Of a DNA stretch of 64,000 nucleotides, positions 1 to 64,000 are shown piece by piece (the first letter of the stretch is position 1; every line of letters starts with the position of its first letter). The translations under genes were made by a program, and so were the position numbers. The notes under the pieces are model-generated. The model did not search any database, was not told where the DNA came from, and was given only the letters and a program-made list of their open reading frames with translations. The DNA is from Fontisphaera persica (GTDB lineage: Bacteria; Verrucomicrobiota; Verrucomicrobiia; Limisphaerales; Fontisphaeraceae), in the NCBI RefSeq assembly GCF_024832785.1, contig NZ_CP116615.1, positions 3,534,001-3,598,000 on the forward strand. The letters run 5' to 3'.

Positions 1-2268
1 CCCACCATCGAGGCTGTCAAGGTGAACCGCGCCGACCATACCCTGTCCGTGGCCGGCCTGGGCCACGCCCCCAGTGAAACCGCCGCCCGCCATCTGACAG
101 CAGAGGTCCAGCGCCTGCAAACCCACCAGGGCGAGCCGTGTTGTTTGCTGCGCGATGCCGCCTCCGATTGCCTCCAATGTCCGGAAACTCCCCCCGTCCT
201 CCCGCCGCACCTCAAGGTGGAGCACCAACCCGGGAGCACGGTCATTGCCCGCGTCACCTGCCCCACCGCGCCCCGATTCTGGCGCTGGCGCCAATGGCCC
301 CTGCCGCGGCTGGTCCCCCGCGAAGTCGAGCTGGCGGAGGAAATTGAAGAATCCGAATGGCGCTGGCAAATGGCCGCCGCTGTGCTGTGCGGCCTCCTGG
401 CCCTGGGAGCCCACTTCACCCTGAGCTTCCGGCTGGCCGGGGACTTCAGCGAAGCCGCCAGTGTGCTGCTCTATTTGCTGGCCTACGTGGCAGGCTCCTG
501 GTTCAACGCCCATGAAGTCTGGGAACGCCTGCAAAAAGGGGTGCTGGATGTTCATTTCCTGATGCTGGCGGTGGCGGTGGGCAGCGCCGCCATCGGCCAT
601 TGGGGAGAGGGCGCCACGCTGTTGTTTCTCTTTTCGTTTTCCGGCGCGCTCGAGCATTACGCCCTCGGCCGCACCCAGCGCGAGATTCGCAGTCTTTTTC
701 GCACCGCCCCCAAAACTGCCACGGTGCTGGACGAACAGGGACACGAACACACCGTGCCCGTCGAGCAGTTGCATCCCGGCCAGCGCCTCCTCATCAAACC
801 CGGCGAGCAATTTCCCGTGGATGCCGAAGTGCTCAAAGGCAGCACCGCCGCCGATGAATCCAATCTTACCGGCGAAGCCACCCCCGTCCCCAAAACCTTG
901 GGCGACACCGTCCTGGCGGGCACGTTGAACCTGTGGGGCGGCGTGGAGGTTGCCGTGCTGCGCCCGGCCAGCCAGAGCGCCTTGCAAAAAATCATCGCGC
1001 TGATTCAGCAGGCGCAACATCTCAAGGCGCCTTCCCAACGCTTCACCGACCGTTTCGGCACCCGCTACACTTATGGTGTGCTGGGGCTTTGCGTGCTGAT
1101 GTTTTTCGTCTGGTGGCTGGGTTTCGGCCTGCCGCCCTTTCAATCCCAAGGTGAGTCGGGCAGCGCCTTCTATCGCGCCATGATTTTGCTGGTCGTGGCC
1201 TCGCCCTGCGCACTGGTGTTGTCCATTCCCTCGGCCGTGCTCGCCGCCATCGCCTGGGCGGCGCGGCGCGGCATCCTCTTCCGCGGCGGCGCCGCCGTGG
1301 AAAACCTGGCCGGCATCCAGGTCGTCGCGCTCGATAAAACCGGCACCCTCACCACGGGCGAGCTCCGCGTGGACCGCATCGAGAGCTTCCCGCCCGGCCG
1401 CGAAACCGAAGTGGCCCAACTGGCCTTCTCCCTGGAGCGCCTTTCCCATCACCCTCTGGCCCGCGCCATCACCGCGCATGGCAAGCGCCTGCAGCTTCAA
1501 CCCCTGGAATTGCAGGACTTCACCTCCCACACCGGTTTGGGTTTGCAGGCGCGCTGCAATGGCGAAGAAGTACGCCTGGGCCGCCGCGAGTGGCTGGCCG
1601 ACGGCCCGGCAGCTCAAATTATTGCCCAAGTGCCTCCTACCGATACCAGCCATTCCGAAGTTTGGGTCTGCCGCAACGGCCTGGTGGGACGCATCCTCCT
1701 CCGCGATGACGTGCGCCCCGCCGCCCGCGAGGTCATTCGCCAAATCCGCGCCGAAGGTTTGCAAACCCTGGTCTTGACGGGCGACCGTCAGGCCGCAGCC
1801 CGCCAGCTTCAGGAAGAGCTGGGACTGGACGATGTCCGCGCCGAATTGAAACCGGAGCAAAAAGTGGCCGCCATCGTGGAATTGACCCGCCAGGGAAAAC
1901 GCGTGGCCATGGTCGGCGATGGTGTGAACGATGCCCCCAGTCTGGCGGCGGCTGATGTGGGCGTGGCCATGGGCGCTCGCGGCTCAGATGCCGCCCTCGA
2001 GCAGGCTGAAGTGGTGTTAATGCATGACCGCCTGGAAAACTTCCACACCGCCTACCAGCTCAGCCGCCGTGCCCGTACGGTAATCCGGCAAAACCTCTTC
2101 ATCTCCCTGGGCACAGTCGTCGTGCTCGCCTTCTGCGCCATCTTGGGCACCATTCCCCTCACCGTGGGTGTCGTCGGCCACGAAGGCAGCACCGTCATTG
2201 TCGTCCTGAACAGCCTCCGCCTGCTGCTCCACCGCCATCCCGATTCTCATGCGCCTGCCTCCGCTTAA
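1..2268 (+). CDS. P1B-4-type heavy-metal exporting ATPase (5' end outside window)
   Basis: This P-type ATPase should pump a divalent metal out of the cytoplasm. The frame is open to base 1, so the true start and probably the CxxC of a heavy-metal-associated domain lie upstream; a GTG at 22 is the first start codon inside the window. Numbering from that GTG, I see the TGEA actuator loop (about 284), the SPC metal-site motif in a membrane helix (about 394), the phosphorylated DKTGTLT loop (about 438), an HP motif (about 476), the GDGVND hinge (about 632), and HEGST in the last helix (about 720). SPC together with HEGST marks the P1B-4 subgroup (CoaT/CtpD/PfeT), whose known substrates are Co, Fe(II), Zn or Ni. 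It is therefore not a CPC-type Cu or Zn/Cd pump. The exact metal cannot be read from the sequence. Confidence 0.9.
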   Translation, partial: PTIEAVKVNRADHTLSVAGLGHAPSETAARHLTAEVQRLQTHQGEPCCLLRDAASDCLQCPETPPVLPPHLKVEHQPGSTVIARVTCPTAPRFWRWRQWPLPRLVPREVELAEEIEESEWRWQMAAAVLCGLLALGAHFTLSFRLAGDFSEAASVLLYLLAYVAGSWFNAHEVWERLQKGVLDVHFLMLAVAVGSAAIGHWGEGATLLFLFSFSGALEHYALGRTQREIRSLFRTAPKTATVLDEQGHEHTVPVEQLHPGQRLLIKPGEQFPVDAEVLKGSTAADESNLTGEATPVPKTLGDTVLAGTLNLWGGVEVAVLRPASQSALQKIIALIQQAQHLKAPSQRFTDRFGTRYTYGVLGLCVLMFFVWWLGFGLPPFQSQGESGSAFYRAMILLVVASPCALVLSIPSAVLAAIAWAARRGILFRGGAAVENLAGIQVVALDKTGTLTTGELRVDRIESFPPGRETEVAQLAFSLERLSHHPLARAITAHGKRLQLQPLELQDFTSHTGLGLQARCNGEEVRLGRREWLADGPAAQIIAQVPPTDTSHSEVWVCRNGLVGRILLRDDVRPAAREVIRQIRAEGLQTLVLTGDRQAAARQLQEELGLDDVRAELKPEQKVAAIVELTRQGKRVAMVGDGVNDAPSLAAADVGVAMGARGSDAALEQAEVVLMHDRLENFHTAYQLSRRARTVIRQNLFISLGTVVVLAFCAILGTIPLTVGVVGHEGSTVIVVLNSLRLLLHRHPDSHAPASA

Positions 2269-2945
2269 AACCAGCGGCCGCAACACCCGGAGATAATCCA
2301 ATATCCCACGCACCAGGCATTACCTCGCCACTACCCCTGCATCTGAGTGTCAGGTTGGCACATCTCCGTGCAGAAATTTCACCCCTCTGTAGTTTTTTGC
2401 TCTCCAAGACTATTTTGAAACGCCCCGAAACAAAGATGCCCGCAAAAATGAACGAAAGAAACGGAAGCAGCACTTAACGGACAGGAACGGCACCAAGCCA
2501 ATGAAGAAGCTGCCCGGCCAACCTTTCCTCAGCTTGATTTTTTTCAGCCAAGGCCTGGCTGGCGTCAGCCTCGTGGCGCGGGGCATGGGCTGCTCCCGCG
2601 CAAGTTCCCGTCAGTCAATGTGATGCAAATTCAGCGGGGGCGGCAAACGATCCTGCAACTCCAGCCGCCGCAATTCGCGATACAGCAATACGGCAGGCGG
2701 AACGAGGAACTTTTGAATGCCACCACTGAAAACGGGCGTTGACCGCCGGGAGGTGCTCTTGCGTTGATTCTTCGTTTTCATAGGGCATCTTTAGTTCAAG
2801 GTTTCTATCTTCTTATCGTCACTATCACATGCTTCATTAAGTGACTTAGCTAGGATCGTGCCAAACTCAGAATCAAGAGACTCTCGCTCTCATTTTTATG
2901 CTGTCCGCTCCCCCCCGCCAATGCTAGGGTTACCCAGTCGAACCG
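2269..2945. other. 677-bp intergenic region with one weak small ORF
   Basis: This stretch is more AT-rich than its neighbours. I see no RNA gene, insertion sequence or clear terminator. The only candidate gene is the 56-codon minus-strand ORF listed separately. The last 60 bases before the next gene hold no obvious Shine-Dalgarno sequence. Confidence 0.5.
2611..2781 (-). CDS. possible small basic protein, 56 aa
   Basis: An ATG-to-TGA frame on the minus strand begins MKTKNQRKST and ends PLNLHHID. The N-terminal 15 residues are strongly basic, and the middle (KFLVPPAVLLYRELRRLELQ) could form an amphipathic helix. I recognise no family. A TTGAAC box lies about 20 bases before the start, but no convincing -10 or ribosome site is visible. 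It stands alone between two plus-strand genes. It could be a short conserved protein of this lineage or a chance frame; the composition looks protein-like, but that is the only support. Confidence 0.3.
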   Translation of the reverse strand: MKTKNQRKSTSRRSTPVFSGGIQKFLVPPAVLLYRELRRLELQDRLPPPLNLHHID

Positions 2946-3533
2946 ATGAAAGATTGGATTATCAACTACTTGCGCGCTCAACAGGCGGCCCTGGCAGCCA
3001 TCCCACCAGAGGCCGTGGCCGAATTAATTGAGCTTTTACGAACCGCCTGGCGGGAAAACCGGCAAATTTTCGCCTTCGGCAACGGCGGCAGCGCGGCAAA
3101 TTGTTCTCACTTCGCCACCGACCTCGGCAAAGGTGCCTCCGACAAGCTCAGCCGCCGTTTCCGCGTCCTCTCGCTCACTGACAATGTAAGCTGGCTGACC
3201 GCCCTGGGTAACGATTATGCCTACGAGGACGTTTTTGTGCGCCAACTGCAAAACTACGCGCAGCCCGGCGATGTGGTGATTGGCGTAAGTGTGAGCGGCA
3301 GCTCGCCCAATTGCGTCAAAGCCCTGGCCTGGGCGCGCGAACAAGGTTGCCGCACCGTGGCGCTGGTCGGCGCCAAACGCGGCCCCATGGCCAGCCTCGC
3401 CGAGCACGTCATTGTCATCCCCGACACCCATTACGGGCGCGTCGAAGACGCCCAGATGGGCATCCTGCACCTGCTGTGCTACGCCTTCATGGAAAATCCC
3501 GCCCTCGCTTCCCCGCCGGCGCCGCCCCAATGA
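2946..3533 (+). CDS. gmhA: SIS-domain phosphosugar isomerase, GmhA (phosphoheptose isomerase)-like
   Basis: This 195-aa protein consists of a single sugar-isomerase (SIS) domain, the usual length for GmhA. The family converts sedoheptulose 7-phosphate to D-glycero-D-manno-heptose 7-phosphate, the first step toward LPS heptose. Visible signatures are the phosphate-binding NGGSAAN loop near residue 41, the second loop SVSGSSPN near 116, and a C-terminal ED-AQMG-LHLL segment carrying the histidine expected in the active site. The position that is usually Glu after the first loop (AAEL in E. coli) is Asp here (HFATDL), so substrate or activity may differ from classical GmhA. No other heptose gene is nearby. 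DiaA-like SIS proteins are the main alternative. Confidence 0.75.
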   Translation: MKDWIINYLRAQQAALAAIPPEAVAELIELLRTAWRENRQIFAFGNGGSAANCSHFATDLGKGASDKLSRRFRVLSLTDNVSWLTALGNDYAYEDVFVRQLQNYAQPGDVVIGVSVSGSSPNCVKALAWAREQGCRTVALVGAKRGPMASLAEHVIVIPDTHYGRVEDAQMGILHLLCYAFMENPALASPPAPPQ

Positions 3534-3596
3534 GGCAGCCGGCTAAAAATTGGCATTGCTTTTTTTCGGAGAGGACGCCAGATTAGTCCTGTGGAT

Positions 3597-3674
3597 CGGG
3601 GCGTAGCGTAGCCTGGCTAGCGCGCTTGTTTCGGGTACAAGAGGTCGTGCGTTCAAATCGCACCGCCCCGACCA
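3597..3674 (+). tRNA. tRNA-Pro (anticodon CGG), CCA encoded
   Basis: A full cloverleaf can be drawn. The acceptor stem is CGGGGCG with CGCCCCG. The D stem is GCGT with GCGC. The anticodon stem is CTTGT with ACAAG, around the loop TTCGGGT (anticodon CGG, G37). The T stem is GTGCG with CGCAC around TTCAAAT. The discriminator is A and CCA is encoded at 3672-3674. It reads proline codon CCG. Confidence 0.97.
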
Positions 3675-3712
3675 TTTTTCTTCCCTCCCATCCCGTCTTC
3701 CCTTCATCAGGT

Positions 3713-4357
3713 TCAATACAAGTGCCAGTACACCGGCAGCACTTTCATCTCCCGCAGCCGCTCAAACGAATGAACCACCAGAAACGCCAGCACGAACCAC
3801 ACCACGCTGAACAGGTGTTTGCGAAAAAGGAGCGGATTGACCGACAACTCCTGGCCCTCCCGAAACTCAAGCACCGCTTTCCAGCGCGGAAAAAAGGCCG
3901 GCACCTCCCGGCGGTATTGTTCAAAACGCTCGCCATGCAGCGCCAGCAGCTTCTTCTCCTCCTCCTGGATGACGAAGGGATAATACAGCGCGAAAAGCAA
4001 CCCCACGCCCCCCACAAAGGTCAGCGTCTCCGTCGCCGCCGCGACGCCCACCGCTCCCAGCGCGCTGAAAAAATAAAGCGGATTGCGGCTTAACGCATAA
4101 GGACCATCCGTGACGAGCACCCGGTCCTTGCGGCCGGCAATATAAAGCGTGCACCAGGAGCGGCCAATCAACGCCACCAGCACCAGCAGCATGCCCCCAA
4201 TTTCCAGCGTGAAATCCACCCAGCCATCCTCCGGCCAGGCATGCCCCGTCACCGCCGCCACCCCCAGCAGCGCCGCCGCCGCCAGCCGCGTGGTGGCAAT
4301 GCGAAAACGGCGCACCATCCACGGCCAGGAGAACGCCATTACTTTGGTCTCCGCCAT
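3713..4357 (-). CDS. isoprenylcysteine carboxyl methyltransferase-like membrane protein
   Basis: This 214-aa integral membrane protein has four or five hydrophobic segments. It carries the ICMT/PEMT family signature: a GPYALSRNPLYF loop at about residue 88, then a C-terminal EEE-KLLALHGE-F-QYR--VPAFFP block. In characterised relatives these regions bind S-adenosylmethionine and methylate a lipid or prenylated substrate at the membrane. Bacterial members are mostly uncharacterised, and no substrate can be inferred here. It is read divergently from the 6-phosphogluconate dehydrogenase gene, with a 246-bp spacer between the two starts. ATG at 4357 is the only good start. Confidence 0.8.
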   Translation of the reverse strand: MAETKVMAFSWPWMVRRFRIATTRLAAAALLGVAAVTGHAWPEDGWVDFTLEIGGMLLVLVALIGRSWCTLYIAGRKDRVLVTDGPYALSRNPLYFFSALGAVGVAAATETLTFVGGVGLLFALYYPFVIQEEEKKLLALHGERFEQYRREVPAFFPRWKAVLEFREGQELSVNPLLFRKHLFSVVWFVLAFLVVHSFERLREMKVLPVYWHLY

Positions 4358-4603
4358 AGCAGAATAAGTACCTTGAACAACACCTTAGCATCAAGCCCCG
4401 GCCATGACAAACCCCGGCTCGCCCCTCCCCCAGCCCGCCGCGCCCAACACCGTCCCCCTCAGGCCAGGAGCGATTCCCGCCAAAATAAGGCTGGCATTCG
4501 CCAAAAAAATTCTGGCTGTCATCTCCAGAATGGCTAAGGTGAAGTTCTCATGCCCGCCAGCGCAGTGGTCTGGCGGCAGACATGGCGAGGATAAACACGA
4601 ACT

Positions 4604-6058
4604 ATGGAACCCAAAGCTGACATCGCAGTCATTGGTCTGGCCGTGATGGGCCAGAACCTGATTTTGAACATGAATGACCACGGCTTCACCGTCGTGGCCT
4701 ACAACCGCACCGTGTCCAAAGTGGACGAATTCCTGGCCAACGAAGCCAAAGGCACCCGCGTCCTGGGCGCCCACAGCATCCCGGAAATGGTGTCCCTCCT
4801 CAAGCGCCCCCGCCGCGTCATGCTCATGGTCAAGGCCGGCAAGGCGGTGGATGAATTCATCGAGCAGCTCCTCCCCCACCTCGAGCCGGGCGACATCATC
4901 ATTGACGGCGGCAATTCCCTCTACCAGGACACCATGCGCCGCACCGCTTACGTCGAGTCCAAGGGCCTCCTCTACATCGGCACCGGCGTCTCCGGCGGCG
5001 AAGAAGGCGCCCGCCGCGGCCCCAGCATCATGCCCGGCGGCTCCCCGGCGGCCTGGCCCCACGTCAAACCCATCTTCCAGGCCATCGCCGCCAAGGTGGC
5101 CGACGGCTCCCCCTGCTGCGACTGGGTGGGCGAAAACGGCGCCGGTCACTTCGTCAAAATGACCCACAACGGCATTGAGTACGGCGACATGCAGCTCATT
5201 TGCGAGGCCTACCACCTCATGAAAGACGGCCTCGGCATGACCCCCGATGAAATGCACCAGGTCTTCGCCGAATGGAACAAGGGCGAGCTCGACTCCTATC
5301 TGATTGAAATCACCCGCGACATCCTCGCCTTCAAGGACGACGACGGCGCGCCGCTGGTGGACAAAATCCTCGACACTGCCGGCCAGAAGGGCACCGGCAA
5401 ATGGACGGTCATCGCCTCCCAGGAAATGGGCATCCCCATCACCTTGATTGCCGAGGCCGTGTACTCCCGTTGCATCTCCGCCATGAAAGACGAGCGGGTC
5501 ATTGCCTCCCAACATTTCTCCGGCCCCAAGCCGCGCATCGCCGGCGACCGCCAGACCTTCATCAACGACATCCGCAAGGCCCTCTACGCCTCCAAAATCA
5601 TCAGCTACACCCAGGGCTACATGCTGCTCCGCGCCGCCGCCCAGGAATACAAGTGGAATCTCAACTACGGCGGCATTGCCCTCATGTGGCGCGGCGGCTG
5701 CATCATCCGCAGCGTCTTCCTCGGCAAAATCAAGGAAGCCTTCGACAAGAACCCGCAGCTCACCAGCCTGCTGCTCGATCCCTTCTTCAAGAAGGAAATC
5801 AAACGCTGCGCCTCAAGCTGGCGCAAGGTCGTGGCCACCGCCGTCCGCAAAGGCATCCCCGTCCCCGCCTTCAGCACCGCCCTGGCGTTCTTCGACGCCT
5901 TCCGCAGCGAGCGCCTCCCTGCCAACCTCTTGCAGGCTCAGCGCGATTACTTCGGCGCCCACACCTACGAGCGCGTGGACAAACCGCGCGGCCAGTTCTT
6001 CCACACCAATTGGACCGGCCGCGGCGGCACCACCTCCGCCAGCACCTACACGGTCTAA
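4604..6058 (+). CDS. gnd: 6-phosphogluconate dehydrogenase, decarboxylating
   Basis: This 484-aa cytoplasmic enzyme oxidises and decarboxylates 6-phosphogluconate to ribulose 5-phosphate, making NADPH in the oxidative pentose phosphate pathway. The N-terminal Rossmann motif GLAVMGQNL follows the start directly. Next come IIDGGNS near residue 104, the substrate loop GTGVSGGEEGARRGPS near 127, the catalytic Lys/Asn segment HFVKMTHNGIEYGDMQ near 184, and GQKGTGKWT near 262. The length matches the long-chain Gnd family. The gene stands alone with its own strong terminator just downstream. No zwf or pgl is visible in the window. Confidence 0.97.
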   Translation: MEPKADIAVIGLAVMGQNLILNMNDHGFTVVAYNRTVSKVDEFLANEAKGTRVLGAHSIPEMVSLLKRPRRVMLMVKAGKAVDEFIEQLLPHLEPGDIIIDGGNSLYQDTMRRTAYVESKGLLYIGTGVSGGEEGARRGPSIMPGGSPAAWPHVKPIFQAIAAKVADGSPCCDWVGENGAGHFVKMTHNGIEYGDMQLICEAYHLMKDGLGMTPDEMHQVFAEWNKGELDSYLIEITRDILAFKDDDGAPLVDKILDTAGQKGTGKWTVIASQEMGIPITLIAEAVYSRCISAMKDERVIASQHFSGPKPRIAGDRQTFINDIRKALYASKIISYTQGYMLLRAAAQEYKWNLNYGGIALMWRGGCIIRSVFLGKIKEAFDKNPQLTSLLLDPFFKKEIKRCASSWRKVVATAVRKGIPVPAFSTALAFFDAFRSERLPANLLQAQRDYFGAHTYERVDKPRGQFFHTNWTGRGGTTSASTYTV

Positions 6059-6079
6059 AATAACGCGACCCTCGCGCCT

Positions 6080-6113
6080 GCGCCGTCCGCATCGCCGGAC
6101 GGCGCTTTTTTTT
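6080..6113 (+). terminator. rho-independent terminator of gnd
   Basis: A perfect 10-bp stem (GCGCCGTCCG at 6080-6089, CGGACGGCGC at 6096-6105) with a 6-base loop is followed by eight T residues (6106-6113). It lies 21 bases past the gnd stop and abuts the end of the convergent minus-strand gene. Confidence 0.93.
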
Positions 6114-7093
6114 CATTCCAGGTCCAGCCGCCAGCGCCCCAGCAGATGCAGATTGTCCAGCCACACCTCCTGCGGGCCGTCCGCCTGGATTTCCAGCGTC
6201 ACCAAATCCAGCTTGCCACGATGCTCCTCGGGAATGACATCAAACAACGTCTCCACCTTGGCCCACCGGCCCTCCACCGCTTGCGCCGCCGGCACCGCAA
6301 ACACCATCTGGTTGGGGGTCCCGTAGTCCGTGATGAACGCCCACCGCAGCGTGGCCCGCCCGGCCGGCGTCCGCGCATACAAGCCCAGCCCCCGCGCCTG
6401 AAACAAATCCAGATGCCACCCCCGCACCACCGTGGTGGCCACCGTCACGCTCCGGCGCCCCGGCGGCAACGCCACCCGCAGCGCCGCATAACCATTGTAC
6501 GCATTGGTGTGCGCGGCCAGCGCGTGTCCCGCCGGCACGCTCCCATGCCAGCGCCAGTTGTCCCACCCCTCCTCAAAACCCTCCAAAAACGGCCAGAACG
6601 GCCGCGCAATCTCCTCCAGCCCCGCCTCCCCCGGATGGCACACGCGCATGGGAGAAATATTGGTGGCCTGCGCCGGCACGGCCACCGCCAGAAAATACAC
6701 CAGCGGCACCTCCAGATGCGGCACCGGCACGGTGACATCCCATGTCCCCGTCCGCCGCGTCAACGGCGTGGCGCGCCATGCCCGGGCCGCCCAATGCCCC
6801 GGCGCATCCAGACTGTGCCACAACACCACGCTGGCGTTGGTGGGCAGACCGGAATCAGCCCAGCTCACCTTCAACTTGCCCGCCACCCCCTCGCAACGCA
6901 GCGACTCAAATCCGTTGGTGACGGGCTGCATCCACCCCTGCGGATAACCGGGCGCGCCCTCCACCCACCGGTCGCCCGCCGGCGCGCTGGCGCCCTCGGC
7001 CCCGCCAAGCGAGACCCCCGCCAGCCCCAGCAGGACCACCGCCCCGGCGCCGCGCCGGAGCCAGCCGCCAAACCCACGCGCCCGCCCGTTCAT
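6113..7093 (-). CDS. secreted protein of unknown function, possible carbohydrate-binding-like fold
   Basis: This 326-aa protein starts with a signal-peptide-like stretch: an Arg-rich start, then GAVVLLGLAGVSLGGAEG, with cleavage probably near residue 33. The mature part seems to have two beta-rich regions. The first (about 60-160) resembles an Ig-like or starch-binding sandwich (VVLWHSLDAPGHWAARAWRA). The second (about 180-320) resembles a jelly-roll that ends in EVWLDNLHLLG, a phrasing common in carbohydrate-binding CBM-like modules. No catalytic domain is recognisable. It ends on the gnd terminator and lies 2 bases after the LapA-like gene, so the two are probably cotranscribed. The function is unknown. 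Confidence 0.6.
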   Translation of the reverse strand: MNGRARGFGGWLRRGAGAVVLLGLAGVSLGGAEGASAPAGDRWVEGAPGYPQGWMQPVTNGFESLRCEGVAGKLKVSWADSGLPTNASVVLWHSLDAPGHWAARAWRATPLTRRTGTWDVTVPVPHLEVPLVYFLAVAVPAQATNISPMRVCHPGEAGLEEIARPFWPFLEGFEEGWDNWRWHGSVPAGHALAAHTNAYNGYAALRVALPPGRRSVTVATTVVRGWHLDLFQARGLGLYARTPAGRATLRWAFITDYGTPNQMVFAVPAAQAVEGRWAKVETLFDVIPEEHRGKLDLVTLEIQADGPQEVWLDNLHLLGRWRLDLE

Positions 7094-7095
7094 CG

Positions 7096-7335
7096 TTATT
7101 TGTCCGACTTCTGCGAGCGGCTGCCCCCCTTGCCGCCGGCGGTCAGTATCGTGCCCGTGAGCACGCCAATCGCAAAAAACACATAATACATGATTGCCGC
7201 CGGCTGCTTCACTTTATTCGGCAAAATCAGCGGCATGTGAAACTCCACCGTCTGGCGGTTTTCCATCCCCATCAACACCAGCAACAGCAGCACCACGATG
7301 AGAAACAGGGTCTTGAGCAGCAACTTGGTATTCAT
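7096..7335 (-). CDS. LapA-domain (DUF1049-like) small membrane protein
   Basis: This 79-aa protein has two hydrophobic helices (residues about 5-23 and 45-64) separated by a short polar loop, then a basic, Ser-rich tail (KGGSRSQKSDK). The first helix followed by NRQTVEFHMPL resembles LapA/YciS-family proteins, which in enterobacteria help LPS assembly factors. I start it at the ATG at 7335 because the upstream extension of the open frame is polar and Arg-rich and would place the first helix deep inside the protein. It precedes the secreted protein gene by 2 bases. Confidence 0.7.
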   Translation of the reverse strand: MNTKLLLKTLFLIVVLLLLVLMGMENRQTVEFHMPLILPNKVKQPAAIMYYVFFAIGVLTGTILTAGGKGGSRSQKSDK

Positions 7336-7562
7336 AAAAAAATCTTCAGCCCGGCCAGACATTACGCGCGCCGCCAGCCCTGAAAAGCAAAAAACTCGCC
7401 CCGCCCGCGCCGCCACCGCGCTTCGCTGCACCCCCCGTTCCGGCCTGTATTTGAAATACGACTTGCCGGACCCCTCCAATCAGACATAATCCGACTGGCC
7501 AGCATGACCTAATGTGGTAGCTTTGCAGGGCAGCCGCTGCTGGGCAGCGGAACTGCCAGCGA

Positions 7563-8858
7563 ATGATTTTAGTTATGCGCGGCTCAAAAACCGAAGCGAA
7601 GGCAGCGGACTGGGAGGCCGGCCTGACCGCAGGCCCGGCCGCCCAGGACTCCGGCCGGCCCAAGCTGCTGATTGTGGACGACGATGCCGGCCCGCGCAAT
7701 TCCCTCAAAATCATCTTCCACGACGACTACGAAGTGTTCACCGCCGCCAGCGGCGAGGAGGCCCTCGAAATCATCAAACAGCATACCATCAATGCCGCCA
7801 TCCTCGACATCCGCATGTCCGGCATGTCCGGCATTGATTTGCTGGGACAAATCCGCACCCAGGACCCGGACGTCGCGGTCATCATGCTCACCGCGTATGA
7901 GACGGTCGAAACCGCCCGCCAGGCCCTGCGCCTGGGCGCCTGTGACTACCTCACCAAGCCCTTTGACCTCCTCACCATGCGCGCCGCCGTCGCCAAGGCC
8001 GTCGAGCGCAACCGCTGCGCCCGCCGCTTCCGCGCCAATGAAGAAGCCCTCAAGCAGATTCAATCCCAGTTGCACGAATACCAGGTGCGCGAGGAAATGG
8101 CCCGCAAACAGGGCGAAATCTACAGCATGGTCCTCCATGACATCAACAACCCCCTCACCGTCATCTCCGGCCTCGCCGTCATGGCCAACGAACGCCTCCG
8201 CCGCCTCCAAGTCCCCTACACCCCGGACTTGTCCTCCGTCCGCGAAGACCTGTCCCAAATTGAACAACAGGTCTTCAAATGCCTCGAAGTCTCCCGCCGC
8301 TACCTCGGCTTTGCCCGCCGCCGGCCGGGCGAAACCCCCGTCGTCAACGTCAACCGCGTGCTCGAAGATTTGCGCACCCTCCTCCGCCCCAACCCCCTCT
8401 TGGAGGGCCACGAGCTGCTCCTCGAACCGCCCCCCATGGAAATCTTTGCCCTGATTAATGGCACCGATTTAATCCAAATCCTGCTCAACCTCGTCATCAA
8501 CGCCCTCCAAGCCACCGACATGCCCCATCAGGTCCGCATTGCCGCCCAGCTCATCCAGCAGCCCGTCCCCCCCGCCCTCATGCAGGAAGCCAATCACGCC
8601 TGCTTCGCCTGCCGCCTCGCCTTCCACAACCAGCCACCCCTGGTGGAACTCCGCGTCGCCGACAACGGCCCCGGCATCGCCACCGTCCCCATCAAGCGCA
8701 TTTTCGAGGCCTACTACACCACCAAACAGGCAGGCAAAGGCACCGGTCTGGGCCTGACCATCGTCCAGCATCTGCTGGAACAGGCGCACGGGGGTTTGCG
8801 CGTCGAATCCCAACCCGGCCTGGGAACCACCTTCACCTTGTGGATACCCGCACGGTGA
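7563..8858 (+). CDS. hybrid sensor: N-terminal receiver plus C-terminal histidine kinase
   Basis: This 431-aa soluble protein has a receiver domain at about residues 35-150, with the phospho-acceptor Asp82 in AILDIRMSG and the conserved Lys in LTKPFD. A short coiled coil follows, then a dimerisation/phosphotransfer helix with His192 in MVLHDINNPLTVIS, then a HATPase domain (N box NLVINALQA near 307, DNGPGI at 367, GKGTGLGLTI near 394). There is no membrane segment, so an upstream kinase or a partner probably feeds the receiver. A CxxC pair (Cys347, Cys350) sits between the N box and the G1 box, where most kinases have no such motif. It is read divergently from the LapA-like gene and sits next to a degenerate kinase and a lone receiver. 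Confidence 0.9.
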   Translation: MILVMRGSKTEAKAADWEAGLTAGPAAQDSGRPKLLIVDDDAGPRNSLKIIFHDDYEVFTAASGEEALEIIKQHTINAAILDIRMSGMSGIDLLGQIRTQDPDVAVIMLTAYETVETARQALRLGACDYLTKPFDLLTMRAAVAKAVERNRCARRFRANEEALKQIQSQLHEYQVREEMARKQGEIYSMVLHDINNPLTVISGLAVMANERLRRLQVPYTPDLSSVREDLSQIEQQVFKCLEVSRRYLGFARRRPGETPVVNVNRVLEDLRTLLRPNPLLEGHELLLEPPPMEIFALINGTDLIQILLNLVINALQATDMPHQVRIAAQLIQQPVPPALMQEANHACFACRLAFHNQPPLVELRVADNGPGIATVPIKRIFEAYYTTKQAGKGTGLGLTIVQHLLEQAHGGLRVESQPGLGTTFTLWIPAR

Positions 8859-9012
8859 CCATGCCAGCAACTCTCTGGCGCGTGTTCCCTTCCTGCCCTC
8901 CCTCAGGAAGGCGGGCAGCCTTGCCTTGCTCAGCCACCCGCACCACTCCCGCCGGCGCCAGGACGCCCCCGGCCATGACCTCCACCCGCGCCCATCAACC
9001 TTGAGCCATCCC

Positions 9013-9693
9013 ATGGACGAAACCCAAATAGGCGCGCGCTGGCCCGAAACCCCGGGCGACCTCCCCGGCGCCGGCCTGCCCGGCCTGGCTCACGACCTCA
9101 AAAGCTGGCTGACGCCCGTCAAATCCTGCCTCCAGCTCTGGGAAGCCGGCGAAACGCAAAAAGCCCTCGCCCTGCGCCCCAACGCCCTCGAAAACCTCAA
9201 CAGCGTCCTCCACTGCCTCGAAGCCCTCCGCCACGGCGCCACCTCCACCTCCCCCGCCATGCAGCCGGTCCACCTCCGCCGCCTGCTCGCCCAGGTGGCC
9301 GCCCAGTGCGCCGCCCTCGGCCGCGAAAAGAAAAACGAAATCCTCCTCGCCCCCGGCCCCGAAGCGGAAATCCTCGGCGATGAATGGCTCCTCCGCCGCC
9401 TCTTTCTCAACCTCCTGGTCAACGCCCTCCAGGCCGCCACCGCCGCCAGCCCCGTCCACATGGAAATACAACTCCTCCCGGCTCCCAACCCCCACGCCCT
9501 GATTGTCTTCCAGAACACCTGCGCCCCGGAAACCGCCGCCGCCTCCGAAGAAACCCTCCGCCGCCGCCTCGGCCTCCGCATCAGCCACGAAATCTGCCGC
9601 CTCCATCAGGGCGAAATGGACATCCACACCGACGACGCCGCCCAGCGTGTCACCGTCGAACTTCGCTTCCCCCTCCCCCCGCCCGGCCGCTGA
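9013..9693 (+). CDS. degenerate histidine kinase-like protein
   Basis: This 226-aa cytoplasmic protein opens with an H-box-like segment, LAHDLKSWLTPVKS (His27). It then has an N-box-like NLLVNALQAA near residue 135 and a closing block GLRISHEICRLHQGEM that resembles the G2 region of HATPase domains. The DxGxG box that binds ATP is missing, and the domain is shorter than normal. It may be a phosphotransfer or regulatory partner rather than an active kinase. ATG at 9013 is chosen because the upstream frame is low-complexity His/Pro/Arg. It follows the hybrid sensor gene and converges on the response regulator gene with a 13-base gap. Confidence 0.7.
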   Translation: MDETQIGARWPETPGDLPGAGLPGLAHDLKSWLTPVKSCLQLWEAGETQKALALRPNALENLNSVLHCLEALRHGATSTSPAMQPVHLRRLLAQVAAQCAALGREKKNEILLAPGPEAEILGDEWLLRRLFLNLLVNALQAATAASPVHMEIQLLPAPNPHALIVFQNTCAPETAAASEETLRRRLGLRISHEICRLHQGEMDIHTDDAAQRVTVELRFPLPPPGR

Positions 9694-9706
9694 ACCCGCC
9701 CCCCGC

Positions 9707-10150
9707 TCAGGACGAAGCCGCCGTGGGCACCGCCAACAACCCCTGGCGCCTCAAGTCCACCGCCCGCTGTATCGCCTGATGCAGCGCCTCCACCGAAAAC
9801 GGCTTGGCCAGAAATTCCACCACCCCCGCCGCCACCAAACTCGCCACCTCCGCCGGCGAGGCATTGCCGCTAATCGCCACAAATTGCAGCGCCGGCTCCA
9901 CCACCCGCAGCCGCTCAATCAACTGCAGCCCGTTCATCTCCGGCATCGCATAATCCGTCACCACCACCTCCACCTTCCCCGGATGCTCCTGCACCACCCG
10001 CAACGCCTCCGTCCCGCCCGCCGCCGCCAGCACCTCGTAGCCCCGCATGTTGAGCATCAATTGCAGCGCGGCCAGCACCTCCACCTGGTCATCCACCACC
10101 AATACAGTGGGGCGTGCCACGCCCGGTTGGTCTGATGTTGACGATTTCAT
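9707..10150 (-). CDS. single-domain response regulator (CheY-like)
   Basis: This 147-aa protein is almost entirely a receiver domain: VLVVDDQ acidic pocket, phospho-acceptor Asp66 in VVVTDYAMPEMNG, Ser/Thr position in FVAISGNAS, and Lys in LAKPFS. There is no DNA-binding or enzymatic output. It sits tail to tail with the degenerate kinase and close to the receiver-kinase hybrid, so the three probably form one phosphorelay whose output lies elsewhere or acts by protein contact. Confidence 0.9.
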   Translation of the reverse strand: MKSSTSDQPGVARPTVLVVDDQVEVLAALQLMLNMRGYEVLAAAGGTEALRVVQEHPGKVEVVVTDYAMPEMNGLQLIERLRVVEPALQFVAISGNASPAEVASLVAAGVVEFLAKPFSVEALHQAIQRAVDLRRQGLLAVPTAASS

Positions 10151-10409
10151 GCCATGATAAATAACTTCTGTCCCACGCCCTGCGGCCCCAGTGGCACGTA
10201 CTGGCCCACCTCCCGCCGTCTCCCAGTGCGTAGTGGATTACGGACGCTGCCACCTGTCAAGTTGCTTTTCAGCAAAAGTTATTCACCATATTCACAAACA
10301 TAACCTCCCTACCCCCCCGCGCCCAATCCCATCCCCTCTCCCCCCCGCCCCTGACCGCGCCGCATTTCCGCTTGCATCTCCCCGCCGCCCAGCGCATGTT
10401 TTACCCTAT

Positions 10410-11807
10410 ATGAAAACCCCCACCCAGCACACCCGGCCGCTTTCCCCACCCGCTCAACCTGCCAGCGCCGCCGCGCCCATGGCCCGCCGTGAATTCCTCT
10501 CCACCACCACCAGAGCCGCCGCCGTCTCAGCGCTGGCCGGAGTGGCCTTGCCCCACGTGCATGCCGCCGAAGACAGCACCATCCACCTGGCCCTCATTGG
10601 CTGCGGTGGCCGCGGCAGCGGCGCCGCGGCCGACGCCCTGCGCTCCACCACCGGCCCCACCCGGCTCGTGGCCATGGCCGACCTCTTTGAAGACCGCCTC
10701 ACCACCGCCCACCGCAACCTCACCCAGGCCTTCGGCGAGCGCGCCGACGTGCCCCCCGACCGCCGCTTCCTCGGCTTCGACGCCTACCGCCACGCCATTG
10801 ACAGCCTCCGCCCCGGCAGCGTCGTCCTCCAGTGCACCCATGCCGCCTTCCGCGCCCAACACCTCGAATACGCCATCCAAAAAGGCATGCACGTCTTCAT
10901 GGAAAAAACCTTCGCCGCCGACCCCGCCGGCATCCGCCGCCTCCTCAAAGCCGGCGAAGCCGCCGCCGCCAAAAACTTGAAAATCGGTTGCGGCCTCATG
11001 TGCCGCCACTCCTCCGCCCGCCAGGCCCTCATCCAAAAAATCCGCCAGGGCGACCTCGGCGAAATCCACCTCATCCGCGCCTACCGCATGGACAGCGGCT
11101 ACCTCATGGGCCCCTTCAACGGCCGCGAAAACGAGCTCCTCTGGCAAATCCGCCGCCCCTACCAGTTCTACTGGGCCTCCTCCGGCATCTTCATCGAACT
11201 CATGATCCACCAGGTGGACGAATGCTGCTGGATTAAAGACGCCTGGCCCGTCTCCGCCCACGGCGTCGGCGGACGCGCCCCCGGCCTCGCCGACGCCAGC
11301 CAAAACCTCCACTCCTACGCCATCGAATACACCTTCGCCGACGGCGCCAAGGCCTTCGTCACCGGCCGCTACCTCCCCAAATGCCACTCCGATTTCTCCA
11401 CCTTCCTCCACGGCACCAAAGCCGCCGCCCAATTCAGCGGCGACATCCACGCCCCCACCGTCCGCGTCTATAAAGACCAGCGCATCACCGGCGACAACCT
11501 CGCCTGGCGCCCCGACAAAGAAACCAAAAGCCCCTACCAGGCCGAATGGGATGCCCTCCTCACCGCCATCCGCGAAGACCGCCCCCACAACGAAGTCCAG
11601 CGCGCCGCCTACTCCAACCTCGCCGCCATCATGGGCCGCGCCGCCGTCCACATGGGCCGCATCATCACCTGGGACGAAGCCCTCAACTCCCATTTCTCCT
11701 TCTACCCCGATGTGGACAAACTCACCGCCGACAGCCCCGCTCCCGTACGCGCCAACCCCCAAGGCTTCTACCCCGTCCCCGTCCCCGGCGTATGGACCGA
11801 AATCTAA
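10410..11807 (+). CDS. Tat-exported Gfo/Idh/MocA-family oxidoreductase
   Basis: This protein is 465 aa from the ATG at 10410 (an inner ATG at 10479 is possible). It has a twin-arginine signal (ARREFLSTTTRAAAVSALAGVA) followed by a Rossmann NAD(P)-binding motif ALIGCGGRGSG, then the typical Gfo/Idh/MocA order. The usual EKP is EKT here (HVFMEKTFAADP). Exported members are abundant in Planctomycetes and Verrucomicrobia and are usually linked to sugar oxidation or glycan breakdown, but substrates are mostly unknown. The nearest polysaccharide-related gene is the sulfatase far downstream. A 259-bp spacer separates it from the divergent response regulator. It ends 271 bases before the CRISPR array. 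Confidence 0.9.
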   Translation: MKTPTQHTRPLSPPAQPASAAAPMARREFLSTTTRAAAVSALAGVALPHVHAAEDSTIHLALIGCGGRGSGAAADALRSTTGPTRLVAMADLFEDRLTTAHRNLTQAFGERADVPPDRRFLGFDAYRHAIDSLRPGSVVLQCTHAAFRAQHLEYAIQKGMHVFMEKTFAADPAGIRRLLKAGEAAAAKNLKIGCGLMCRHSSARQALIQKIRQGDLGEIHLIRAYRMDSGYLMGPFNGRENELLWQIRRPYQFYWASSGIFIELMIHQVDECCWIKDAWPVSAHGVGGRAPGLADASQNLHSYAIEYTFADGAKAFVTGRYLPKCHSDFSTFLHGTKAAAQFSGDIHAPTVRVYKDQRITGDNLAWRPDKETKSPYQAEWDALLTAIREDRPHNEVQRAAYSNLAAIMGRAAVHMGRIITWDEALNSHFSFYPDVDKLTADSPAPVRANPQGFYPVPVPGVWTEI

Positions 11808-12078
11808 AACAACCCAAAACCAACCCGCAACCACGGCCTCCGGGCCGCCTCGCCAGTTTTTGCAAAAAATTTCAAAAAAATTTTTCCAGGTCACGAGCCA
11901 AAAACCCCCAAAAAGGGGGGGCTCGTGACCTGAGTCATAAATCACTGATGGAGAGCAAGATGCTCATACTTGAGAAAATCTGTATCGTTAAAGAAGCAAA
12001 CAACGTGCCAACTCAAAAATGGCCTCGTGACCTGGAAAACACTTGCGCCCTTGCGCCAGAATGGGTTATAAAGGCGCT
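11808..12078 (+). promoter_or_regulatory. probable CRISPR leader
   Basis: This 271-bp gene-free stretch abuts the first CRISPR repeat and is much more AT-rich than the surrounding genes, with A and T runs. It ends with TTATAAAGGCGCT directly before repeat 1. It is assigned as leader because the opposite end of the array carries a truncated repeat, and because the repeat's 3' end gives a canonical-looking 8-nt crRNA handle (ATGGAGAC) when read on this strand. It contains the hairpin at 11887-11932 and a further copy of the same CTCGTGACCTGG motif at 12024-12035. Confidence 0.65.
11887..11932. terminator. long hairpin in the leader region, terminator-like
   Basis: A perfect 13-bp stem (CAGGTCACGAGCC at 11887-11899, GGCTCGTGACCTG at 11920-11932) encloses a second CCCCC/GGGGG stem with an A5 loop. 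On the minus strand the stem is followed by AAAAATTTTTTT, so it could stop transcription running left out of the array. On the plus strand the flank is weak. It could instead be a protein-binding site of the leader. Confidence 0.55.
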
Positions 12079-15000
12079 GTCGGGAACGCGGTGAATGCCG
12101 AAAGGCAATGGAGACAGCCGCTCGGCGGCACAGGCGAACCGAAGTAAGCTCAGCCGGTCGGGAACGCGGTGAATGCCGAAAGGCAATGGAGACAGTTGGC
12201 GGATTTCATCCGCCTCAAGCCCCTCTACAAATTGGTCGGGAACGCGGTGAATGCCGAAAGGCAATGGAGACGGAAATTTTAATTAGCGTTGAAAACAGGG
12301 AAAGAGTCGGGAACGCGGTGAATGCCGAAAGGCAATGGAGACCGCTCGGCGGCGCAGGCGAATCTCAGGAGACTCAGTCTCCGTCGGGAACGCGGTGAAT
12401 GCCGAAAGGCAATGGAGACAAGTGTATCCCTGGATTTTCTTCAGAGACTCCAACAGCCCCCGTCGGGAACGCGGTGAATGCCGAAAGGCAATGGAGACGC
12501 GGATTCCGCCGAATCCACTCCGATAATGCGGAGTCCTCCGTCGGGAACGCGGTGAATGCCGAAAGGCAATGGAGACGTCATTGCGAGGAGCTTTACTCCT
12601 CCGGGAGTGGATTCCTGTCGGGAATGCGGTGAATGCCGAAAGGCAATGGCGACCCGCCAGCTGGCGGATTTCTTCCGCCGTAAGCCCCTCTGTCGGGAAT
12701 GCGGTGAATGCCGAAAGGCAATGGAGACTCTCCCTCATCAGTTGCTTGTTCAAGTCACCCATTCTCGTCGGGAACGCGGTGAATGCCGAAAGGCAATGGA
12801 GACGAAATGCTCCGCCGCAGTCTCCATTGTTCAAGACCATCCCGTCGGGAACGCGGTGAATGCCGAAAGGCAATGGAGACATTAAGCTGGCGGTATCTTC
12901 CGCCAGCTGCTGGACTTCAGGTCGGGAACGCGGTGAATGCCGAAAGGCAATGGAGACTCAGGGGGACGTTGGCGAGCCGTCCCCCAAACCGGGGAGCGGC
13001 GTCGGGAACGCGGTGAATGCCGAAAGGCAATGGAGACATTTCTTGCCCTTGCCCTTGCTTTCGGCGGAAATGCTCCGGTCGGGAACGCGGTGAATGCCGA
13101 AAGGCAATGGAGACGTCTCCATTGCTCCAGGCCATCCCTGCAAGAAGCAGGGTCGGGAACGCGGTGAATGCCGAAAGGCAATGGAGACCGTACTATAAGC
13201 CTTGTTAAGGATTGTCCACAAGCAGCGCGTCGGGAACGCGGTGAATGCCGAAAGGCAATGGAGACGCCTTTAATAATAACCACGGCACCTGCGGCCTGTG
13301 CCAGTCGGGAACGCGGTGAATGCCGAAAGGCAATGGAGACTTGCCTCTCGAAAGTTTTGGCTTTTTGACCGCCGAAGCCGGTCGGGAACGCGGTGAATGC
13401 CGAAAGGCAATGGAGACTCCCAAACTCCTTTAGCTCTTTTTAACAGAATCACTCGGCAGTCGGGAACGCGGTGAATGCCGAAAGGCAATGGAGACTATTT
13501 GCCCTTGCCTTTGACCGTGGCGGCGGCAACCTGGTCGGGAACGCGGTGAATGCCGAAAGGCAATGGAGACCGCCTTAGACTCCCTGGCGGCTGTCGGAGG
13601 CCTCCGGGAGGTCGGGAACGCGGTGAATGCCGAAAGGCAATGGAGACTAGTTGCTAGACTTAGTGGAGTGGATTTCTCCGGACCCGTCGGGAACGCGGTG
13701 AATGCCGAAAGGCAATGGAGACAACTGAAATTACTCTAACGCCACTTGCTTTCGTCTTTTGGGAGTCGGGAACGCGGTGAATGCCGAAAGGCAATGGAGA
13801 CGCCGTGCTGAGTGCCTTATTCAGCACAGTCCAAATGCGTCGGGAACGCGGTGAATGCCGAAAGGCAATGGAGACACGCTTCCCTGGCGCTGTTGACTTC
13901 GCTCCGTGTTAGCTTTCGTCGGGAACGCGGTGAATGCCGAAAGGCAATGGAGACGCAGGGATGCCTTTAATAGTGACCTCGACTCCGGCCGCCTGGTCGG
14001 GAACGCGGTGAATGCCGAAAGGCAATGGAGACATACACGCCCCAAATGTGGGCGTTTGGGTCTCACCACGTGTCGGGAACGCGGTGAATGCCGAAAGGCA
14101 ATGGAGACCCCAACGAGCGGGTCTTACCCACCGGAGTCCCTGAAGCGTGTCGGGAACGCGGTGAATGCCGAAAGGCAATGGAGACCGGCACACGCAAAAC
14201 GTAGCAAACTTAGCCGCCAGTTGGGTCGGGAACGCGGTGAATGCCGAAAGGCAATGGAGACTGACTTCAGGGTCAAGGGCGCTTAGCTCCTCACAGTATG
14301 CGAGTCGGGAACGCGGTGAATGCCGAAAGGCAATGGAGACCGCGCTCAGCCGCTCGGCGGCGCAAGCGAACCTCAATAGGGTCGGGAACGCGGTGAATGC
14401 CGAAAGGCAATGGAGACTCTTCTGCGATGCACTCACCGAACGTGGGCGTGGGGATTTGTCGGGAACGCGGTGAATGCCGAAAGGCAATGGAGACACAGCA
14501 AAACCGCAATAAGCTTAGCCGCCAGTTTGCGGTTGTCGGGAACGCGGTGAATGCCGAAAGGCAATGGAGACACGGCCACGTCAAAACAATGCTTGGATAG
14601 AGGCAGATTATGTCGGGAACGCGGTGAATGCCGAAAGGCAATGGAGACAAGACTAATCCGCCAGTTGGCGGCGATGGGCATTGTGGCCAGTCGGGAACGC
14701 GGTGAATGCCGAAAGGCAATGGAGACAATGAGAGCCGCCAATTGGCGGCCAGAGGAGTAGAGATAAGTCGGGAACGCGGTGAATGCCGAAAGGCAATGGA
14801 GACAGAGGGTGTGGCCCTTGGTGTTGTCTATAACTCCAATCCAGGGTCGGGAACGCGGTGAATGCCGAAAGGCAATGGAGACGCCAGCACTTCATCGGGC
14901 GGATTGAAAACCCCGGCAGCAAGTCGGGAACGCGGTGAATGCCGAAAGGCAATGGAGACTGCAAGGTCAAGCGCGGGTACTGTGCCGCCAAGTCTGTCGG

Positions 15001-15704
15001 GAACGCGGTGAATGCCGAAAGGCAATGGAGACCGGAGGCGGCGGTGTGTCGAGATCTTCGAGGCTGCTGGTCGGGAACGCGGTGAATGCCGAAAGGCAAT
15101 GGAGACCATTGGCCCAGTAGATTCCCCCACCATAGAAAACCCAGAGTCGGGAACGCGGTGAATGCCGAAAGGCAATGGAGACTCAACATATAACTTTGGT
15201 GTGATAGTCACCATAAGTTTGTCGGGAACGCGGTGAATGCCGAAAGGCAATGGAGACGGAGCGGGCCGAAATGACTTCCTCGCTGGCTGCGTTTATGGTC
15301 GGGAACGCGGTGAATGCCGAAAGGCAATGGAGACACCTCGCAGTCAAAACCATATCGAACTCATGCCACCAGGGTCGGGAACGCGGTGAATGCCGAAAGG
15401 CAATGGAGACCAGTGCTGACCGCCTCAATGAACTGTTCGAGGAGGCCAACGTCGGGAACGCGGTGAATGCCGAAAGGCAATGGAGACTCCGCGATTGAAA
15501 CTGTGGACTTGCTCTCAGGAGCCTTGTCGGGAACGCGGTGAATGCCGAAAGGCAATGGAGACATCGGCTTCTTTCAGCACCAGTTTTGATTGCTTCAAAG
15601 GTCGGGAACGCGGTGAATGCCGAAAGGCAATGGAGACTTATCGAGGTTCTCCACAAGGTTGATAGCTATCAACTGCGTCGGGAACGCGGTGAATGCCGAA
15701 AGGC
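12079..15704 (+). CRISPR. CRISPR array, 48 repeats (last one truncated), 47 spacers, 37-bp repeat
   Basis: The 37-bp repeat starts GTCGGGAACG and ends GCAATGGAGAC. It contains a TGCC-GAAA-GGCA hairpin with a GNRA tetraloop. I counted repeats starting at 12079, 12157, 12235 and so on to 15601, with a 28-base remnant at 15677. Spacers are 34-43 nt (mostly 38-42). Repeats are identical except repeat 8 at 12617 (C9T, A34C) and repeat 9 at 12692 (C9T). The 37-nt repeat, variable spacer length and ATGGAGAC handle fit type III or a related type I system, but the type cannot be fixed without cas genes, and none is in the window. Many open frames across this region are only repeat translations, not genes. 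Confidence 0.98.
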
Positions 15705-16480
15705 GGAGAAGTGTTCAGTGTTCAGTTAGCAGTGTTCAGTAAGAAATGATTGTCGGCAGCGCTGGGGGAAGCGGAGACGTAAAGAAGTTTCAAGTTTGAA
15801 GTTTCAAGTTTCAAGTTTGAAGCGATAGCCCCTTCCCCCTCGCTCAAGGCAACCGGAAGGACTGAACACTGAACACTGAAAACTGAACACTCCCGTGCAC
15901 GCCGCCAGGCGTGCCGGGGCAAACTCCCCTCCGCAGGAGGGGGGAGTGAATGCCGAAAGGCGGAGAAGTGTTCAGTGTTCAGTTAGCAGTGTTCAGTAAG
16001 AAATGATTGTCGGCAGCGCTGGGGGAAGCGGAGACGTAAAGAAGTTTCAAGTTTGAAGTTTCAAGTTTCAAGTTTGAAGCGATAGCCCCTTCCCCCTCGC
16101 TCAAGGCAACCGGAAGGACTGAAAACTGAAAACTGAAAACTGAACACTCCCGCGCACGCCGCCAGGCGTGCCGGGGCAAACTCCCCTCCGCAGGAGGGGG
16201 GAGTGAATGCCGAAAGGCGGAGAAGTGTTCAGTGTTCAGTTAGCAGTGTTCAGTAAGAAATGGTTGTCGGCGGCGCTGGGGGAAGAGGAGACGTAAAGAA
16301 GTTTCAAGTTTCAAGTTTCAAGTTGGAAGTGAAGAGGCCGCCGCCTTTGCTCATGGCGTTAGGGGGGCATCTTGAAACTTGACACTTGAAACTTGTAACT
16401 CCCCTCCGCAGGAGGGGAACGACTGAAAACTGAACACTCCCGCGCACGCCGCCAGGCGTGCCGGGGCAAACTCCCCCCCC
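15689..16480. repeat. three tandem copies of a 257-bp unit fused to the CRISPR terminal repeat
   Basis: Units start at 15689, 15946 and 16203. The first two are 257 bp and nearly identical; the third has diverged and is partly rearranged. Each begins with GTGAATGCCGAAAGGC, which is bases 13-28 of the CRISPR repeat, followed by GGAGAAG, a block of GTTCAGTGTTCAGT heptamer repeats, a block of AAGTTTCAAGTTT repeats, and hairpins around GCACGCC-GCCA-GGCGTGC and CCCCTCC-GCA-GGAGGGG. No coding potential is visible. This fills the gap between the array and mqnE. Confidence 0.9.
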
Positions 16481-16526
16481 AACAATCACATAGTCAAAGC
16501 GGCGATTTGGGACTACACTAGGGGGG

Positions 16527-17696
16527 ATGAACGGGTTGTGGCAACAACACCCTCTGCGGGACATCGCCGCGCGCGTGGAAGCCGGGCAACGCCTGACGGA
16601 AGCCGAGGCGCTGCGCTTGTTTCAGACGCGCGATGTGCATCTGCTCTCGGCGCTGGCCAGCGGGGTGCGGGAGCGGTTGAACGGGCGGCGGGCCAGTTAC
16701 ATTGTCAACCGCTACATCAACTATTCCAACTACTGCATTCTGTCCTGCCAGTTTTGCGCCTTCGCGCGCAAGAAACGCAACGGCGACGGCTTCGAGCTGA
16801 CCGTCGAGGAAATCGTGGCCAAGGCGCGGGAGGCGCTGGGACTGGGCATTACCGAGCTGCACATTGTGGGGGGACTCCACCCCTCGCTGCCCTACCGCTA
16901 CTATCTGGACATGCTGCGCGCCCTCAAGGCGCTGGACGCGCGCCTGCATCTCAAGTGTTTCACGGCCATAGAAGTGTTGCATCTGGCCACGCTGTCCAAA
17001 AAGCCGATGGAGAAAGTGCTCGAAGAGCTGAAGGAGGCCGGGCTGGACTCGCTCACCGGCGGCGGGGCGGAGATTTTCCGGCCGTCCGTGCGCGAGGCCA
17101 TTGCGCGGGGCAAGGAGCCGGCGGAGGATTATTTGCACGTGCACCGGACGTGGCACCGGATGGGCGGGCGCAGCACGTGCACGATGTTGTACGGCCATGT
17201 GGAGACGCTGGAGGATCGGGTGGATCACCTGCGCCAACTGCGCGCGTTGCAGGATGAAACGGGTGGTTTTTGCGGGTTCATCCCCCTGCCATATCAGCCG
17301 GAAAACAACGCCATTCCGGTGTCGCATGCGCCGTCGGGCTTTGATACCCTGCGCACCATGGCGGTCAGCCGGTTGTACCTGGACAACATACCGCACCTCA
17401 CCGCCTACTGGGTGGGGCTGGGACTCAAGCTGGCCCAACTGGCGCTGAGTTACGGCGCGGACGATTTGCATGGCACCATCGTGGAGGAGCACATCTTCCG
17501 GATGGCCGGGGCCAAGACCCCGCAGTTGCAAACCGAGCTGGCCATGGTGAAGGCCATCCGCGAGGCCGGCCTGGTGCCGGTGCAGCGCGACACCTTTTAC
17601 CAGCCGCTCAAGGTGTGGGACGGCCCGGCGCCGCGGGTCATCGCGCCCGCCAGCGGGGCTGCCGCCATCCTGCAAAACAATCTGGCCACGGCGTGA
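16527..17696 (+). CDS. mqnE: aminofutalosine synthase (radical SAM, futalosine menaquinone pathway)
   Basis: This 389-aa radical SAM enzyme adds the enolpyruvyl product of MqnA to adenosine to form aminofutalosine. The 4Fe-4S cysteines are Cys70, Cys74 and Cys77 in CILSCQFCAF. The MqnE hallmark blocks VGGLHPSLPYRYYLDMLRAL, CFTAIEV, LTGGGAEIF and TMLYGHVET follow in order, and these separate it from MqnC. The ATG at 16527 directly abuts a GGGGGG run, which is too close for a normal ribosome site. TTG at 16536 would have a better-spaced one, so the start is uncertain by three codons. The mqnA gene follows after 3 bases. Confidence 0.93.
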   Translation: MNGLWQQHPLRDIAARVEAGQRLTEAEALRLFQTRDVHLLSALASGVRERLNGRRASYIVNRYINYSNYCILSCQFCAFARKKRNGDGFELTVEEIVAKAREALGLGITELHIVGGLHPSLPYRYYLDMLRALKALDARLHLKCFTAIEVLHLATLSKKPMEKVLEELKEAGLDSLTGGGAEIFRPSVREAIARGKEPAEDYLHVHRTWHRMGGRSTCTMLYGHVETLEDRVDHLRQLRALQDETGGFCGFIPLPYQPENNAIPVSHAPSGFDTLRTMAVSRLYLDNIPHLTAYWVGLGLKLAQLALSYGADDLHGTIVEEHIFRMAGAKTPQLQTELAMVKAIREAGLVPVQRDTFYQPLKVWDGPAPRVIAPASGAAAILQNNLATA

Positions 17697-17699
17697 ATC

Positions 17700-18587
17700 A
17701 TGAGCGGTGATGCTCCTCTTCCCCGGTTGCGGCTGGCGCCCCGCGAGGCGCTGGAGGACATGATTCACCGCGAGGAGCGCATCCAGCGGGCGGAGCAGCT
17801 TCAGAAAGAGGCCACGCTGGAAAACTGCCTGGCGCCCTTCCGCGTGGGCACTGTGCCGTATCTGAACGGCGTGCCGCTCACCCGCGGCCTGGAGCAGCAG
17901 GTCATTTACGCCACGCCGGCGCGCCTGGCGGAAATGCTGCGCCGCGAGGAGCTGGACGCCGCGCTGGTGAGCGTGACGGAGGTGCTCCTGACCGGCCGCT
18001 ATGACGTGCTGGACGGCATTGCCATTGCCTCGCTGGGGGAGGTGTTGAGTGTGCTGCTGGCGCATCGCGTGCCGCTGGAGGAGGTGCGGCAGGTGCATTG
18101 CGACCCCGCCTCCCTGACCAGCGTCAATTTGTTGAAAGTGCTGCTGGCCGAACGCGGCTTGCGGCCGGCGCTGGTGCCGCTGGAAGATTACGCCCAGGCG
18201 GCGCAGAAGGAGGCCGTGCTGTTGATTGGCGATGTGGCGCTGGAGTTTTTGCTGGGGCCGCATGAGCATCAGATTTGGGACTTGGGCGCGGCCTGGCTGG
18301 AGCTTACGGGCAAGCCCTTTGTCTATGCGGTGTGGGCCTTGCGCCGCGGCGTGGACAACGAGCGCCTGCGCCGGCTGCTGCGCGAGGCCCGGGCGTTTGG
18401 CATGGAAACGCTGGACTACATTGTCGCCAGCCGCAGCGAGTTCAACTACAACTTCCGCAAAGACTACCTCACCTGGCATTTGCACTACCACCTGGGCAGC
18501 GATGAAAAAGCGGGCGTGGCGCGCTTTGGCGAGCTGCTCGAAAAACACGGCCTGGGCCCCGTGCACCCGCTGGTCTATGTGTACTGA
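17700..18587 (+). CDS. mqnA: chorismate dehydratase MqnA
   Basis: This 295-aa protein has a periplasmic-binding-protein-like fold and dehydrates chorismate to 3-enolpyruvylbenzoate, the first step of the futalosine route to menaquinone. The core starts with RVGTVPYLNGVPL near residue 47. The LDAALVSVTEVLL segment, the SLTSVNLLKVLL loop and IGDVALEFL follow as in the family. About 45 residues precede the core and look helical and charged (MIHREERIQRAEQLQKEA); this N-terminal extension is unusual for MqnA. The gene is coupled to mqnE (3-base gap). mqnB, mqnC and mqnD are not in the window. Confidence 0.92.
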   Translation: MSGDAPLPRLRLAPREALEDMIHREERIQRAEQLQKEATLENCLAPFRVGTVPYLNGVPLTRGLEQQVIYATPARLAEMLRREELDAALVSVTEVLLTGRYDVLDGIAIASLGEVLSVLLAHRVPLEEVRQVHCDPASLTSVNLLKVLLAERGLRPALVPLEDYAQAAQKEAVLLIGDVALEFLLGPHEHQIWDLGAAWLELTGKPFVYAVWALRRGVDNERLRRLLREARAFGMETLDYIVASRSEFNYNFRKDYLTWHLHYHLGSDEKAGVARFGELLEKHGLGPVHPLVYVY

Positions 18588-18597
18588 AGTTTGTTAG

Positions 18598-18885
18598 TTT
18601 TCAGTGTTCAGTTTTCAGGGTTCAGGCTTTCCCCGCCTGCGGAGGGAAGTTGCAAGTTGCAAGTTTCAAGTTGGAAGACCCGGTTAATCGGGCCGCTGGT
18701 GCTCCAAGCCAACTCCTTGAAACTTGAAACTTTCAGAAACTTTTCCAGCCCTTCCGTTTTCCCCGCTTTTTGCCCAGCGTATGCTGGTTTTCCCCTCTCC
18801 CTGGGGGAGAGGGCCAGGGTGAGGGGTCAATCAAGTGCGTAGCGCAGGCGTCCTCGCCTGCGAGTTCCGCCTGCGTCCCGCAGGC
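18598..18885. repeat. intergenic mosaic of short repeats downstream of mqnA
   Basis: The 500-bp gap 18588-19087 has no gene. It contains a GTTTTCAGTGTTCAG block (18598-18627) and TTGCAAG/TTTCAAG heptamers (18648-18676), the same building blocks as the 257-bp tandem repeat. It also has an imperfect palindrome CCCCTCTCCC...GAGAGGGCCAGGG (18792-18826) and two GC hairpins (GCAGGCG/CGCCTGC at 18844-18861, GCCTGCG/CGCAGGC at 18869-18885). These are typical non-coding REP-like elements. Confidence 0.7.
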
Positions 18886-18999
18886 CAGATAGGCAAGGGC
18901 AAAGCTCGGTTTTCTCTGGACCCTGCTGCTGGGGCTTTCCGGCAAGGACCCACATTTCCCGCAAACTTTTTTTGCGGAAACCGTACGCATAGGTAATAA

Positions 19000-19027
19000 T
19001 TGGGGTAATGATGGCTATTAGTAATAT
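19000..19027 (+). promoter_or_regulatory. possible sigma-70-like promoter for the six-gene aromatic operon
   Basis: TTGGGG (19000-19005), a 16-bp spacer and TAATAT (19022-19027) lie about 60 bases before the first ATG of the operon in a locally AT-rich patch. The -35 box is weak, so this is a suggestion only. Confidence 0.35.
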
Positions 19028-19087
19028 ATATGAGACGGGCAGCGCCCCCGGAATCGTGAATCGGCCGGTCTTGGCCGCCAGCAAGTT

Positions 19088-20437
19088 ATGAACACCGCGA
19101 CGGCCCCCACCCGCCTCACCGCGCCGCCGTTGGAAAAGGCGACCACGGCCGGCAATTACTTTGTTTCCAATTACCCGCCGTTTTCGTGCTGGAAACCGGA
19201 GCGTGTGCCCGAAGCGCTGGCGGCGCTGGAGCGCGCGCCGCAGCCGGGGACACCGCTGGGGTTGTACGTGCACATCCCCTTCTGCCGCAAGCGCTGCCAC
19301 TTTTGCTATTTCAAGGTGTACACGGACAAGGATTCATCCGAAATCCGGCATTATCTGGAGGCGGTGGGCCGCGAGCTGGAGCTGTATGCGGAGCGGCCGT
19401 TTGTGGGGGGGCGGAAGCCCTTGTTTGTGTATTTCGGGGGCGGCACTCCGTCATATCTCTCGCCGGACCAGTTGCGGCATCTGGTGGGGCATTTGCAGCG
19501 GCTGCTGCCGTGGGATGCCGTCCAGGAGGTCACCTTCGAGTGCGAGCCGGGGACGCTGACCGACCACAAACTGGCGGCCATCCGGGAGCTGGGCATCACG
19601 CGGCTGAGCCTGGGCATCGAAAACTTTGATGACCACATCCTCGAAATCAACGGGCGCGCCCATCGCGCGCGGGAAATTGAACGCGCCTACCGGTATGCGC
19701 GGCAGATTGGCTTCCCCCAAATCAACATAGATTTGATTGCCGGCATGGTGGAGGAAACGGAGGAAAACTGGCGCCAATGCGTGCGGCGCACCCTCGAGCT
19801 GGCGCCGGACAGTGTGACCATCTACCAGATGGAAATTCCCTACAACACCACCATCTACCAGCGCATGAAGGCGGAGGGCAAACTGGTGGCGCCGGTGGCC
19901 GATTGGGAAACCAAGCGGGCGTGGGTGAAATACGCCTTCGCCGAGCTGGAGGCCGCTGGTTACACGGTGGCCAGCGCCTACACCGCGGTGAAGGACCCGG
20001 CGCGCACGCGCTTCATTTATCGGGACGCCTTGTGGCAGGGGGCCGACATGCTGGCGCTGGGGGTGGCCTCGTTTTCCCACATCGGCGGCACTCATTTCCA
20101 AAACCTGCACGACTTTGAGCCGTACCTCGCCAAACTGGACGCCGGCGAGCTGCCCATCTACCGCGCGCTGACCCCCACGCCCCGCGAGCGGCTCATCCGG
20201 GAGCTGGTGTTGCAGTTCAAATTGGGGCGCGTACGGCGCAGTTATTTCCAGGCCAAATACGGTGTGGACATTGCGGCGGAGTTTGCCGACGCGCTGCAAC
20301 GCCTGGAGAACTGGGGCTTTCTGGAGCGCGCGCCCGACGGCGATGAACTGCGTTTCCACCGCGACGGCCTGCTGCAGGCCGACCGCCTGATTCAGGAATT
20401 TTTCCTGCCGGAGCACCGGCAGGTGCGTTACGCCTGA
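19088..20437 (+). CDS. HemN/HemW-family radical SAM protein, substrate unknown
   Basis: This 449-aa radical SAM protein has the family opening YVHIPFCRKRCHFCYF (CxxxCxxC cluster ligands near residues 64-71), then YFGGGTPSYL near 119, and a HemN_C-like winged-helix C-terminus. Several positions differ from true HemW or HemN: FECEPGT in place of the usual E-x-N-P-x-T, and LSLGIENFDD in place of LS-G-QSF. It is also longer than HemW (about 380 aa). It may act on something other than coproporphyrinogen III. It leads a tight plus-strand operon, with the chorismate-lyase-like gene 12 bases downstream, which suggests a biosynthetic rather than haem role. Confidence 0.8.
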   Translation: MNTATAPTRLTAPPLEKATTAGNYFVSNYPPFSCWKPERVPEALAALERAPQPGTPLGLYVHIPFCRKRCHFCYFKVYTDKDSSEIRHYLEAVGRELELYAERPFVGGRKPLFVYFGGGTPSYLSPDQLRHLVGHLQRLLPWDAVQEVTFECEPGTLTDHKLAAIRELGITRLSLGIENFDDHILEINGRAHRAREIERAYRYARQIGFPQINIDLIAGMVEETEENWRQCVRRTLELAPDSVTIYQMEIPYNTTIYQRMKAEGKLVAPVADWETKRAWVKYAFAELEAAGYTVASAYTAVKDPARTRFIYRDALWQGADMLALGVASFSHIGGTHFQNLHDFEPYLAKLDAGELPIYRALTPTPRERLIRELVLQFKLGRVRRSYFQAKYGVDIAAEFADALQRLENWGFLERAPDGDELRFHRDGLLQADRLIQEFFLPEHRQVRYA

Positions 20438-20449
20438 ACCCAACCCGTC

Positions 20450-21118
20450 ATGCCTGCCGTGCTGCCTCATCCTCCTGCCCAGCCTGAAGCGGCCGCGCCG
20501 CCGCGCGCCCCCGTCACCGTGCTGGATTGGTGGCAGTGGTTTGGCCGGCAGGCCGGACTGGAATTTCCGCGGCCCCAGCCGGTGCCGCCCGCTGCCCTGC
20601 CGGCGCCCTACCGCCAGTTGCTGGCCCACGGACAGGACATGACCTCCACCCTGGAACGCTTTTACCAGACCCGCCTGAGTCTGCGCGCCCTGCGCACGGA
20701 ACGGCGCGGGCCGTTTTATGTGCGGGAAGTGCTGCTGCTGGCGGCGGGCGGGCTGCCGGTGGAATACGGCGTCATCTGCGTGCGGCTGGCGGCCTTTCCC
20801 CCCGCGCTGCAGGCGGAGATTCTGGCCGAGCGCCTGCCCCTGGGCCGCCTGTTACAGGACCACGAACAGCCCTGTGTCTGTCGCCCGCAGGAGTTTTATC
20901 GCCTCGCGCCCCATCCCTATCTGGCCGCGCAATTGGGGCCGGGCGCCGCGCCCGCGGCCTATTACGGGCGCCGCAATTTGCTGCTCAACGGCGAGCATCG
21001 GCTCCTGGCCGACGTGATGGAAATCCTCGCACCCCGCGCGGAGGCGGTGCAGGGGCCGCTGCCGGTGGATTACCATGCGCGATTTGGACAATGCATGATG
21101 GAGGATACGCAACCATGA
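20450..21118 (+). CDS. chorismate pyruvate-lyase-like protein
   Basis: This 222-aa protein resembles the UbiC/chorismate-lyase fold. A proline-rich N-terminus of about 50 residues is followed by LLAHGQDMTSTLERF, then RGPFYVREVLLLAAGGLPVEYGVICVRL, and a PLGRLLQDH segment near residue 128, the typical order of this family. If active it would split chorismate into an aromatic acid such as 4-hydroxybenzoate plus pyruvate. Similarity is distant, and catalytic residues cannot be confirmed by eye. Its stop overlaps the next start (ATGA at 21115), so it is translationally coupled to the halogenase-like flavoprotein. This pairing supports an aromatic-acid pathway. Confidence 0.7.
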   Translation: MPAVLPHPPAQPEAAAPPRAPVTVLDWWQWFGRQAGLEFPRPQPVPPAALPAPYRQLLAHGQDMTSTLERFYQTRLSLRALRTERRGPFYVREVLLLAAGGLPVEYGVICVRLAAFPPALQAEILAERLPLGRLLQDHEQPCVCRPQEFYRLAPHPYLAAQLGPGAAPAAYYGRRNLLLNGEHRLLADVMEILAPRAEAVQGPLPVDYHARFGQCMMEDTQP

Positions 21119-22392
21119 AAACGCAGCACATTTATGATGCCGTGGTGATTGGCGCCGGACCGTCCGGCTCCACCGCCGCGGCGCTGCTGGCCGAATATGG
21201 GCATCGCGTGCTGGTGCTCGAGCGCGAGAAATTCCCGCGCTACCACATTGGCGAGTCGCTGCTGCCCTTCACCTATTATCCGCTGCGCCGGCTGGGTTTG
21301 ACGGCGGCCATGCACCAGGCCGGCTTCGTCAAAAAATACAGCGTGCAATTCGTCTCCCCCTCCGGGAAGGCCTCCCAGCCGTTTTACTTTTTCACCCGCT
21401 ATGAGGCGGAGGTGGCGCAGACCTGGCAGGTGTTGCGCAGCGAGTTTGATTTGCTGTTGATGAACAACGCCCGCGCCAAGGGCGCGGAAGTGCGCGAACA
21501 AACCACCGTGCTCGATTTGTTGCGCGAGGACGGGCGCGTGGTGGGCGTGCGCGCCGCCGGCCCGGACGGCAGGGAATACACCGTGCGGGCGCGGCTCACC
21601 CTGGATGCCTCGGGCCGCGACGCTTTGGCCGCCGGGCGCTTCAACTGGCGCGTGCGGGACCCCTATCTGAAAAAATTTGCCGTCTGGACCTACTACGAGG
21701 GCATCCCGCGGCCGGAGGGCATTGACGCCGGCGCCACCACCGTGGCGTTTCTGCCGCAAAAGGGCTGGTTCTGGTACATCCCGCTGCACGGCGACCGCAT
21801 CAGCGTGGGCGCAGTGGCCGAGGGGCCATACCTCACCCGCGACGGCGTGCGCGAGCCGGAGAAGATGTTTCAGCGCGAAATCCAGAACAACGCCTGGATT
21901 GCGGAGCAGCTCAGCAAAGGCCGCCAGGTGGGCCCGTACTGGCTGACCAACGAATTTTCCTACCGCTCGCGGTATGGCGCGGTGGATGGGCTGGTGATGC
22001 TGGGAGATGCCTTTGGCTTCCTGGACCCCGTGTTTTCCTCGGGCGTGATGCTGGCGCTCAAAAGCGGCATGCTGGCGGCCGATGCCGGCCACGCCGCCCT
22101 GCAGGCGGGCGACGTCTCCGCCGCGCGTTTCACCGAGTACAGCCGCTTGATGCGCGAGGGCATCGAAAACATGCGCAAACTCGTCTATGCCTTTTACCAG
22201 GAGAGCTTCAGCTTCCGGGATTTGACCGACAAATACCCCGAGGTGCAGGGGGATATCACCGACTGCCTGTCCGGGGATGTGAACAAGGATTTGAGCCGGT
22301 TGTTCGAGCGCGTGGCCGAGTTTGCCGAAGTGCCCGAACCGCTCCCGTACGGAGAGGTGCTGACGGCCGAGGAGGCCGTGGCGGCAAAGTAG
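21115..22392 (+). CDS. flavin-dependent halogenase-like oxidoreductase
   Basis: This 425-aa FAD protein begins with the Rossmann motif VIGAGPSGSTAAALLAEYG. It then has FPRYHIGESLLPF, GFVKKYSVQF and the WxWxIP motif as WFWYIP near residue 220, and closes with an FAD-site GDAFGFLDPVFSSG. This set is typical of flavin-dependent halogenases of the phenol/carrier-bound group, where the Lys in GF--K is catalytic. Many homologues in pigment clusters and geranylgeranyl-reductase-like groups do not halogenate, so hydroxylation or desaturation is equally possible. The start is fixed by the ATGA overlap with the upstream gene; the longer open frame upstream is a shadow. Confidence 0.83.
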   Translation: MKTQHIYDAVVIGAGPSGSTAAALLAEYGHRVLVLEREKFPRYHIGESLLPFTYYPLRRLGLTAAMHQAGFVKKYSVQFVSPSGKASQPFYFFTRYEAEVAQTWQVLRSEFDLLLMNNARAKGAEVREQTTVLDLLREDGRVVGVRAAGPDGREYTVRARLTLDASGRDALAAGRFNWRVRDPYLKKFAVWTYYEGIPRPEGIDAGATTVAFLPQKGWFWYIPLHGDRISVGAVAEGPYLTRDGVREPEKMFQREIQNNAWIAEQLSKGRQVGPYWLTNEFSYRSRYGAVDGLVMLGDAFGFLDPVFSSGVMLALKSGMLAADAGHAALQAGDVSAARFTEYSRLMREGIENMRKLVYAFYQESFSFRDLTDKYPEVQGDITDCLSGDVNKDLSRLFERVAEFAEVPEPLPYGEVLTAEEAVAAK

Positions 22393-22505
22393 TCCACTAC
22401 ACCCGAAACCGGCCGTGCAAGCGCGAAACGCTAATCCCCCCCACCCTGAAACCCTGCGGACGCCAGACCTGGCCCCTGGCTTTGGTGGGATGAAGGTTGC
22501 TGCTC

Positions 22506-22982
22506 ATGCCCTCTGAATTTGTCCATCGCCGTCGCGTGGAGTTTGCCGAGACCGACATGGCCGGCATCATGCACTTCACCAATTTCTTCCGCTTCATGGA
22601 AAGCGCCGAGCATGCCTTTTTCCGCTCGCTGGGCTTCTCGGTGGCCCGGCCGGATGGGGACGGCCGCCTGGGCCTGCCGCGCGTGCACGCGCACTGCGAT
22701 TACCTGGCGCCCCTGCGCTTTGAGGATGAAGTGGAAATCCGCCTGCGCGTGGCCAAAAAATCCCGCCGCAGCCTGACCTATCACTTTACCCTGCGCCGCG
22801 TCCATCCCGCCCCCGAGGTGGAGGCCGCGCGCGGCGTCATCACCGTCGTTTGCGTGGAACATCGCGCCGACGGCACGTTGAAGGCTGTGCCGCTGCCGGA
22901 AGCGCTCGCGCGCGCCCTTGAAGCCGCGCCGCCGGAAGAGCGCCGGCGGGCGGGGGGCATGCCGCTTAAAAAACGCTCTTAA
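22506..22982 (+). CDS. hotdog-fold acyl-CoA thioesterase, 4-hydroxybenzoyl-CoA thioesterase/YbgC family
   Basis: This 158-aa single hotdog domain starts FVHRRRVEFAETDMAGIMHFTNFFRFMESAEHAFF. The Asp in ETDMAGIMH is at the catalytic position of the 4HBT family. The enzyme should hydrolyse a CoA or carrier thioester, possibly an aromatic one given its neighbours. It lies 113 bases after the flavoprotein gene and 15 bases before the membrane protein gene. ATG at 22506 is preferred to the start three codons upstream because it directly precedes the conserved N-terminus. Confidence 0.87.
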   Translation: MPSEFVHRRRVEFAETDMAGIMHFTNFFRFMESAEHAFFRSLGFSVARPDGDGRLGLPRVHAHCDYLAPLRFEDEVEIRLRVAKKSRRSLTYHFTLRRVHPAPEVEAARGVITVVCVEHRADGTLKAVPLPEALARALEAAPPEERRRAGGMPLKKRS

Positions 22983-22997
22983 CCCGGAAACCTTGTT

Positions 22998-23561
22998 ATG
23001 CCGCAATCGAATACCCATGCTGATTCCACCTGGCTGATGTTTGCCCTCATGACCGTGCTGTGCTGGGGGCTGTACGGCATCTTTCTGCACCAGGGCCAGC
23101 TTGCCATGCAGGACCCCGCCAACGGCCGCATGAAAGCCTTTCTATGCGTCGGCCTCGCCTACTTCCTGACCGCCGTGCTGGCGCCGCTGGCGCTGCTGCT
23201 GGCCAAGGGCGCCACGTGGCATTATCCCCTCAAAGGTTTTTCCTGGTCCCTGCTCGCCGGCATCGTGGGCGCCGCGGGTGCGCTGGGCGTGCTGCTGGCC
23301 TTTGGCGCCCGCGGCACCCCGGCCGTGGTGATGTCCATCGTGTTTGCCGGCGCGCCCATCGTCAACGCTGTGGTCGGCCTGCTCCTGCATCCCCCCGCCG
23401 GCGGATGGTCCCGGCTGCCGCTGCCCTTCCTGCTGGGCATCGTGCTGGCCGCCACCGGCGGAGCGCTGGTCACGTTGTATAAACCGGCGCCTGCTCCCGC
23501 CAAACCCGCCGCGGCCGCCACCGCGCCGGCAACGCCGGCGCCGACTTCCGCCCCCCAATGA
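22998..23561 (+). CDS. EamA/DMT-like half-size membrane protein
   Basis: This 187-aa protein has about five membrane helices between residues 12 and 155. The first segment, WLMFALMTVLCWGLYGIFLHQGQ, resembles the start of EamA/DMT transporters. It is about half the size of a ten-helix DMT carrier, so it would have to act as a dimer or is a shortened version. The tail is Ala/Pro-rich and disordered. The start of the ligase gene overlaps its stop (ATGA at 23558). It may export the operon's product, but that is inference from position. Confidence 0.72.
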   Translation: MPQSNTHADSTWLMFALMTVLCWGLYGIFLHQGQLAMQDPANGRMKAFLCVGLAYFLTAVLAPLALLLAKGATWHYPLKGFSWSLLAGIVGAAGALGVLLAFGARGTPAVVMSIVFAGAPIVNAVVGLLLHPPAGGWSRLPLPFLLGIVLAATGGALVTLYKPAPAPAKPAAAATAPATPAPTSAPQ

Positions 23562-24934
23562 GCGCCCTCCCCGCCCCGCTTGTCCCGCCCGCAGAACCGC
23601 CCCCCGAGAACTTGACGCGGGCGGAGCTGCTGCGCCTGCAACACGAAAAGTTGCGGACGCTGGTCCGGCTGGCGCGCGCGCAAAATCCCTTCTACCAGCG
23701 CAAGTGGGCGGGGCTGGACTTCCGGGAAGACATCGAAGAGCCGCAGGCCTTGCTGCAACAACTCCCCTTCACCACCAAGGCTGAGCTGGTGGCAGACCAG
23801 CAGGCGGCGCCGCCGTATGGCACCAATTTGACTTTTGCGCTGGAGCGCTACATCCGCTGTCATCAGACCAGCGGCAGCACCGGCGCGACCTTGCGCTGGC
23901 CCGATACCCGCGAAAGCTGGGCCGCCATGCTGGACGCCTGGGCGCAGATTTTTCGCGCCGCCGGCGTGACCGCGCGGGACCGCCTGTTCTTTGCGTTTTC
24001 CTTCGGGCCGTTCATTGGCTTCTGGTCCGCCTTTGAATCTGCCGAGCGCCTGGGATGCTTTTGTTTTCCCGGCGGCGCGATGAACAGCGAGGCGCGGCTG
24101 CGGGCGTTGCTGGACAATCACTGCACAGTGCTGCTGTGCACGCCCACCTATGCCCTGCATCTGGGACAGGAAGCGCGCGCCGCGGGGCTGGACCTGAGCG
24201 CCAGCCGCATCCGCCTCATCATCACCGCCGGCGAACCCGGCGGCAGCGTGCCGGCCGTGCGGGCGCGGCTTTCCCATGCATGGAATGGCGCGCGCGTGTT
24301 TGATCATCACGGCATGACCGAAACCGGCCCGGTGACGTATGAATGCCCCGCCCGCCCCGGCGTGCTGCATGTCATGGAAAATGCGTTTGTGGCGGAAGTG
24401 GTGGACCCCGCCACCGGCCAGCCAGGCGTCCGCGAGGGCGAGCTGGTCTTGACGACGCTGGACCGCCTCGGCTCACCCGCCATCCGGTATCGCACCGGGG
24501 ACCGGGTCCGCCTGGCGCCCGTGGGAGTGTGCGAGTGCGGGCGGCATTTACTGGCCCTGGAGGGCGGCATCATCGGGCGCGCCGATGACATGGTCATCGT
24601 GCGCGGCGTCAATGTGTACCCCGCCGCGGTGGACAATTTGATTCGCGGCTTCAAGGACGTGGCCGAGTACCGTGTGCATTTGCTCCAGACTGGCGCCCTG
24701 CCGGAGCTGATGGTGGAAATCGAACCGGCGCCGGAAGTGCGGCACCCGGAAACCCTGGCGCAACGGTTGCGCTGCGCTTTTCACACCGCCCTGGGCCTCC
24801 GTGTGCCCGTGCGCCTCGCGCCCCCGGGCAGCCTGCCCCGCTTTGAAATGAAGAGCCGCCGCTGGGTGAAATTCGGCGCCGCGCCGGAAGCGCCGGCGCA
24901 TTTTCCCGACTCCTTCCCGCCCCTCACCCGTTAA
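23558..24934 (+). CDS. phenylacetate-CoA ligase-family AMP-forming ligase
   Basis: This 458-aa adenylate-forming enzyme has the ATP loop TSGSTGATLRW near residue 108, HGMTETGPVTYEC near 252, and YRTGDRVRL near 311, followed by a C-terminal lid ending in RFEMKSRRWVK. The family activates aryl acids (phenylacetate, benzoates) as CoA thioesters. With a chorismate-lyase-like protein and a 4HBT thioesterase in the same operon, 4-hydroxybenzoate or a derivative is a reasonable but unproven substrate. Its stop codon shares the TTAA sequence with the stop of the convergent PepSY gene. Confidence 0.85.
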   Translation: MSALPAPLVPPAEPPPENLTRAELLRLQHEKLRTLVRLARAQNPFYQRKWAGLDFREDIEEPQALLQQLPFTTKAELVADQQAAPPYGTNLTFALERYIRCHQTSGSTGATLRWPDTRESWAAMLDAWAQIFRAAGVTARDRLFFAFSFGPFIGFWSAFESAERLGCFCFPGGAMNSEARLRALLDNHCTVLLCTPTYALHLGQEARAAGLDLSASRIRLIITAGEPGGSVPAVRARLSHAWNGARVFDHHGMTETGPVTYECPARPGVLHVMENAFVAEVVDPATGQPGVREGELVLTTLDRLGSPAIRYRTGDRVRLAPVGVCECGRHLLALEGGIIGRADDMVIVRGVNVYPAAVDNLIRGFKDVAEYRVHLLQTGALPELMVEIEPAPEVRHPETLAQRLRCAFHTALGLRVPVRLAPPGSLPRFEMKSRRWVKFGAAPEAPAHFPDSFPPLTR

Positions 24935-25656
24935 GTCATCGCGGCGGGCGCTGCCTCTCGCGGCGCGGGGTTGGGCGCCCGGCTTGCCATTGGCGAGGCC
25001 CGGCGGGCGGCTGCGTTGGCACGGCGGATGAACAGCGGTTTGGCCCACAAGTACAAGCCGGAAAGCGTGAGGAAAAACAGCGCCCCGCCCATCAGGGTCA
25101 TGACCGCCACGCCGATGGGGCCGCCTATCTTGCCCGTGTGCAGATGCAGCAGGAATTTCCCCCAATCGAAAGCTTTGACCGGCGCACCGTCCGCGCCCCG
25201 CCGCACCTTTTCATACTCGCCCTTGGCGAAACGCGCTCCCGTCTCCGCGGAGACCCACAATTCCGCGCCGTCCTTGCGTTTGATTTTGTACAGCCACTCC
25301 CCCTGCTCCATTTTCAACTCCACGCGCTCCAGCGGCGCCTCTCCCCACTCGCGGCGGGCCAGCGCCAGCGCGTCCGGCCAGGCAACCCGCTGCTCCAGCA
25401 GGTTGCCCGCGTGGCGCGGCGCCGGAGCGGAAGCCGGCTTGTCCCCCGGCCGGGCGGCGGTGGCGGGCGGCGGAGTCTCCAGACCCAGCGCCTGAAAGAT
25501 GGGCTTCTTGTAATTCAACACCATCCCGGTGAGGCTGAAGATGAGCAGAAACAAGGCCGCCGCCACGCCGGCCCAGCGGTGCCAGACACGGAATTTCAGC
25601 AGCCATGCGTTTTTGGGGGCAGGCGCAGCGGCAGGGTTGATGTTGGGGACACTCAT
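24931..25656 (-). CDS. PepSY-associated membrane protein
   Basis: This 241-aa protein has a helix near residues 22-45 (WHRWAGVAAALFLLIFSLTGMVLNY), a periplasmic PepSY-like region (VELKMEQGEWLYKIKRKDGAELWVSAETG), then a second helix containing LLHLHTGKIGGPIG-AVMTLMGGALFFLTLSGLYLW. This arrangement, with the histidines before the second helix, matches PepSY-associated TM proteins often found with siderophore uptake or ferric reductases. No such partner is nearby. ATG at 25656 is chosen over an upstream GTG. It lies downstream of the pseudopilin gene (60-base gap). Confidence 0.82.
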   Translation of the reverse strand: MSVPNINPAAAPAPKNAWLLKFRVWHRWAGVAAALFLLIFSLTGMVLNYKKPIFQALGLETPPPATAARPGDKPASAPAPRHAGNLLEQRVAWPDALALARREWGEAPLERVELKMEQGEWLYKIKRKDGAELWVSAETGARFAKGEYEKVRRGADGAPVKAFDWGKFLLHLHTGKIGGPIGVAVMTLMGGALFFLTLSGLYLWAKPLFIRRANAAARRASPMASRAPNPAPREAAPAAMT

Positions 25657-25716
25657 GGTTGGCACAACGGATAAAAGTCTATTTCAAGTTTGCCGGCAAT
25701 GGGCGGTGACGGAGGA

Positions 25717-26442
25717 TTAGTCCTCCTTGAACTCTCCCTTGGACTCCTTGTCCTGTTCCTTCGAGGCGATGGTGATGACCCGGCCGTCACCCATGACTTT
25801 GTTGAACACCCGGGCATGCCACTTCACCGGCCCCAGCTCGCCTTTGTTGATTTTTTCCTGAACCTTTTTGGGGTCATCCGAGTCCCAGGGTTTGAACAAG
25901 TCAAAGGCCATGTCCATGGTGGTCCGGGCGGAAAACCGGTTTTTGTACAAGTCCTCAGGTTTCCGGCCCAGGTCCACCCCTTCCACCTGGTAACTGGTGC
26001 CGCGGCGCTCGAACACCGGCGTGGCCTCCACCGCATCGCCGGCATCCGCCGGGCAACGGAAGACGCGGGAAGGGGACGCAGCGGAGCCGCCCACGTAGGG
26101 GGCCAGCAGCAGGTGGATGCCGTTGGTCAACGTTTGGAGTTGTTTGCCTTTGGCGAGGTCCTCGGCCTTGAGGCTGGTCTTTTTGACTTCGTATTTGATG
26201 GGCATGGAGTCGTCATTATCCTGCGCATACATGGCCATGCCCAGGTACACCTGCCGCAGGTTGGACCCGCAGCTCGCGCGCAGGGCGCGTTGTTTGGCGC
26301 TGCTGAGCGCCGGCAATAAGAGGCTCGCCAGCAGCGCCACGATCGCCATGACCACGAGCAATTCAATGAGGGTGAATCCCCCTGCCTGCCGCGCGGCGGC
26401 GGAGGGGCCGGACTTGGATAGACGCAAGCGCATCGTTTGCAT
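25717..26442 (-). CDS. type II secretion/type IV pilin-like pseudopilin
   Basis: This 241-aa protein has the prepilin peptidase site and helix [30 protein letters not shown] near residue 22, then the [20 protein letters not shown] segment seen in the abundant Verrucomicrobia/Planctomycetes pseudopilins with the prepilin-type cleavage/methylation domain. The globular part is large for a pseudopilin. A later FRCPADAGD phrase with one Cys is typical of this group. Start ATG at 26442 has AGGG about 10 bases upstream. It is a stand-alone copy, divergent from clpP. Confidence 0.85.
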
Positions 26443-26559
26443 GTCCCTACCCTTGGCACATTTTTCCTCCGGCCCGCTATCGCTGCCTTGCGCATGTTTG
26501 TCGGCGGCTTGCGAAACAGCGCCGGCGTCACCCTGGACCCGGCGTTTTTGGGGCAAAAC

Positions 26560-26588
26560 TTGACGCTGGGCATCCCGGCGAGTAGGTT
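26560..26588 (+). promoter_or_regulatory. possible sigma-70-like promoter of clpP
   Basis: TTGACG (26560-26565), a 17-bp spacer and TAGGTT (26583-26588) lie 24 bases before the clpP ATG. The -35 box is good and the -10 box is weak. Confidence 0.4.
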
Positions 26589-26611
26589 GGCAGGGTTAGA
26601 TTATCGTCATT

Positions 26612-27226
26612 ATGAATAATTTCCTGGTGCCAATGGTGGTCGAGCAGACGGGGCGCGGCGAGCGCGGCTATGACATTTATTCCCGGCTGCTGGTGGACCG
26701 AATTGTCTTTTTGGGCACGGCCGTGGACGACATGGTGGCCAACCTCATCATCGCCCAGTTGCTGTTCCTGCAGATGAACGACCCCAAGAAAGACATCCAT
26801 CTCTACATCAACTCGCCCGGCGGCAGCGTCACCGCCGGACTGGCGATTTACGACACCATGCAATTCCTGACCTGCGACGTGAACACCTACTGCATCGGCC
26901 AGGCGGCCAGCATGGGCGCGGTGTTGCTCGCGGCGGGCACCAAGGGCAAGCGGTATGGCCTGCCCAACTCCCGCATCATGGTGCATCAACCGTGGGGCGG
27001 CGTACAGGGCCAGGCCACCGACATCAGCATCCAAGCCAGGGAAATCCTGCGCTTGAAAGACCGCTTGAACGAGATTTTGGCCAAGCATTGCGGGCGCTCG
27101 GTGGAGGAAGTGGCCCGCGATACGGACCGCGACCGTTTCATGTCCAGCGAGGAGGCCAAAGAATATGGCTTGATTGACCAGGTGGTGGTCAGCCGCAAAG
27201 AAATCGCCGGCGCGAAAAAAGATTAA
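26612..27226 (+). CDS. clpP: ATP-dependent Clp protease proteolytic subunit
   Basis: This 204-aa serine protease forms the tetradecameric chamber that degrades proteins unfolded by ClpX or ClpA. The catalytic triad is visible as Ser100 (QAASMGAV), His125 (IMVHQP) and Asp174 (DTDRDRF). The length and the [21 protein letters not shown] block are standard. clpX follows after 93 bases on the same strand, the usual clpP-clpX pairing; no trigger factor gene precedes it. Confidence 0.98.
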
Positions 27227-27319
27227 CCTTTTCCCACTTTTGCCGCGATTCCGCGCATAATAAATAGTGGCGGTTCGAGGGGAAGGGACTATTTTTAGGG
27301 TAAACCGCCCGGTTTTGAC

Positions 27320-28600
<1,281 letters not shown>

Positions 28601-28702
28601 GCTTCCCCCCCCCCGCCGGGCGCGTCCGCGGCCGGCTCTGTGCAATCTCCTTGGCAAAAGGCGGCCTTCCCCCTCATACTGGCCATTATTCCACCGTTAC
28701 TT

Positions 28703-30283
28703 ATGAAGCGTTTGATTGCCCGCCTGGTGTTTTGCTTGTTGGCGATGGGCGCGCTGTCCCTGCCCTCCGCCGCTCCCCCCGCCCGCCCCAACATCCTGTT
28801 CATCATGAGCGATGACCACGCCGCCCACGCCATCAGCGCCTACGGCAGCAAGGTCAACCAGACGCCCCATCTGGACCGGCTCGCGCGCGAAGGCATGCGG
28901 TTTGACCGCTGTTTCGCCGTCAACTCCATCTGCACCCCCAGCCGGGCCACCATTTTGACCGGCAAATACAGCCATCTCAATGGCACGCCCGTCTTCAACC
29001 GGTTCGACGGCTCGCAACCCACCGTGGCGAAAATGCTCCAGGCCGGCGGCTATTACACCGCCATGATTGGCAAATGGCATTTGGGCAGTGACCCCACCGG
29101 CTTTGATTATTGGAACATCCTCCCCGGCCAGGGCCGCTATAATGACCCTGTTTTTTACGATGCGCGCGGGGCGCGGATTTATCCCGGCTACGTGACCGAG
29201 GTCATCACCGATTTGACCATCGAGGTCATTAAAAACCGCCCCAAAAACAAGCCCTTCTTTGTCATGTCCCACCACAAGGCCCCGCACCGGGAATGGCTGC
29301 CGCATCCCCGCCACCAGGCCCTGTTTGCCAACCGCCGCATCCCTGAGCCCGCCACGCTGCGCGATAATTACGCCGGGCGCGCTGATGCCCTGCGCGAGCA
29401 GCAGCAAAGTGTCTTCAAGGACCTGACCCGCCGCGATTTGAAGCTCAAGCCGCCGCCGGGCCTCACCCCCGCGCAGTCCAACCAGTGGCTCAACGTTAAA
29501 CCCACGGAAGTGGAAATTGAGGAAAACGGCGTCAAGCGCGTCCTGCGTGGCGAGGCATTGAACGCGTGGAAATACCAGCGCTACATGCAGGACTACCTGG
29601 CCTGTGTGCAGGGCATTGACGACAATGTGGGCCGGCTGCTGGACTGGCTCAAGGCCAACCATTTGGAGGACAACACCGTGGTCATCTACACCAGCGACCA
29701 GGGCTTTTTCCTCGGCGACCACGGCCTCTACGACAAACGCTTCATGTACGAGGAGTCCATCCAAATGCCCTTCCTGGTGCGCTGGCCCGGCGTGGTGCCG
29801 GCCGGCACGGTGGTGACCAACCTGGTCATCAATTGCGACTTTGCCCCCACCTTCCTCGACCTGGCCGGCCAGGCCATCCCCGCCGACATGCAGGGCGTCA
29901 GCCTCGTGCCGCTGCTGCTGGGCGAAAAACCGGGCGACTGGCGCAAGAGTTTTTACTACCGCTACTACCATGACCCCGGCCATCACAACACCCGCGCCCA
30001 CTACGGCATCCGCACCGAAACGCACAAGCTCATCTATTACTGGACCAAAAATCAGTGGGAGTTGTATGACCTCGTCAAAGACCCGGACGAGCTTCACAAC
30101 GTGTATCACGACCCCGCACAAAAGGATTTAGTCAAAAAACTGCAGGACGAATTGAAGCGCTTGAAGGCGGAACTCAAGGACGACGACCAGTTTGCCACCA
30201 ATCAACCGCCCGATGGTGTGGACGGACCCGCCCCCGCCTGGGCGCCCGATTTCAAACCGCCCCGGCCCAAGGCGGCCCCCTAA
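28703..30283 (+). CDS. secreted type I (Cys) sulfatase
   Basis: This 526-aa exported sulfatase is of the arylsulfatase/choline-sulfatase kind. A signal peptide (MKRLIARLVFCLLAMGALSLP) leads into NILFIMSDDHAAHA (metal-site Asp pair). The signature C-T-P-S-R starts at Cys77, the residue converted to formylglycine by a maturation enzyme. GKWHLG and YTSDQGFFLGDHG complete the metal site. ATG at 28703 gives the signal peptide; the upstream frame is less likely. It probably removes sulfate from algal or host glycans, a common trait of Verrucomicrobiota. No FGE gene or other glycan enzyme is nearby. Confidence 0.93.
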   Translation: MKRLIARLVFCLLAMGALSLPSAAPPARPNILFIMSDDHAAHAISAYGSKVNQTPHLDRLAREGMRFDRCFAVNSICTPSRATILTGKYSHLNGTPVFNRFDGSQPTVAKMLQAGGYYTAMIGKWHLGSDPTGFDYWNILPGQGRYNDPVFYDARGARIYPGYVTEVITDLTIEVIKNRPKNKPFFVMSHHKAPHREWLPHPRHQALFANRRIPEPATLRDNYAGRADALREQQQSVFKDLTRRDLKLKPPPGLTPAQSNQWLNVKPTEVEIEENGVKRVLRGEALNAWKYQRYMQDYLACVQGIDDNVGRLLDWLKANHLEDNTVVIYTSDQGFFLGDHGLYDKRFMYEESIQMPFLVRWPGVVPAGTVVTNLVINCDFAPTFLDLAGQAIPADMQGVSLVPLLLGEKPGDWRKSFYYRYYHDPGHHNTRAHYGIRTETHKLIYYWTKNQWELYDLVKDPDELHNVYHDPAQKDLVKKLQDELKRLKAELKDDDQFATNQPPDGVDGPAPAWAPDFKPPRPKAAP

Positions 30284-30353
30284 ACAAGCCGCGTCCCGCC
30301 GCACGGCCATCTCGGGCCGTGACAGGAAAGCGCAGGTGCTTTATGGTGCCATC

Positions 30354-31676
30354 ATGTACGACGCGCACAGCCCAGAGCTGTGGCCGGTGTTGACGGGCAG
30401 CCTGCTGGCCCTGGTTTGCCTCGGACTTTCCCTCCGCGCCAATCATCGCCGCCGCCTGGTGGACAACATCCCCACGAGCAAAACCAGCGGCGTGTTCATT
30501 GGCCTGGTGGAAATCCAGGGCACCGCCGAAACCCACCAGCCCCTGCGCAGTTTTCTGGCGGAAATACCTTGCGTGCATTACCAGTACGAGGTGGCCGAGC
30601 ACTGGTCCCGCACCGTCACCGAAACCTACACCGACAGCAAGGGCCACCGCCAAACCCGCACCCGGCATGAAAGCGGCTGGAAAACCGTGGACAGCGGCGG
30701 CCAGATGATTCCCTTCTTCCTCAAGGATGACTACGGCGCGGTGCTGGTGCGCCCTGAAGGCGCCACCCTCGAGCCTAAAACAGTTTTTTCCACCGTCTGC
30801 GGACGCACCGACCCGCTTTACTACGCCAAAGGGCCGGCCTGGGCCGTGGCCAACTCCGACCATCGCCGCCGTTTCACCGAACAGGCCATTCCGCTGCACG
30901 CGCCCATTTATGTAATGGGCCAGGCGCGCGAGCGCCAGGACGTGGTGGCGCCGGAAATTGCCGCCGACAAAAACGCGCCGATGTTCCTCATCTCGACCCG
31001 CACCGAAAAAGAAATCAGCCGCGGCTATGGCTGGGCATGGTACGGCTGGAATGCCTTGGGGCTGTTATTTGCAGCGGGCGGGGCGGCGTGGAGTTTTGGC
31101 GCAACGGCCTCGCCCGTGCTGGCCGCCGGCGCAGCCGTCATCCTTTATCTGGCGCTGCTGTTCGTGGGATGGATGTGGGTGGTGTTCAACAGCATGGTGG
31201 ACCTGCGCAACCGCGTCCAGCAAGCCTGGTCGCTGGTGGATGTCCAGCTCAAGCGCCGCCATGACCTCATTCCCAACCTCCTGGCCGCCGTGAGCGGCCT
31301 GCGGAATTACGAGCGTGACGTCCAGGAGACCCTCGCCCTCCTGCGCGCCCAAATGCAGGCCACCGCCCCGGGCCAGCCCGGCCCGGACCCGGCGGCCGTG
31401 GGCCAGCGGCTCGTCGCGCTGGCGGAACATTATCCGGAACTCAAGGCCCACGAGTCCTTTCTGCGCCTCCAGCGCGAGCTGGCCGACACGGAAACGCGCA
31501 TTGCCCTGGCGCGGGGGTACTACAATGACATTGCCACCCACCACAACCTGCGGCTGGAGCTGATTCCGGACCGCTTTCTGGCCCGGCTGGCCGGCCTCCA
31601 GCCGCGCCCGCTCATGGCCGCCAACGACTTCCAGCGGCCGCCCGTCCTGGTGGAGGCCGCGCCGCCGGCCGCCTGA
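30354..31676 (+). CDS. GIDE-like plus LemA fusion membrane protein
   Basis: This 440-aa protein appears to join two families. After an N-terminal helix (residues about 9-27), a region of about 170 residues (TSGVFIGLVEIQGTAET, then PCVHYQYEVAEHW) resembles the GIDE domain of MUL1-type proteins. Two more helices follow near 230-280. A LemA domain completes it, with the diagnostic phrase NSMVDLRNRVQQAWSLVDVQLKRRHDLIPNLL, and a helical bundle extends to the end. No RING domain is present. LemA proteins are membrane-anchored with unknown function. The ATG at 30354 is chosen because the upstream frame is low-complexity. Confidence 0.82.
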   Translation: MYDAHSPELWPVLTGSLLALVCLGLSLRANHRRRLVDNIPTSKTSGVFIGLVEIQGTAETHQPLRSFLAEIPCVHYQYEVAEHWSRTVTETYTDSKGHRQTRTRHESGWKTVDSGGQMIPFFLKDDYGAVLVRPEGATLEPKTVFSTVCGRTDPLYYAKGPAWAVANSDHRRRFTEQAIPLHAPIYVMGQARERQDVVAPEIAADKNAPMFLISTRTEKEISRGYGWAWYGWNALGLLFAAGGAAWSFGATASPVLAAGAAVILYLALLFVGWMWVVFNSMVDLRNRVQQAWSLVDVQLKRRHDLIPNLLAAVSGLRNYERDVQETLALLRAQMQATAPGQPGPDPAAVGQRLVALAEHYPELKAHESFLRLQRELADTETRIALARGYYNDIATHHNLRLELIPDRFLARLAGLQPRPLMAANDFQRPPVLVEAAPPAA

Positions 31677-31700
31677 ATCCCTCATGGTTGGCCAGCGCCG

Positions 31701-31728
31701 GGAGGGCCGGCGTGGCCGCCGGCCCTCC
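31701..31728. terminator. hairpin between convergent genes, possible bidirectional terminator
   Basis: A perfect 12-bp GC stem (GGAGGGCCGGCG at 31701-31712, CGCCGGCCCTCC at 31717-31728) with a TGGC loop sits midway between the ends of the LemA fusion gene and rng. No T run follows directly, so termination is plausible but not certain. Confidence 0.5.
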
Positions 31729-31738
31729 CCACCGTGGC

Positions 31739-33727
31739 TTAATCTTTTTCTGACGCCAGCTCTTCGTTGGTGAGGGCGTTGTAGATTTTGAACTGCTCCG
31801 CGTGGAAGCTGGGGTCGGCGCGAAAACTCAGCCGCCCAAAATATTTCTTCTCCATCTCGATGATGAGCTTCTCGTCCTCCTTGCGCAGGCGCTCCAGCAC
31901 GGTGGGATGCACCACCACGCGCAACTGGAAGTCCGACTCGTCGCGCGGCCGCTTCTTGAGAATCTCGGCCAGGCGGCGCTGGATTTCCACGCTCATGGAG
32001 AGGGCGCTCTTGACCTTGCCGCGGCCTTTGCAATAGGGGCAGTCATCAAACACCGAGGCCCGCACACTTTCCGAATGCCGCTGCCGCGTCATTTCCATCA
32101 AGCCCAGTTGCGAGATGGGCAGGATGTGCGTCTTGGCGCGGTCGCGCTTGAGGCACTCGAGCATCTTGCGATAGACCGCCTGGCGGTCGCGCGGGTGCCG
32201 CATGTCAATGAAGTCCAGTACAATCAGCCCGCCAATGTTGCGCAGGCGCAACTGGCGGCAGATTTCCTCCGCCGCCTCGAGGTTGACCTTCAGGATGGTG
32301 GACTCCTGGTCCTTGGTGCCCTTGTGGCGGCCGGTGTTCACGTCAATCGCCACCAGCGCCTCGGTCTCGTCAATCACCAGATGCCCGCCGCTCTTGAGGG
32401 TCACCTGCCGCGAGAAGGCCTGCTCGAGCTGCGGCGTGATGTTGAACTTGTCAAAGATGGGCGTGCTCTCGGTGTAGAGCTTGACCTTGCTCACCGAGCG
32501 CTTGGAAATGCGCCCAATCATCTGCTTCATCCGCTCGCAGGCGGCGGCGTTGTCCACCACGATGCGCTCCACGTCCTCGGTGAGGAAGTCGCGCACCGTG
32601 CGCTCAATCAAATCCGGCTCCTTGAAGACACACGAGGGCGCCGGCTGGGTGCGGATGCGCTCCTGGACGCCGGCCCATTCCTCGAGCAGCAGGGCCAGGT
32701 CGCGCACGAAATACCGCGCCTGCTGCCCCTCGCCCACGGTGCGAATGATGACCCCCATTCCATCGGGAATGTGCAGGTTGCGCAGGATTTTTTTCAGGCG
32801 CTGGCGCTCCTCATGATTCTCGATTTTGCGGGAGATGCCCGACTGCTCCGAGTTGGGCAGCAACACCAGGTAACGGCCGGGCAGCACCAGGTTGGTGGTG
32901 ACGCGCGGCCCCTTGGTGCCAATCGGCCCCTTGGTCACCTGCACGATGATGTCGGAGCCGGGCGGGTACACGCGCGGAATGTCCTTTTGCGTAATCTTGG
33001 GTTTCTCGCGCTCGCGGCGGCGGCTGGTCTCGCGCTCCACCACTTCCACGCTGCTGTCAAAGTTGCTGGGCACAATGTCCCAGTAATGCAGGAAGGCATT
33101 TTTCTCGTAGCCAATGTCCACAAACGCGGCCTTCAAGCCGTCCTCCAGGTTGCGCACCTTGCCTTTGTAGATGCTGCCGGCCATGCGCTCCTCATTGGTG
33201 CGCTCGATGGTGAACTCCTCCAGCCGCCCGGCCTCCAGCACCGCCACGCGGGTCTCGAGCGACTCCACGTTGATGATGACCTCCTTGTGGCTGCGCTGCA
33301 CGGGCCGAATGAGCCGCTTGACCTTGGTGATGACCTTGGTGGCCGCATGCTTGATGGACTCCACCAAGCCCTTGGGTTTTTCCTCAATCTCCACCGGCTG
33401 ATACTCCTCGGTGACCTCGGCCGGGGTGTCGAGGTTGGGCGCGCGAAACTCCTGGCTGCGGCCGCCCTCGGTGGGCGGCGCTTCCGGCGCGGGCACCGGC
33501 GGGGCATCCGGCGGCAGGCCGGCGGCCAGATTTTCGGCGCGTTGGATTTCCGCCTCATGGCGGCGGCGGTCGTAGATGGATTCCACCTCGGCCTTGGCGC
33601 CCAGCGCCTCGGCGCGGGCCTCCTGGGCGGCGCGCTCAACCTTGGCAGAAGGAGGCTTCAACCCGCCGGTGGGGCGGAATCGCATGCCGCCACGGCGGCG
33701 GCCAAAAGAACGTCCTGATTCACTCAT
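31739..33727 (-). CDS. rng: ribonuclease E/G family endoribonuclease
   Basis: This 662-aa RNase E/G has an Arg/Gly-rich then acidic, charged N-terminal extension of about 165 residues. The S1 domain follows (GSIYKGKVRNLEDGLKAAFVDIGYEKNAFLHYWD), then the catalytic DNase I-like core with the metal-site block EALVAIDVNTGRHKG near residue 460 and GGLIVLDFIDMRHPRDR, and the zinc-link CPYCKG near 563. It processes rRNA and decays mRNA. The core is at the C-terminal side with an N-terminal extension, unlike E. coli RNase E, where the extra part is C-terminal. It is the last gene of the rod-shape operon, 5 bases after rodA, a linkage known from several bacteria. Confidence 0.93.
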   Translation of the reverse strand: MSESGRSFGRRRGGMRFRPTGGLKPPSAKVERAAQEARAEALGAKAEVESIYDRRRHEAEIQRAENLAAGLPPDAPPVPAPEAPPTEGGRSQEFRAPNLDTPAEVTEEYQPVEIEEKPKGLVESIKHAATKVITKVKRLIRPVQRSHKEVIINVESLETRVAVLEAGRLEEFTIERTNEERMAGSIYKGKVRNLEDGLKAAFVDIGYEKNAFLHYWDIVPSNFDSSVEVVERETSRRREREKPKITQKDIPRVYPPGSDIIVQVTKGPIGTKGPRVTTNLVLPGRYLVLLPNSEQSGISRKIENHEERQRLKKILRNLHIPDGMGVIIRTVGEGQQARYFVRDLALLLEEWAGVQERIRTQPAPSCVFKEPDLIERTVRDFLTEDVERIVVDNAAACERMKQMIGRISKRSVSKVKLYTESTPIFDKFNITPQLEQAFSRQVTLKSGGHLVIDETEALVAIDVNTGRHKGTKDQESTILKVNLEAAEEICRQLRLRNIGGLIVLDFIDMRHPRDRQAVYRKMLECLKRDRAKTHILPISQLGLMEMTRQRHSESVRASVFDDCPYCKGRGKVKSALSMSVEIQRRLAEILKKRPRDESDFQLRVVVHPTVLERLRKEDEKLIIEMEKKYFGRLSFRADPSFHAEQFKIYNALTNEELASEKD

Positions 33728-33732
33728 AACCT

Positions 33733-34956
33733 TTAGTCCCTTCGATGGAGGTACACGTTGTGCAGCAAGCCCAGACCGACCAGCGTGCAAAGCACGGAGC
33801 TGCCGCCATAACTGAGCAAAGGCAGCGGCACCCCGGTCACGGGCAGGATGCGAATGTTCATGCCGATGTTGATGAAGACCTGGCTGAAGAGCAGCACCAC
33901 GATGCCCACCGCCAGCAGCTTGCCCAGGCGATCCCGCGCCAGGGCAGCCATCCGCAGGCCGCAGCCCAGCACCACGCCATACAAGCCCACCACCAACGCG
34001 CTTCCCAAAAAGCCCTTCTCCTCGGCGATGACAGAGAAGATGAAGTCGTTGTGGGCCACTCCGCGCGGCAGATACCCCAGGGCGATCTGGGCCCCCTGCC
34101 GCCAGCCTTTGCCGGCCAATCCGCCGGACCCGATCGAAATAAGCGCCTGGCGCGAGCAGTATTCATCATTCTGCTGTTGCAGGCGCAGGCGCTGCAACTC
34201 CGCCGGAGTGGCTTGCGGCGGAGCAAAACGGGTATAATCCAAACCAAAAAACACCAGCAGCCGGCGCCGCTGGTAATCCTCCAGTTTCAGCCGCCAGTTC
34301 GGCGGCGCAAACAACACATCCACCAGCAGCAGGCTCACCAGCAGCAGGCCGGCCAGCCCCAGCCGCACCAGGTACCGGGGCGGCGTGCCCGCCACCACCA
34401 GCATGGCCAGGGTGACCGGCAGCAAAATCAGCGCCGAACCCAGGTCGGGTTCGCGTAAAATCAACACAAACGGCAGCGCCATCAAACCCAGTGCCGTCCA
34501 AAACGTCCGCACCTGCCGCAGCTCCTCCACCGGCCGGCTCAAGTAATGCGCCAGCGCCATGATCAAGCCCAGCTTGGCAAACTCCGAGGGTTGAATCTGC
34601 ACCGGCCCCAAATCAATCCACCGCATCGCCCCCCAGCCGTGGCTGGTGCCGATGCCGGGAATGAGCACCAAAATCAGCAGCAGGATGCAGCCCCAATACC
34701 CCACCAGCGCAAAACGCAGCAGGCGCGGATACGGCACGGCACAGGCCCCGATGGCCAGCGCCGCCCCCAGCGCGCACCAGACGGCCTGTTTGAAATGATG
34801 CTGCTGGTAGAACGGCAGGCTGCGCAACGTCTCGCTGCCCAGCGTGGCGCTGTAAATGAACGCCAGCCCAATCACCAGCAACATGCCCACCGCCCCCAGC
34901 AACAGCCAGTCCACCACCGGCTGCCGCTCATTCAATATGGACAGGGACGCTTTCAT
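33733..34956 (-). CDS. rodA: rod-shape peptidoglycan glycosyltransferase RodA
   Basis: This 407-aa SEDS-family integral membrane protein has about ten helices. It polymerises lipid II in the elongasome together with PBP2. Typical blocks include MRWIDLGPVQIQPSEFAKLGLIMALAHYL near the middle, and FIFSVIAEEKGFLGS and ILPVTGVPLPLLSYGGSSV near the end. The ATG start overlaps the stop of the PBP2 gene (ATGA at 34953-34956), giving translational coupling. Confidence 0.96.
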   Translation of the reverse strand: MKASLSILNERQPVVDWLLLGAVGMLLVIGLAFIYSATLGSETLRSLPFYQQHHFKQAVWCALGAALAIGACAVPYPRLLRFALVGYWGCILLLILVLIPGIGTSHGWGAMRWIDLGPVQIQPSEFAKLGLIMALAHYLSRPVEELRQVRTFWTALGLMALPFVLILREPDLGSALILLPVTLAMLVVAGTPPRYLVRLGLAGLLLVSLLLVDVLFAPPNWRLKLEDYQRRRLLVFFGLDYTRFAPPQATPAELQRLRLQQQNDEYCSRQALISIGSGGLAGKGWRQGAQIALGYLPRGVAHNDFIFSVIAEEKGFLGSALVVGLYGVVLGCGLRMAALARDRLGKLLAVGIVVLLFSQVFINIGMNIRILPVTGVPLPLLSYGGSSVLCTLVGLGLLHNVYLHRRD

Positions 34957-36923
34957 TCCGCCAGATGCAGAGCCAGCGGCGCCGGATGTTGCCGGTCCCG
35001 CAAGGCCTTGAAAATTTGCGCCGCCACCGGCGCGCACGTGTAACCGCCGGAGGCGCCGCTTTCCACCATCACCACCACCGCGTAACGCGGCTGCTCATAC
35101 GGCCCGAAGGCCACAAACCAGGTGATTTTATCCACCAGCCGCCGGCCTTGTTTGACTTCCGCCGTGCCGGTTTTGCCGCCGATGCGAAAGCCGGGCACCG
35201 CCGCGCGCCGGCCGGTGGCGTCCGGGTCCTCCACGTCCGCCAGCATCGCCGCCCGCACCAGCTCGAGGTGCCGCGGGTGCACGCCCAGCTCCCCGCGCCA
35301 GCGCGGCGGATATTCCACCACGTTCTGCCCCAGGCCCGTGATTTCCATCGGCGCCACCCGCTGCACCAGGCGCGGATACAACACGCGCCCGCCGTTGGCA
35401 ATCGCCGCCGTCATCACCGCCATCTGCAGCGGATTCACCGCCAGGTACCCCTGGCCAATGCAGAGGTTGGCCGTGTCCCCCTCGCTCCACGCCACGCCGC
35501 GCGCGCGCCGTTGCTGCAGCCATTCACGGGTGGGAAAGAACCCGCCATCGTTCTGGCCGGTGGGCAGGTCCAGCGGCTCCCCCAAATGCAGCCGCTGGCC
35601 CAGCCGCAAAATCGCCTCCAGCCCCGCCCGCAGGCCGTAATGGATGAAATAATCATTGCTCGAAAGTTTGAAGGCGCGCTGGAAATCATACGGCCCCGGC
35701 GGCGCCGTGTCGGCAATCCGCGTGTCGCCCACCTGGGCGTAACCTTTGCCCTGATAGATTTCCTGCGGGTCCAGCACGCCGGCCTCCAGCGCCGCCAGCG
35801 CGGTGATGATTTTGAAAATGGAGCCGGGCGGATACCGCTCCTGCGTGGCGCGGTTGATGAACGGCCGCTGATGCGGGTCATTCAACTGCTCCATCAACTC
35901 CGCGGAAATGGAGGGCAGGAAATCATTCGGATTATACGCCGGCGCCGAGGCCAGCACCAGCAAATCCCCCACCTGCACATCCATCACCACCACCGCCCCG
36001 CGCGTGGGCTGGCCGGTGTCGCGCCCGGCGTCCGCCAGCGCTTTTTCGGCCACGCGCTGCAGCTCCATATCCAGCGTGAGCACGACGTTCATGCCCGGCT
36101 CGGCCGGCGTCCAGATGTTCTCACTCTGGCGGTAGCCGAGGTAATTCACCAGCACCGACTTCACTCCCGCGCGCCCGCGGAGTTGCGCGTCAAACACCCC
36201 TTCAATGCCAATCACCCCGCGATAATCCGGCAGCCGATAATTGAAAAAGGCCTCCTCGCCCTCAAAGGAGGAATTGTCCTTCCGCAAATAACCCAGCACA
36301 TGCGCCGCCAGCGGGCCCTGATGATAAACGCGGATGGGCTGCACATCCAAATCCACCCCCACCGGCAGCACGGTGTTCTCCATCAGCCGCGCCACCTGGT
36401 TCGAGTTCAAATCCATCACCGCCGGCAGCGGCAGCGCGCGGCGCTGGTCATAATGCGCGTGGAACACCGCCGGCGTCAGTTCCGCCGGCTCGCCCAGCAG
36501 ATACCCCAGCCGCGCCACCACATTGCTGGCCACCAGGTAACGCGCCGCCCGGGCCAGCGTGCCGCGCTCCTCCCGCGTCAACCCCCGCTGGTATTGGGCG
36601 CGCACGCGGGCGGCTTCGTTGGAAACCAGCACCGCATACGCCTGGCGGAAATAGGGGCTGAGCGCCTCCAGGTAAACACTGGCATGATAGGCGGGCCGGT
36701 TTTCCGCCAGCACCCGCCCCTCCCGGTCCAGAATCTTGCCGCGCACCGCCGGGATGCGCACCGTGCGGAAGGCCTGCGCCACCTGGTCCTCGGCATATTT
36801 TTTGCCGGCCACAATTTGCACATACCACAGCCCGCCCAATAAAATGAGCAGACCGGCGGCCATCACCCCCGCCAGCGCCTGCAAGGGGCGGTCACCCTGG
36901 TGCAAATTTTCCAGCATTGCCAT
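34953..36923 (-). CDS. mrdA: penicillin-binding protein 2 (elongasome transpeptidase)
   Basis: This 656-aa class B PBP has one N-terminal membrane anchor, a dimerisation/pedestal domain starting RTVRIPAVRGKILDREGRVLAENRPAY, and a C-terminal transpeptidase domain. The active-site motifs are SIFK (Ser368, Lys371), SSN (Ser421-Asn423) and KTG (Lys584). It cross-links lateral-wall peptidoglycan during rod growth. It lies between mreD and rodA, the classic order. Confidence 0.96.
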   Translation of the reverse strand: MAMLENLHQGDRPLQALAGVMAAGLLILLGGLWYVQIVAGKKYAEDQVAQAFRTVRIPAVRGKILDREGRVLAENRPAYHASVYLEALSPYFRQAYAVLVSNEAARVRAQYQRGLTREERGTLARAARYLVASNVVARLGYLLGEPAELTPAVFHAHYDQRRALPLPAVMDLNSNQVARLMENTVLPVGVDLDVQPIRVYHQGPLAAHVLGYLRKDNSSFEGEEAFFNYRLPDYRGVIGIEGVFDAQLRGRAGVKSVLVNYLGYRQSENIWTPAEPGMNVVLTLDMELQRVAEKALADAGRDTGQPTRGAVVVMDVQVGDLLVLASAPAYNPNDFLPSISAELMEQLNDPHQRPFINRATQERYPPGSIFKIITALAALEAGVLDPQEIYQGKGYAQVGDTRIADTAPPGPYDFQRAFKLSSNDYFIHYGLRAGLEAILRLGQRLHLGEPLDLPTGQNDGGFFPTREWLQQRRARGVAWSEGDTANLCIGQGYLAVNPLQMAVMTAAIANGGRVLYPRLVQRVAPMEITGLGQNVVEYPPRWRGELGVHPRHLELVRAAMLADVEDPDATGRRAAVPGFRIGGKTGTAEVKQGRRLVDKITWFVAFGPYEQPRYAVVVMVESGASGGYTCAPVAAQIFKALRDRQHPAPLALHLAE

Positions 36924-36929
36924 GGTGGT

Positions 36930-37481
36930 TTAATGTCGTCCCCGCACAATGTCCCGGGCCATCGGCCAGCCTTGCCCCGTGGCCGTGGGATACGTGACGG
37001 CGCCCAGCAGCCGGTCCAGCCCCCGAAACAACCACGGGGTGAGGGCGCCGCCCGCCACGGTCATGAACACCCACGGCCACAGAGAGCCCCAGCCCACCAG
37101 CGGCTCATAACCAAAGGTCAGCAACAACAGCACCTGCAACAGCGGCGCCGCCGCGCTGGCCGCCAGTCCCAGGGTCACCTGCGCAAAAGTTTCCTTCCGC
37201 AAAATCACCTCCCGATTCCGCAGCACCACCACCCCGATTAGCAGGAGCGGCGCGGTTGTGCTGCCCAGCGGATTGCAGGACAGCGCATCGGCCAGCATCC
37301 CGCCCGCCAGCGCCAGCAGCATCATCCACCCCGGCGTGCAGCTCAACGCCGCATACACAATCAACGGCGGCAACAGGCTGACCTGCGCGCCCAGCCACCG
37401 TTGCGGCCAGTCCATCACGCACGGCAGAAACGCCAGCAACCAGGTGGCGCCCAGCAACAGGCTGTGGGGGAGCAGTTTCAT
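36930..37481 (-). CDS. mreD: rod shape-determining protein MreD
   Basis: This 183-aa membrane protein has about five or six hydrophobic segments and no polar domain, consistent with MreD. Identity rests mainly on position between mreC and mrdA. The segment LAGGMLADALSCNPLGSTTAPLLL fits the conserved GL--D conserved loop of the family. Its ATG overlaps the mreC stop (ATGA at 37478-37481); the longer open frame upstream is an mreC shadow. Confidence 0.88.
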   Translation of the reverse strand: MKLLPHSLLLGATWLLAFLPCVMDWPQRWLGAQVSLLPPLIVYAALSCTPGWMMLLALAGGMLADALSCNPLGSTTAPLLLIGVVVLRNREVILRKETFAQVTLGLAASAAAPLLQVLLLLTFGYEPLVGWGSLWPWVFMTVAGGALTPWLFRGLDRLLGAVTYPTATGQGWPMARDIVRGRH

Positions 37482-38281
37482 GGCAGCAGCACCCAGACCT
37501 CCTCCAGCGCGCTGAAGTTCACCGCCAGCCGCACACGCGCCTCCACGTACAAGCCGTCCACCAGCCGCCAGTCCGCAATGTCCCCAATGGGAATGCCCGG
37601 TGGAAAAATCCCCCCCAAACCGCTGGTGACCACCCGCTGGCCGGGCTTCAACTCGGTTTGGCGGGAAAGATACGACAGCTCCACAAACTGGTTTTTCCAC
37701 GAGGCCGAAGCCCCCGGCAGCACGATGCCCGAGTCCTGCGCCTCCGGCACCAGGGCGGCCACCCGGCATTTGGGATCACCCAGCAGCACCACCAGCGAGC
37801 GATGCTCCGCGCATTCATGCAAACGCCCCACCAACCCCTCCGGCGTGACCACGGGATAATTGGGCCGCAAACCATCGGCCAGGCCGGCGTCAATGTGCAG
37901 CGCGCGCCACCAGTGGGCGGGGTCCCGCCCGATCACCCGCGCCAGTTTCATTTTCCACGGCGCCTGGGCCTTCCACCCCAGATGGCGGCGGAGCGCCTCG
38001 TTTTCCCGATACCATGCGGCGGCTTGATGCTGCCGCAGGCGCAGCTCCTGGTTTTCCCGCCGCAGGCGCTCGTTTTCCTGCAGCAATTCGGCGCGGGGGA
38101 CGGTGAGGGCGCCAGCCTGCTCCACAACGCGGCCGGTGGTTTGGGAGAGGCCAAAGAGAGGAAGAAACAGGGCGGCGGCGCCCTGCTTGAGGCGCGCGGT
38201 GGCGCGCTCCGGCAGGCCCATCAGCAGGAGGGCCGCCAGCGCCGCCGCGCCTAACATCCACCAATGTTGTTTGCGTAACAT
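37478..38281 (-). CDS. mreC: rod shape-determining protein MreC
   Basis: This 267-aa protein has an N-terminal anchor (WMLGAAALAALLLMGLP), a coiled coil at about residues 50-85 (ELLQENERLRRENQELRLRQHQ), and the periplasmic double beta-barrel (VIGRDPAHWWRALHIDAGLADGL, then VVTSGLGGIFPPGIPIG). It bridges MreB and PBP2 in the elongasome. ATG at 38281 places the anchor at the N-terminus. mreB lies 44 bases upstream. Confidence 0.95.
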   Translation of the reverse strand: MLRKQHWWMLGAAALAALLLMGLPERATARLKQGAAALFLPLFGLSQTTGRVVEQAGALTVPRAELLQENERLRRENQELRLRQHQAAAWYRENEALRRHLGWKAQAPWKMKLARVIGRDPAHWWRALHIDAGLADGLRPNYPVVTPEGLVGRLHECAEHRSLVVLLGDPKCRVAALVPEAQDSGIVLPGASASWKNQFVELSYLSRQTELKPGQRVVTSGLGGIFPPGIPIGDIADWRLVDGLYVEARVRLAVNFSALEEVWVLLP

Positions 38282-38325
38282 TTCGCCGCCACGTCCCGCG
38301 TGGAGGCGAACGCCGCGCCAGGGCA

Positions 38326-39354
38326 TTAACCTCTGGGCTGCGAAGTAACCCGCTTCAAGAACTCCATTTCCTGCAACACCCGCCCGGTGCCTTCGGCCAC
38401 GGCGGTGAGGGGGTCGTCGGCAATGTGCACCGGCAGGCCGGTCTCCTCGGAGATCATCCGGTCAATGCCGCGCAACAGCGCGCCGCCGCCCGCCACCACG
38501 ATGCCGCGGTCCACCAAATCAGCGGACAATTCCGGCGGGCATCGTTCCAGCGTGATGCGCACAGATTCCAAAATCTGGGAAAGCGGTTCCTGCAATGCCT
38601 CGCGAATTTCCTCGGACCGGATGGTGATGGTCTTCGGCAACCCGGCGCCGAGATCGCGACCTTTGACTTCCATGGTTAATTCCTGCTCCAGCGGAAAGGC
38701 CGAACCAATGCGAATCTTGATTTCTTCCGCGGTGCGTTCGCCAATCATGAGGTTGTAGGTGCGCTTCATGTGCGCCACAATGGTCTCGTCAAACTCGTCT
38801 CCGCCCACCCGCAGGCTGCGGCTATAGACGATGCCGGCCAGGGAAATGATGGCAATTTCACACGTGCCGCCACCAATGTCCACAATCATATTGCCGGCCG
38901 GCTCATGCACGGGCATGCCCACGCCAATGGCCGACGCCATCGGCTGCTCAATGAGATACACCTCCCGGGCGCCCGCATGAATGGCCGAATCGCGCACGGC
39001 GCGTTTCTCCACCTCGGTGATGCCCGAAGGCACGGCCACCACCACCCGCGGGGCGATCAACTTGCGGTAATGCACTTTTTGAATGAAATGCCGCAGCATC
39101 GCCTCGGTGATCTCAAACTCCGCGATCACCCCGTCCTTCATGGGGCGGATGGCCACCAGATTCACCGGCGTGCGCCCAATCATGCGCTTGGCCTCTTCTC
39201 CCACCGCCACAACATTGGTCGTGCCGGCCTGAATGGCCACGACACTCGGCTCCCGCAGCACAATGCCACGATCCCGCACGTACACCAGCGTGTTCGCCGT
39301 GCCCAGGTCTATGCCTATGTCGTTGGAGAACAGGCTCTTTAGTTGCGCCAACAT
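38326..39354 (-). CDS. mreB: rod shape-determining actin homologue MreB
   Basis: This 342-aa bacterial actin begins [18 protein letters not shown] (phosphate-1 loop). It contains [16 protein letters not shown] (phosphate-2) and [15 protein letters not shown] (adenosine loop). The length is standard. It is the first gene of mreB-mreC-mreD-mrdA-rodA-rng on the minus strand, indicating a rod-shaped or elongating cell. Confidence 0.98.
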
Positions 39355-39383
39355 GTGCGTGTACCCGACAACGCTCAGTGGTC

Positions 39384-39414
39384 TATTAAGCGGGCTGTCC
39401 CCCCAAAGGTCAAG
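39384..39414 (-). promoter_or_regulatory. possible promoter of the mreB operon
   Basis: Reading the minus strand, TTGACC (39414-39409) and TTAATA (39389-39384) are separated by 19 bp and lie about 30 bases before the mreB ATG. The -35 box is good; the spacing is slightly long. Confidence 0.4.
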
Positions 39415-39503
39415 CGGTTAAACAACCCTTTTCTCCCCCAGGCCGTCCTCCCGCCCAGCATCCTTGCTCGACATCGCCACCCCCTCGGTTTATCCTCCCC
39501 GCC

Positions 39504-40961
39504 ATGAGGCGTTACCAGAATTTCATCGGCGGCGAGTGGACGGCCGCCCACCAGCAGGCCGTCTTTGTCACCCACAATCCGGCCGACACCCGCGAGACGG
39601 TGGCCGAGTATGCCGCCGGCGGTCAACCCGAGGCCCGCGCCGCCATCGAGGCCGCCCAGGCGGCCGCTCCCGCCTGGGGCGCCATGACCCCCGTGGCCCG
39701 CGGCCGCATCCTCAGCGCCGCCTCCCAGATTTTGGACGCCCGCAAGAAAGAGCTGGCCGAGCTCCTCACCCGCGAGGAAGGCAAAACCCTCGCCGAAAGC
39801 GCGGGCGAAGTGCAGCGGGCCGTGGACATTTTCCGCTTTTACGGTGGCCTGAGCTACACCGTGGGCGGCCAGACCATCCCCCATGACCTGCCCGGCAATT
39901 TCTTGTACACGCGCCGCGAGCCGCTGGGCGTGGTGGCGCTAATCACCCCCTGGAATTTTCCCATCGCCATCCCCGCCTGGAAACTCGCCCCGGCCCTGCT
40001 GGCCGGCAACGCCGTCATCCTCAAGCCCGCCTCGCAGGCGCCCGCCATGGCCATGGAGCTGGCGCGCGCCCTGGCTGAGGCCGGCCTGCCCAAAGGCGTG
40101 TTGAATGTCGTCACCGGCGAAGGCCGGGCGGTGGGCGCGGAATTGGCAAACCACCCCGCCGTAGCGGCGCTTTCCTTCACCGGCTCCTACACCGTGGGCC
40201 AGACCATTTACCAGCGGCTGGCCCTGCGCATGGCCCGCGCCCAGATGGAAATGGGTGGCAAAAATCCAACCCTCGTGCTCGCGGACGCCGATTTGGACCT
40301 GGCGGTCAACCTGGTAATCAAGGCCGGCTTTGGCCTCACCGGCCAGGCCTGCACTGCCACCAGCCGCGTGATTGTGGAAAAAGCCGTGCTGCCGGCATTC
40401 ATGGACAAACTGGTGGCGCGCACGCGCGCGCTGAAAGTTGGCCCCGGTTACGCTCCGGGGGTGGACATGGGGCCGGCGGTCAGCGCCGCGCAACTGGAAT
40501 CCAATCTGGCCTATGTGCGCGGCGCGGTGGCCGAGGGCGCCACCCTGATTTACGGCGGCGAGCGTTTGGAGGAGGGCGAGCTGGCGCATGGCCATTTCAT
40601 GCAGCCCACCATCCTGGCCGGCGTCAAACCGGCTATGCGCATCGCCTGCGAGGAAGTCTTCGGGCCGGTGCTGGCCGTGCTGGCGGCGGATGATTTTGAG
40701 CACGCGCTCTCTCTGGCCAACAGCGTGGAAATGGGCCTGAGCGCCTCGCTGGTGACCCGCGATTTGAAGAAGGCCATGATTTATGCCGAGCGCATCCAGG
40801 CGGGCGTGGTCAAAATCAACCAGATTTCCACCGGCCTGGCGTTGCAGGCGCCCTTTGGCGGCGTGAAAAAATCGAGCACCGATTCCTTCAAAGAGCAAGG
40901 GCCGGGGGCCCTGGACTTTTACACGCGCATCAAAACGGTGTATCTGGATTATTCCGTGTAA
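39504..40961 (+). CDS. NAD(P)-dependent aldehyde dehydrogenase, possibly alpha-ketoglutaric semialdehyde type
   Basis: This 485-aa ALDH has TPWNFPIAIPAWKLAPALLAGN near residue 150, a cofactor-loop block SFTGSYTVGQ, the catalytic Glu in QMEMGGKNP near 253, and the catalytic Cys in GQACTATSR near 287. GQ-CTATSR together with this length resembles the 2,5-dioxopentanoate (alpha-ketoglutaric semialdehyde) dehydrogenases of sugar-acid catabolism, though succinate-semialdehyde dehydrogenases are close. It is divergent from mreB, with no sugar-acid gene around it. The substrate is therefore uncertain. Confidence 0.88.
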   Translation: MRRYQNFIGGEWTAAHQQAVFVTHNPADTRETVAEYAAGGQPEARAAIEAAQAAAPAWGAMTPVARGRILSAASQILDARKKELAELLTREEGKTLAESAGEVQRAVDIFRFYGGLSYTVGGQTIPHDLPGNFLYTRREPLGVVALITPWNFPIAIPAWKLAPALLAGNAVILKPASQAPAMAMELARALAEAGLPKGVLNVVTGEGRAVGAELANHPAVAALSFTGSYTVGQTIYQRLALRMARAQMEMGGKNPTLVLADADLDLAVNLVIKAGFGLTGQACTATSRVIVEKAVLPAFMDKLVARTRALKVGPGYAPGVDMGPAVSAAQLESNLAYVRGAVAEGATLIYGGERLEEGELAHGHFMQPTILAGVKPAMRIACEEVFGPVLAVLAADDFEHALSLANSVEMGLSASLVTRDLKKAMIYAERIQAGVVKINQISTGLALQAPFGGVKKSSTDSFKEQGPGALDFYTRIKTVYLDYSV

Positions 40962-41181
40962 GCGGGCCAGCCGCGCTGGCGGCGCGCCGCGCCCCGCCCA
41001 TCCGCCGGCGCAACGCCCCATCCCACACCCCCGGGCAGACGCGGCAGGCGGCCGGCCCGAGCGGGGAGTGGCCTGATGCCAACCGGCCCCGCTTTCTCCT
41101 GCTTGAACAACACGGCACTTGCACTGTCCAACTGCCAGAGGCAAAAATGCGGTTCGGATGACGGCCAAAAGCCCATGCCCG

Positions 41182-42918
41182 ATGGGTTCAACCTGGTGGA
41201 ACTTGCGCCGGTGGACGGCGCAGGTGTGGGCCGCGGTTTGCTTGGTCCTCGCGGCGCTGGAGGCCGGAGCGGCGCCGGTGGAGTTGCGGGTCTCCTCCAC
41301 CAACCTGAGCGTGGGCCAGACGGTGGAATTGCAGATTGTCTTTGACAACGTCGTCCCCAAAGCCGTGCCACGCATTGAAGCGCCCGGTTTGCAAATTCAG
41401 TACGTGGGGCCTTCGCAGGTCATGCAAATCATCAATGGGCAGGCCATTCAGCAAATCACCCTGAATTACCAGCTCACCGCGCCGCAGGCCGGCACTTTTG
41501 TCATTCCGCCGGTGCGCATCCCCATCGGCGACCAGTGGGTGACCACGCAGCCGGTGGCCCTGCAGGTCACCGAGATGGACCCCGCCATCATGCAGCAACA
41601 GGCCTTTTTCCGCCTGCATCTGGCCCGCAGCAATCTCTACGCCGGCGAGCTGGCGCTGGTGACCGTGGACCTCTACGCCGTGGCCGAGCAGCAGGGCACG
41701 CCCGAATGGTCCACCACCGGCTTCACCGCGGGCCCCTGGCAGGCCCAGCGCCCGCAGATGGTCTCCTTTGGCGGACGCAATTTTGTGCTCCATCGCTATC
41801 AGACGTATGTGCTCGCGCATCAGCCCGGCCGCGGCGAGCTGGGCCCCGTGCGCTTTCAAGCCCGCCTGCCCGCGCCCAATGCGCGCCGCAGTTTCTTCTT
41901 CAATGAAATTTTGGACTGGCGGCAGGTCATCGTGACCAATGCGCCGTTGTCCGTGTCCATCCTGCCGCTGCCCCCCAACGCCCCGCCTCACTTTGTCGGC
42001 GCCATTGGGCCGCTGCAAATGCGCGTCACCGCCTCGCCCACCAACGTGGCCGTGGGCGACCCCATCACCGTGAAGGTGGAATTGTCCGGTGAAAACATGC
42101 TGCTCGACACGCTGCGGCTGCCGGAGCAACCGGCCTGGAGCGCCTTCAAGGTGTATCCGCCCACCTCCAAACTGGAAAACACCGGCCCGCTCGGACTGGG
42201 CGGGCGCAAGGTCTTCGAGCAGGTGGTGGTGCCCCAGAGCCTCGATACCAAAACGCTTCCCCCCTTTCAGCTCAGTTACTTTGACCCGGCGCGCGGCCAG
42301 TACCAGACCTTGAGCGGGCCGGAGTTTGCGCTCGTGGTGCGGCCCAGCGCGGGCGTGACGCCGTTCCTGCCCGTGGAAGAAACCAACGCCGTGGGTCTGG
42401 TCGCCATCAAACCGCATCTGGGCACGCTCACCGTGCCGGCGCCCCCGCTGTGGCAACGCCCCTGGTTCCTGGCGCTGCAATTGCTGCCCGTGGCCTTCTT
42501 CGCCGGCTCCTGGGGTTGGCGCCGCTGGCAGGACCGGCTGGCCGCCAACCCGCGGCTGCGCCGCCAGCGCGAGACGCAACGGGTCATCGCGCGCGGCTTG
42601 CAGGAGCTGCAACAACTGGCCCAAAAAAATCACGCCGATGCCTTTTACTCCACCTTGTTCCGCCTGCTGCAGGAGCGCCTGGGGGAACGGCTCGACCTGC
42701 CGGCCTCCGCCATCACCGAGGCGGTCATTGACGAGCGGTTGCGCCCCGCCGGCGTGGAGGCGCCGTGGCTGGCGGATTTGAGCGCCTTGTTTCAGGCCTG
42801 CAACCAGGCGCGGTACGCCCCCGCCGCGGCGCCCGCCGACCTGGCCGCCATGCGGGCCAAAGCCGTCGAAGTGCTCCGCGCATTGGAACAACTGGAACTC
42901 AAGGAGCCAAGGGCATGA
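41182..42918 (+). CDS. BatD-like protein
   Basis: This 578-aa exported protein has a signal peptide (WWNLRRWTAQVWAAVCLVLAALEAGA). Its long beta-rich periplasmic part starts VELRVSSTNLSVGQTVELQI, as in BatD/DUF-type oxygen-tolerance proteins. Repeated Ig-like units follow (a second starts RVTASPTNVAVGDPITVKVELSG), then a single helix near residue 430 and a charged cytoplasmic tail. ATG at 41182 is chosen because it gives a normal signal peptide; ATG at 41158 is the alternative. It is coupled to the BatE-like gene by an ATGA overlap. BatA, BatB and MoxR genes, usually adjacent, are absent. Confidence 0.82.
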   Translation: MGSTWWNLRRWTAQVWAAVCLVLAALEAGAAPVELRVSSTNLSVGQTVELQIVFDNVVPKAVPRIEAPGLQIQYVGPSQVMQIINGQAIQQITLNYQLTAPQAGTFVIPPVRIPIGDQWVTTQPVALQVTEMDPAIMQQQAFFRLHLARSNLYAGELALVTVDLYAVAEQQGTPEWSTTGFTAGPWQAQRPQMVSFGGRNFVLHRYQTYVLAHQPGRGELGPVRFQARLPAPNARRSFFFNEILDWRQVIVTNAPLSVSILPLPPNAPPHFVGAIGPLQMRVTASPTNVAVGDPITVKVELSGENMLLDTLRLPEQPAWSAFKVYPPTSKLENTGPLGLGGRKVFEQVVVPQSLDTKTLPPFQLSYFDPARGQYQTLSGPEFALVVRPSAGVTPFLPVEETNAVGLVAIKPHLGTLTVPAPPLWQRPWFLALQLLPVAFFAGSWGWRRWQDRLAANPRLRRQRETQRVIARGLQELQQLAQKNHADAFYSTLFRLLQERLGERLDLPASAITEAVIDERLRPAGVEAPWLADLSALFQACNQARYAPAAAPADLAAMRAKAVEVLRALEQLELKEPRA

Positions 42919-43667
42919 AAAGATTGGGGCAGTGGCTCATCCTGTTGGCCGCCTGGGGATGGCTCGGCCTGGCGTTGCCGGCCGCCACACCGGAAGAAGA
43001 ATTCTCCCGCGCCAATCAACTGTGCGAGCAAGGGAATTATGCCGAGGCCATTGCGCGTTATGAGCAATTGTTGCAGAGCGGCAGGGTCTCGCCCGCCTTG
43101 TACTACAATTTGGGCACCGCCTATTTCCGCGCCGGCCAGCCGGGCCGCGCGCTGTATGCGTTGCGCCACGCCGAGCGCCTGGCCCCGCGGGACCCGGACA
43201 TCCGCGCCAATCTGGCCTCCGTCCGCCGCGCCGTGAGCGGCAGCGAAGACACCGGCCCGCGCGGTCTGGAGGCACTGCTGGGACGGCTGACGCTGAATGA
43301 GTGGGGCTTGCTGGCGGCCGCCACGCTTTGGCTGTGGCTGGGCGTGCTGGGCCTCGGGCAATGGTTTCCGCGCCGGCGTGCCAGCCTCCGCAGCACCGGC
43401 GGTCTGCTGCTCGCCACGTGGCTGGCCGCCATGGCCTGCCTGAGTGGCGCGGTGTACTTTCAACAAATGCAGCGCGTGGCCATTGTCGCGCAAAAAGACG
43501 TGCAGGCCCGCCTGGCCCCTTATGACGTTTCCAAACCCGTTTGGAGCCTGCCCGAGGGCGCCGAAGTGCGCGTGATGAGCGAAAACCAGGACTGGTTGGA
43601 AATTCGCGATGACCGCGGCCGCGCCGGCTGGCTCAAGCGGGACCAGGTTTTGCTTTGGCCCCGCTAA
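42915..43667 (+). CDS. BatE-like TPR and SH3 protein
   Basis: This 250-aa protein has a signal peptide, then TPR helices (residues about 28-105: ANQLCEQGNYAEAIARYEQLL and ALYYNLGTAYFRAGQPGRALYALRHAERL), then two membrane helices (about 125-175), then an SH3-like domain (VQARLAPYDVSKPVWSLPEGAEVRVMSENQDWLEIRDDRGRAGWLKRDQV). This domain order matches BatE of the Bacteroides aerotolerance operon. Its start overlaps the BatD stop. Its 3' end overlaps the convergent membrane-protein gene by 35 bases. Confidence 0.82.
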   Translation: MKRLGQWLILLAAWGWLGLALPAATPEEEFSRANQLCEQGNYAEAIARYEQLLQSGRVSPALYYNLGTAYFRAGQPGRALYALRHAERLAPRDPDIRANLASVRRAVSGSEDTGPRGLEALLGRLTLNEWGLLAAATLWLWLGVLGLGQWFPRRRASLRSTGGLLLATWLAAMACLSGAVYFQQMQRVAIVAQKDVQARLAPYDVSKPVWSLPEGAEVRVMSENQDWLEIRDDRGRAGWLKRDQVLLWPR

Positions 43668-44292
43668 GCCGGCGCCAGGGCCACAAGGCCAACAACGCTG
43701 GCAAAAGGCAAACCGCCAATCCCCACGGCTGCCGCTCTGGGCCACCCGCCCAAAACCATAACCCCAAAATCCACAAGCTCCAGGCAGCCGGCCCCCACAC
43801 GCTGCGCGGGCACGGCGCGGGACATTTGCGAATCAGCCACGGCGTCCAGAGGACCTGCCACAAACAAACTACGCCCACGGCCACCGGCGCGGCTGGCCAA
43901 AAATTGAGGCCCGCCAGGAGTTGCAGTGGCAGCAGCGCCAGCACGGCGGACAATAGCATCAACTCCCAGCCGTAATGAGGGCGCCCCAGCCGCCAGCCCC
44001 ACAAATCTTGCGCCAGCAGACGCGCAGCCAGCCAGGCGGGCGCCAGAAGCACGGCGGCCGTTGCATGCGGCTCCAGTGCTTGAAAAAGTTGAAGTCCTCC
44101 TCCTGCTTTCATCCATCCCAAGACCGCAACCCAGGCGCACAACACCGTGCCTGCCCACACCACGAGAGTTTGGGGCCAGTTCAAATATCGCACCCAACCC
44201 AGTAACAAAAACACGTGGGCGGCCAGCCACAGCGAAACCGCGACAAGGACGGACTCCTTCCCCAACAACCCGGCGGCGGGAAAAATATCCAT
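43633..44292 (-). CDS. hypothetical multi-pass membrane protein
   Basis: This 219-aa protein is rich in Trp, Leu and Ala, with about six or seven predicted helices and almost no polar loops. I recognise no family. It overlaps the end of the BatE-like gene tail to tail by 35 bases and sits 2 bases after the methyltransferase gene, so it belongs to the minus-strand group with that gene and coaE. The good start, clean hydrophobic periodicity and tight spacing make it a real gene. The function is unknown. Confidence 0.7.
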   Translation of the reverse strand: MDIFPAAGLLGKESVLVAVSLWLAAHVFLLLGWVRYLNWPQTLVVWAGTVLCAWVAVLGWMKAGGGLQLFQALEPHATAAVLLAPAWLAARLLAQDLWGWRLGRPHYGWELMLLSAVLALLPLQLLAGLNFWPAAPVAVGVVCLWQVLWTPWLIRKCPAPCPRSVWGPAAWSLWILGLWFWAGGPERQPWGLAVCLLPALLALWPWRRLSGAKAKPGPA

Positions 44293-44294
44293 AT

Positions 44295-45107
44295 TCAGCG
44301 CCTGGCCGTGAAGCTAAACCACTCCATCAGGCGGGCCCGTTCCTCGCCCACCATCGCGTGAATTTCCGCCAAGGTCAATTGGCGCAGCAGGGGGTAGTTG
44401 GCATAAACCAGGCCGGCCATGGGAATGACCTGCAACTGGTGCGTGCCGGCAAAACGCTGGCGCAAAAGTTCGGACACCCCCGGCGCCATGAATTCGTGCA
44501 CCTCCACCAGCACCTCCGCGCGCTGCAACCACGGCACGGCCTGCGGATGCAACAGCTCCCGCTCCGCGCCCTCGCAATCGCACAACACCAGCACCCGCGG
44601 CCCCAGTTGCAGCTCTCGCAACGCTGCCACCGTGGCCGCGCCCAGCACCCGCACCCGCTCCGCCACGCCATTCAACTCCGCCATGGCCCGGCACATTTGC
44701 CGGCGCCCTTCCTCCATTTCAAAGGCATGCGCCGTGGCCGCAGGAATGCGCCGCGCCATGCCCACCGCGTAATAACCCTCGGCCGCCCCAATGTTGACGA
44801 TGTCCGTGTACGGCGTGGCGCAGAGAGCTTCCACCACCGGATGCAGCTCGGCCTCGTAGGCGCCAATGATTTTCTCAAAGCGGCTGTCCGCCCAGCCCGG
44901 AGGATATTGGAGGCCCTTGAACGGGCCAAAGCTCACCACGTCCCCATACTGGCCGGCGGCGCGCAGGCGCGCTTCCACTTGACGGCGGACGGCGCGCCGC
45001 CGTTGCCAGGCGAGCCAGTCAAATATCCGCCCTGCAGGCGCACAGCCCAACAGACCCGTGGCCGCATCGGCCAGCCAGCGCTTCAGGCATTTCCTTGCGG
45101 CGCTCAT
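44295..45107 (-). CDS. SAM-dependent methyltransferase, FkbM-like
   Basis: This 270-aa protein has a SAM-binding motif I as VNIGAAEGYYAVGMARRI near residue 101, an acidic residue in FEMEE at the motif II position, and VLVLCDCEGAERELL near 173, a post-motif seen in FkbM-type enzymes. The N-terminal 90 residues are basic and contain no signal peptide. A sugar or small-molecule acceptor is likely but cannot be named. It follows coaE by 12 bases. Confidence 0.75.
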   Translation of the reverse strand: MSAARKCLKRWLADAATGLLGCAPAGRIFDWLAWQRRRAVRRQVEARLRAAGQYGDVVSFGPFKGLQYPPGWADSRFEKIIGAYEAELHPVVEALCATPYTDIVNIGAAEGYYAVGMARRIPAATAHAFEMEEGRRQMCRAMAELNGVAERVRVLGAATVAALRELQLGPRVLVLCDCEGAERELLHPQAVPWLQRAEVLVEVHEFMAPGVSELLRQRFAGTHQLQVIPMAGLVYANYPLLRQLTLAEIHAMVGEERARLMEWFSFTARR

Positions 45108-45119
45108 GGGTTGTCCGCA

Positions 45120-45740
45120 TTATGCGCCAGCCGGAGGCAGAGGCACGCCCATTTTTTTTACGTTCTGGACGACCCTCTCAATTTGCGCGCGGTGGGCTGC
45201 CAGGCTGCCCTCGGTCCAAATCACGTAATCGGCCCGCTTGATTTTTTCCTCCACCGGCCACTGGGCGGCGATGCGCTGCCGGCAGTGCTCCTCCGGCCAA
45301 CCCCGCGCCGCCAGCCGGGCCGCCTGAGTCCGGGGCATGCAGGCCACACAGGCCACCCGGTCCACTTCACGCTCCGCGCCAGTTTCGTAGAGCAGGGGAA
45401 TGACCACGACCCCCACCGGCACGCCCGCTGCCCGCCAGCGCGCGGCCTCGGCCTGCCACGCGGCGCGAATGCGCGGATGCAAAATGGCCTCGAGTTTTTG
45501 CCGGGCCGCCGCGTCCGCAAACACCTTTTGCGCCATCGCCGCCCGGTTGAGCGCGCCTTCGGGGGTCAGGTAAGCGGGGCCGAATTCCCGCGCAATTTCC
45601 AGCAACGCGGGCTGGCCGGGAAGGGTAAGCTCACGGGCGAGTTGATCGGTGTCCACCACCGGCAGGCCCAGCTCCTGAAAGAAGCAGGCCGCGGTGGATT
45701 TGCCCATGCCCACTCCGCCGGTGAGGCCCAGCAAAATCAT
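45120..45740 (-). CDS. coaE: dephospho-CoA kinase
   Basis: This 206-aa P-loop kinase phosphorylates dephospho-CoA in the last step of CoA synthesis. It has Walker A TGGVGMGKST at residues 7-16, the substrate motif VDTDQLARE, HPRI near 97, and VVVIPLLYET near 120. Start ATG at 45740 gives the family's MILLGLTGG opening; an ATG at 45776, two bases after the upstream giant gene's stop, would add 12 residues. It lies between the giant surface protein gene and the methyltransferase gene. Confidence 0.95.
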   Translation of the reverse strand: MILLGLTGGVGMGKSTAACFFQELGLPVVDTDQLARELTLPGQPALLEIAREFGPAYLTPEGALNRAAMAQKVFADAAARQKLEAILHPRIRAAWQAEAARWRAAGVPVGVVVIPLLYETGAEREVDRVACVACMPRTQAARLAARGWPEEHCRQRIAAQWPVEEKIKRADYVIWTEGSLAAHRAQIERVVQNVKKMGVPLPPAGA

Positions 45741-45778
45741 GGCAAAGTCACGCCGGCCGCGCGGGTCCCCGGGCATCG

Positions 45779-48700
45779 TCAGGGCACCACGATGCGGAAG
45801 AAGCCGCGGTCGCTCAGGTTCAACGGCACCGAGAACGTGCTCGACGGCCCGGTGAGCACGTTGGTGGAGAGCCGCAGCCATTGCACCAAATTGGTGGAGG
45901 CTTCCAGGTAGTACACGCTGCCCGGCTGGCCCGTGATGGTCAATTGCAACTGGCCGCCTGTGGCCACCACACCACCAAACGAAGGCGGAGTCGCGGGACT
46001 CACCCCCACCACCACGCGGGCCAGGTTGTTGTCCGCCGCCGGGTCAGCGACGCTGCTCACCACCGTGGCGAGGTTGGTCAGCACGCCCGGATTCGGGCAG
46101 TTGACCACCAGGGTCAGGGTGGCCGAGGCGCCCACCGCCAGATTGCCCACGTTCAGGGTGACAAGATTGCTTGCGATGACCGGCGCGCCCACCGACGCGC
46201 TCGCATTGACCAGGGTGGTACCCACCGGCAGGCGGTTGGTCACCACAATCCCCTGCGCCGCCACCGGGCCGCCATTCTGCACCGTGATGGTGTAGGTGAC
46301 GTTGCTGTTGGCCACCAGGTTGGCCGTGGAGGCAGTGGCCGCCACCGCCACGTCGGCCGCGGGCGCGAAGTTCTCCACCGTGCTGATTTCGAGGCTCCAG
46401 CCGCCGGCAATCAAGCCCACGTCCGGCGAGGCCATATCCTGCACGTACAAGGCCCACACACCGTTGGGATTGGTGCCGTTGAAGACGGCCAGCACATTAT
46501 TGGTGGCGGACGGCAACGCCGGCGCCGGCGCCGGGAAGGCCAGGCTGAAGTAATTGGTGGGGCGATACCGGCCCGTGGTGACGGCCGCGTTGGCCGGCAG
46601 CGCGTTGGTGGCCGTGTCATCAAAGGTCAGCGTCACGCCCTGCAAGGCATTCTCCCAGCCGCCAATGGCGTAACCCATCAACACCACGCGCTGGCCCTGC
46701 GGGCCGACGAGCATCATGCTGATGTCGCGCGGGAAGGCATGGGAGAGATTGCTCACCGTGACGGTGACCTTGCCCACGCTGCCGTTGAGGCCCGTCACGT
46801 TGATGAGGGACGGATACGGCGTGGCCGGGGCGTCATCCACAATGGTGATGGGATTGGCATTGGCAAAGCGGGTGGTGCGCGCCCCCACCTGCAGGTCAAA
46901 GGTCACCGTGCCCGCGTCCTGCGCGCCATCCTGCAACCGCAAGGTGGCCCGCACCAGGCCGCCGTTGGTCGCGCCCACCGTGAAGGTAAAGGCGCGGCTG
47001 ACCGAAACCCCGCCCGGCAGGAGCAGCCCGTAGGTTTGCGCCGCGCCCGGATTCACCACGCCATTGGTGGGCAGGAGCGTCGCCACCACGTTGGAGGCCG
47101 CCACGTTGCCGATGTTGCGCAACGCCAGCCGCACCGTCACCGTCTCGCCCTGGTCCAGCGAGCCATTGACCGGCCCGCTCTCCGAGACCAGCGCTGCCGC
47201 CACCGGCACGATGATGCTGTCGTCGTCATCCAGTATGGTGAGCACCGCCGCCCCCTGCACAATGGTGGCCCCGCGCGACGGGAAGGTCAGCGCGATGTTC
47301 ACCGTGCGCGCGCCGTCCTTCACCTGGTTCTGGTGGATGGGGATGCTCACGGTCTTCTGGCTTTCATTGGCGCTGAAGAACAGCGTGAAATTCGTCGGCG
47401 CGTAATGCGTCCCCGGCACGGCCGTGCCGCCACCCACGCTGAAGTTCACCGAGGCCGGCGCGCCCAGGCTGCCGGTGCGGCGCACCACAATGACCGCAGC
47501 GCCGCCGCCTTCGCTGACGGAGTAGGCGGTCGCGCTCAAGGACAGGTAACTGTCATTGTCCACAATGGTCAGCACCGCGTTGCTGCGCGCCCCTATCTGC
47601 GCGCCCAGCGAGGCGCCAAACAATTGCAGATTCAACGTCTTGTTGGCATTGGTCACCGCGTTGTCGGTGATGGGCACCACGATGTTTTTCACCGCTTCAT
47701 TGGTGCCAAAGACCAGCGTGCCGCTGACCGGCGTGTAATCCGAGCCGGGCACAGCCGTCCCGCCGCCGGTGCTGTAGCCCACGGTGGCCACCGCCGTGAG
47801 GCCGCCCAGCCGCTCGACCGCGATGCTGGCGGTTCCCGCATCCTCATTGACCAGGTAGGTGGAGGCGGTGAACTGGATAAGCGATTCATTGTCCAAAATG
47901 GTCACCACCGCCGTGGACGGCTCGGCCAGCGTCGCGCCGTCCCGCGGATTCACCAGCCGCAAGACCACCGTCTCCGGCCCTTCCACCTCGAAGTCGTCAT
48001 ACACCCAGAGCCAAAAGTTGGTGACGAGCTGGCCGTCCCCAAAAACCATCATGTTGGTGATGCCCTCATAATCCAGACCGGCCGTGGCGGTGCCGCCGCC
48101 GCTGACCAAATCCACCCGCACCTGACCCGTGCTGCCATTGGTGCGCACCACTGTGATATAGGAAAGGAACCCGCCTTCCGCTGCCTCATACGTTGTCGCG
48201 GAGAAACGGAACGCGCCCGGCGTCAAATCGTCATCCAGAATCGTCAGTTCGGCCTGGCTGTTCAAAAAGTCGAGGCTCGCGCCGCCTTGCGGATTGGACA
48301 ATACCAGCAGCACCGTTTCGTTGCCTTCCGACAGGCTGTCGTCCAGCACCCGCACCGGGAAGCTCTTGGCGGTCTCGCCATCGGCAAACTGCAAAGTGCC
48401 GCTGGCCACCACAAAATCGGCCCCGGCCGTGGCGCTGCCGGGCAACACCTGATAATCCACCGCCACAATGCCCAGGCTGCCGTTGGTGCGCTGCACGGTA
48501 ATGTTGACCACACCGGCATTCTCCGCGGCCTGGTAGGTAAGCACCGGGAAGCCCAGCACGCCCGGACCAAAGTCATTGTCCACAATGGTCAGCGTGGCGT
48601 TGGTCATGCCCAAGATGGCATTGACCGGATTTGACAGGCGAATGTCCACCGTTTCATTGCCCTCAATCAGGGTGTCGTCAAAAATCTGTATGGTGAGGGT

Positions 48701-51700
48701 GGCCCGCGTCTGGCCATCCAGGAAGAACAACGTGCCGGACACCGCCTGGTAATCCGCGCCCCCGTCCGCCGTCCCGCCGCCCACCGTGTAATCCACCAGC
48801 GCGATGCCAAAGGTGCTGCCGCTGCGCTCCACCTCCACCTGCGCGAAGCCGGCGCCTTCGTTGACACTGTAATTGACCTGCGCGAAGCGAATCACCGCAT
48901 CGTCCTCCTCAATCTGCACCGTGGCGGAACTCTGCGGCCCCAATTCCGCCCCGCCCTGCGGGTTGGACAAGGTCACGCGGAAGGTGCGGCCGCTGCCGCT
49001 CACCTGGTCATCATAGACCGGCACCGTGAAGGTCCGCACCGTCTCCCCGTCGCCAAACGTCAACGTGCCGCTGACCGCCGTGTAATGCACGCCCGCGCGC
49101 GCCGTGCCGTCGCTGGTGGCGTAATCCACCGACACGCTGCCCGCGGTGCCCACGTTGCGCACCACGGTAATCACAGCGTTCGACGCATTCTCCGCCACCG
49201 TGAAGCTGGCCACCGCGAAGCTGAAAGCGCCCGGCCCGCGGTTGAAGCCGTTGTTCAGGCGGGTCAGGTAGGCCTGCCGCACACCGTTGAAGGTCTGGAA
49301 GCCGCCCGCCACCACAATGCGCTGGTCCGCCTGCAAGGCCACGGCGCTGACGTAATTATCCGCCCCGGTCCCGATGTTGAAGCTGGTGTCCACCGCCCCG
49401 TTGGCCAGCAGGCGCGTCAGCCGGCTGCGCGGATAGCCGTTGAAGGAGGTGAAGGCGCCGCCCACCAAAATCCGGCCGTCGGGCTGCAGCGCAATCGAGT
49501 TCACAAATTCATCCGCGCCGCCCCCCGGATTGAATTCCAGGTCCAGCGCCCCGCTGGGCAGCAACCGGGCGATGCGCCCGCGGCTGACGCCGGAGACGGT
49601 GGTAAAGAGACCGCCCATGAGCACCCGGTTCTCGGCGTCCACCACCACCGACCGCACGGAGCCTTCCGGTCCCGCGCCCGGATTGAACGTGGTATCCACC
49701 ATGCCGCTGGCCAGCAGCCGCGCCACTCGCGCCCGCGGCAAACCGCCCACGTGCGTGAAATCACCGCCAATGACAATGCGGCCATCGGACTGCACGGCAA
49801 TGGCCCGCACCGGAGCGTCCGGCCCTTCGCCGAAGCCGAAGGAGAAGTCGGCCACACCGTTGGTGTTGAGCCGGACCAGGTAGCTGCGTTGCGTGAAGCC
49901 CACCCGCGTAAAGAGGCCACCCACCAAGATGCGGCCATCCGGCTGCACATAAAGCGCATTCACCGCGTTGTCCAACTGCGCGTTGAAGGTGGGGTCCACC
50001 GCGCCGTCCGGGAGCAACCGCACCAGATAAGAATTGGTGCTCGTGCCAAAGCCGGTGAACGAGCCGCCCACATAGGCCCGGCCGTCCTCCAGCGCCACCA
50101 TGGCCCGAACCACGCCATTGGACGGCCCCACGCCGACGTTATAGACCGTGTCCAGCGTGCCGTTGAGATTCAGCCGCGCCACATTGCTGCGCGCGATGCC
50201 GTCCACCATGGTGAAGGTGCCGCCGATGTAAATCTTGTTTTCGCCGTTGGTCTGCACGTACAGCGCATCCACCGAGCCATTGATGAAGGGCGCAAAGCCC
50301 ACATTGACCGAGCCGGCCACAGGGCTGCTCTCGGTGATGGTGAGCACGGCGTTGGTGATGGCGCCCAGGCCGGCGTTGGTGGGATTGAACAAGCTCAGGC
50401 GCACCGTCTTGTTCAAATCCGCCCCGGCCAGCTCAATGAGCGGCACCACGATGCTGCCGGTGACCTGGCCATTGGTCAGCACCAGCGTGCCGGACACCGC
50501 CTGGTAGTGCACCCCCGCCACCCCTGAGCCGTCCGCCGTGGCATAGTCCACCGACACCTCGCCCAGCCAGCCATTGGTGCGCAGGACGGTAATCACGGCG
50601 TTGGTGCTGTTTTCCGCCACCGTGTATTGCGCGGAGGCAAACGTCAGGAAGCCCGGCCCCACGCTGCTGTCCAGAATGGTCAGGGTGGCCTGCGCAGGCG
50701 CGCCCAGGGTGGCGCCGCCGAGGGCATTGGACAAAACCAAACCCACGGTCAAATCACCTTCCACCGCATTGTTGCTCAACACGGTCACGAAGAACGTCTT
50801 GGGCGTGGCATCCCCGTTGAGCCACGTCAGCACGCCATTGGTGGGCACGTAATTCACCCCCGGCTGAGCCGTACCCGTGGTGGTGGCGTAGGCCACGCTG
50901 ATGTTGCCCACCGCGCCATAACGGCGGTTGACCGTGATGGCCACCACGCCGCTGGTCTCGCTGCCCGCAAAGTTGGTGGCGGCAAACGCCAGATTGCCGT
51001 TCAGCAGCGGCGTCTCCAGAATGGTCACCGTCGCCTGATTCAAGTTGCCCAGGGTCACCCCGGCGGCGCCGCGCGCGTTGGCCAGGCGCACCAGGAACAC
51101 TTCATTGGTCTCCGCCAGGAAATCCTGCAGGATGGGCACGCTGAAGCTCTTGACCGTTTCGCCGTCGGCGAAGGATAGCGTGCCCGAGCGCGGCGCATAA
51201 TCGGCGCCCGCCTGCGCGGTGAAGTCGGCCGTGGCATAATCCACGGCCACCACCCCGCTGCTGCCGCCCGTGCGCACCACCCGAATCACCAGATTGGTTT
51301 CGTATTCATTGACCACATACGTGGGGAACTCAAAGTTGAGCGTGCCCGCCGCGAAGTCATTGTCGCGAAGGGTCAAGGTGGCCACCGCTTGGCCCAGCAC
51401 GGAGTTGCCCGAGGGATTGCTCAGGGCCAATAACACCGTCTCGTCCCCTTCCGCGCGGTTGTCGTCCTGCAGGGTGACAAAGTAATACTTGACGGTCTCG
51501 CCCGGGAGGAAGGTCAGCGTCGTGGCCGAGGCGGTATAATCGCTGCCAGCCGTGGCGGTGCCGCCGGCCACTTCAATGTCCACCGCGGCAAAGTTGTTGG
51601 TGGCGCCGGTGCGTCTCACTGTGATGACTGCAAAGCCGCTGGGCACGTTTTCATTCACCACAAAGTCCGCCTCGGCAAAGCCAATCAGGTTGTCATCACT

Positions 51701-54700
51701 GATAATCACCAGTTGGGCATTCACCTGGGCATCCAGCTCCGCCGCCGTGCCCAAGGTGATATTGGTGGGGTTGCTGAGCGCCAGATTCACCGTCTCCGCC
51801 GCCTCCACCTCGTTGTCGTTGATGATGGGCACCTCAAAGGTCTGCAACACTTCACCCGGCGGGAACACCAGCTCGCCGCTGACCGGCAGGTAGTCATTCG
51901 GCCCGGCCGTGCCGCCCGGCACCGTGGCATAGGCCACGCGCACCTCGTTGGACAAGCCCCAGTTGCGGCGCACCGTGACGACGGCATTGGTCACGTTTTC
52001 ATCCTGGTAAAACGCCGCCGCCAGAAACTCCAGCCGCCCGGACCCATAATTCCGGTGGCCAATGATGCGCGCCAGATAGGCCCGCGGCACGCCGTTGAAG
52101 CTCAAGAAGCCGCCGCCAATCACAATCTGGTCATCCGATTGATTCACCACGGCCGCGATGTGCGCATCGGCGCCCGTGCCAAAATTAATCGTCAAATCAT
52201 TGGCGCCATCGTCCATCAACCGGGTGATGCGGCTGCGGAACACGTCATTGAACCGCAGGAAATCACCCACCACCACCACCTTGCCGTCACTCTGGAGCGA
52301 AAGGCCAAACACCGCCCCGTCCGCCCCGGACAGGCCAGCCAGGAAGTTGGTGTCCAGCGCGCCGCTGGGCAGCAGCCGCGCCACGTGGCCGCGCGGCTGG
52401 TTGTCCACCGCGGTGAACAAGCCGCCAATGACGATGCGCCCGTCCTCCTGCACGGCAATGGCGCGCACTGAATCATTCGGGCCGAGGCCCGGGTCAAACG
52501 CCGCGTCTGGTGTGCCGTCGGGATTCACCCGCACGAGGTGATTGCGCGGCAGGCCGCGGTACTTGGTGAAAGTGCCGCCCACCAGCAGTTTGCCGTCCGG
52601 TTGATATGCCACCGCGTACACCGGTCCATTGGGGCCGGTGCCCGGATTAAAGCTGAGCTGCAACGTGCCGTTGGTGTCCAGCACTGCCAGACTGGGCCGC
52701 TCCACGCCGTTGAACGTGTTGAACGACCCGCCAACGGCCACCCGTCCATCCGGATGCACCGCCAGCGCATACACCGGGTTGTTGGCGCCCGTGCCGCGGG
52801 CAAAGAAGCTGTCCAGCCGCCCGTCACTGTTCAGGCGGGCCACCCCGAAGCGGTTGGTCACGTCAAACCGGCTGAAACGGCCGCCCACCAGAATCTTGCC
52901 ATCCGCCTGCACGGCCACCGCATGAACCGTGTCATTGAAGCCCTGCAGCGGGTCAAAAGTGGCGTCCAGCGCCCCATTGACATGCAGCCGGGCAATGCGG
53001 TTGCGCGGCTGGCCGTTCACACTGGTGAAGTCGCCGCCCACAATGAGCTTGCCATCCCGTTGGACCGCCAGCGCCCGCACAAAATTGTCAATGCCCGGGC
53101 TGGCGTTGAAGATGGTGTCCACCCAACCGGCCGACAAATTATATGACTCGAAGTCAACGATCATCAGCACGGCGCTGGCATTCGCCCCCAGCCCGGCTTT
53201 GGCGGGGTTGCTGAGCCGCAAGCCCAGCATCCGGTTCCCCTCCAGCGCCGGATGGTAAAGGATGGGCACGGTAAAGGTCTTTGGCAGCACATCGCCGTCC
53301 TCCCACACCAGCACCCCTGAAGTCCCCATGTAATGCACGCCTTCCACGGCGGCGTCCGGGCCGGTCAACGTCTCAGTGGCGTATTCCACGGTGACGCGCC
53401 CGCTGCGCCCGCCGCGGCGCACCACCGTCAGCGTGGCCAGCGGCTCCTGTTCATTAATCGCAAAGCGCGGCTGCAGGAATTCCAGCGTGCCGTAGGCGTC
53501 ATCGTCCAAAAGATTGACCACCGCGCTGGTAATGATGCCCAACTGCGAATACGTGCCGGCGTTGGTGGCCAGCAGCACCTGGAATTGCTCGGGGCCCTCC
53601 ACCAAATCATCCGGCAGCAACGGCACCAGCAGGGTCTTGGCGGTCTCTCCATGCGCAAAGAACAGCAGATTGGTGGACGCCACAAAATCCGCTCCCGCCA
53701 GCCCCGCGCCGTTGGTCAGCCCGGGAATTTCCCGCACGATGACCTGCACCACCTGCGTGCTGAGCGCGCCGCCCGTGCGCCGCACCGTGATGGGCACGGC
53801 ATTGGTGCTTTCGCTGATGAAATATTCATGCGAGCTGAAGCTCAAGCTGCCCCGGCCATTGTCATTGTCGGTGATGATGAGTGTGGCCGTGTCGCGCCCC
53901 AGGGTGGCGCCGCCCAGCGGGTTGAACAAATACAGCAGCACCGTTTCTTCCGGCTCCAGGGCGGTGTCATTGAGAATGGGCACGCGGAAGGTCAGGTTGG
54001 TCACCCCCGCCGCAAAGGTCAGCACGCCGCTGGCCAGCGTGTAATCGGCGTTGCGCGTGGCCGTGCCGTCCAGGGTGATATACTGCACTGACACACTGCC
54101 ATTGGAGCCGTTGGTGCGGGTTACGGTAATCACCGCATTGGTGCCATCCTCGGCCACATAATAATAAGGGGTGGCAAATCCCAGCACCCCATTCTCGAAA
54201 TCATTGTCCACAATGGTCACCCGGGCCACTGTCTGGAAGCCAAAAGCATGAAGGGCCGAATTGGTGGAGAATCGGGCCGGAATTTCAAACACGAGGGAAA
54301 ACTCGCGATTCCCATCGCGCACCTGATTGTCCAGGATGGGCACCTGCACCAGCACGCTGCCCCCCTCGCAACCAGACCAAGCCACCCTCTGGCGAATCGG
54401 CTGATAATCCACCCCCGCCACAGCGCTCCCATCCACCGTGTACACCACCCCCGTGACTGCCCCCAGCACGCCAAACTGGCGGGTCACATCCACATAAACC
54501 AGGACGGTGGACGCATTTTCATCCACCGTGTACTCCGTGCGCACAATCTGGATGTTGCCCCGGCGGTTGTTTTCGGGCGGGGTGATGCCCCCCACCAGCA
54601 GCGTGTAGTTGTGTTGTACGCGCACATCCTGCGCCGAGAAGCCGCCGCCCACTCTATCAAAACGCCCACCCACCAGCACCGAACCATCGGCCGGGTCCAC

Positions 54701-57412
54701 TGCCAGTGCGCGGATATTGCCCGGAATATACACATCGGGGAAGGGAGTGGCTTGATACACACCCGGCAGGGTCTGGTTGTAGTAATTATCCAGGAAGCTG
54801 GTATCCACCGTCCCATCGGCGTGCAGGCGGGCCATGTTGGTGCGCGCCGTCCCATTCACCGCGGTAAACTCACCCGCAATGTACGCCTGGCCATTGGTAT
54901 TGAAGGCCATGGCGTACACCGGACCGTCCGGGCCGTAACCCGCATTAAACGTGGCATCCAAGGCCCCATCCGCCGTCAAGCGCACCACTCCACGGCGGTC
55001 AAACACCCCCACGCGGTCAAAGTTGCCGCCCACCAAAATGCGATTATCCGGCTGCACCAGCAACGCATAGACGGTGTTGTCGGGATAGGTATCGGTGGCA
55101 AAGGTGGCATCCACCGTGCCGTTGTTATTCAAACGCGCCAGCCGCGCCCGCGGAGCGCCGCCAATGGAGGTGAAATCGCCGCCCACAATCACCTTCGCGG
55201 TGCTGCCCCGCGGCGCAATGTTCAGCGAGAGATTGTAGAAGCTCACCGGCGCGTTGGTGCGCTCATTGACCACCACCTCCAGCAGCGTGGACGTGCCCAG
55301 CCCGAACTCCAACTGCGCCTGCCCGCTGGTGTTGGTGCCGCTGTCGAACAACAACTGATTGTCATAATACACCTTCACGAGGCCTGAGTAGCCATTGGTC
55401 GGCGCATTGGTGACGGGCAGCACAAAAACATTGTAATTCAACGTGAAACTGCCCACCACCGCCGTGGCATTGATGTTGGTGCGGAACTCATTCGAGCCAA
55501 ACCCGCTGAAGTTCACCGTGAACGGCGCGGGCGGTTGGATGGCCAGCGCCCAGACGGTGTCATTGGCGCCCGGGGCCGGGTCAAAGTTCAAATCCAGCGA
55601 GCCGTCATCATTCAACCGGGCCAGGTTGCGCCGCGGGACGGAATTGTACGTCTCAAAATCGCCGCCAATCAGGATTTTGTTGTCATCCAAAATCAACAGC
55701 GTGCGAATCACGCCGGGCGTCACGCCGCCCAGCATCTGCGCCCCGTTGCCCGGGAAGAAGGTGGCATCCACGGAGCCATTGCGATTGAGACGCACAATGC
55801 CGTTGCGCGGCTGGCCGTTGAAGGAAGTGAAAGCGCCCGCCACCAGCACCTTGCCGGCCTGGGTGGAGCGCGGCGGATACGCCGCCACGGCAAACACGGA
55901 GCCGTTGGCCCCCTCGCCCGGATTCCACGTGGTGTCCAGTTCTCCGAAAATATCCACCCGCGCCACACCATTGCGCGGCACGCTGTTCACCGCGGTGAAA
56001 TCCCCACCGATGATGGCCCCGCCCTCATGCCAGGCCAGGGCATAGACGTTGTTATTGGCGCCGGGATTGGGCACAAAGATGGTGGAAGGATTATAGGAGC
56101 TCCGAGTGCCCGCTACATTAACCGAGCCAGCGCCGGCCGGCTGGTCGTCGAAATCTATGACCACGTAATAATCACGCGCCTGCGTGTTCACCGTCGGCCG
56201 GTTCTGGTTGCCGCCGGTGGGCCGCGGATTCTCAAGCGTGATGATAAATGTCTCCGGCAGTTCCACCCAGATGTCATCGCGAATGGCAATCTCAAAAGTC
56301 TTGGGCTGGCGGTCGTTGTCGCCCCAGTTCAGCGTTCCCACCAGCGAATTGGGTCCAGTGGTGGCATTAGGGGTCACTAAATGGAGATCGTTCAAGACAT
56401 TGGTGGGATTATCCACGTCATAGTAGGCATTGGTGGTGCCCGGACAAGGGCTCCCCACCAGCACCCGGTAATCCACCGCGATGCTGCCTGAACCGCACGG
56501 CCGCTCCACCTGGAAGGTGAGGTTGTACACCCCGTCCCTTGAAGGCTCGCCCACCACCCGCGGCGGATAAATCAAGGGATAGATAAATCCCACCATGCCC
56601 GCCGGGCTGTCATCGTCGTCAATCCGCACCACGGAGTTGGTCATGCGGATGATGGCCTCGCCAAAGCTCACAATGGGATTGGACAATTCATTGGTGAAAG
56701 TCTCATACCGCACCGGCGGCAGGTTGGTGGCAATGGTGTTGGTCTCCACGTTGCAATCGTCCACCAGCGGCAGGGTGAGGATATTGGTCACCTGGCCATC
56801 CGCAAAAAACAGCGTAATCCCCAACGGATGCCCCAGATAGTCCTCGGTGTCCGTCGCCGAGCCGTCAATGGTCTTGAAATCCACCGTCGCCGGCCCGTTG
56901 GTGTTGCCCCGCCGCAGCACCACCACCTCCACAAAATTCGATTCCTCCGACACCCGGTAAATATCGGTGGAAAACAGGAAAATCGTATCCCGGTCCATCA
57001 CGTGCACCACCACTTCGGTTTGCGGCCCCAGCAGGCCATTGACGGGGTTCGAGAGGGTGATGCGCAGGCGCAGCGTCCCCTCAATGTTGGTGTTGCTGAG
57101 GGTGTTGAGATTCAGCAAGGCAATGGGCGAGCCGTTGAACTGGAGGGTGCCATTGGCCGGCGTGCTGGGCGCCAGCTTGTTCATGGCGCCGGGGTCCAAG
57201 GGCGTGATGCTGTAACTCACACTCGCATTGGCCGCCGGCTGGCAGGTCAATACAATCGCCAGGCTGTTCCCTTCAAACACGCTCAGGTTGGTCACGGCAA
57301 ACTGGATTTCACTCTGCGCCGCGGCGGGGGTCACCCACCCCAGACCGCAGGCCAGCGCCGCCAGGCCCGTTCGCCAGAAACCAGCCACTACTTTTTTCCA
57401 CACCGTTCGCAT
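45779..57412 (-). CDS. giant secreted Calx-beta / delta-60 repeat protein, 3877 aa
   Basis: A signal peptide (TGLAALACGLGWVTPAAAQ) opens the protein. Three Calx-beta-like domains follow (to about 435), then seven delta-60 repeats (about 440-935), four Calx-beta (about 950-1420), seven delta-60 (about 1422-1790), five Calx-beta (about 1795-2365), seven delta-60 (about 2367-2725) and six Calx-beta (about 2730-3400). After a CARDB-like segment come a proprotein-convertase P-domain (about 3510-3680), a DUF11-like domain (to about 3785) and a C-terminal Ig-like module ending GFFRIVVP. Calx-beta domains often bind calcium, and delta-60 repeats follow the pattern VxALAVQxDGKIxVGGxF. A role in adhesion or the cell surface is likely, but no enzyme domain is visible. 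One delta-60 unit in block 1 (about 627-737) is split by an inserted beta-domain. Confidence 0.93.
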   Translation of the reverse strand: MRTVWKKVVAGFWRTGLAALACGLGWVTPAAAQSEIQFAVTNLSVFEGNSLAIVLTCQPAANASVSYSITPLDPGAMNKLAPSTPANGTLQFNGSPIALLNLNTLSNTNIEGTLRLRITLSNPVNGLLGPQTEVVVHVMDRDTIFLFSTDIYRVSEESNFVEVVVLRRGNTNGPATVDFKTIDGSATDTEDYLGHPLGITLFFADGQVTNILTLPLVDDCNVETNTIATNLPPVRYETFTNELSNPIVSFGEAIIRMTNSVVRIDDDDSPAGMVGFIYPLIYPPRVVGEPSRDGVYNLTFQVERPCGSGSIAVDYRVLVGSPCPGTTNAYYDVDNPTNVLNDLHLVTPNATTGPNSLVGTLNWGDNDRQPKTFEIAIRDDIWVELPETFIITLENPRPTGGNQNRPTVNTQARDYYVVIDFDDQPAGAGSVNVAGTRSSYNPSTIFVPNPGANNNVYALAWHEGGAIIGGDFTAVNSVPRNGVARVDIFGELDTTWNPGEGANGSVFAVAAYPPRSTQAGKVLVAGAFTSFNGQPRNGIVRLNRNGSVDATFFPGNGAQMLGGVTPGVIRTLLILDDNKILIGGDFETYNSVPRRNLARLNDDGSLDLNFDPAPGANDTVWALAIQPPAPFTVNFSGFGSNEFRTNINATAVVGSFTLNYNVFVLPVTNAPTNGYSGLVKVYYDNQLLFDSGTNTSGQAQLEFGLGTSTLLEVVVNERTNAPVSFYNLSLNIAPRGSTAKVIVGGDFTSIGGAPRARLARLNNNGTVDATFATDTYPDNTVYALLVQPDNRILVGGNFDRVGVFDRRGVVRLTADGALDATFNAGYGPDGPVYAMAFNTNGQAYIAGEFTAVNGTARTNMARLHADGTVDTSFLDNYYNQTLPGVYQATPFPDVYIPGNIRALAVDPADGSVLVGGRFDRVGGGFSAQDVRVQHNYTLLVGGITPPENNRRGNIQIVRTEYTVDENASTVLVYVDVTRQFGVLGAVTGVVYTVDGSAVAGVDYQPIRQRVAWSGCEGGSVLVQVPILDNQVRDGNREFSLVFEIPARFSTNSALHAFGFQTVARVTIVDNDFENGVLGFATPYYYVAEDGTNAVITVTRTNGSNGSVSVQYITLDGTATRNADYTLASGVLTFAAGVTNLTFRVPILNDTALEPEETVLLYLFNPLGGATLGRDTATLIITDNDNGRGSLSFSSHEYFISESTNAVPITVRRTGGALSTQVVQVIVREIPGLTNGAGLAGADFVASTNLLFFAHGETAKTLLVPLLPDDLVEGPEQFQVLLATNAGTYSQLGIITSAVVNLLDDDAYGTLEFLQPRFAINEQEPLATLTVVRRGGRSGRVTVEYATETLTGPDAAVEGVHYMGTSGVLVWEDGDVLPKTFTVPILYHPALEGNRMLGLRLSNPAKAGLGANASAVLMIVDFESYNLSAGWVDTIFNASPGIDNFVRALAVQRDGKLIVGGDFTSVNGQPRNRIARLHVNGALDATFDPLQGFNDTVHAVAVQADGKILVGGRFSRFDVTNRFGVARLNSDGRLDSFFARGTGANNPVYALAVHPDGRVAVGGSFNTFNGVERPSLAVLDTNGTLQLSFNPGTGPNGPVYAVAYQPDGKLLVGGTFTKYRGLPRNHLVRVNPDGTPDAAFDPGLGPNDSVRAIAVQEDGRIVIGGLFTAVDNQPRGHVARLLPSGALDTNFLAGLSGADGAVFGLSLQSDGKVVVVGDFLRFNDVFRSRITRLMDDGANDLTINFGTGADAHIAAVVNQSDDQIVIGGGFLSFNGVPRAYLARIIGHRNYGSGRLEFLAAAFYQDENVTNAVVTVRRNWGLSNEVRVAYATVPGGTAGPNDYLPVSGELVFPPGEVLQTFEVPIINDNEVEAAETVNLALSNPTNITLGTAAELDAQVNAQLVIISDDNLIGFAEADFVVNENVPSGFAVITVRRTGATNNFAAVDIEVAGGTATAGSDYTASATTLTFLPGETVKYYFVTLQDDNRAEGDETVLLALSNPSGNSVLGQAVATLTLRDNDFAAGTLNFEFPTYVVNEYETNLVIRVVRTGGSSGVVAVDYATADFTAQAGADYAPRSGTLSFADGETVKSFSVPILQDFLAETNEVFLVRLANARGAAGVTLGNLNQATVTILETPLLNGNLAFAATNFAGSETSGVVAITVNRRYGAVGNISVAYATTTGTAQPGVNYVPTNGVLTWLNGDATPKTFFVTVLSNNAVEGDLTVGLVLSNALGGATLGAPAQATLTILDSSVGPGFLTFASAQYTVAENSTNAVITVLRTNGWLGEVSVDYATADGSGVAGVHYQAVSGTLVLTNGQVTGSIVVPLIELAGADLNKTVRLSLFNPTNAGLGAITNAVLTITESSPVAGSVNVGFAPFINGSVDALYVQTNGENKIYIGGTFTMVDGIARSNVARLNLNGTLDTVYNVGVGPSNGVVRAMVALEDGRAYVGGSFTGFGTSTNSYLVRLLPDGAVDPTFNAQLDNAVNALYVQPDGRILVGGLFTRVGFTQRSYLVRLNTNGVADFSFGFGEGPDAPVRAIAVQSDGRIVIGGDFTHVGGLPRARVARLLASGMVDTTFNPGAGPEGSVRSVVVDAENRVLMGGLFTTVSGVSRGRIARLLPSGALDLEFNPGGGADEFVNSIALQPDGRILVGGAFTSFNGYPRSRLTRLLANGAVDTSFNIGTGADNYVSAVALQADQRIVVAGGFQTFNGVRQAYLTRLNNGFNRGPGAFSFAVASFTVAENASNAVITVVRNVGTAGSVSVDYATSDGTARAGVHYTAVSGTLTFGDGETVRTFTVPVYDDQVSGSGRTFRVTLSNPQGGAELGPQSSATVQIEEDDAVIRFAQVNYSVNEGAGFAQVEVERSGSTFGIALVDYTVGGGTADGGADYQAVSGTLFFLDGQTRATLTIQIFDDTLIEGNETVDIRLSNPVNAILGMTNATLTIVDNDFGPGVLGFPVLTYQAAENAGVVNITVQRTNGSLGIVAVDYQVLPGSATAGADFVVASGTLQFADGETAKSFPVRVLDDSLSEGNETVLLVLSNPQGGASLDFLNSQAELTILDDDLTPGAFRFSATTYEAAEGGFLSYITVVRTNGSTGQVRVDLVSGGGTATAGLDYEGITNMMVFGDGQLVTNFWLWVYDDFEVEGPETVVLRLVNPRDGATLAEPSTAVVTILDNESLIQFTASTYLVNEDAGTASIAVERLGGLTAVATVGYSTGGGTAVPGSDYTPVSGTLVFGTNEAVKNIVVPITDNAVTNANKTLNLQLFGASLGAQIGARSNAVLTIVDNDSYLSLSATAYSVSEGGGAAVIVVRRTGSLGAPASVNFSVGGGTAVPGTHYAPTNFTLFFSANESQKTVSIPIHQNQVKDGARTVNIALTFPSRGATIVQGAAVLTILDDDDSIIVPVAAALVSESGPVNGSLDQGETVTVRLALRNIGNVAASNVVATLLPTNGVVNPGAAQTYGLLLPGGVSVSRAFTFTVGATNGGLVRATLRLQDGAQDAGTVTFDLQVGARTTRFANANPITIVDDAPATPYPSLINVTGLNGSVGKVTVTVSNLSHAFPRDISMMLVGPQGQRVVLMGYAIGGWENALQGVTLTFDDTATNALPANAAVTTGRYRPTNYFSLAFPAPAPALPSATNNVLAVFNGTNPNGVWALYVQDMASPDVGLIAGGWSLEISTVENFAPAADVAVAATASTANLVANSNVTYTITVQNGGPVAAQGIVVTNRLPVGTTLVNASASVGAPVIASNLVTLNVGNLAVGASATLTLVVNCPNPGVLTNLATVVSSVADPAADNNLARVVVGVSPATPPSFGGVVATGGQLQLTITGQPGSVYYLEASTNLVQWLRLSTNVLTGPSSTFSVPLNLSDRGFFRIVVP

Positions 57413-57503
57413 AAATCATTTTCCTCGCCGCGGCCCGCCGGTGAACTCACCAGGACTCCGCAGCTCTTTGCCATATTGCGTTAATGCCCAGCCGGCGCCG
57501 GCG

Positions 57504-60500
57504 CTATTGCTGGCGCAGCCGGAAAAACTTCCATTCGCTGCTCAACGGCAGCGTCACCACCCGCCGGCCCTCGCGGACCACCGGCGTCACATTCACCGGC
57601 GTCCATTGCGGATTGGCCGTCAATGACGCCGTGCCTTCGAGGGTGTACCCCGGCATATCATGCCAGGAAATCACCAGGTTGCCACCCTGAATCACCAGGC
57701 TCAGCTCCGGCGCGGTGGTGATGCGCAAATTCCATCCCCCCGCAATCACGCCCGCGTCCCCGCCCTGGCTGTCGTAGATGAACAGCCGCCAATCCCCGTT
57801 GGGATTGGCCCGGCGGAAGGCGCCCAGCGAGGTGGAAAACTGCGGCTGCACCACAAAACCCGCGCCGGGAAACCGGTTGGTGGGCGCCAGGTTGCCCGGC
57901 CGGTAGGCGCCGGTGTTCAACGGCTGGTCCAGCGGCAACGCCGCCGGCGCGTCATCCGCAAACAGCAGGGTCAATCCTTCGACATCATGACCGCCCCCCG
58001 CTCCGGCCATGAGCAGCACCTGCCGCCCGTCGGGCGACACCACCAGCGCGTGAATGTCCGCCGGGAACGAATGATTCACCCCCAGCAAGCTCACCTGGAC
58101 CTTGTCCACCACCCCCGTCAGGCCAAAGACCTGAACGGTCGCAGGATACGGGAGCGCCGCCGCGCCGTCGCGGATGATAATCTGGCCGGGGTTGAAATAG
58201 GAGCCCGGCAGCGCGGCCGTGCTGGACAGCGCCACGATATTGTTGCTCGTGTTCAAGTCGCTCATCGCGGAGCGCACATTAAAGGTCTGCCGCAACAACG
58301 CCTCCATCGTGGAGGCGGCCCGCAGCGTGGCCTGCGCGCTGCCTCGCCGCGCCAGGTCGCCCACATTCCAGGTAAACTCCTCCCCGGAAATGGTATAAGT
58401 GCCGGTGGACACGCTGACCGTGACATTGGTGAAGGCCGCCAGCAGCCGGGCCCGCACCACGGTGTTGCTGGCCACTTCCGGCCCGGCATTGGTCACCTGC
58501 AAGGTGTAGGTGAACGGCTGCCCCACCTGCGCCGTCTCAGGCGCCACCGTGCCCTCAATCCCCACATCCGCCACCGCACCCAGCGCGCCCCCCAGGCCGG
58601 CCACATAGACCGTGGTGTCCAGCGCGGAGTCGCTGGTGTCCGCCAGAATGAATGTCAACTTGTGCTCCGCCAATTCCGGATTCACCTGCGCCGTGAAGAC
58701 CATCACCGGGTTGGTTTCCCCCAACATGATGACCCCGTCCAGTTCCGTGCCCGGCACCACCATCATCGCCGGATGCCGGATGTTCACCGGCAGCCCGCCC
58801 GCGTACGCAATGTTTTCACCGTCCAGGTAGATGCCAAAACCGTCAATGAAGGGCGATTCCACATATTCCGGATACTCCTCCGAACCAAACATCACCTTGA
58901 ACGTCACGCGGTCATACCCCGGCAGGAACTCAAAATAAATGTCCAACTGGGTCACGTCGTAATGGGTGTACTCCTCCTCCTCCGAGGCGGTAATCGGGTC
59001 CAGCAGCAGCTCCTGCTCCGCGGTGGCGCCCACTTCATACGCCGTGGTGCGGCCGGTGTCCGTGTTCGCGCCGCTGCCATAATCCCCCACATGCCCCGTG
59101 CTCAACGCCACCCCCGACAGGGACTGACCACTGCCAAAGATATTGGCCGAGTTGAACAATCCCGTGCTCATCCGCGTGCCCCGCCGGTGCGCCATCAAGG
59201 AGGCACGCTTGACCTGGATGCCCGTGGACCCGCCCGTGAGCGCCGCCACTAGGGAAGTGACATTGGTGGTGGGCGTGATGACCAGTTCCCCGCCGCCCGC
59301 CCCCTGCAAAATCGGCGTAGTGATGGTGACGGTGTTGTTGGTCAGCACCGGATCATACGCCGGCGCCGTGATGCCCACTGTCCCCACCGCCACGGAGCCA
59401 GACCCCGGCACAAAGTCCACTTCCAAGGTGGCGCTCCCTCCCGCCAACAAATTCCCCACATTCCAGAAAACCACACTATTGGAAACCGAGGCGCCGCCCT
59501 GGCTGGGGAAAGAGCCCTGGAAACCCGCCCCCACCGGCAGATAACAGTACACGGTGACGTTGGACGCCAGCGACGGCCCGGCGTTTTGGGCCGTAATGCC
59601 GTAGGTCATCACCGAACCGGACGGCACCGGGCTGGCGGGCGCCGTCACACTCACCCGCACATCGGACGCCGGCGCGACGCGCAACACCGTCGCCACCTCA
59701 TTGGGGGTGGGATCCGCGCTCGAAGTCATCGCTGCCGTCCAGTTGGTCACCACCCCACCATCGCCCCACGGCCGGACCACAATGACCGCGTTCATCGAAA
59801 CGCCGTTGGCCAGGGAAGGCACCATGATGACCTGCGCATTGCTGGCGCTCAGGAAGGAGCCGGCACTGACGTTGCCCCGCAGGTATTGCACGTTGGCCGG
59901 CAGCCAGTTGGTAATCACGATGCCCGTCGCCGTCTGCGGCCCGTTATTGACCACCGTCAACCGCAACGACACCTCCTGCCCCGCATAAGCGTTGCTGGGC
60001 GAGGCGGTCATCTGCAGCGCAATGTCCGCCGCCGTGCTGGGCACCACCACCGTCTCCAGCGCCGCCAGGTTATCGGTCAAATTGTAATCATTTTGCGCGC
60101 TGACCGCATACGCAATGTTGGTCAACGTGCCCGAAGGCGGTGTCACCACCTGCACCAGCACCGTGGCCGCAGCGCCGATGGGCAGATTGCCCAGCCCAAA
60201 GACCCACACGTTGCCGGTATTTGTAGCGCTGCCGTGGACATTGGTCACCCCCACCAGGGTAACCTGGGGCGGCAGCCAGTTGGTCAACATCACCCCCGTG
60301 GCGTTCAACGTGCCGGCGTTTTCCACCTTGATTTCATAGCGCAGGGGGAAACTGCCATAGGGCACCGCCGGCACCGTGCGCACCGTCGTCACCAAATCCA
60401 CCACCGGCGTCGGATTCACCCGCGTGCCGCCCAGGGCAAAATTGTTCGCCGGATTGGGGTCCAAGATGGGGGTGGTGACGCTGGCCATGTTGGTCACGGC

Positions 60501-63071
60501 GCCCACGCTCAAAGCCAGCGCCTCCACCGCCACCGTCACGTTGCTGCCCGCCGGCACCACGCCCAGATGAAAGACCAGCACGCCGCCGCCCAAATCCTGA
60601 TGGACCGTCCCCGGCGGCATCCGCACCGCCTGCACCTGCGCCGGGCCAAACCACCGATTGGTCACCATCACCGCCGGCGCGTTGGACAAACCGGCGTTGG
60701 CCACCGTGATGAAATTGGTGAACCGCTCACCGACAATAACCGGGTCCGGCGCATCCTCCATCGTGAGGCTCAAATCCGCGCGGTACGACGTCTCCACCAC
60801 CGTCCCCACCAGCGCCACGTTATTGGTCTGGTTGGCATCCACCTCGTCGGACCCCACCACCACGATATTGGACACCACCCCCACCTGGTTGGGCCGCACC
60901 ACAAAACTGGCAGTTGCCTGCCCATTGCTCGCCACCCGGCCCAAATCACACACAACGGCCGAGCCGTCTATGTTGCATCCCGGCCCCAGGCTCACCAACT
61001 GCACCCCCGGGAAAAACACGTTGGTCACCCGCGTGTTGTCCGCCGCCGAAGGCCCGGCATTGCGCACGGTAATCTGGTAGGTCAGATTCTGCCCCTGAAT
61101 CACCGGGTCCGGCGTGTCGGTCACCGTCACTGACAAATCGGCCCCCACCGGCGTGGCGGAAATGCGGGTGGACGTCAGCGCAGTATTGTTGGTCAAATTA
61201 TTGTCATACGTCTCCGCCAGCACCGTGGCCGTGTTGGTGATGAACCCAGCCTCCAGCGGCCGCACGTTCAGCCAGATGTAAGCCGCGTTGTAGGCCGGCA
61301 AGTTGCCCAGTTGGAAGATGACCTCCGGCTCCTGCACCACATACGCCCCGCGGCTGACCCGCGCCTCCTCCACCTGCATGGCAAACACCACGTCGCTGCT
61401 GTTGGTGCTGTTTTGGTGCACCTCCACCGCCAGGTAATTCGTGCCGGCCAGCAGATTGCTCACCGCAATCACCGGCTCCACCAACACGCCTTCGGTGGCC
61501 GCGCTGGTAGCCAGCGTCAAAAAGCCAATCACCCCGCTGGGCATGTTCGTCGTGCGGTAAATCTCCAGCCCGTTCAAATACACCACCGCCCCGTCGTCCA
61601 CCAGCAGCCGCAGCCGCAACAGATTGGTGGGCGGCCCCTGGTAGTCAAAGGTGGAGCGGAAATAATAAGTGGGAATGCGGCCCACCTCATTGCTGATGTT
61701 CAACTGCGTGCCAATCGGCAGCGGCAGGGGGTCACTTTCAAACGCCAGCACCGCCTCCCCCACCGGCCACGTGGAGTAATCATAAGCCACCTCCTTCCAC
61801 GCCAGCCCCAGCGCCAGGTTGGACTGGTTGTAGGCCCACGTATTGGAGAAGGTCACCAGCGCCGTGTACTGGGTCACCAGTCCCGCGTTGGAAATCACCG
61901 CCGACAGAAACTCCACCCCCGCCGGCAGGGTGTTGGTCAGCCAGGTATTCGTCGCCCAGATGGTGCCGGCATTGGACACCATCAAGGTGTAAGTCAATGG
62001 ATTCCCCACCTGAATGGGGTCCGGAAAATCCGTCATGACCAGAGACAAATTGGCCGAAGGCGGCGGGTTGACCTGGGTGATTACCGAGGCCGTGTTGTTA
62101 CCCGGCGCCGGGTCCGGTGAGCTGCTGCCCCCGATGGCGCGGACGGTGTTCTGCCCCAGCGTGCCCGCCCGAGCCACCACCGTGGCGGTCATGGTGCCGG
62201 CCACCGGCAGGTTGGCGAGGCTGAAGATGACATTGGTCCCCTGCACTTCATACGTCGCCGCCGCGCCGGACATGCCAATGACATCCACCGCCATGCCAAA
62301 GTAAATATCGCTGCTGGTGGCGCTTTGCTGGTGCACTTCCACCGCCAGATAATTGGTGCCCGCCACCAGGTTGGTCACCGCCACGTTGGTGGAATTCAAA
62401 ACGTTTTCGGTATGCGCCGAGGAGGCACCCGTGCTGTAGGTAATATCGCCCGCCGGCAGGTTGGTGCGCCAAATCTCCACGCCGTTCAGGTACACCACCA
62501 TGCCGTCGTCCAACTGGTAACGCAGGCGCAGGAGGGGATTGTTCAAACCGTTGGACACCACAAAGGTGGTGCGGAAGTAATAGGTCAGGATGCGGCTCCC
62601 GTTGGCATCGAGCTGCAGCCACGTGTTGGTGGGCACCTGCCAGGTGTTGGTGTAGTTGTTGTCGTTGGCAAAGGCCCCGTAACCCACCGGCCACGAGGCA
62701 TCATCATAACCCACCGCCCGCCATTCCGTCCCCAAATCCTGGCCGTTCTGATTGTACCGCCACAGCTTGTTGGTGAACCCAATTACCGCGTTGGTCACCA
62801 GCGAGGAACCCGACACCGTCGCGCTGGCGCTGACAAACGTGAACCCCGCCGGCAAAAAATTCGTGAGCCGCACATCATTGGCCGCGCTGGGGCCAATGTT
62901 GGACACCGTCATGGTGTAGGTCACATTGCCGCCCAGCGTCACCAGCCCCGGGGTGCCGCTCATGGTCACCAGCAGATTGGCGTTTTGCGCCCCCAACGGC
63001 GCGGCGGCCAGCCCGGCCCACAACAAGCCGCAGCCGACGGCCTTGACTAAACTTCTAAACATGCGCCTCAT
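57504..63071 (-). CDS. giant secreted DUF11-repeat protein with choice-of-anchor L and P-domain, 1855 aa
   Basis: A signal peptide (VGCGLLWAGLAAAPLGAQ) is followed by eight DUF11 domains, each starting like ADLSVTVTDTPDPVIQGQNLTY. The first two contain inserts of about 170 residues (roughly 100-274 and 412-574) that resemble a jelly-roll sandwich with VVYLNGVEIWRT and LAVEVHQ motifs. Seven DUF11 domains are followed by a choice-of-anchor L domain (about 1260-1494: FGSEEYPEYVESPFIDGFG), the eighth DUF11, a proprotein-convertase P-domain (about 1625-1785) and a C-terminal module ending WKFFRLRQQ. It is probably exported to the surface. It precedes the Calx-beta giant by 91 bases on the same strand. 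Confidence 0.92.
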   Translation of the reverse strand: MRRMFRSLVKAVGCGLLWAGLAAAPLGAQNANLLVTMSGTPGLVTLGGNVTYTMTVSNIGPSAANDVRLTNFLPAGFTFVSASATVSGSSLVTNAVIGFTNKLWRYNQNGQDLGTEWRAVGYDDASWPVGYGAFANDNNYTNTWQVPTNTWLQLDANGSRILTYYFRTTFVVSNGLNNPLLRLRYQLDDGMVVYLNGVEIWRTNLPAGDITYSTGASSAHTENVLNSTNVAVTNLVAGTNYLAVEVHQQSATSSDIYFGMAVDVIGMSGAAATYEVQGTNVIFSLANLPVAGTMTATVVARAGTLGQNTVRAIGGSSSPDPAPGNNTASVITQVNPPPSANLSLVMTDFPDPIQVGNPLTYTLMVSNAGTIWATNTWLTNTLPAGVEFLSAVISNAGLVTQYTALVTFSNTWAYNQSNLALGLAWKEVAYDYSTWPVGEAVLAFESDPLPLPIGTQLNISNEVGRIPTYYFRSTFDYQGPPTNLLRLRLLVDDGAVVYLNGLEIYRTTNMPSGVIGFLTLATSAATEGVLVEPVIAVSNLLAGTNYLAVEVHQNSTNSSDVVFAMQVEEARVSRGAYVVQEPEVIFQLGNLPAYNAAYIWLNVRPLEAGFITNTATVLAETYDNNLTNNTALTSTRISATPVGADLSVTVTDTPDPVIQGQNLTYQITVRNAGPSAADNTRVTNVFFPGVQLVSLGPGCNIDGSAVVCDLGRVASNGQATASFVVRPNQVGVVSNIVVVGSDEVDANQTNNVALVGTVVETSYRADLSLTMEDAPDPVIVGERFTNFITVANAGLSNAPAVMVTNRWFGPAQVQAVRMPPGTVHQDLGGGVLVFHLGVVPAGSNVTVAVEALALSVGAVTNMASVTTPILDPNPANNFALGGTRVNPTPVVDLVTTVRTVPAVPYGSFPLRYEIKVENAGTLNATGVMLTNWLPPQVTLVGVTNVHGSATNTGNVWVFGLGNLPIGAAATVLVQVVTPPSGTLTNIAYAVSAQNDYNLTDNLAALETVVVPSTAADIALQMTASPSNAYAGQEVSLRLTVVNNGPQTATGIVITNWLPANVQYLRGNVSAGSFLSASNAQVIMVPSLANGVSMNAVIVVRPWGDGGVVTNWTAAMTSSADPTPNEVATVLRVAPASDVRVSVTAPASPVPSGSVMTYGITAQNAGPSLASNVTVYCYLPVGAGFQGSFPSQGGASVSNSVVFWNVGNLLAGGSATLEVDFVPGSGSVAVGTVGITAPAYDPVLTNNTVTITTPILQGAGGGELVITPTTNVTSLVAALTGGSTGIQVKRASLMAHRRGTRMSTGLFNSANIFGSGQSLSGVALSTGHVGDYGSGANTDTGRTTAYEVGATAEQELLLDPITASEEEEYTHYDVTQLDIYFEFLPGYDRVTFKVMFGSEEYPEYVESPFIDGFGIYLDGENIAYAGGLPVNIRHPAMMVVPGTELDGVIMLGETNPVMVFTAQVNPELAEHKLTFILADTSDSALDTTVYVAGLGGALGAVADVGIEGTVAPETAQVGQPFTYTLQVTNAGPEVASNTVVRARLLAAFTNVTVSVSTGTYTISGEEFTWNVGDLARRGSAQATLRAASTMEALLRQTFNVRSAMSDLNTSNNIVALSSTAALPGSYFNPGQIIIRDGAAALPYPATVQVFGLTGVVDKVQVSLLGVNHSFPADIHALVVSPDGRQVLLMAGAGGGHDVEGLTLLFADDAPAALPLDQPLNTGAYRPGNLAPTNRFPGAGFVVQPQFSTSLGAFRRANPNGDWRLFIYDSQGGDAGVIAGGWNLRITTAPELSLVIQGGNLVISWHDMPGYTLEGTASLTANPQWTPVNVTPVVREGRRVVTLPLSSEWKFFRLRQQ

Positions 63072-63096
63072 GATGCTGCCGGCCCTCGCCGCCGGC

Positions 63097-64000
63097 TCAA
63101 GGTTGCGTTAAACCAATAAACGGCTCGACCCGCAGCCGGTAATACCGCGGCGCGCCCGGATGCACCGGATCCAGCACCGTCAGCCGCCCGTTCTGCGGCC
63201 CCTGCGTGATGGTGGTCAGCGGCAGCCACGGCCCGGCCGTTAAATTGGTGGTGTACTCCACCAGACTGGTGGAGTGCCGGATGGCCATCCAGGATAATTG
63301 CGCCTGCAAGGCCGGCGTCCGCACAAACTCCACCCGGAAATCCAGGTCCCGCCCGCTCGGCCACGGCGTCGGGTCCAGTTTGTTCGGGATGCCGTCCGCA
63401 TCCAAGTCCGAGAACATGCTCTGCAACAGCGCCGCATTCAGCGTGACGGTGCGCCCGTCCACCACCAGGTTGGTGGAGCTGAACGCGCCCGTGTACTGGT
63501 ACACCCAGCGCAACCGCCCACCCAGCGCGCCGTTGAGCTTGTCCGGCGACAGATTGGCGTTGGCAAAGTAAATGGTCAGATTGGGCGCAATCTGCAACGC
63601 GCTGGCCACATTGGTGGCAAACCCGCGAAACTCCAGGTAATCCACATACAGCGCATCGTTGGTCCCCGCCCCGGCAAACTCAAACAACGCCAAATCCGCG
63701 CCATCCAGCACCAACTGCCCCAGCGCCACATTGTTGGAATATCCCGCCGGCGTGGCCCCCAGATTCCGCCCCGCCCACACGTGCCGCACCAGCGTGTTGA
63801 AGGCCGCATGCGAGGTGATGCGCGTGCCCAGCAAGTTGCCCGTGCGCGGCCGCCGTGGCAGGACAAAGCCATCGGCCACCTGCCAGTCATTCAATGACGC
63901 CGGCCCGCCGTCCGTCAGCGCGTTGGTCACGTCCAGCAGCAACGCCCCGCCCGCGCTCAGCGCCGAGCCGACCGCGGTCAGATTGGCCGCCGTGATATCC
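63097..64000 (-). CDS. C-terminal part of a large secreted protein (5' end outside window)
   Basis: The frame is open to the right edge, so only the last 300 residues or so are seen. They include a region describing a beta-rich domain (NDALYVDYLEFRGFATNVASAL), a calcium-binding thrombospondin-3-like motif DLDADGIPNKLDPTPW, and a closing module of the type STSLVEYTTNLTAGPWLPL ... PRYYRLRVEP. The closing module matches in style the C-termini of the two giant proteins downstream, suggesting a common sorting or surface module. The gap to the DUF11 giant is 25 bases, so all three are probably cotranscribed. A TTG at 63942 is not a credible start. Confidence 0.8.
   Translation of the reverse strand, partial: DITAANLTAVGSALSAGGALLLDVTNALTDGGPASLNDWQVADGFVLPRRPRTGNLLGTRITSHAAFNTLVRHVWAGRNLGATPAGYSNNVALGQLVLDGADLALFEFAGAGTNDALYVDYLEFRGFATNVASALQIAPNLTIYFANANLSPDKLNGALGGRLRWVYQYTGAFSSTNLVVDGRTVTLNAALLQSMFSDLDADGIPNKLDPTPWPSGRDLDFRVEFVRTPALQAQLSWMAIRHSTSLVEYTTNLTAGPWLPLTTITQGPQNGRLTVLDPVHPGAPRYYRLRVEPFIGLTQP

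Follow-up and report, generated by a model that had tools for sequence, protein, structure and literature searches.

Type III-B spacers of Fontisphaera persica are concentrated on, and antisense to, two genes of an unseen invader

The CRISPR array considered here raises the question of why so many of its spacers resemble one another, and what kind of source and what kind of process could have left such a record. The array, designated W, occupies positions 12079..15713 (+ strand) of the window, the whole stretch of 64,000 nucleotides that was analysed; repeat and spacer parsing gave 48 repeats of 37 nt and 47 spacers of 34-43 nt. The same repeat was found at four places in the single 4.73 Mb contig, corresponding to arrays W, B, C and D, which carry 47, 27, 56 and 36 spacers, respectively (166 in total). 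A pattern search of the contig that allowed up to three mismatches counted repeats on both strands, 130 on one and 36 on the opposite one; array D was built of the same 37-nt unit, for the most part as a variant in which two bases are changed. Alignment (MAFFT) of the 400 nt upstream of each array revealed a nearly identical leader 5' of all four (11883..12078, + strand, at array W). All four arrays also had in common a terminal degenerate repeat, which in array W (15677..15713, + strand) diverged after position 15704 and marked the leader-distal end. The shared leader and the degenerate last repeat together gave the direction of the arrays, with the leader of array W at its low-coordinate end.

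The repeat, with up to three mismatches allowed, was absent from all 386 of the 386 other genomes of the phylum that were searched. The genome-contig collection contained one exact match to the repeat core, in a Verrucomicrobia MAG. Locus L037 (1375-1480), from a Verrucomicrobia groundwater MAG, held one exact repeat copy, one spacer and a decayed repeat, and is perhaps a vestigial array. At 15677-16000 of the window the trailer of array W was seen, a partial repeat with TTCAGTGTTCAGT repeats that recurred about 250 bases on; this trailer was common to all four arrays, which suggests array duplication. Elsewhere in the window there were two very large ORFs on the minus strand (45779-57412 and 57504-63071), of 3877 and 1855 aa.

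All spacers were aligned against one another, independently of any gene consensus; a local alignment score of at least 12 (+1/-1.5) defined a related pair, and shuffled spacer sets served as the null. Within array W there were 12 same-strand pairs, compared to none in three dinucleotide-shuffled sets. Over all 166 spacers there were 202 same-strand pairs and 28 opposite-strand pairs, compared to 1.5 and 2.0, respectively, expected from four shuffles. Most of the opposite-strand pairs (24 of 28) lay between spacers of the two genes described below, A and B, and two such pairs inside array W had a palindromic stretch in common. The initial annotation had read the array W spacers as diverged copies from loci that were sampled repeatedly; this reading was borne out by the scarcity of matching pairs in the shuffled controls, and the effect was larger over the four arrays. 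Among the groups that it had named, S2/S8 (29 of 33 bases identical in the local match), S1/S30 (23 of 25), S1/S4/S30, S10/S14, S16/S25 and S28/S32 passed the threshold; S26/S31, which were alike in translation only (TPTFG-x-C), fell below it at the DNA level. The S10/S13 pair was an 11-nt overlap, with adjacent placements in gene B. That reading missed that most of the groups sample one and the same pair of genes, as well as the three sister arrays.

Near-identical spacers were also found across arrays. W17 (13341-13380) was almost the same spacer as D34 in array D (locus L011), W11 was near-identical to C7, and W27 and B9 overlapped. In antisense translation, TPTFG-x-C was common to W26 (14033-14071) and W31 (14418-14457), and Y/F-GGG-I-Y was common to W40 and C41 in translation; both pairs are possible further target genes.

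When the reverse complements of the spacer groups were overlapped, they formed two ORFs with a start, a stop and near-continuous coverage. Gene A had approximately 95 codons (MGSLNEQM ... RRNPLH*) and was covered 2-6x from start to stop, most thinly at codons 12-16; gene B had 119 codons (MKKHERV ... KGKGKK*) and was covered 3-10x, most deeply over a broad region near nt 180-220. Translated placement at a score of at least 33 put 88 of the 166 spacers on these genes (28 on gene A and 60 on gene B), all 88 of them antisense and none sense; the expectation from shuffles was 0.6 per 166 at a score of 32 and 0.2 at 34. Since the consensus had been made from the same spacers, held-out tests were carried out, in which each array was compared with the consensus of the other three. 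These tests, which were fed by placements from the first consensus, gave 78 antisense spacers and one sense spacer in total, against nulls of 0-0.2 per array. The antisense counts were 20/47 in array W (plus the one sense spacer), 11/27 in B, 24/56 in C and 23/36 in D, with no sense spacers in B, C or D. A further 14 gene-end spacers were added by links or by reading (W16, B4, B10, B12, B15, B17, B19, B20, C5, C12, C25, D7; W7, D24), bringing the set to 102 of 166 spacers on approximately 0.7 kb. Both members of 199 of the 202 same-strand pairs fell within this set, one pair was half inside it and two lay outside. Genes A and B therefore account for about half to three fifths of the spacer slots of the four-array memory. 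As judged from sequence, the antisense orientation would let the guide RNA pair with the invader mRNA.

In array W, the spacers of this set all read as their target gene on the minus strand. Those antisense to gene B were W1 (12116..12156; RLSLLRFACAAER), W2 (12194..12234), W4 (12343..12382), W8 (12654..12691), W10 (12804..12843), W11 (12881..12920), W12 (12958..13000), W13 (13038..13077; Lys/Gly tail), W14 (13115..13151; PASCRDGLEQWR), W16 (13266..13303; sub-threshold, assigned by DNA similarity to W25 and C16), W19 (13496..13533; tail), W25 (13955..13995), W28 (14186..14224), W30 (14341..14380), W32 (14495..14534), W34 (14649..14689) and W35 (14727..14766). Those antisense to gene A were W6 (12499..12539), W9 (12729..12766; start codon region), W15 (13189..13228; RCLWTILNKAYST), W21 (13648..13685; stop codon region), W23 (13802..13838) and W24 (13876..13917); W7 (12577..12616), assigned by eye, probably represents gene A at its 3' end (RNPLPEE* and then a hairpin). 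The oldest, leader-distal section, W36-W47 (14804..15676, + strand), had no spacer placed on either gene. With the arrays pooled, gene A and B spacers were closer to the leader (Mann-Whitney p 1.9e-8); the leader half and the other half held 15/23 vs 7/24 in array W, 23/28 vs 8/28 in C and 14/18 vs 10/18 in D. The trend was not significant in array B (6/13 vs 5/14, p 0.13).

No clear PAM motif was found in the protospacer flanks. G was slightly enriched in the 3' flank (0.36-0.41 over its first four bases vs 0.31), which may reflect a weak acquisition preference. Gene B also held stretches of 10-12 bases resembling the 3' end of the repeat, one in sense and one as the complement just past the stop; six spacers (W10, W14, D10; C12, C25, D7) scored at least 10 for this likeness, compared to 0.7 in shuffles, and this could be chance at two homologous sites.

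The differences between overlapping spacers followed the codon pattern of real genes. Codon analysis was carried out on 233 overlapping pairs, after 11 of 244 with less than half identity had been dropped as probably shifted. Per site, 0.23, 0.12 and 0.45 differences were counted at the first, second and third codon positions, respectively, in agreement with the earlier claim that the changes favour third positions. The ratio of synonymous to non-synonymous codon changes was 706:450 in frame and collapsed to 74:1147 and 198:1045 in the shifted frames, which likewise upheld the view that these are homologous coding sequences. The excess at third positions indicates that the spacers are alleles of real genes and not copied spacers. 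Median identity across the overlap was 0.73; only 2 of 244 overlapping pairs were identical throughout it and another 14 had one or two mismatches, and up to seven distinct versions were seen at a single 18-base site in gene B. Under the assumption that all alleles are equally frequent, this figure of 2 in 244 would correspond, as a rough estimate, to a number of alleles on the order of one hundred.

Array D is flanked by cas1-cas2 on one side and by a type III-B effector operon on the other. PADLOC matches near it comprised Cas10b, Cmr1, Cmr3, Cmr4, Cmr5 and Cmr6, the effector set of a type III-B system, and CARF-HEPN (Csx1), CARF-PDDEXK, Cas1 and Cas2 were also present at this locus. The Cas10 ORF (972 aa) had GGDD from residue 686 and an N-terminal HD at 35-36, and the CARF-HEPN protein had the HEPN motif R-x6-H. 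An MzaA-like ORF adjoined cas10 (locus L015, 9748-10791).

A second, separate system on the same chromosome provided a comparison. It consisted of Cas9 (a 1137-aa ORF), Cas1 and 94 type II spacers of approximately 30 nt; at its locus (L016, 11256-18943) the array lay in two blocks with a 1.47 kb stretch between them, and the C-run and T-run lengths of its repeats were variable. Five related pairs were found among the 94 spacers, and one of the 94 (at L016 15656) matched gene A or B, namely gene B, in sense as the array is read here. When the type III spacers were trimmed to 30 nt, 77 of 166 were placed on the full consensus, which contains them (Fisher p 1.4e-17 vs type II); when they were both trimmed and held out, 54 of 166 were placed, all antisense, compared to 1 of 94 (p 2.4e-11). 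This comparison argues for an invader with genes A and B that exists in DNA form, and for a focus that is peculiar to the type III arrays; the type II system may, however, have recorded other invaders or other times, and one match is a small number.

The source of genes A and B was sought in several collections. There was nothing better than E 0.09 in Pfam, PHROGs, NCBIfam (gene B only) or PDB sequences, and phage and plasmid records gave no match at E ≤1. In IMG/VR, protein seed patterns gave 25, 117 and 13 stretches, none of them confirmed by tblastn, and five exact DNA patterns gave 0, 0, 0, 1 and 0 matches; the ORFs listed for the sole DNA-pattern match (L048) were unlike gene A. A protein seed pattern run on the genome-contig collection gave 361 stretches, none confirmed; seed scans of this kind demand exact seeds and can miss diverged relatives. 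Relatives were searched, own genome included, for gene B in 146 genomes and in 293 of the order, and for gene A in 293. Weak gene B matches in four other genomes of the order (E 0.0015-0.009) were taken as chance; two lay within a 1527-aa open frame and one had stops, and L050 was the one inspected, by its ORF list. Within the genome itself, 25 of 26 gene B places at E ≤1 were inside the arrays; the remaining place (3591426, E 0.23) had two stops and was taken as chance, and gene-level queries found neither gene outside the arrays beyond it. No source genome was thus found across the phage, plasmid, IMG/VR and genome-contig collections searched. In particular, matches to small phages (Microviridae, Leviviricetes) or small plasmids, which the initial annotation had predicted, were not confirmed in phage records, PHROGs, IMG/VR or plasmid records, RNA phages being covered as far as they are present in the phage, PHROGs and IMG/VR collections.

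An invader near 7 kb had also been proposed, from the number of related pairs. That formula assumes uniform sampling and fails because the sampling is strongly uneven, with 102 of 166 spacers on approximately 0.7 kb and only two related pairs among the other 64; nor is such an invader necessary given that 1 of 94 type II spacers fell on these genes. From the two pairs among the 64 we infer that the remainder of the source is much larger, or that there were many sources. Of the alternative that had been offered, acquisition strongly focused on hot spots, the strong focus itself was confirmed, on genes A and B.

The reading that we prefer, with a probability of about 0.68, is that selection retains those type III-B spacers that target two specific transcripts made by a diverse DNA invader. 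Ordinary Cas1-Cas2 would capture DNA fragments, from both strands and from many places, out of a large family of related DNA invaders, which may be phages or plasmids. Only cells with a crRNA that can pair to the right transcript would survive, and those cells would retain the spacer. Transcription of genes A and B probably comes first or is strong, or the two genes expose the invader in some other way, so that their transcripts would let Cmr/Cas10 act in time, by degradation and by cyclic-oligoadenylate signalling to the CARF nucleases; we infer in particular that they could be early genes. About one site in four differs between alleles, which is probably beyond the reach of one spacer and would lead to repeated recording, the same genes being recorded anew as new variants arrive. 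A more specific and much less probable proposal is that a highly diverse, as yet undescribed family of DNA phages has a conserved point of weakness in genes A and B, which might act as a pair in early takeover or in counter-defence. The arrays would then be a fossil series of a long arms race, in which protection hinged on silencing of both transcripts and synonymous divergence was driven by escape from the guides.

It is unlikely that the focus arises at acquisition, with a free DNA end, a terminal repeat or a hairpin-rich site favoured by Cas1-Cas2 and selection adding the strand bias only. Structure is present at one site: 8 of the 11 gene B stop-codon spacers (B4, B12, B13, B17, B20, C12, C25, D7) folded into a stem round the stop, with energies of -10.0 to -19.3 that lay below the means of simple shuffles (-3.7 to -8.8), and no such stem was seen in B10, B15 or D15. 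Structured, repeat-rich DNA has moreover been argued to be a possible preferred substrate of type III adaptation, in the part of a review drawn on here (PMC9048733). However, both ORFs were tiled from start to stop with no pile-up at one end, and the spacers of the Cas9 system in the same cell were without such focus, though that module may prefer otherwise.

Quite improbable, too, is a very small replicon of a few kb or less (a small phage, satellite or minimal plasmid), of which genes A and B would make up much of the genome, with strand selection stripping the sense spacers. The complete coverage of both genes would be expected from such a source, the earlier pair-count estimate pointed the same way, and neither gene had a match in phage records. 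More recurrences would be expected outside the two genes, however, than the few that were seen (W27/B9 and W17/D34 by DNA; W26/W31 and W40/C41 by eye), and had the type II spacers come from such a source, far more than 1 of 94 should have fallen on genes A and B.

That the spacers were drawn from RNA, either of RNA phages or of abundant transcripts, by a reverse transcriptase would agree with 88 of 88 placed spacers being antisense to mRNA, but is very improbable. A search of the whole genome with a single reverse transcriptase model, RVT_1, gave no match, compared to matches in 3 of 14 control genomes, and no reverse transcriptase was found fused to or beside Cas1 at the cas locus; Cas1 (373 aa) was matched by ordinary Cas1 models. 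A spacer of the Cas9 system matches gene B, which together with the absence of RVT_1 disfavours RNA phages, and an RT-Cas1 type III-B system is reported, in the part of the source used here, to accept either orientation (PMC5576922). Acquisition from DNA without a reverse transcriptase should bring both strands. Birth of the related spacers inside the arrays by duplication and divergence would account for the near-identical pairs W17/D34 and W11/C7 but is hardly credible, given start points that vary between spacers and changes that follow the 3>1>2 codon pattern of selected genes.

The preferred reading, selection on spacers against two transcripts, has counterparts in known systems, each described here from part of the source. 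In Thermus thermophilus, RT-free type III adaptation brings both strands; spacers against phage phiFa cluster in a narrow early region (genes 40-49) with strong strand bias, which was attributed to selection of resistant cells, while unique spacers are spread along the entire phage genome with no strong preference for one strand, and spacers against phage phiKo show strand bias with a more even distribution (PMC7515739). The present arrays resemble the phiFa case, as far as that account extends, in that no reverse transcriptase was found (RVT_1 only), the focus is narrow and the crRNAs are predicted to be complementary to transcripts. They differ from it in being a natural archive of four arrays and 166 spacers with many diverged alleles, known from sequence, and in the width of the focus: two ORFs and approximately 0.7 kb, less than the hot region of phiFa. 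On our analysis, the arrays fit the Thermus type of selection mechanism with a much narrower target; the evenness for phiKo and the spread of the unique spacers indicate that a two-gene focus is not a general outcome of type III immunity.

In staphylococcal type III-A, the portion of the study used here describes retained spacers as favouring early transcripts and growth-arrest spacers as poorly retained (PMC11708336). Those data come from laboratory infection with one phage and involve Csm6, whereas the system here is type III-B with Csx1 and CARF-PDDEXK. A survey of natural arrays, again as far as it was drawn on, gave type III a coding-strand (mRNA-complementary) bias of 65% on average and 88% in Moraxella III-B, and a larger proportion of unknown targets than any other type (PMC8482600); the mRNA-complementary preference is present in both cases, compared to 88 of 88 spacers on two genes here. 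No report of a natural type III archive focused on two genes was recognised in the open-access literature, covered mostly as titles and abstract openings. A process of this kind has been described before; what appears to be new is so extreme a case in nature, together with the two gene families.

The natural record in this organism agrees with the prediction from laboratory infections that arrays keep spacers against a few decisive transcripts. It is a case of extreme focus in one direction, with up to 102 of 166 spacers on approximately 0.7 kb and a built-in type II comparison on the same chromosome. Immune memory alone is enough to read both gene families of the unseen invader in full, and these may serve as probes for finding the invader.
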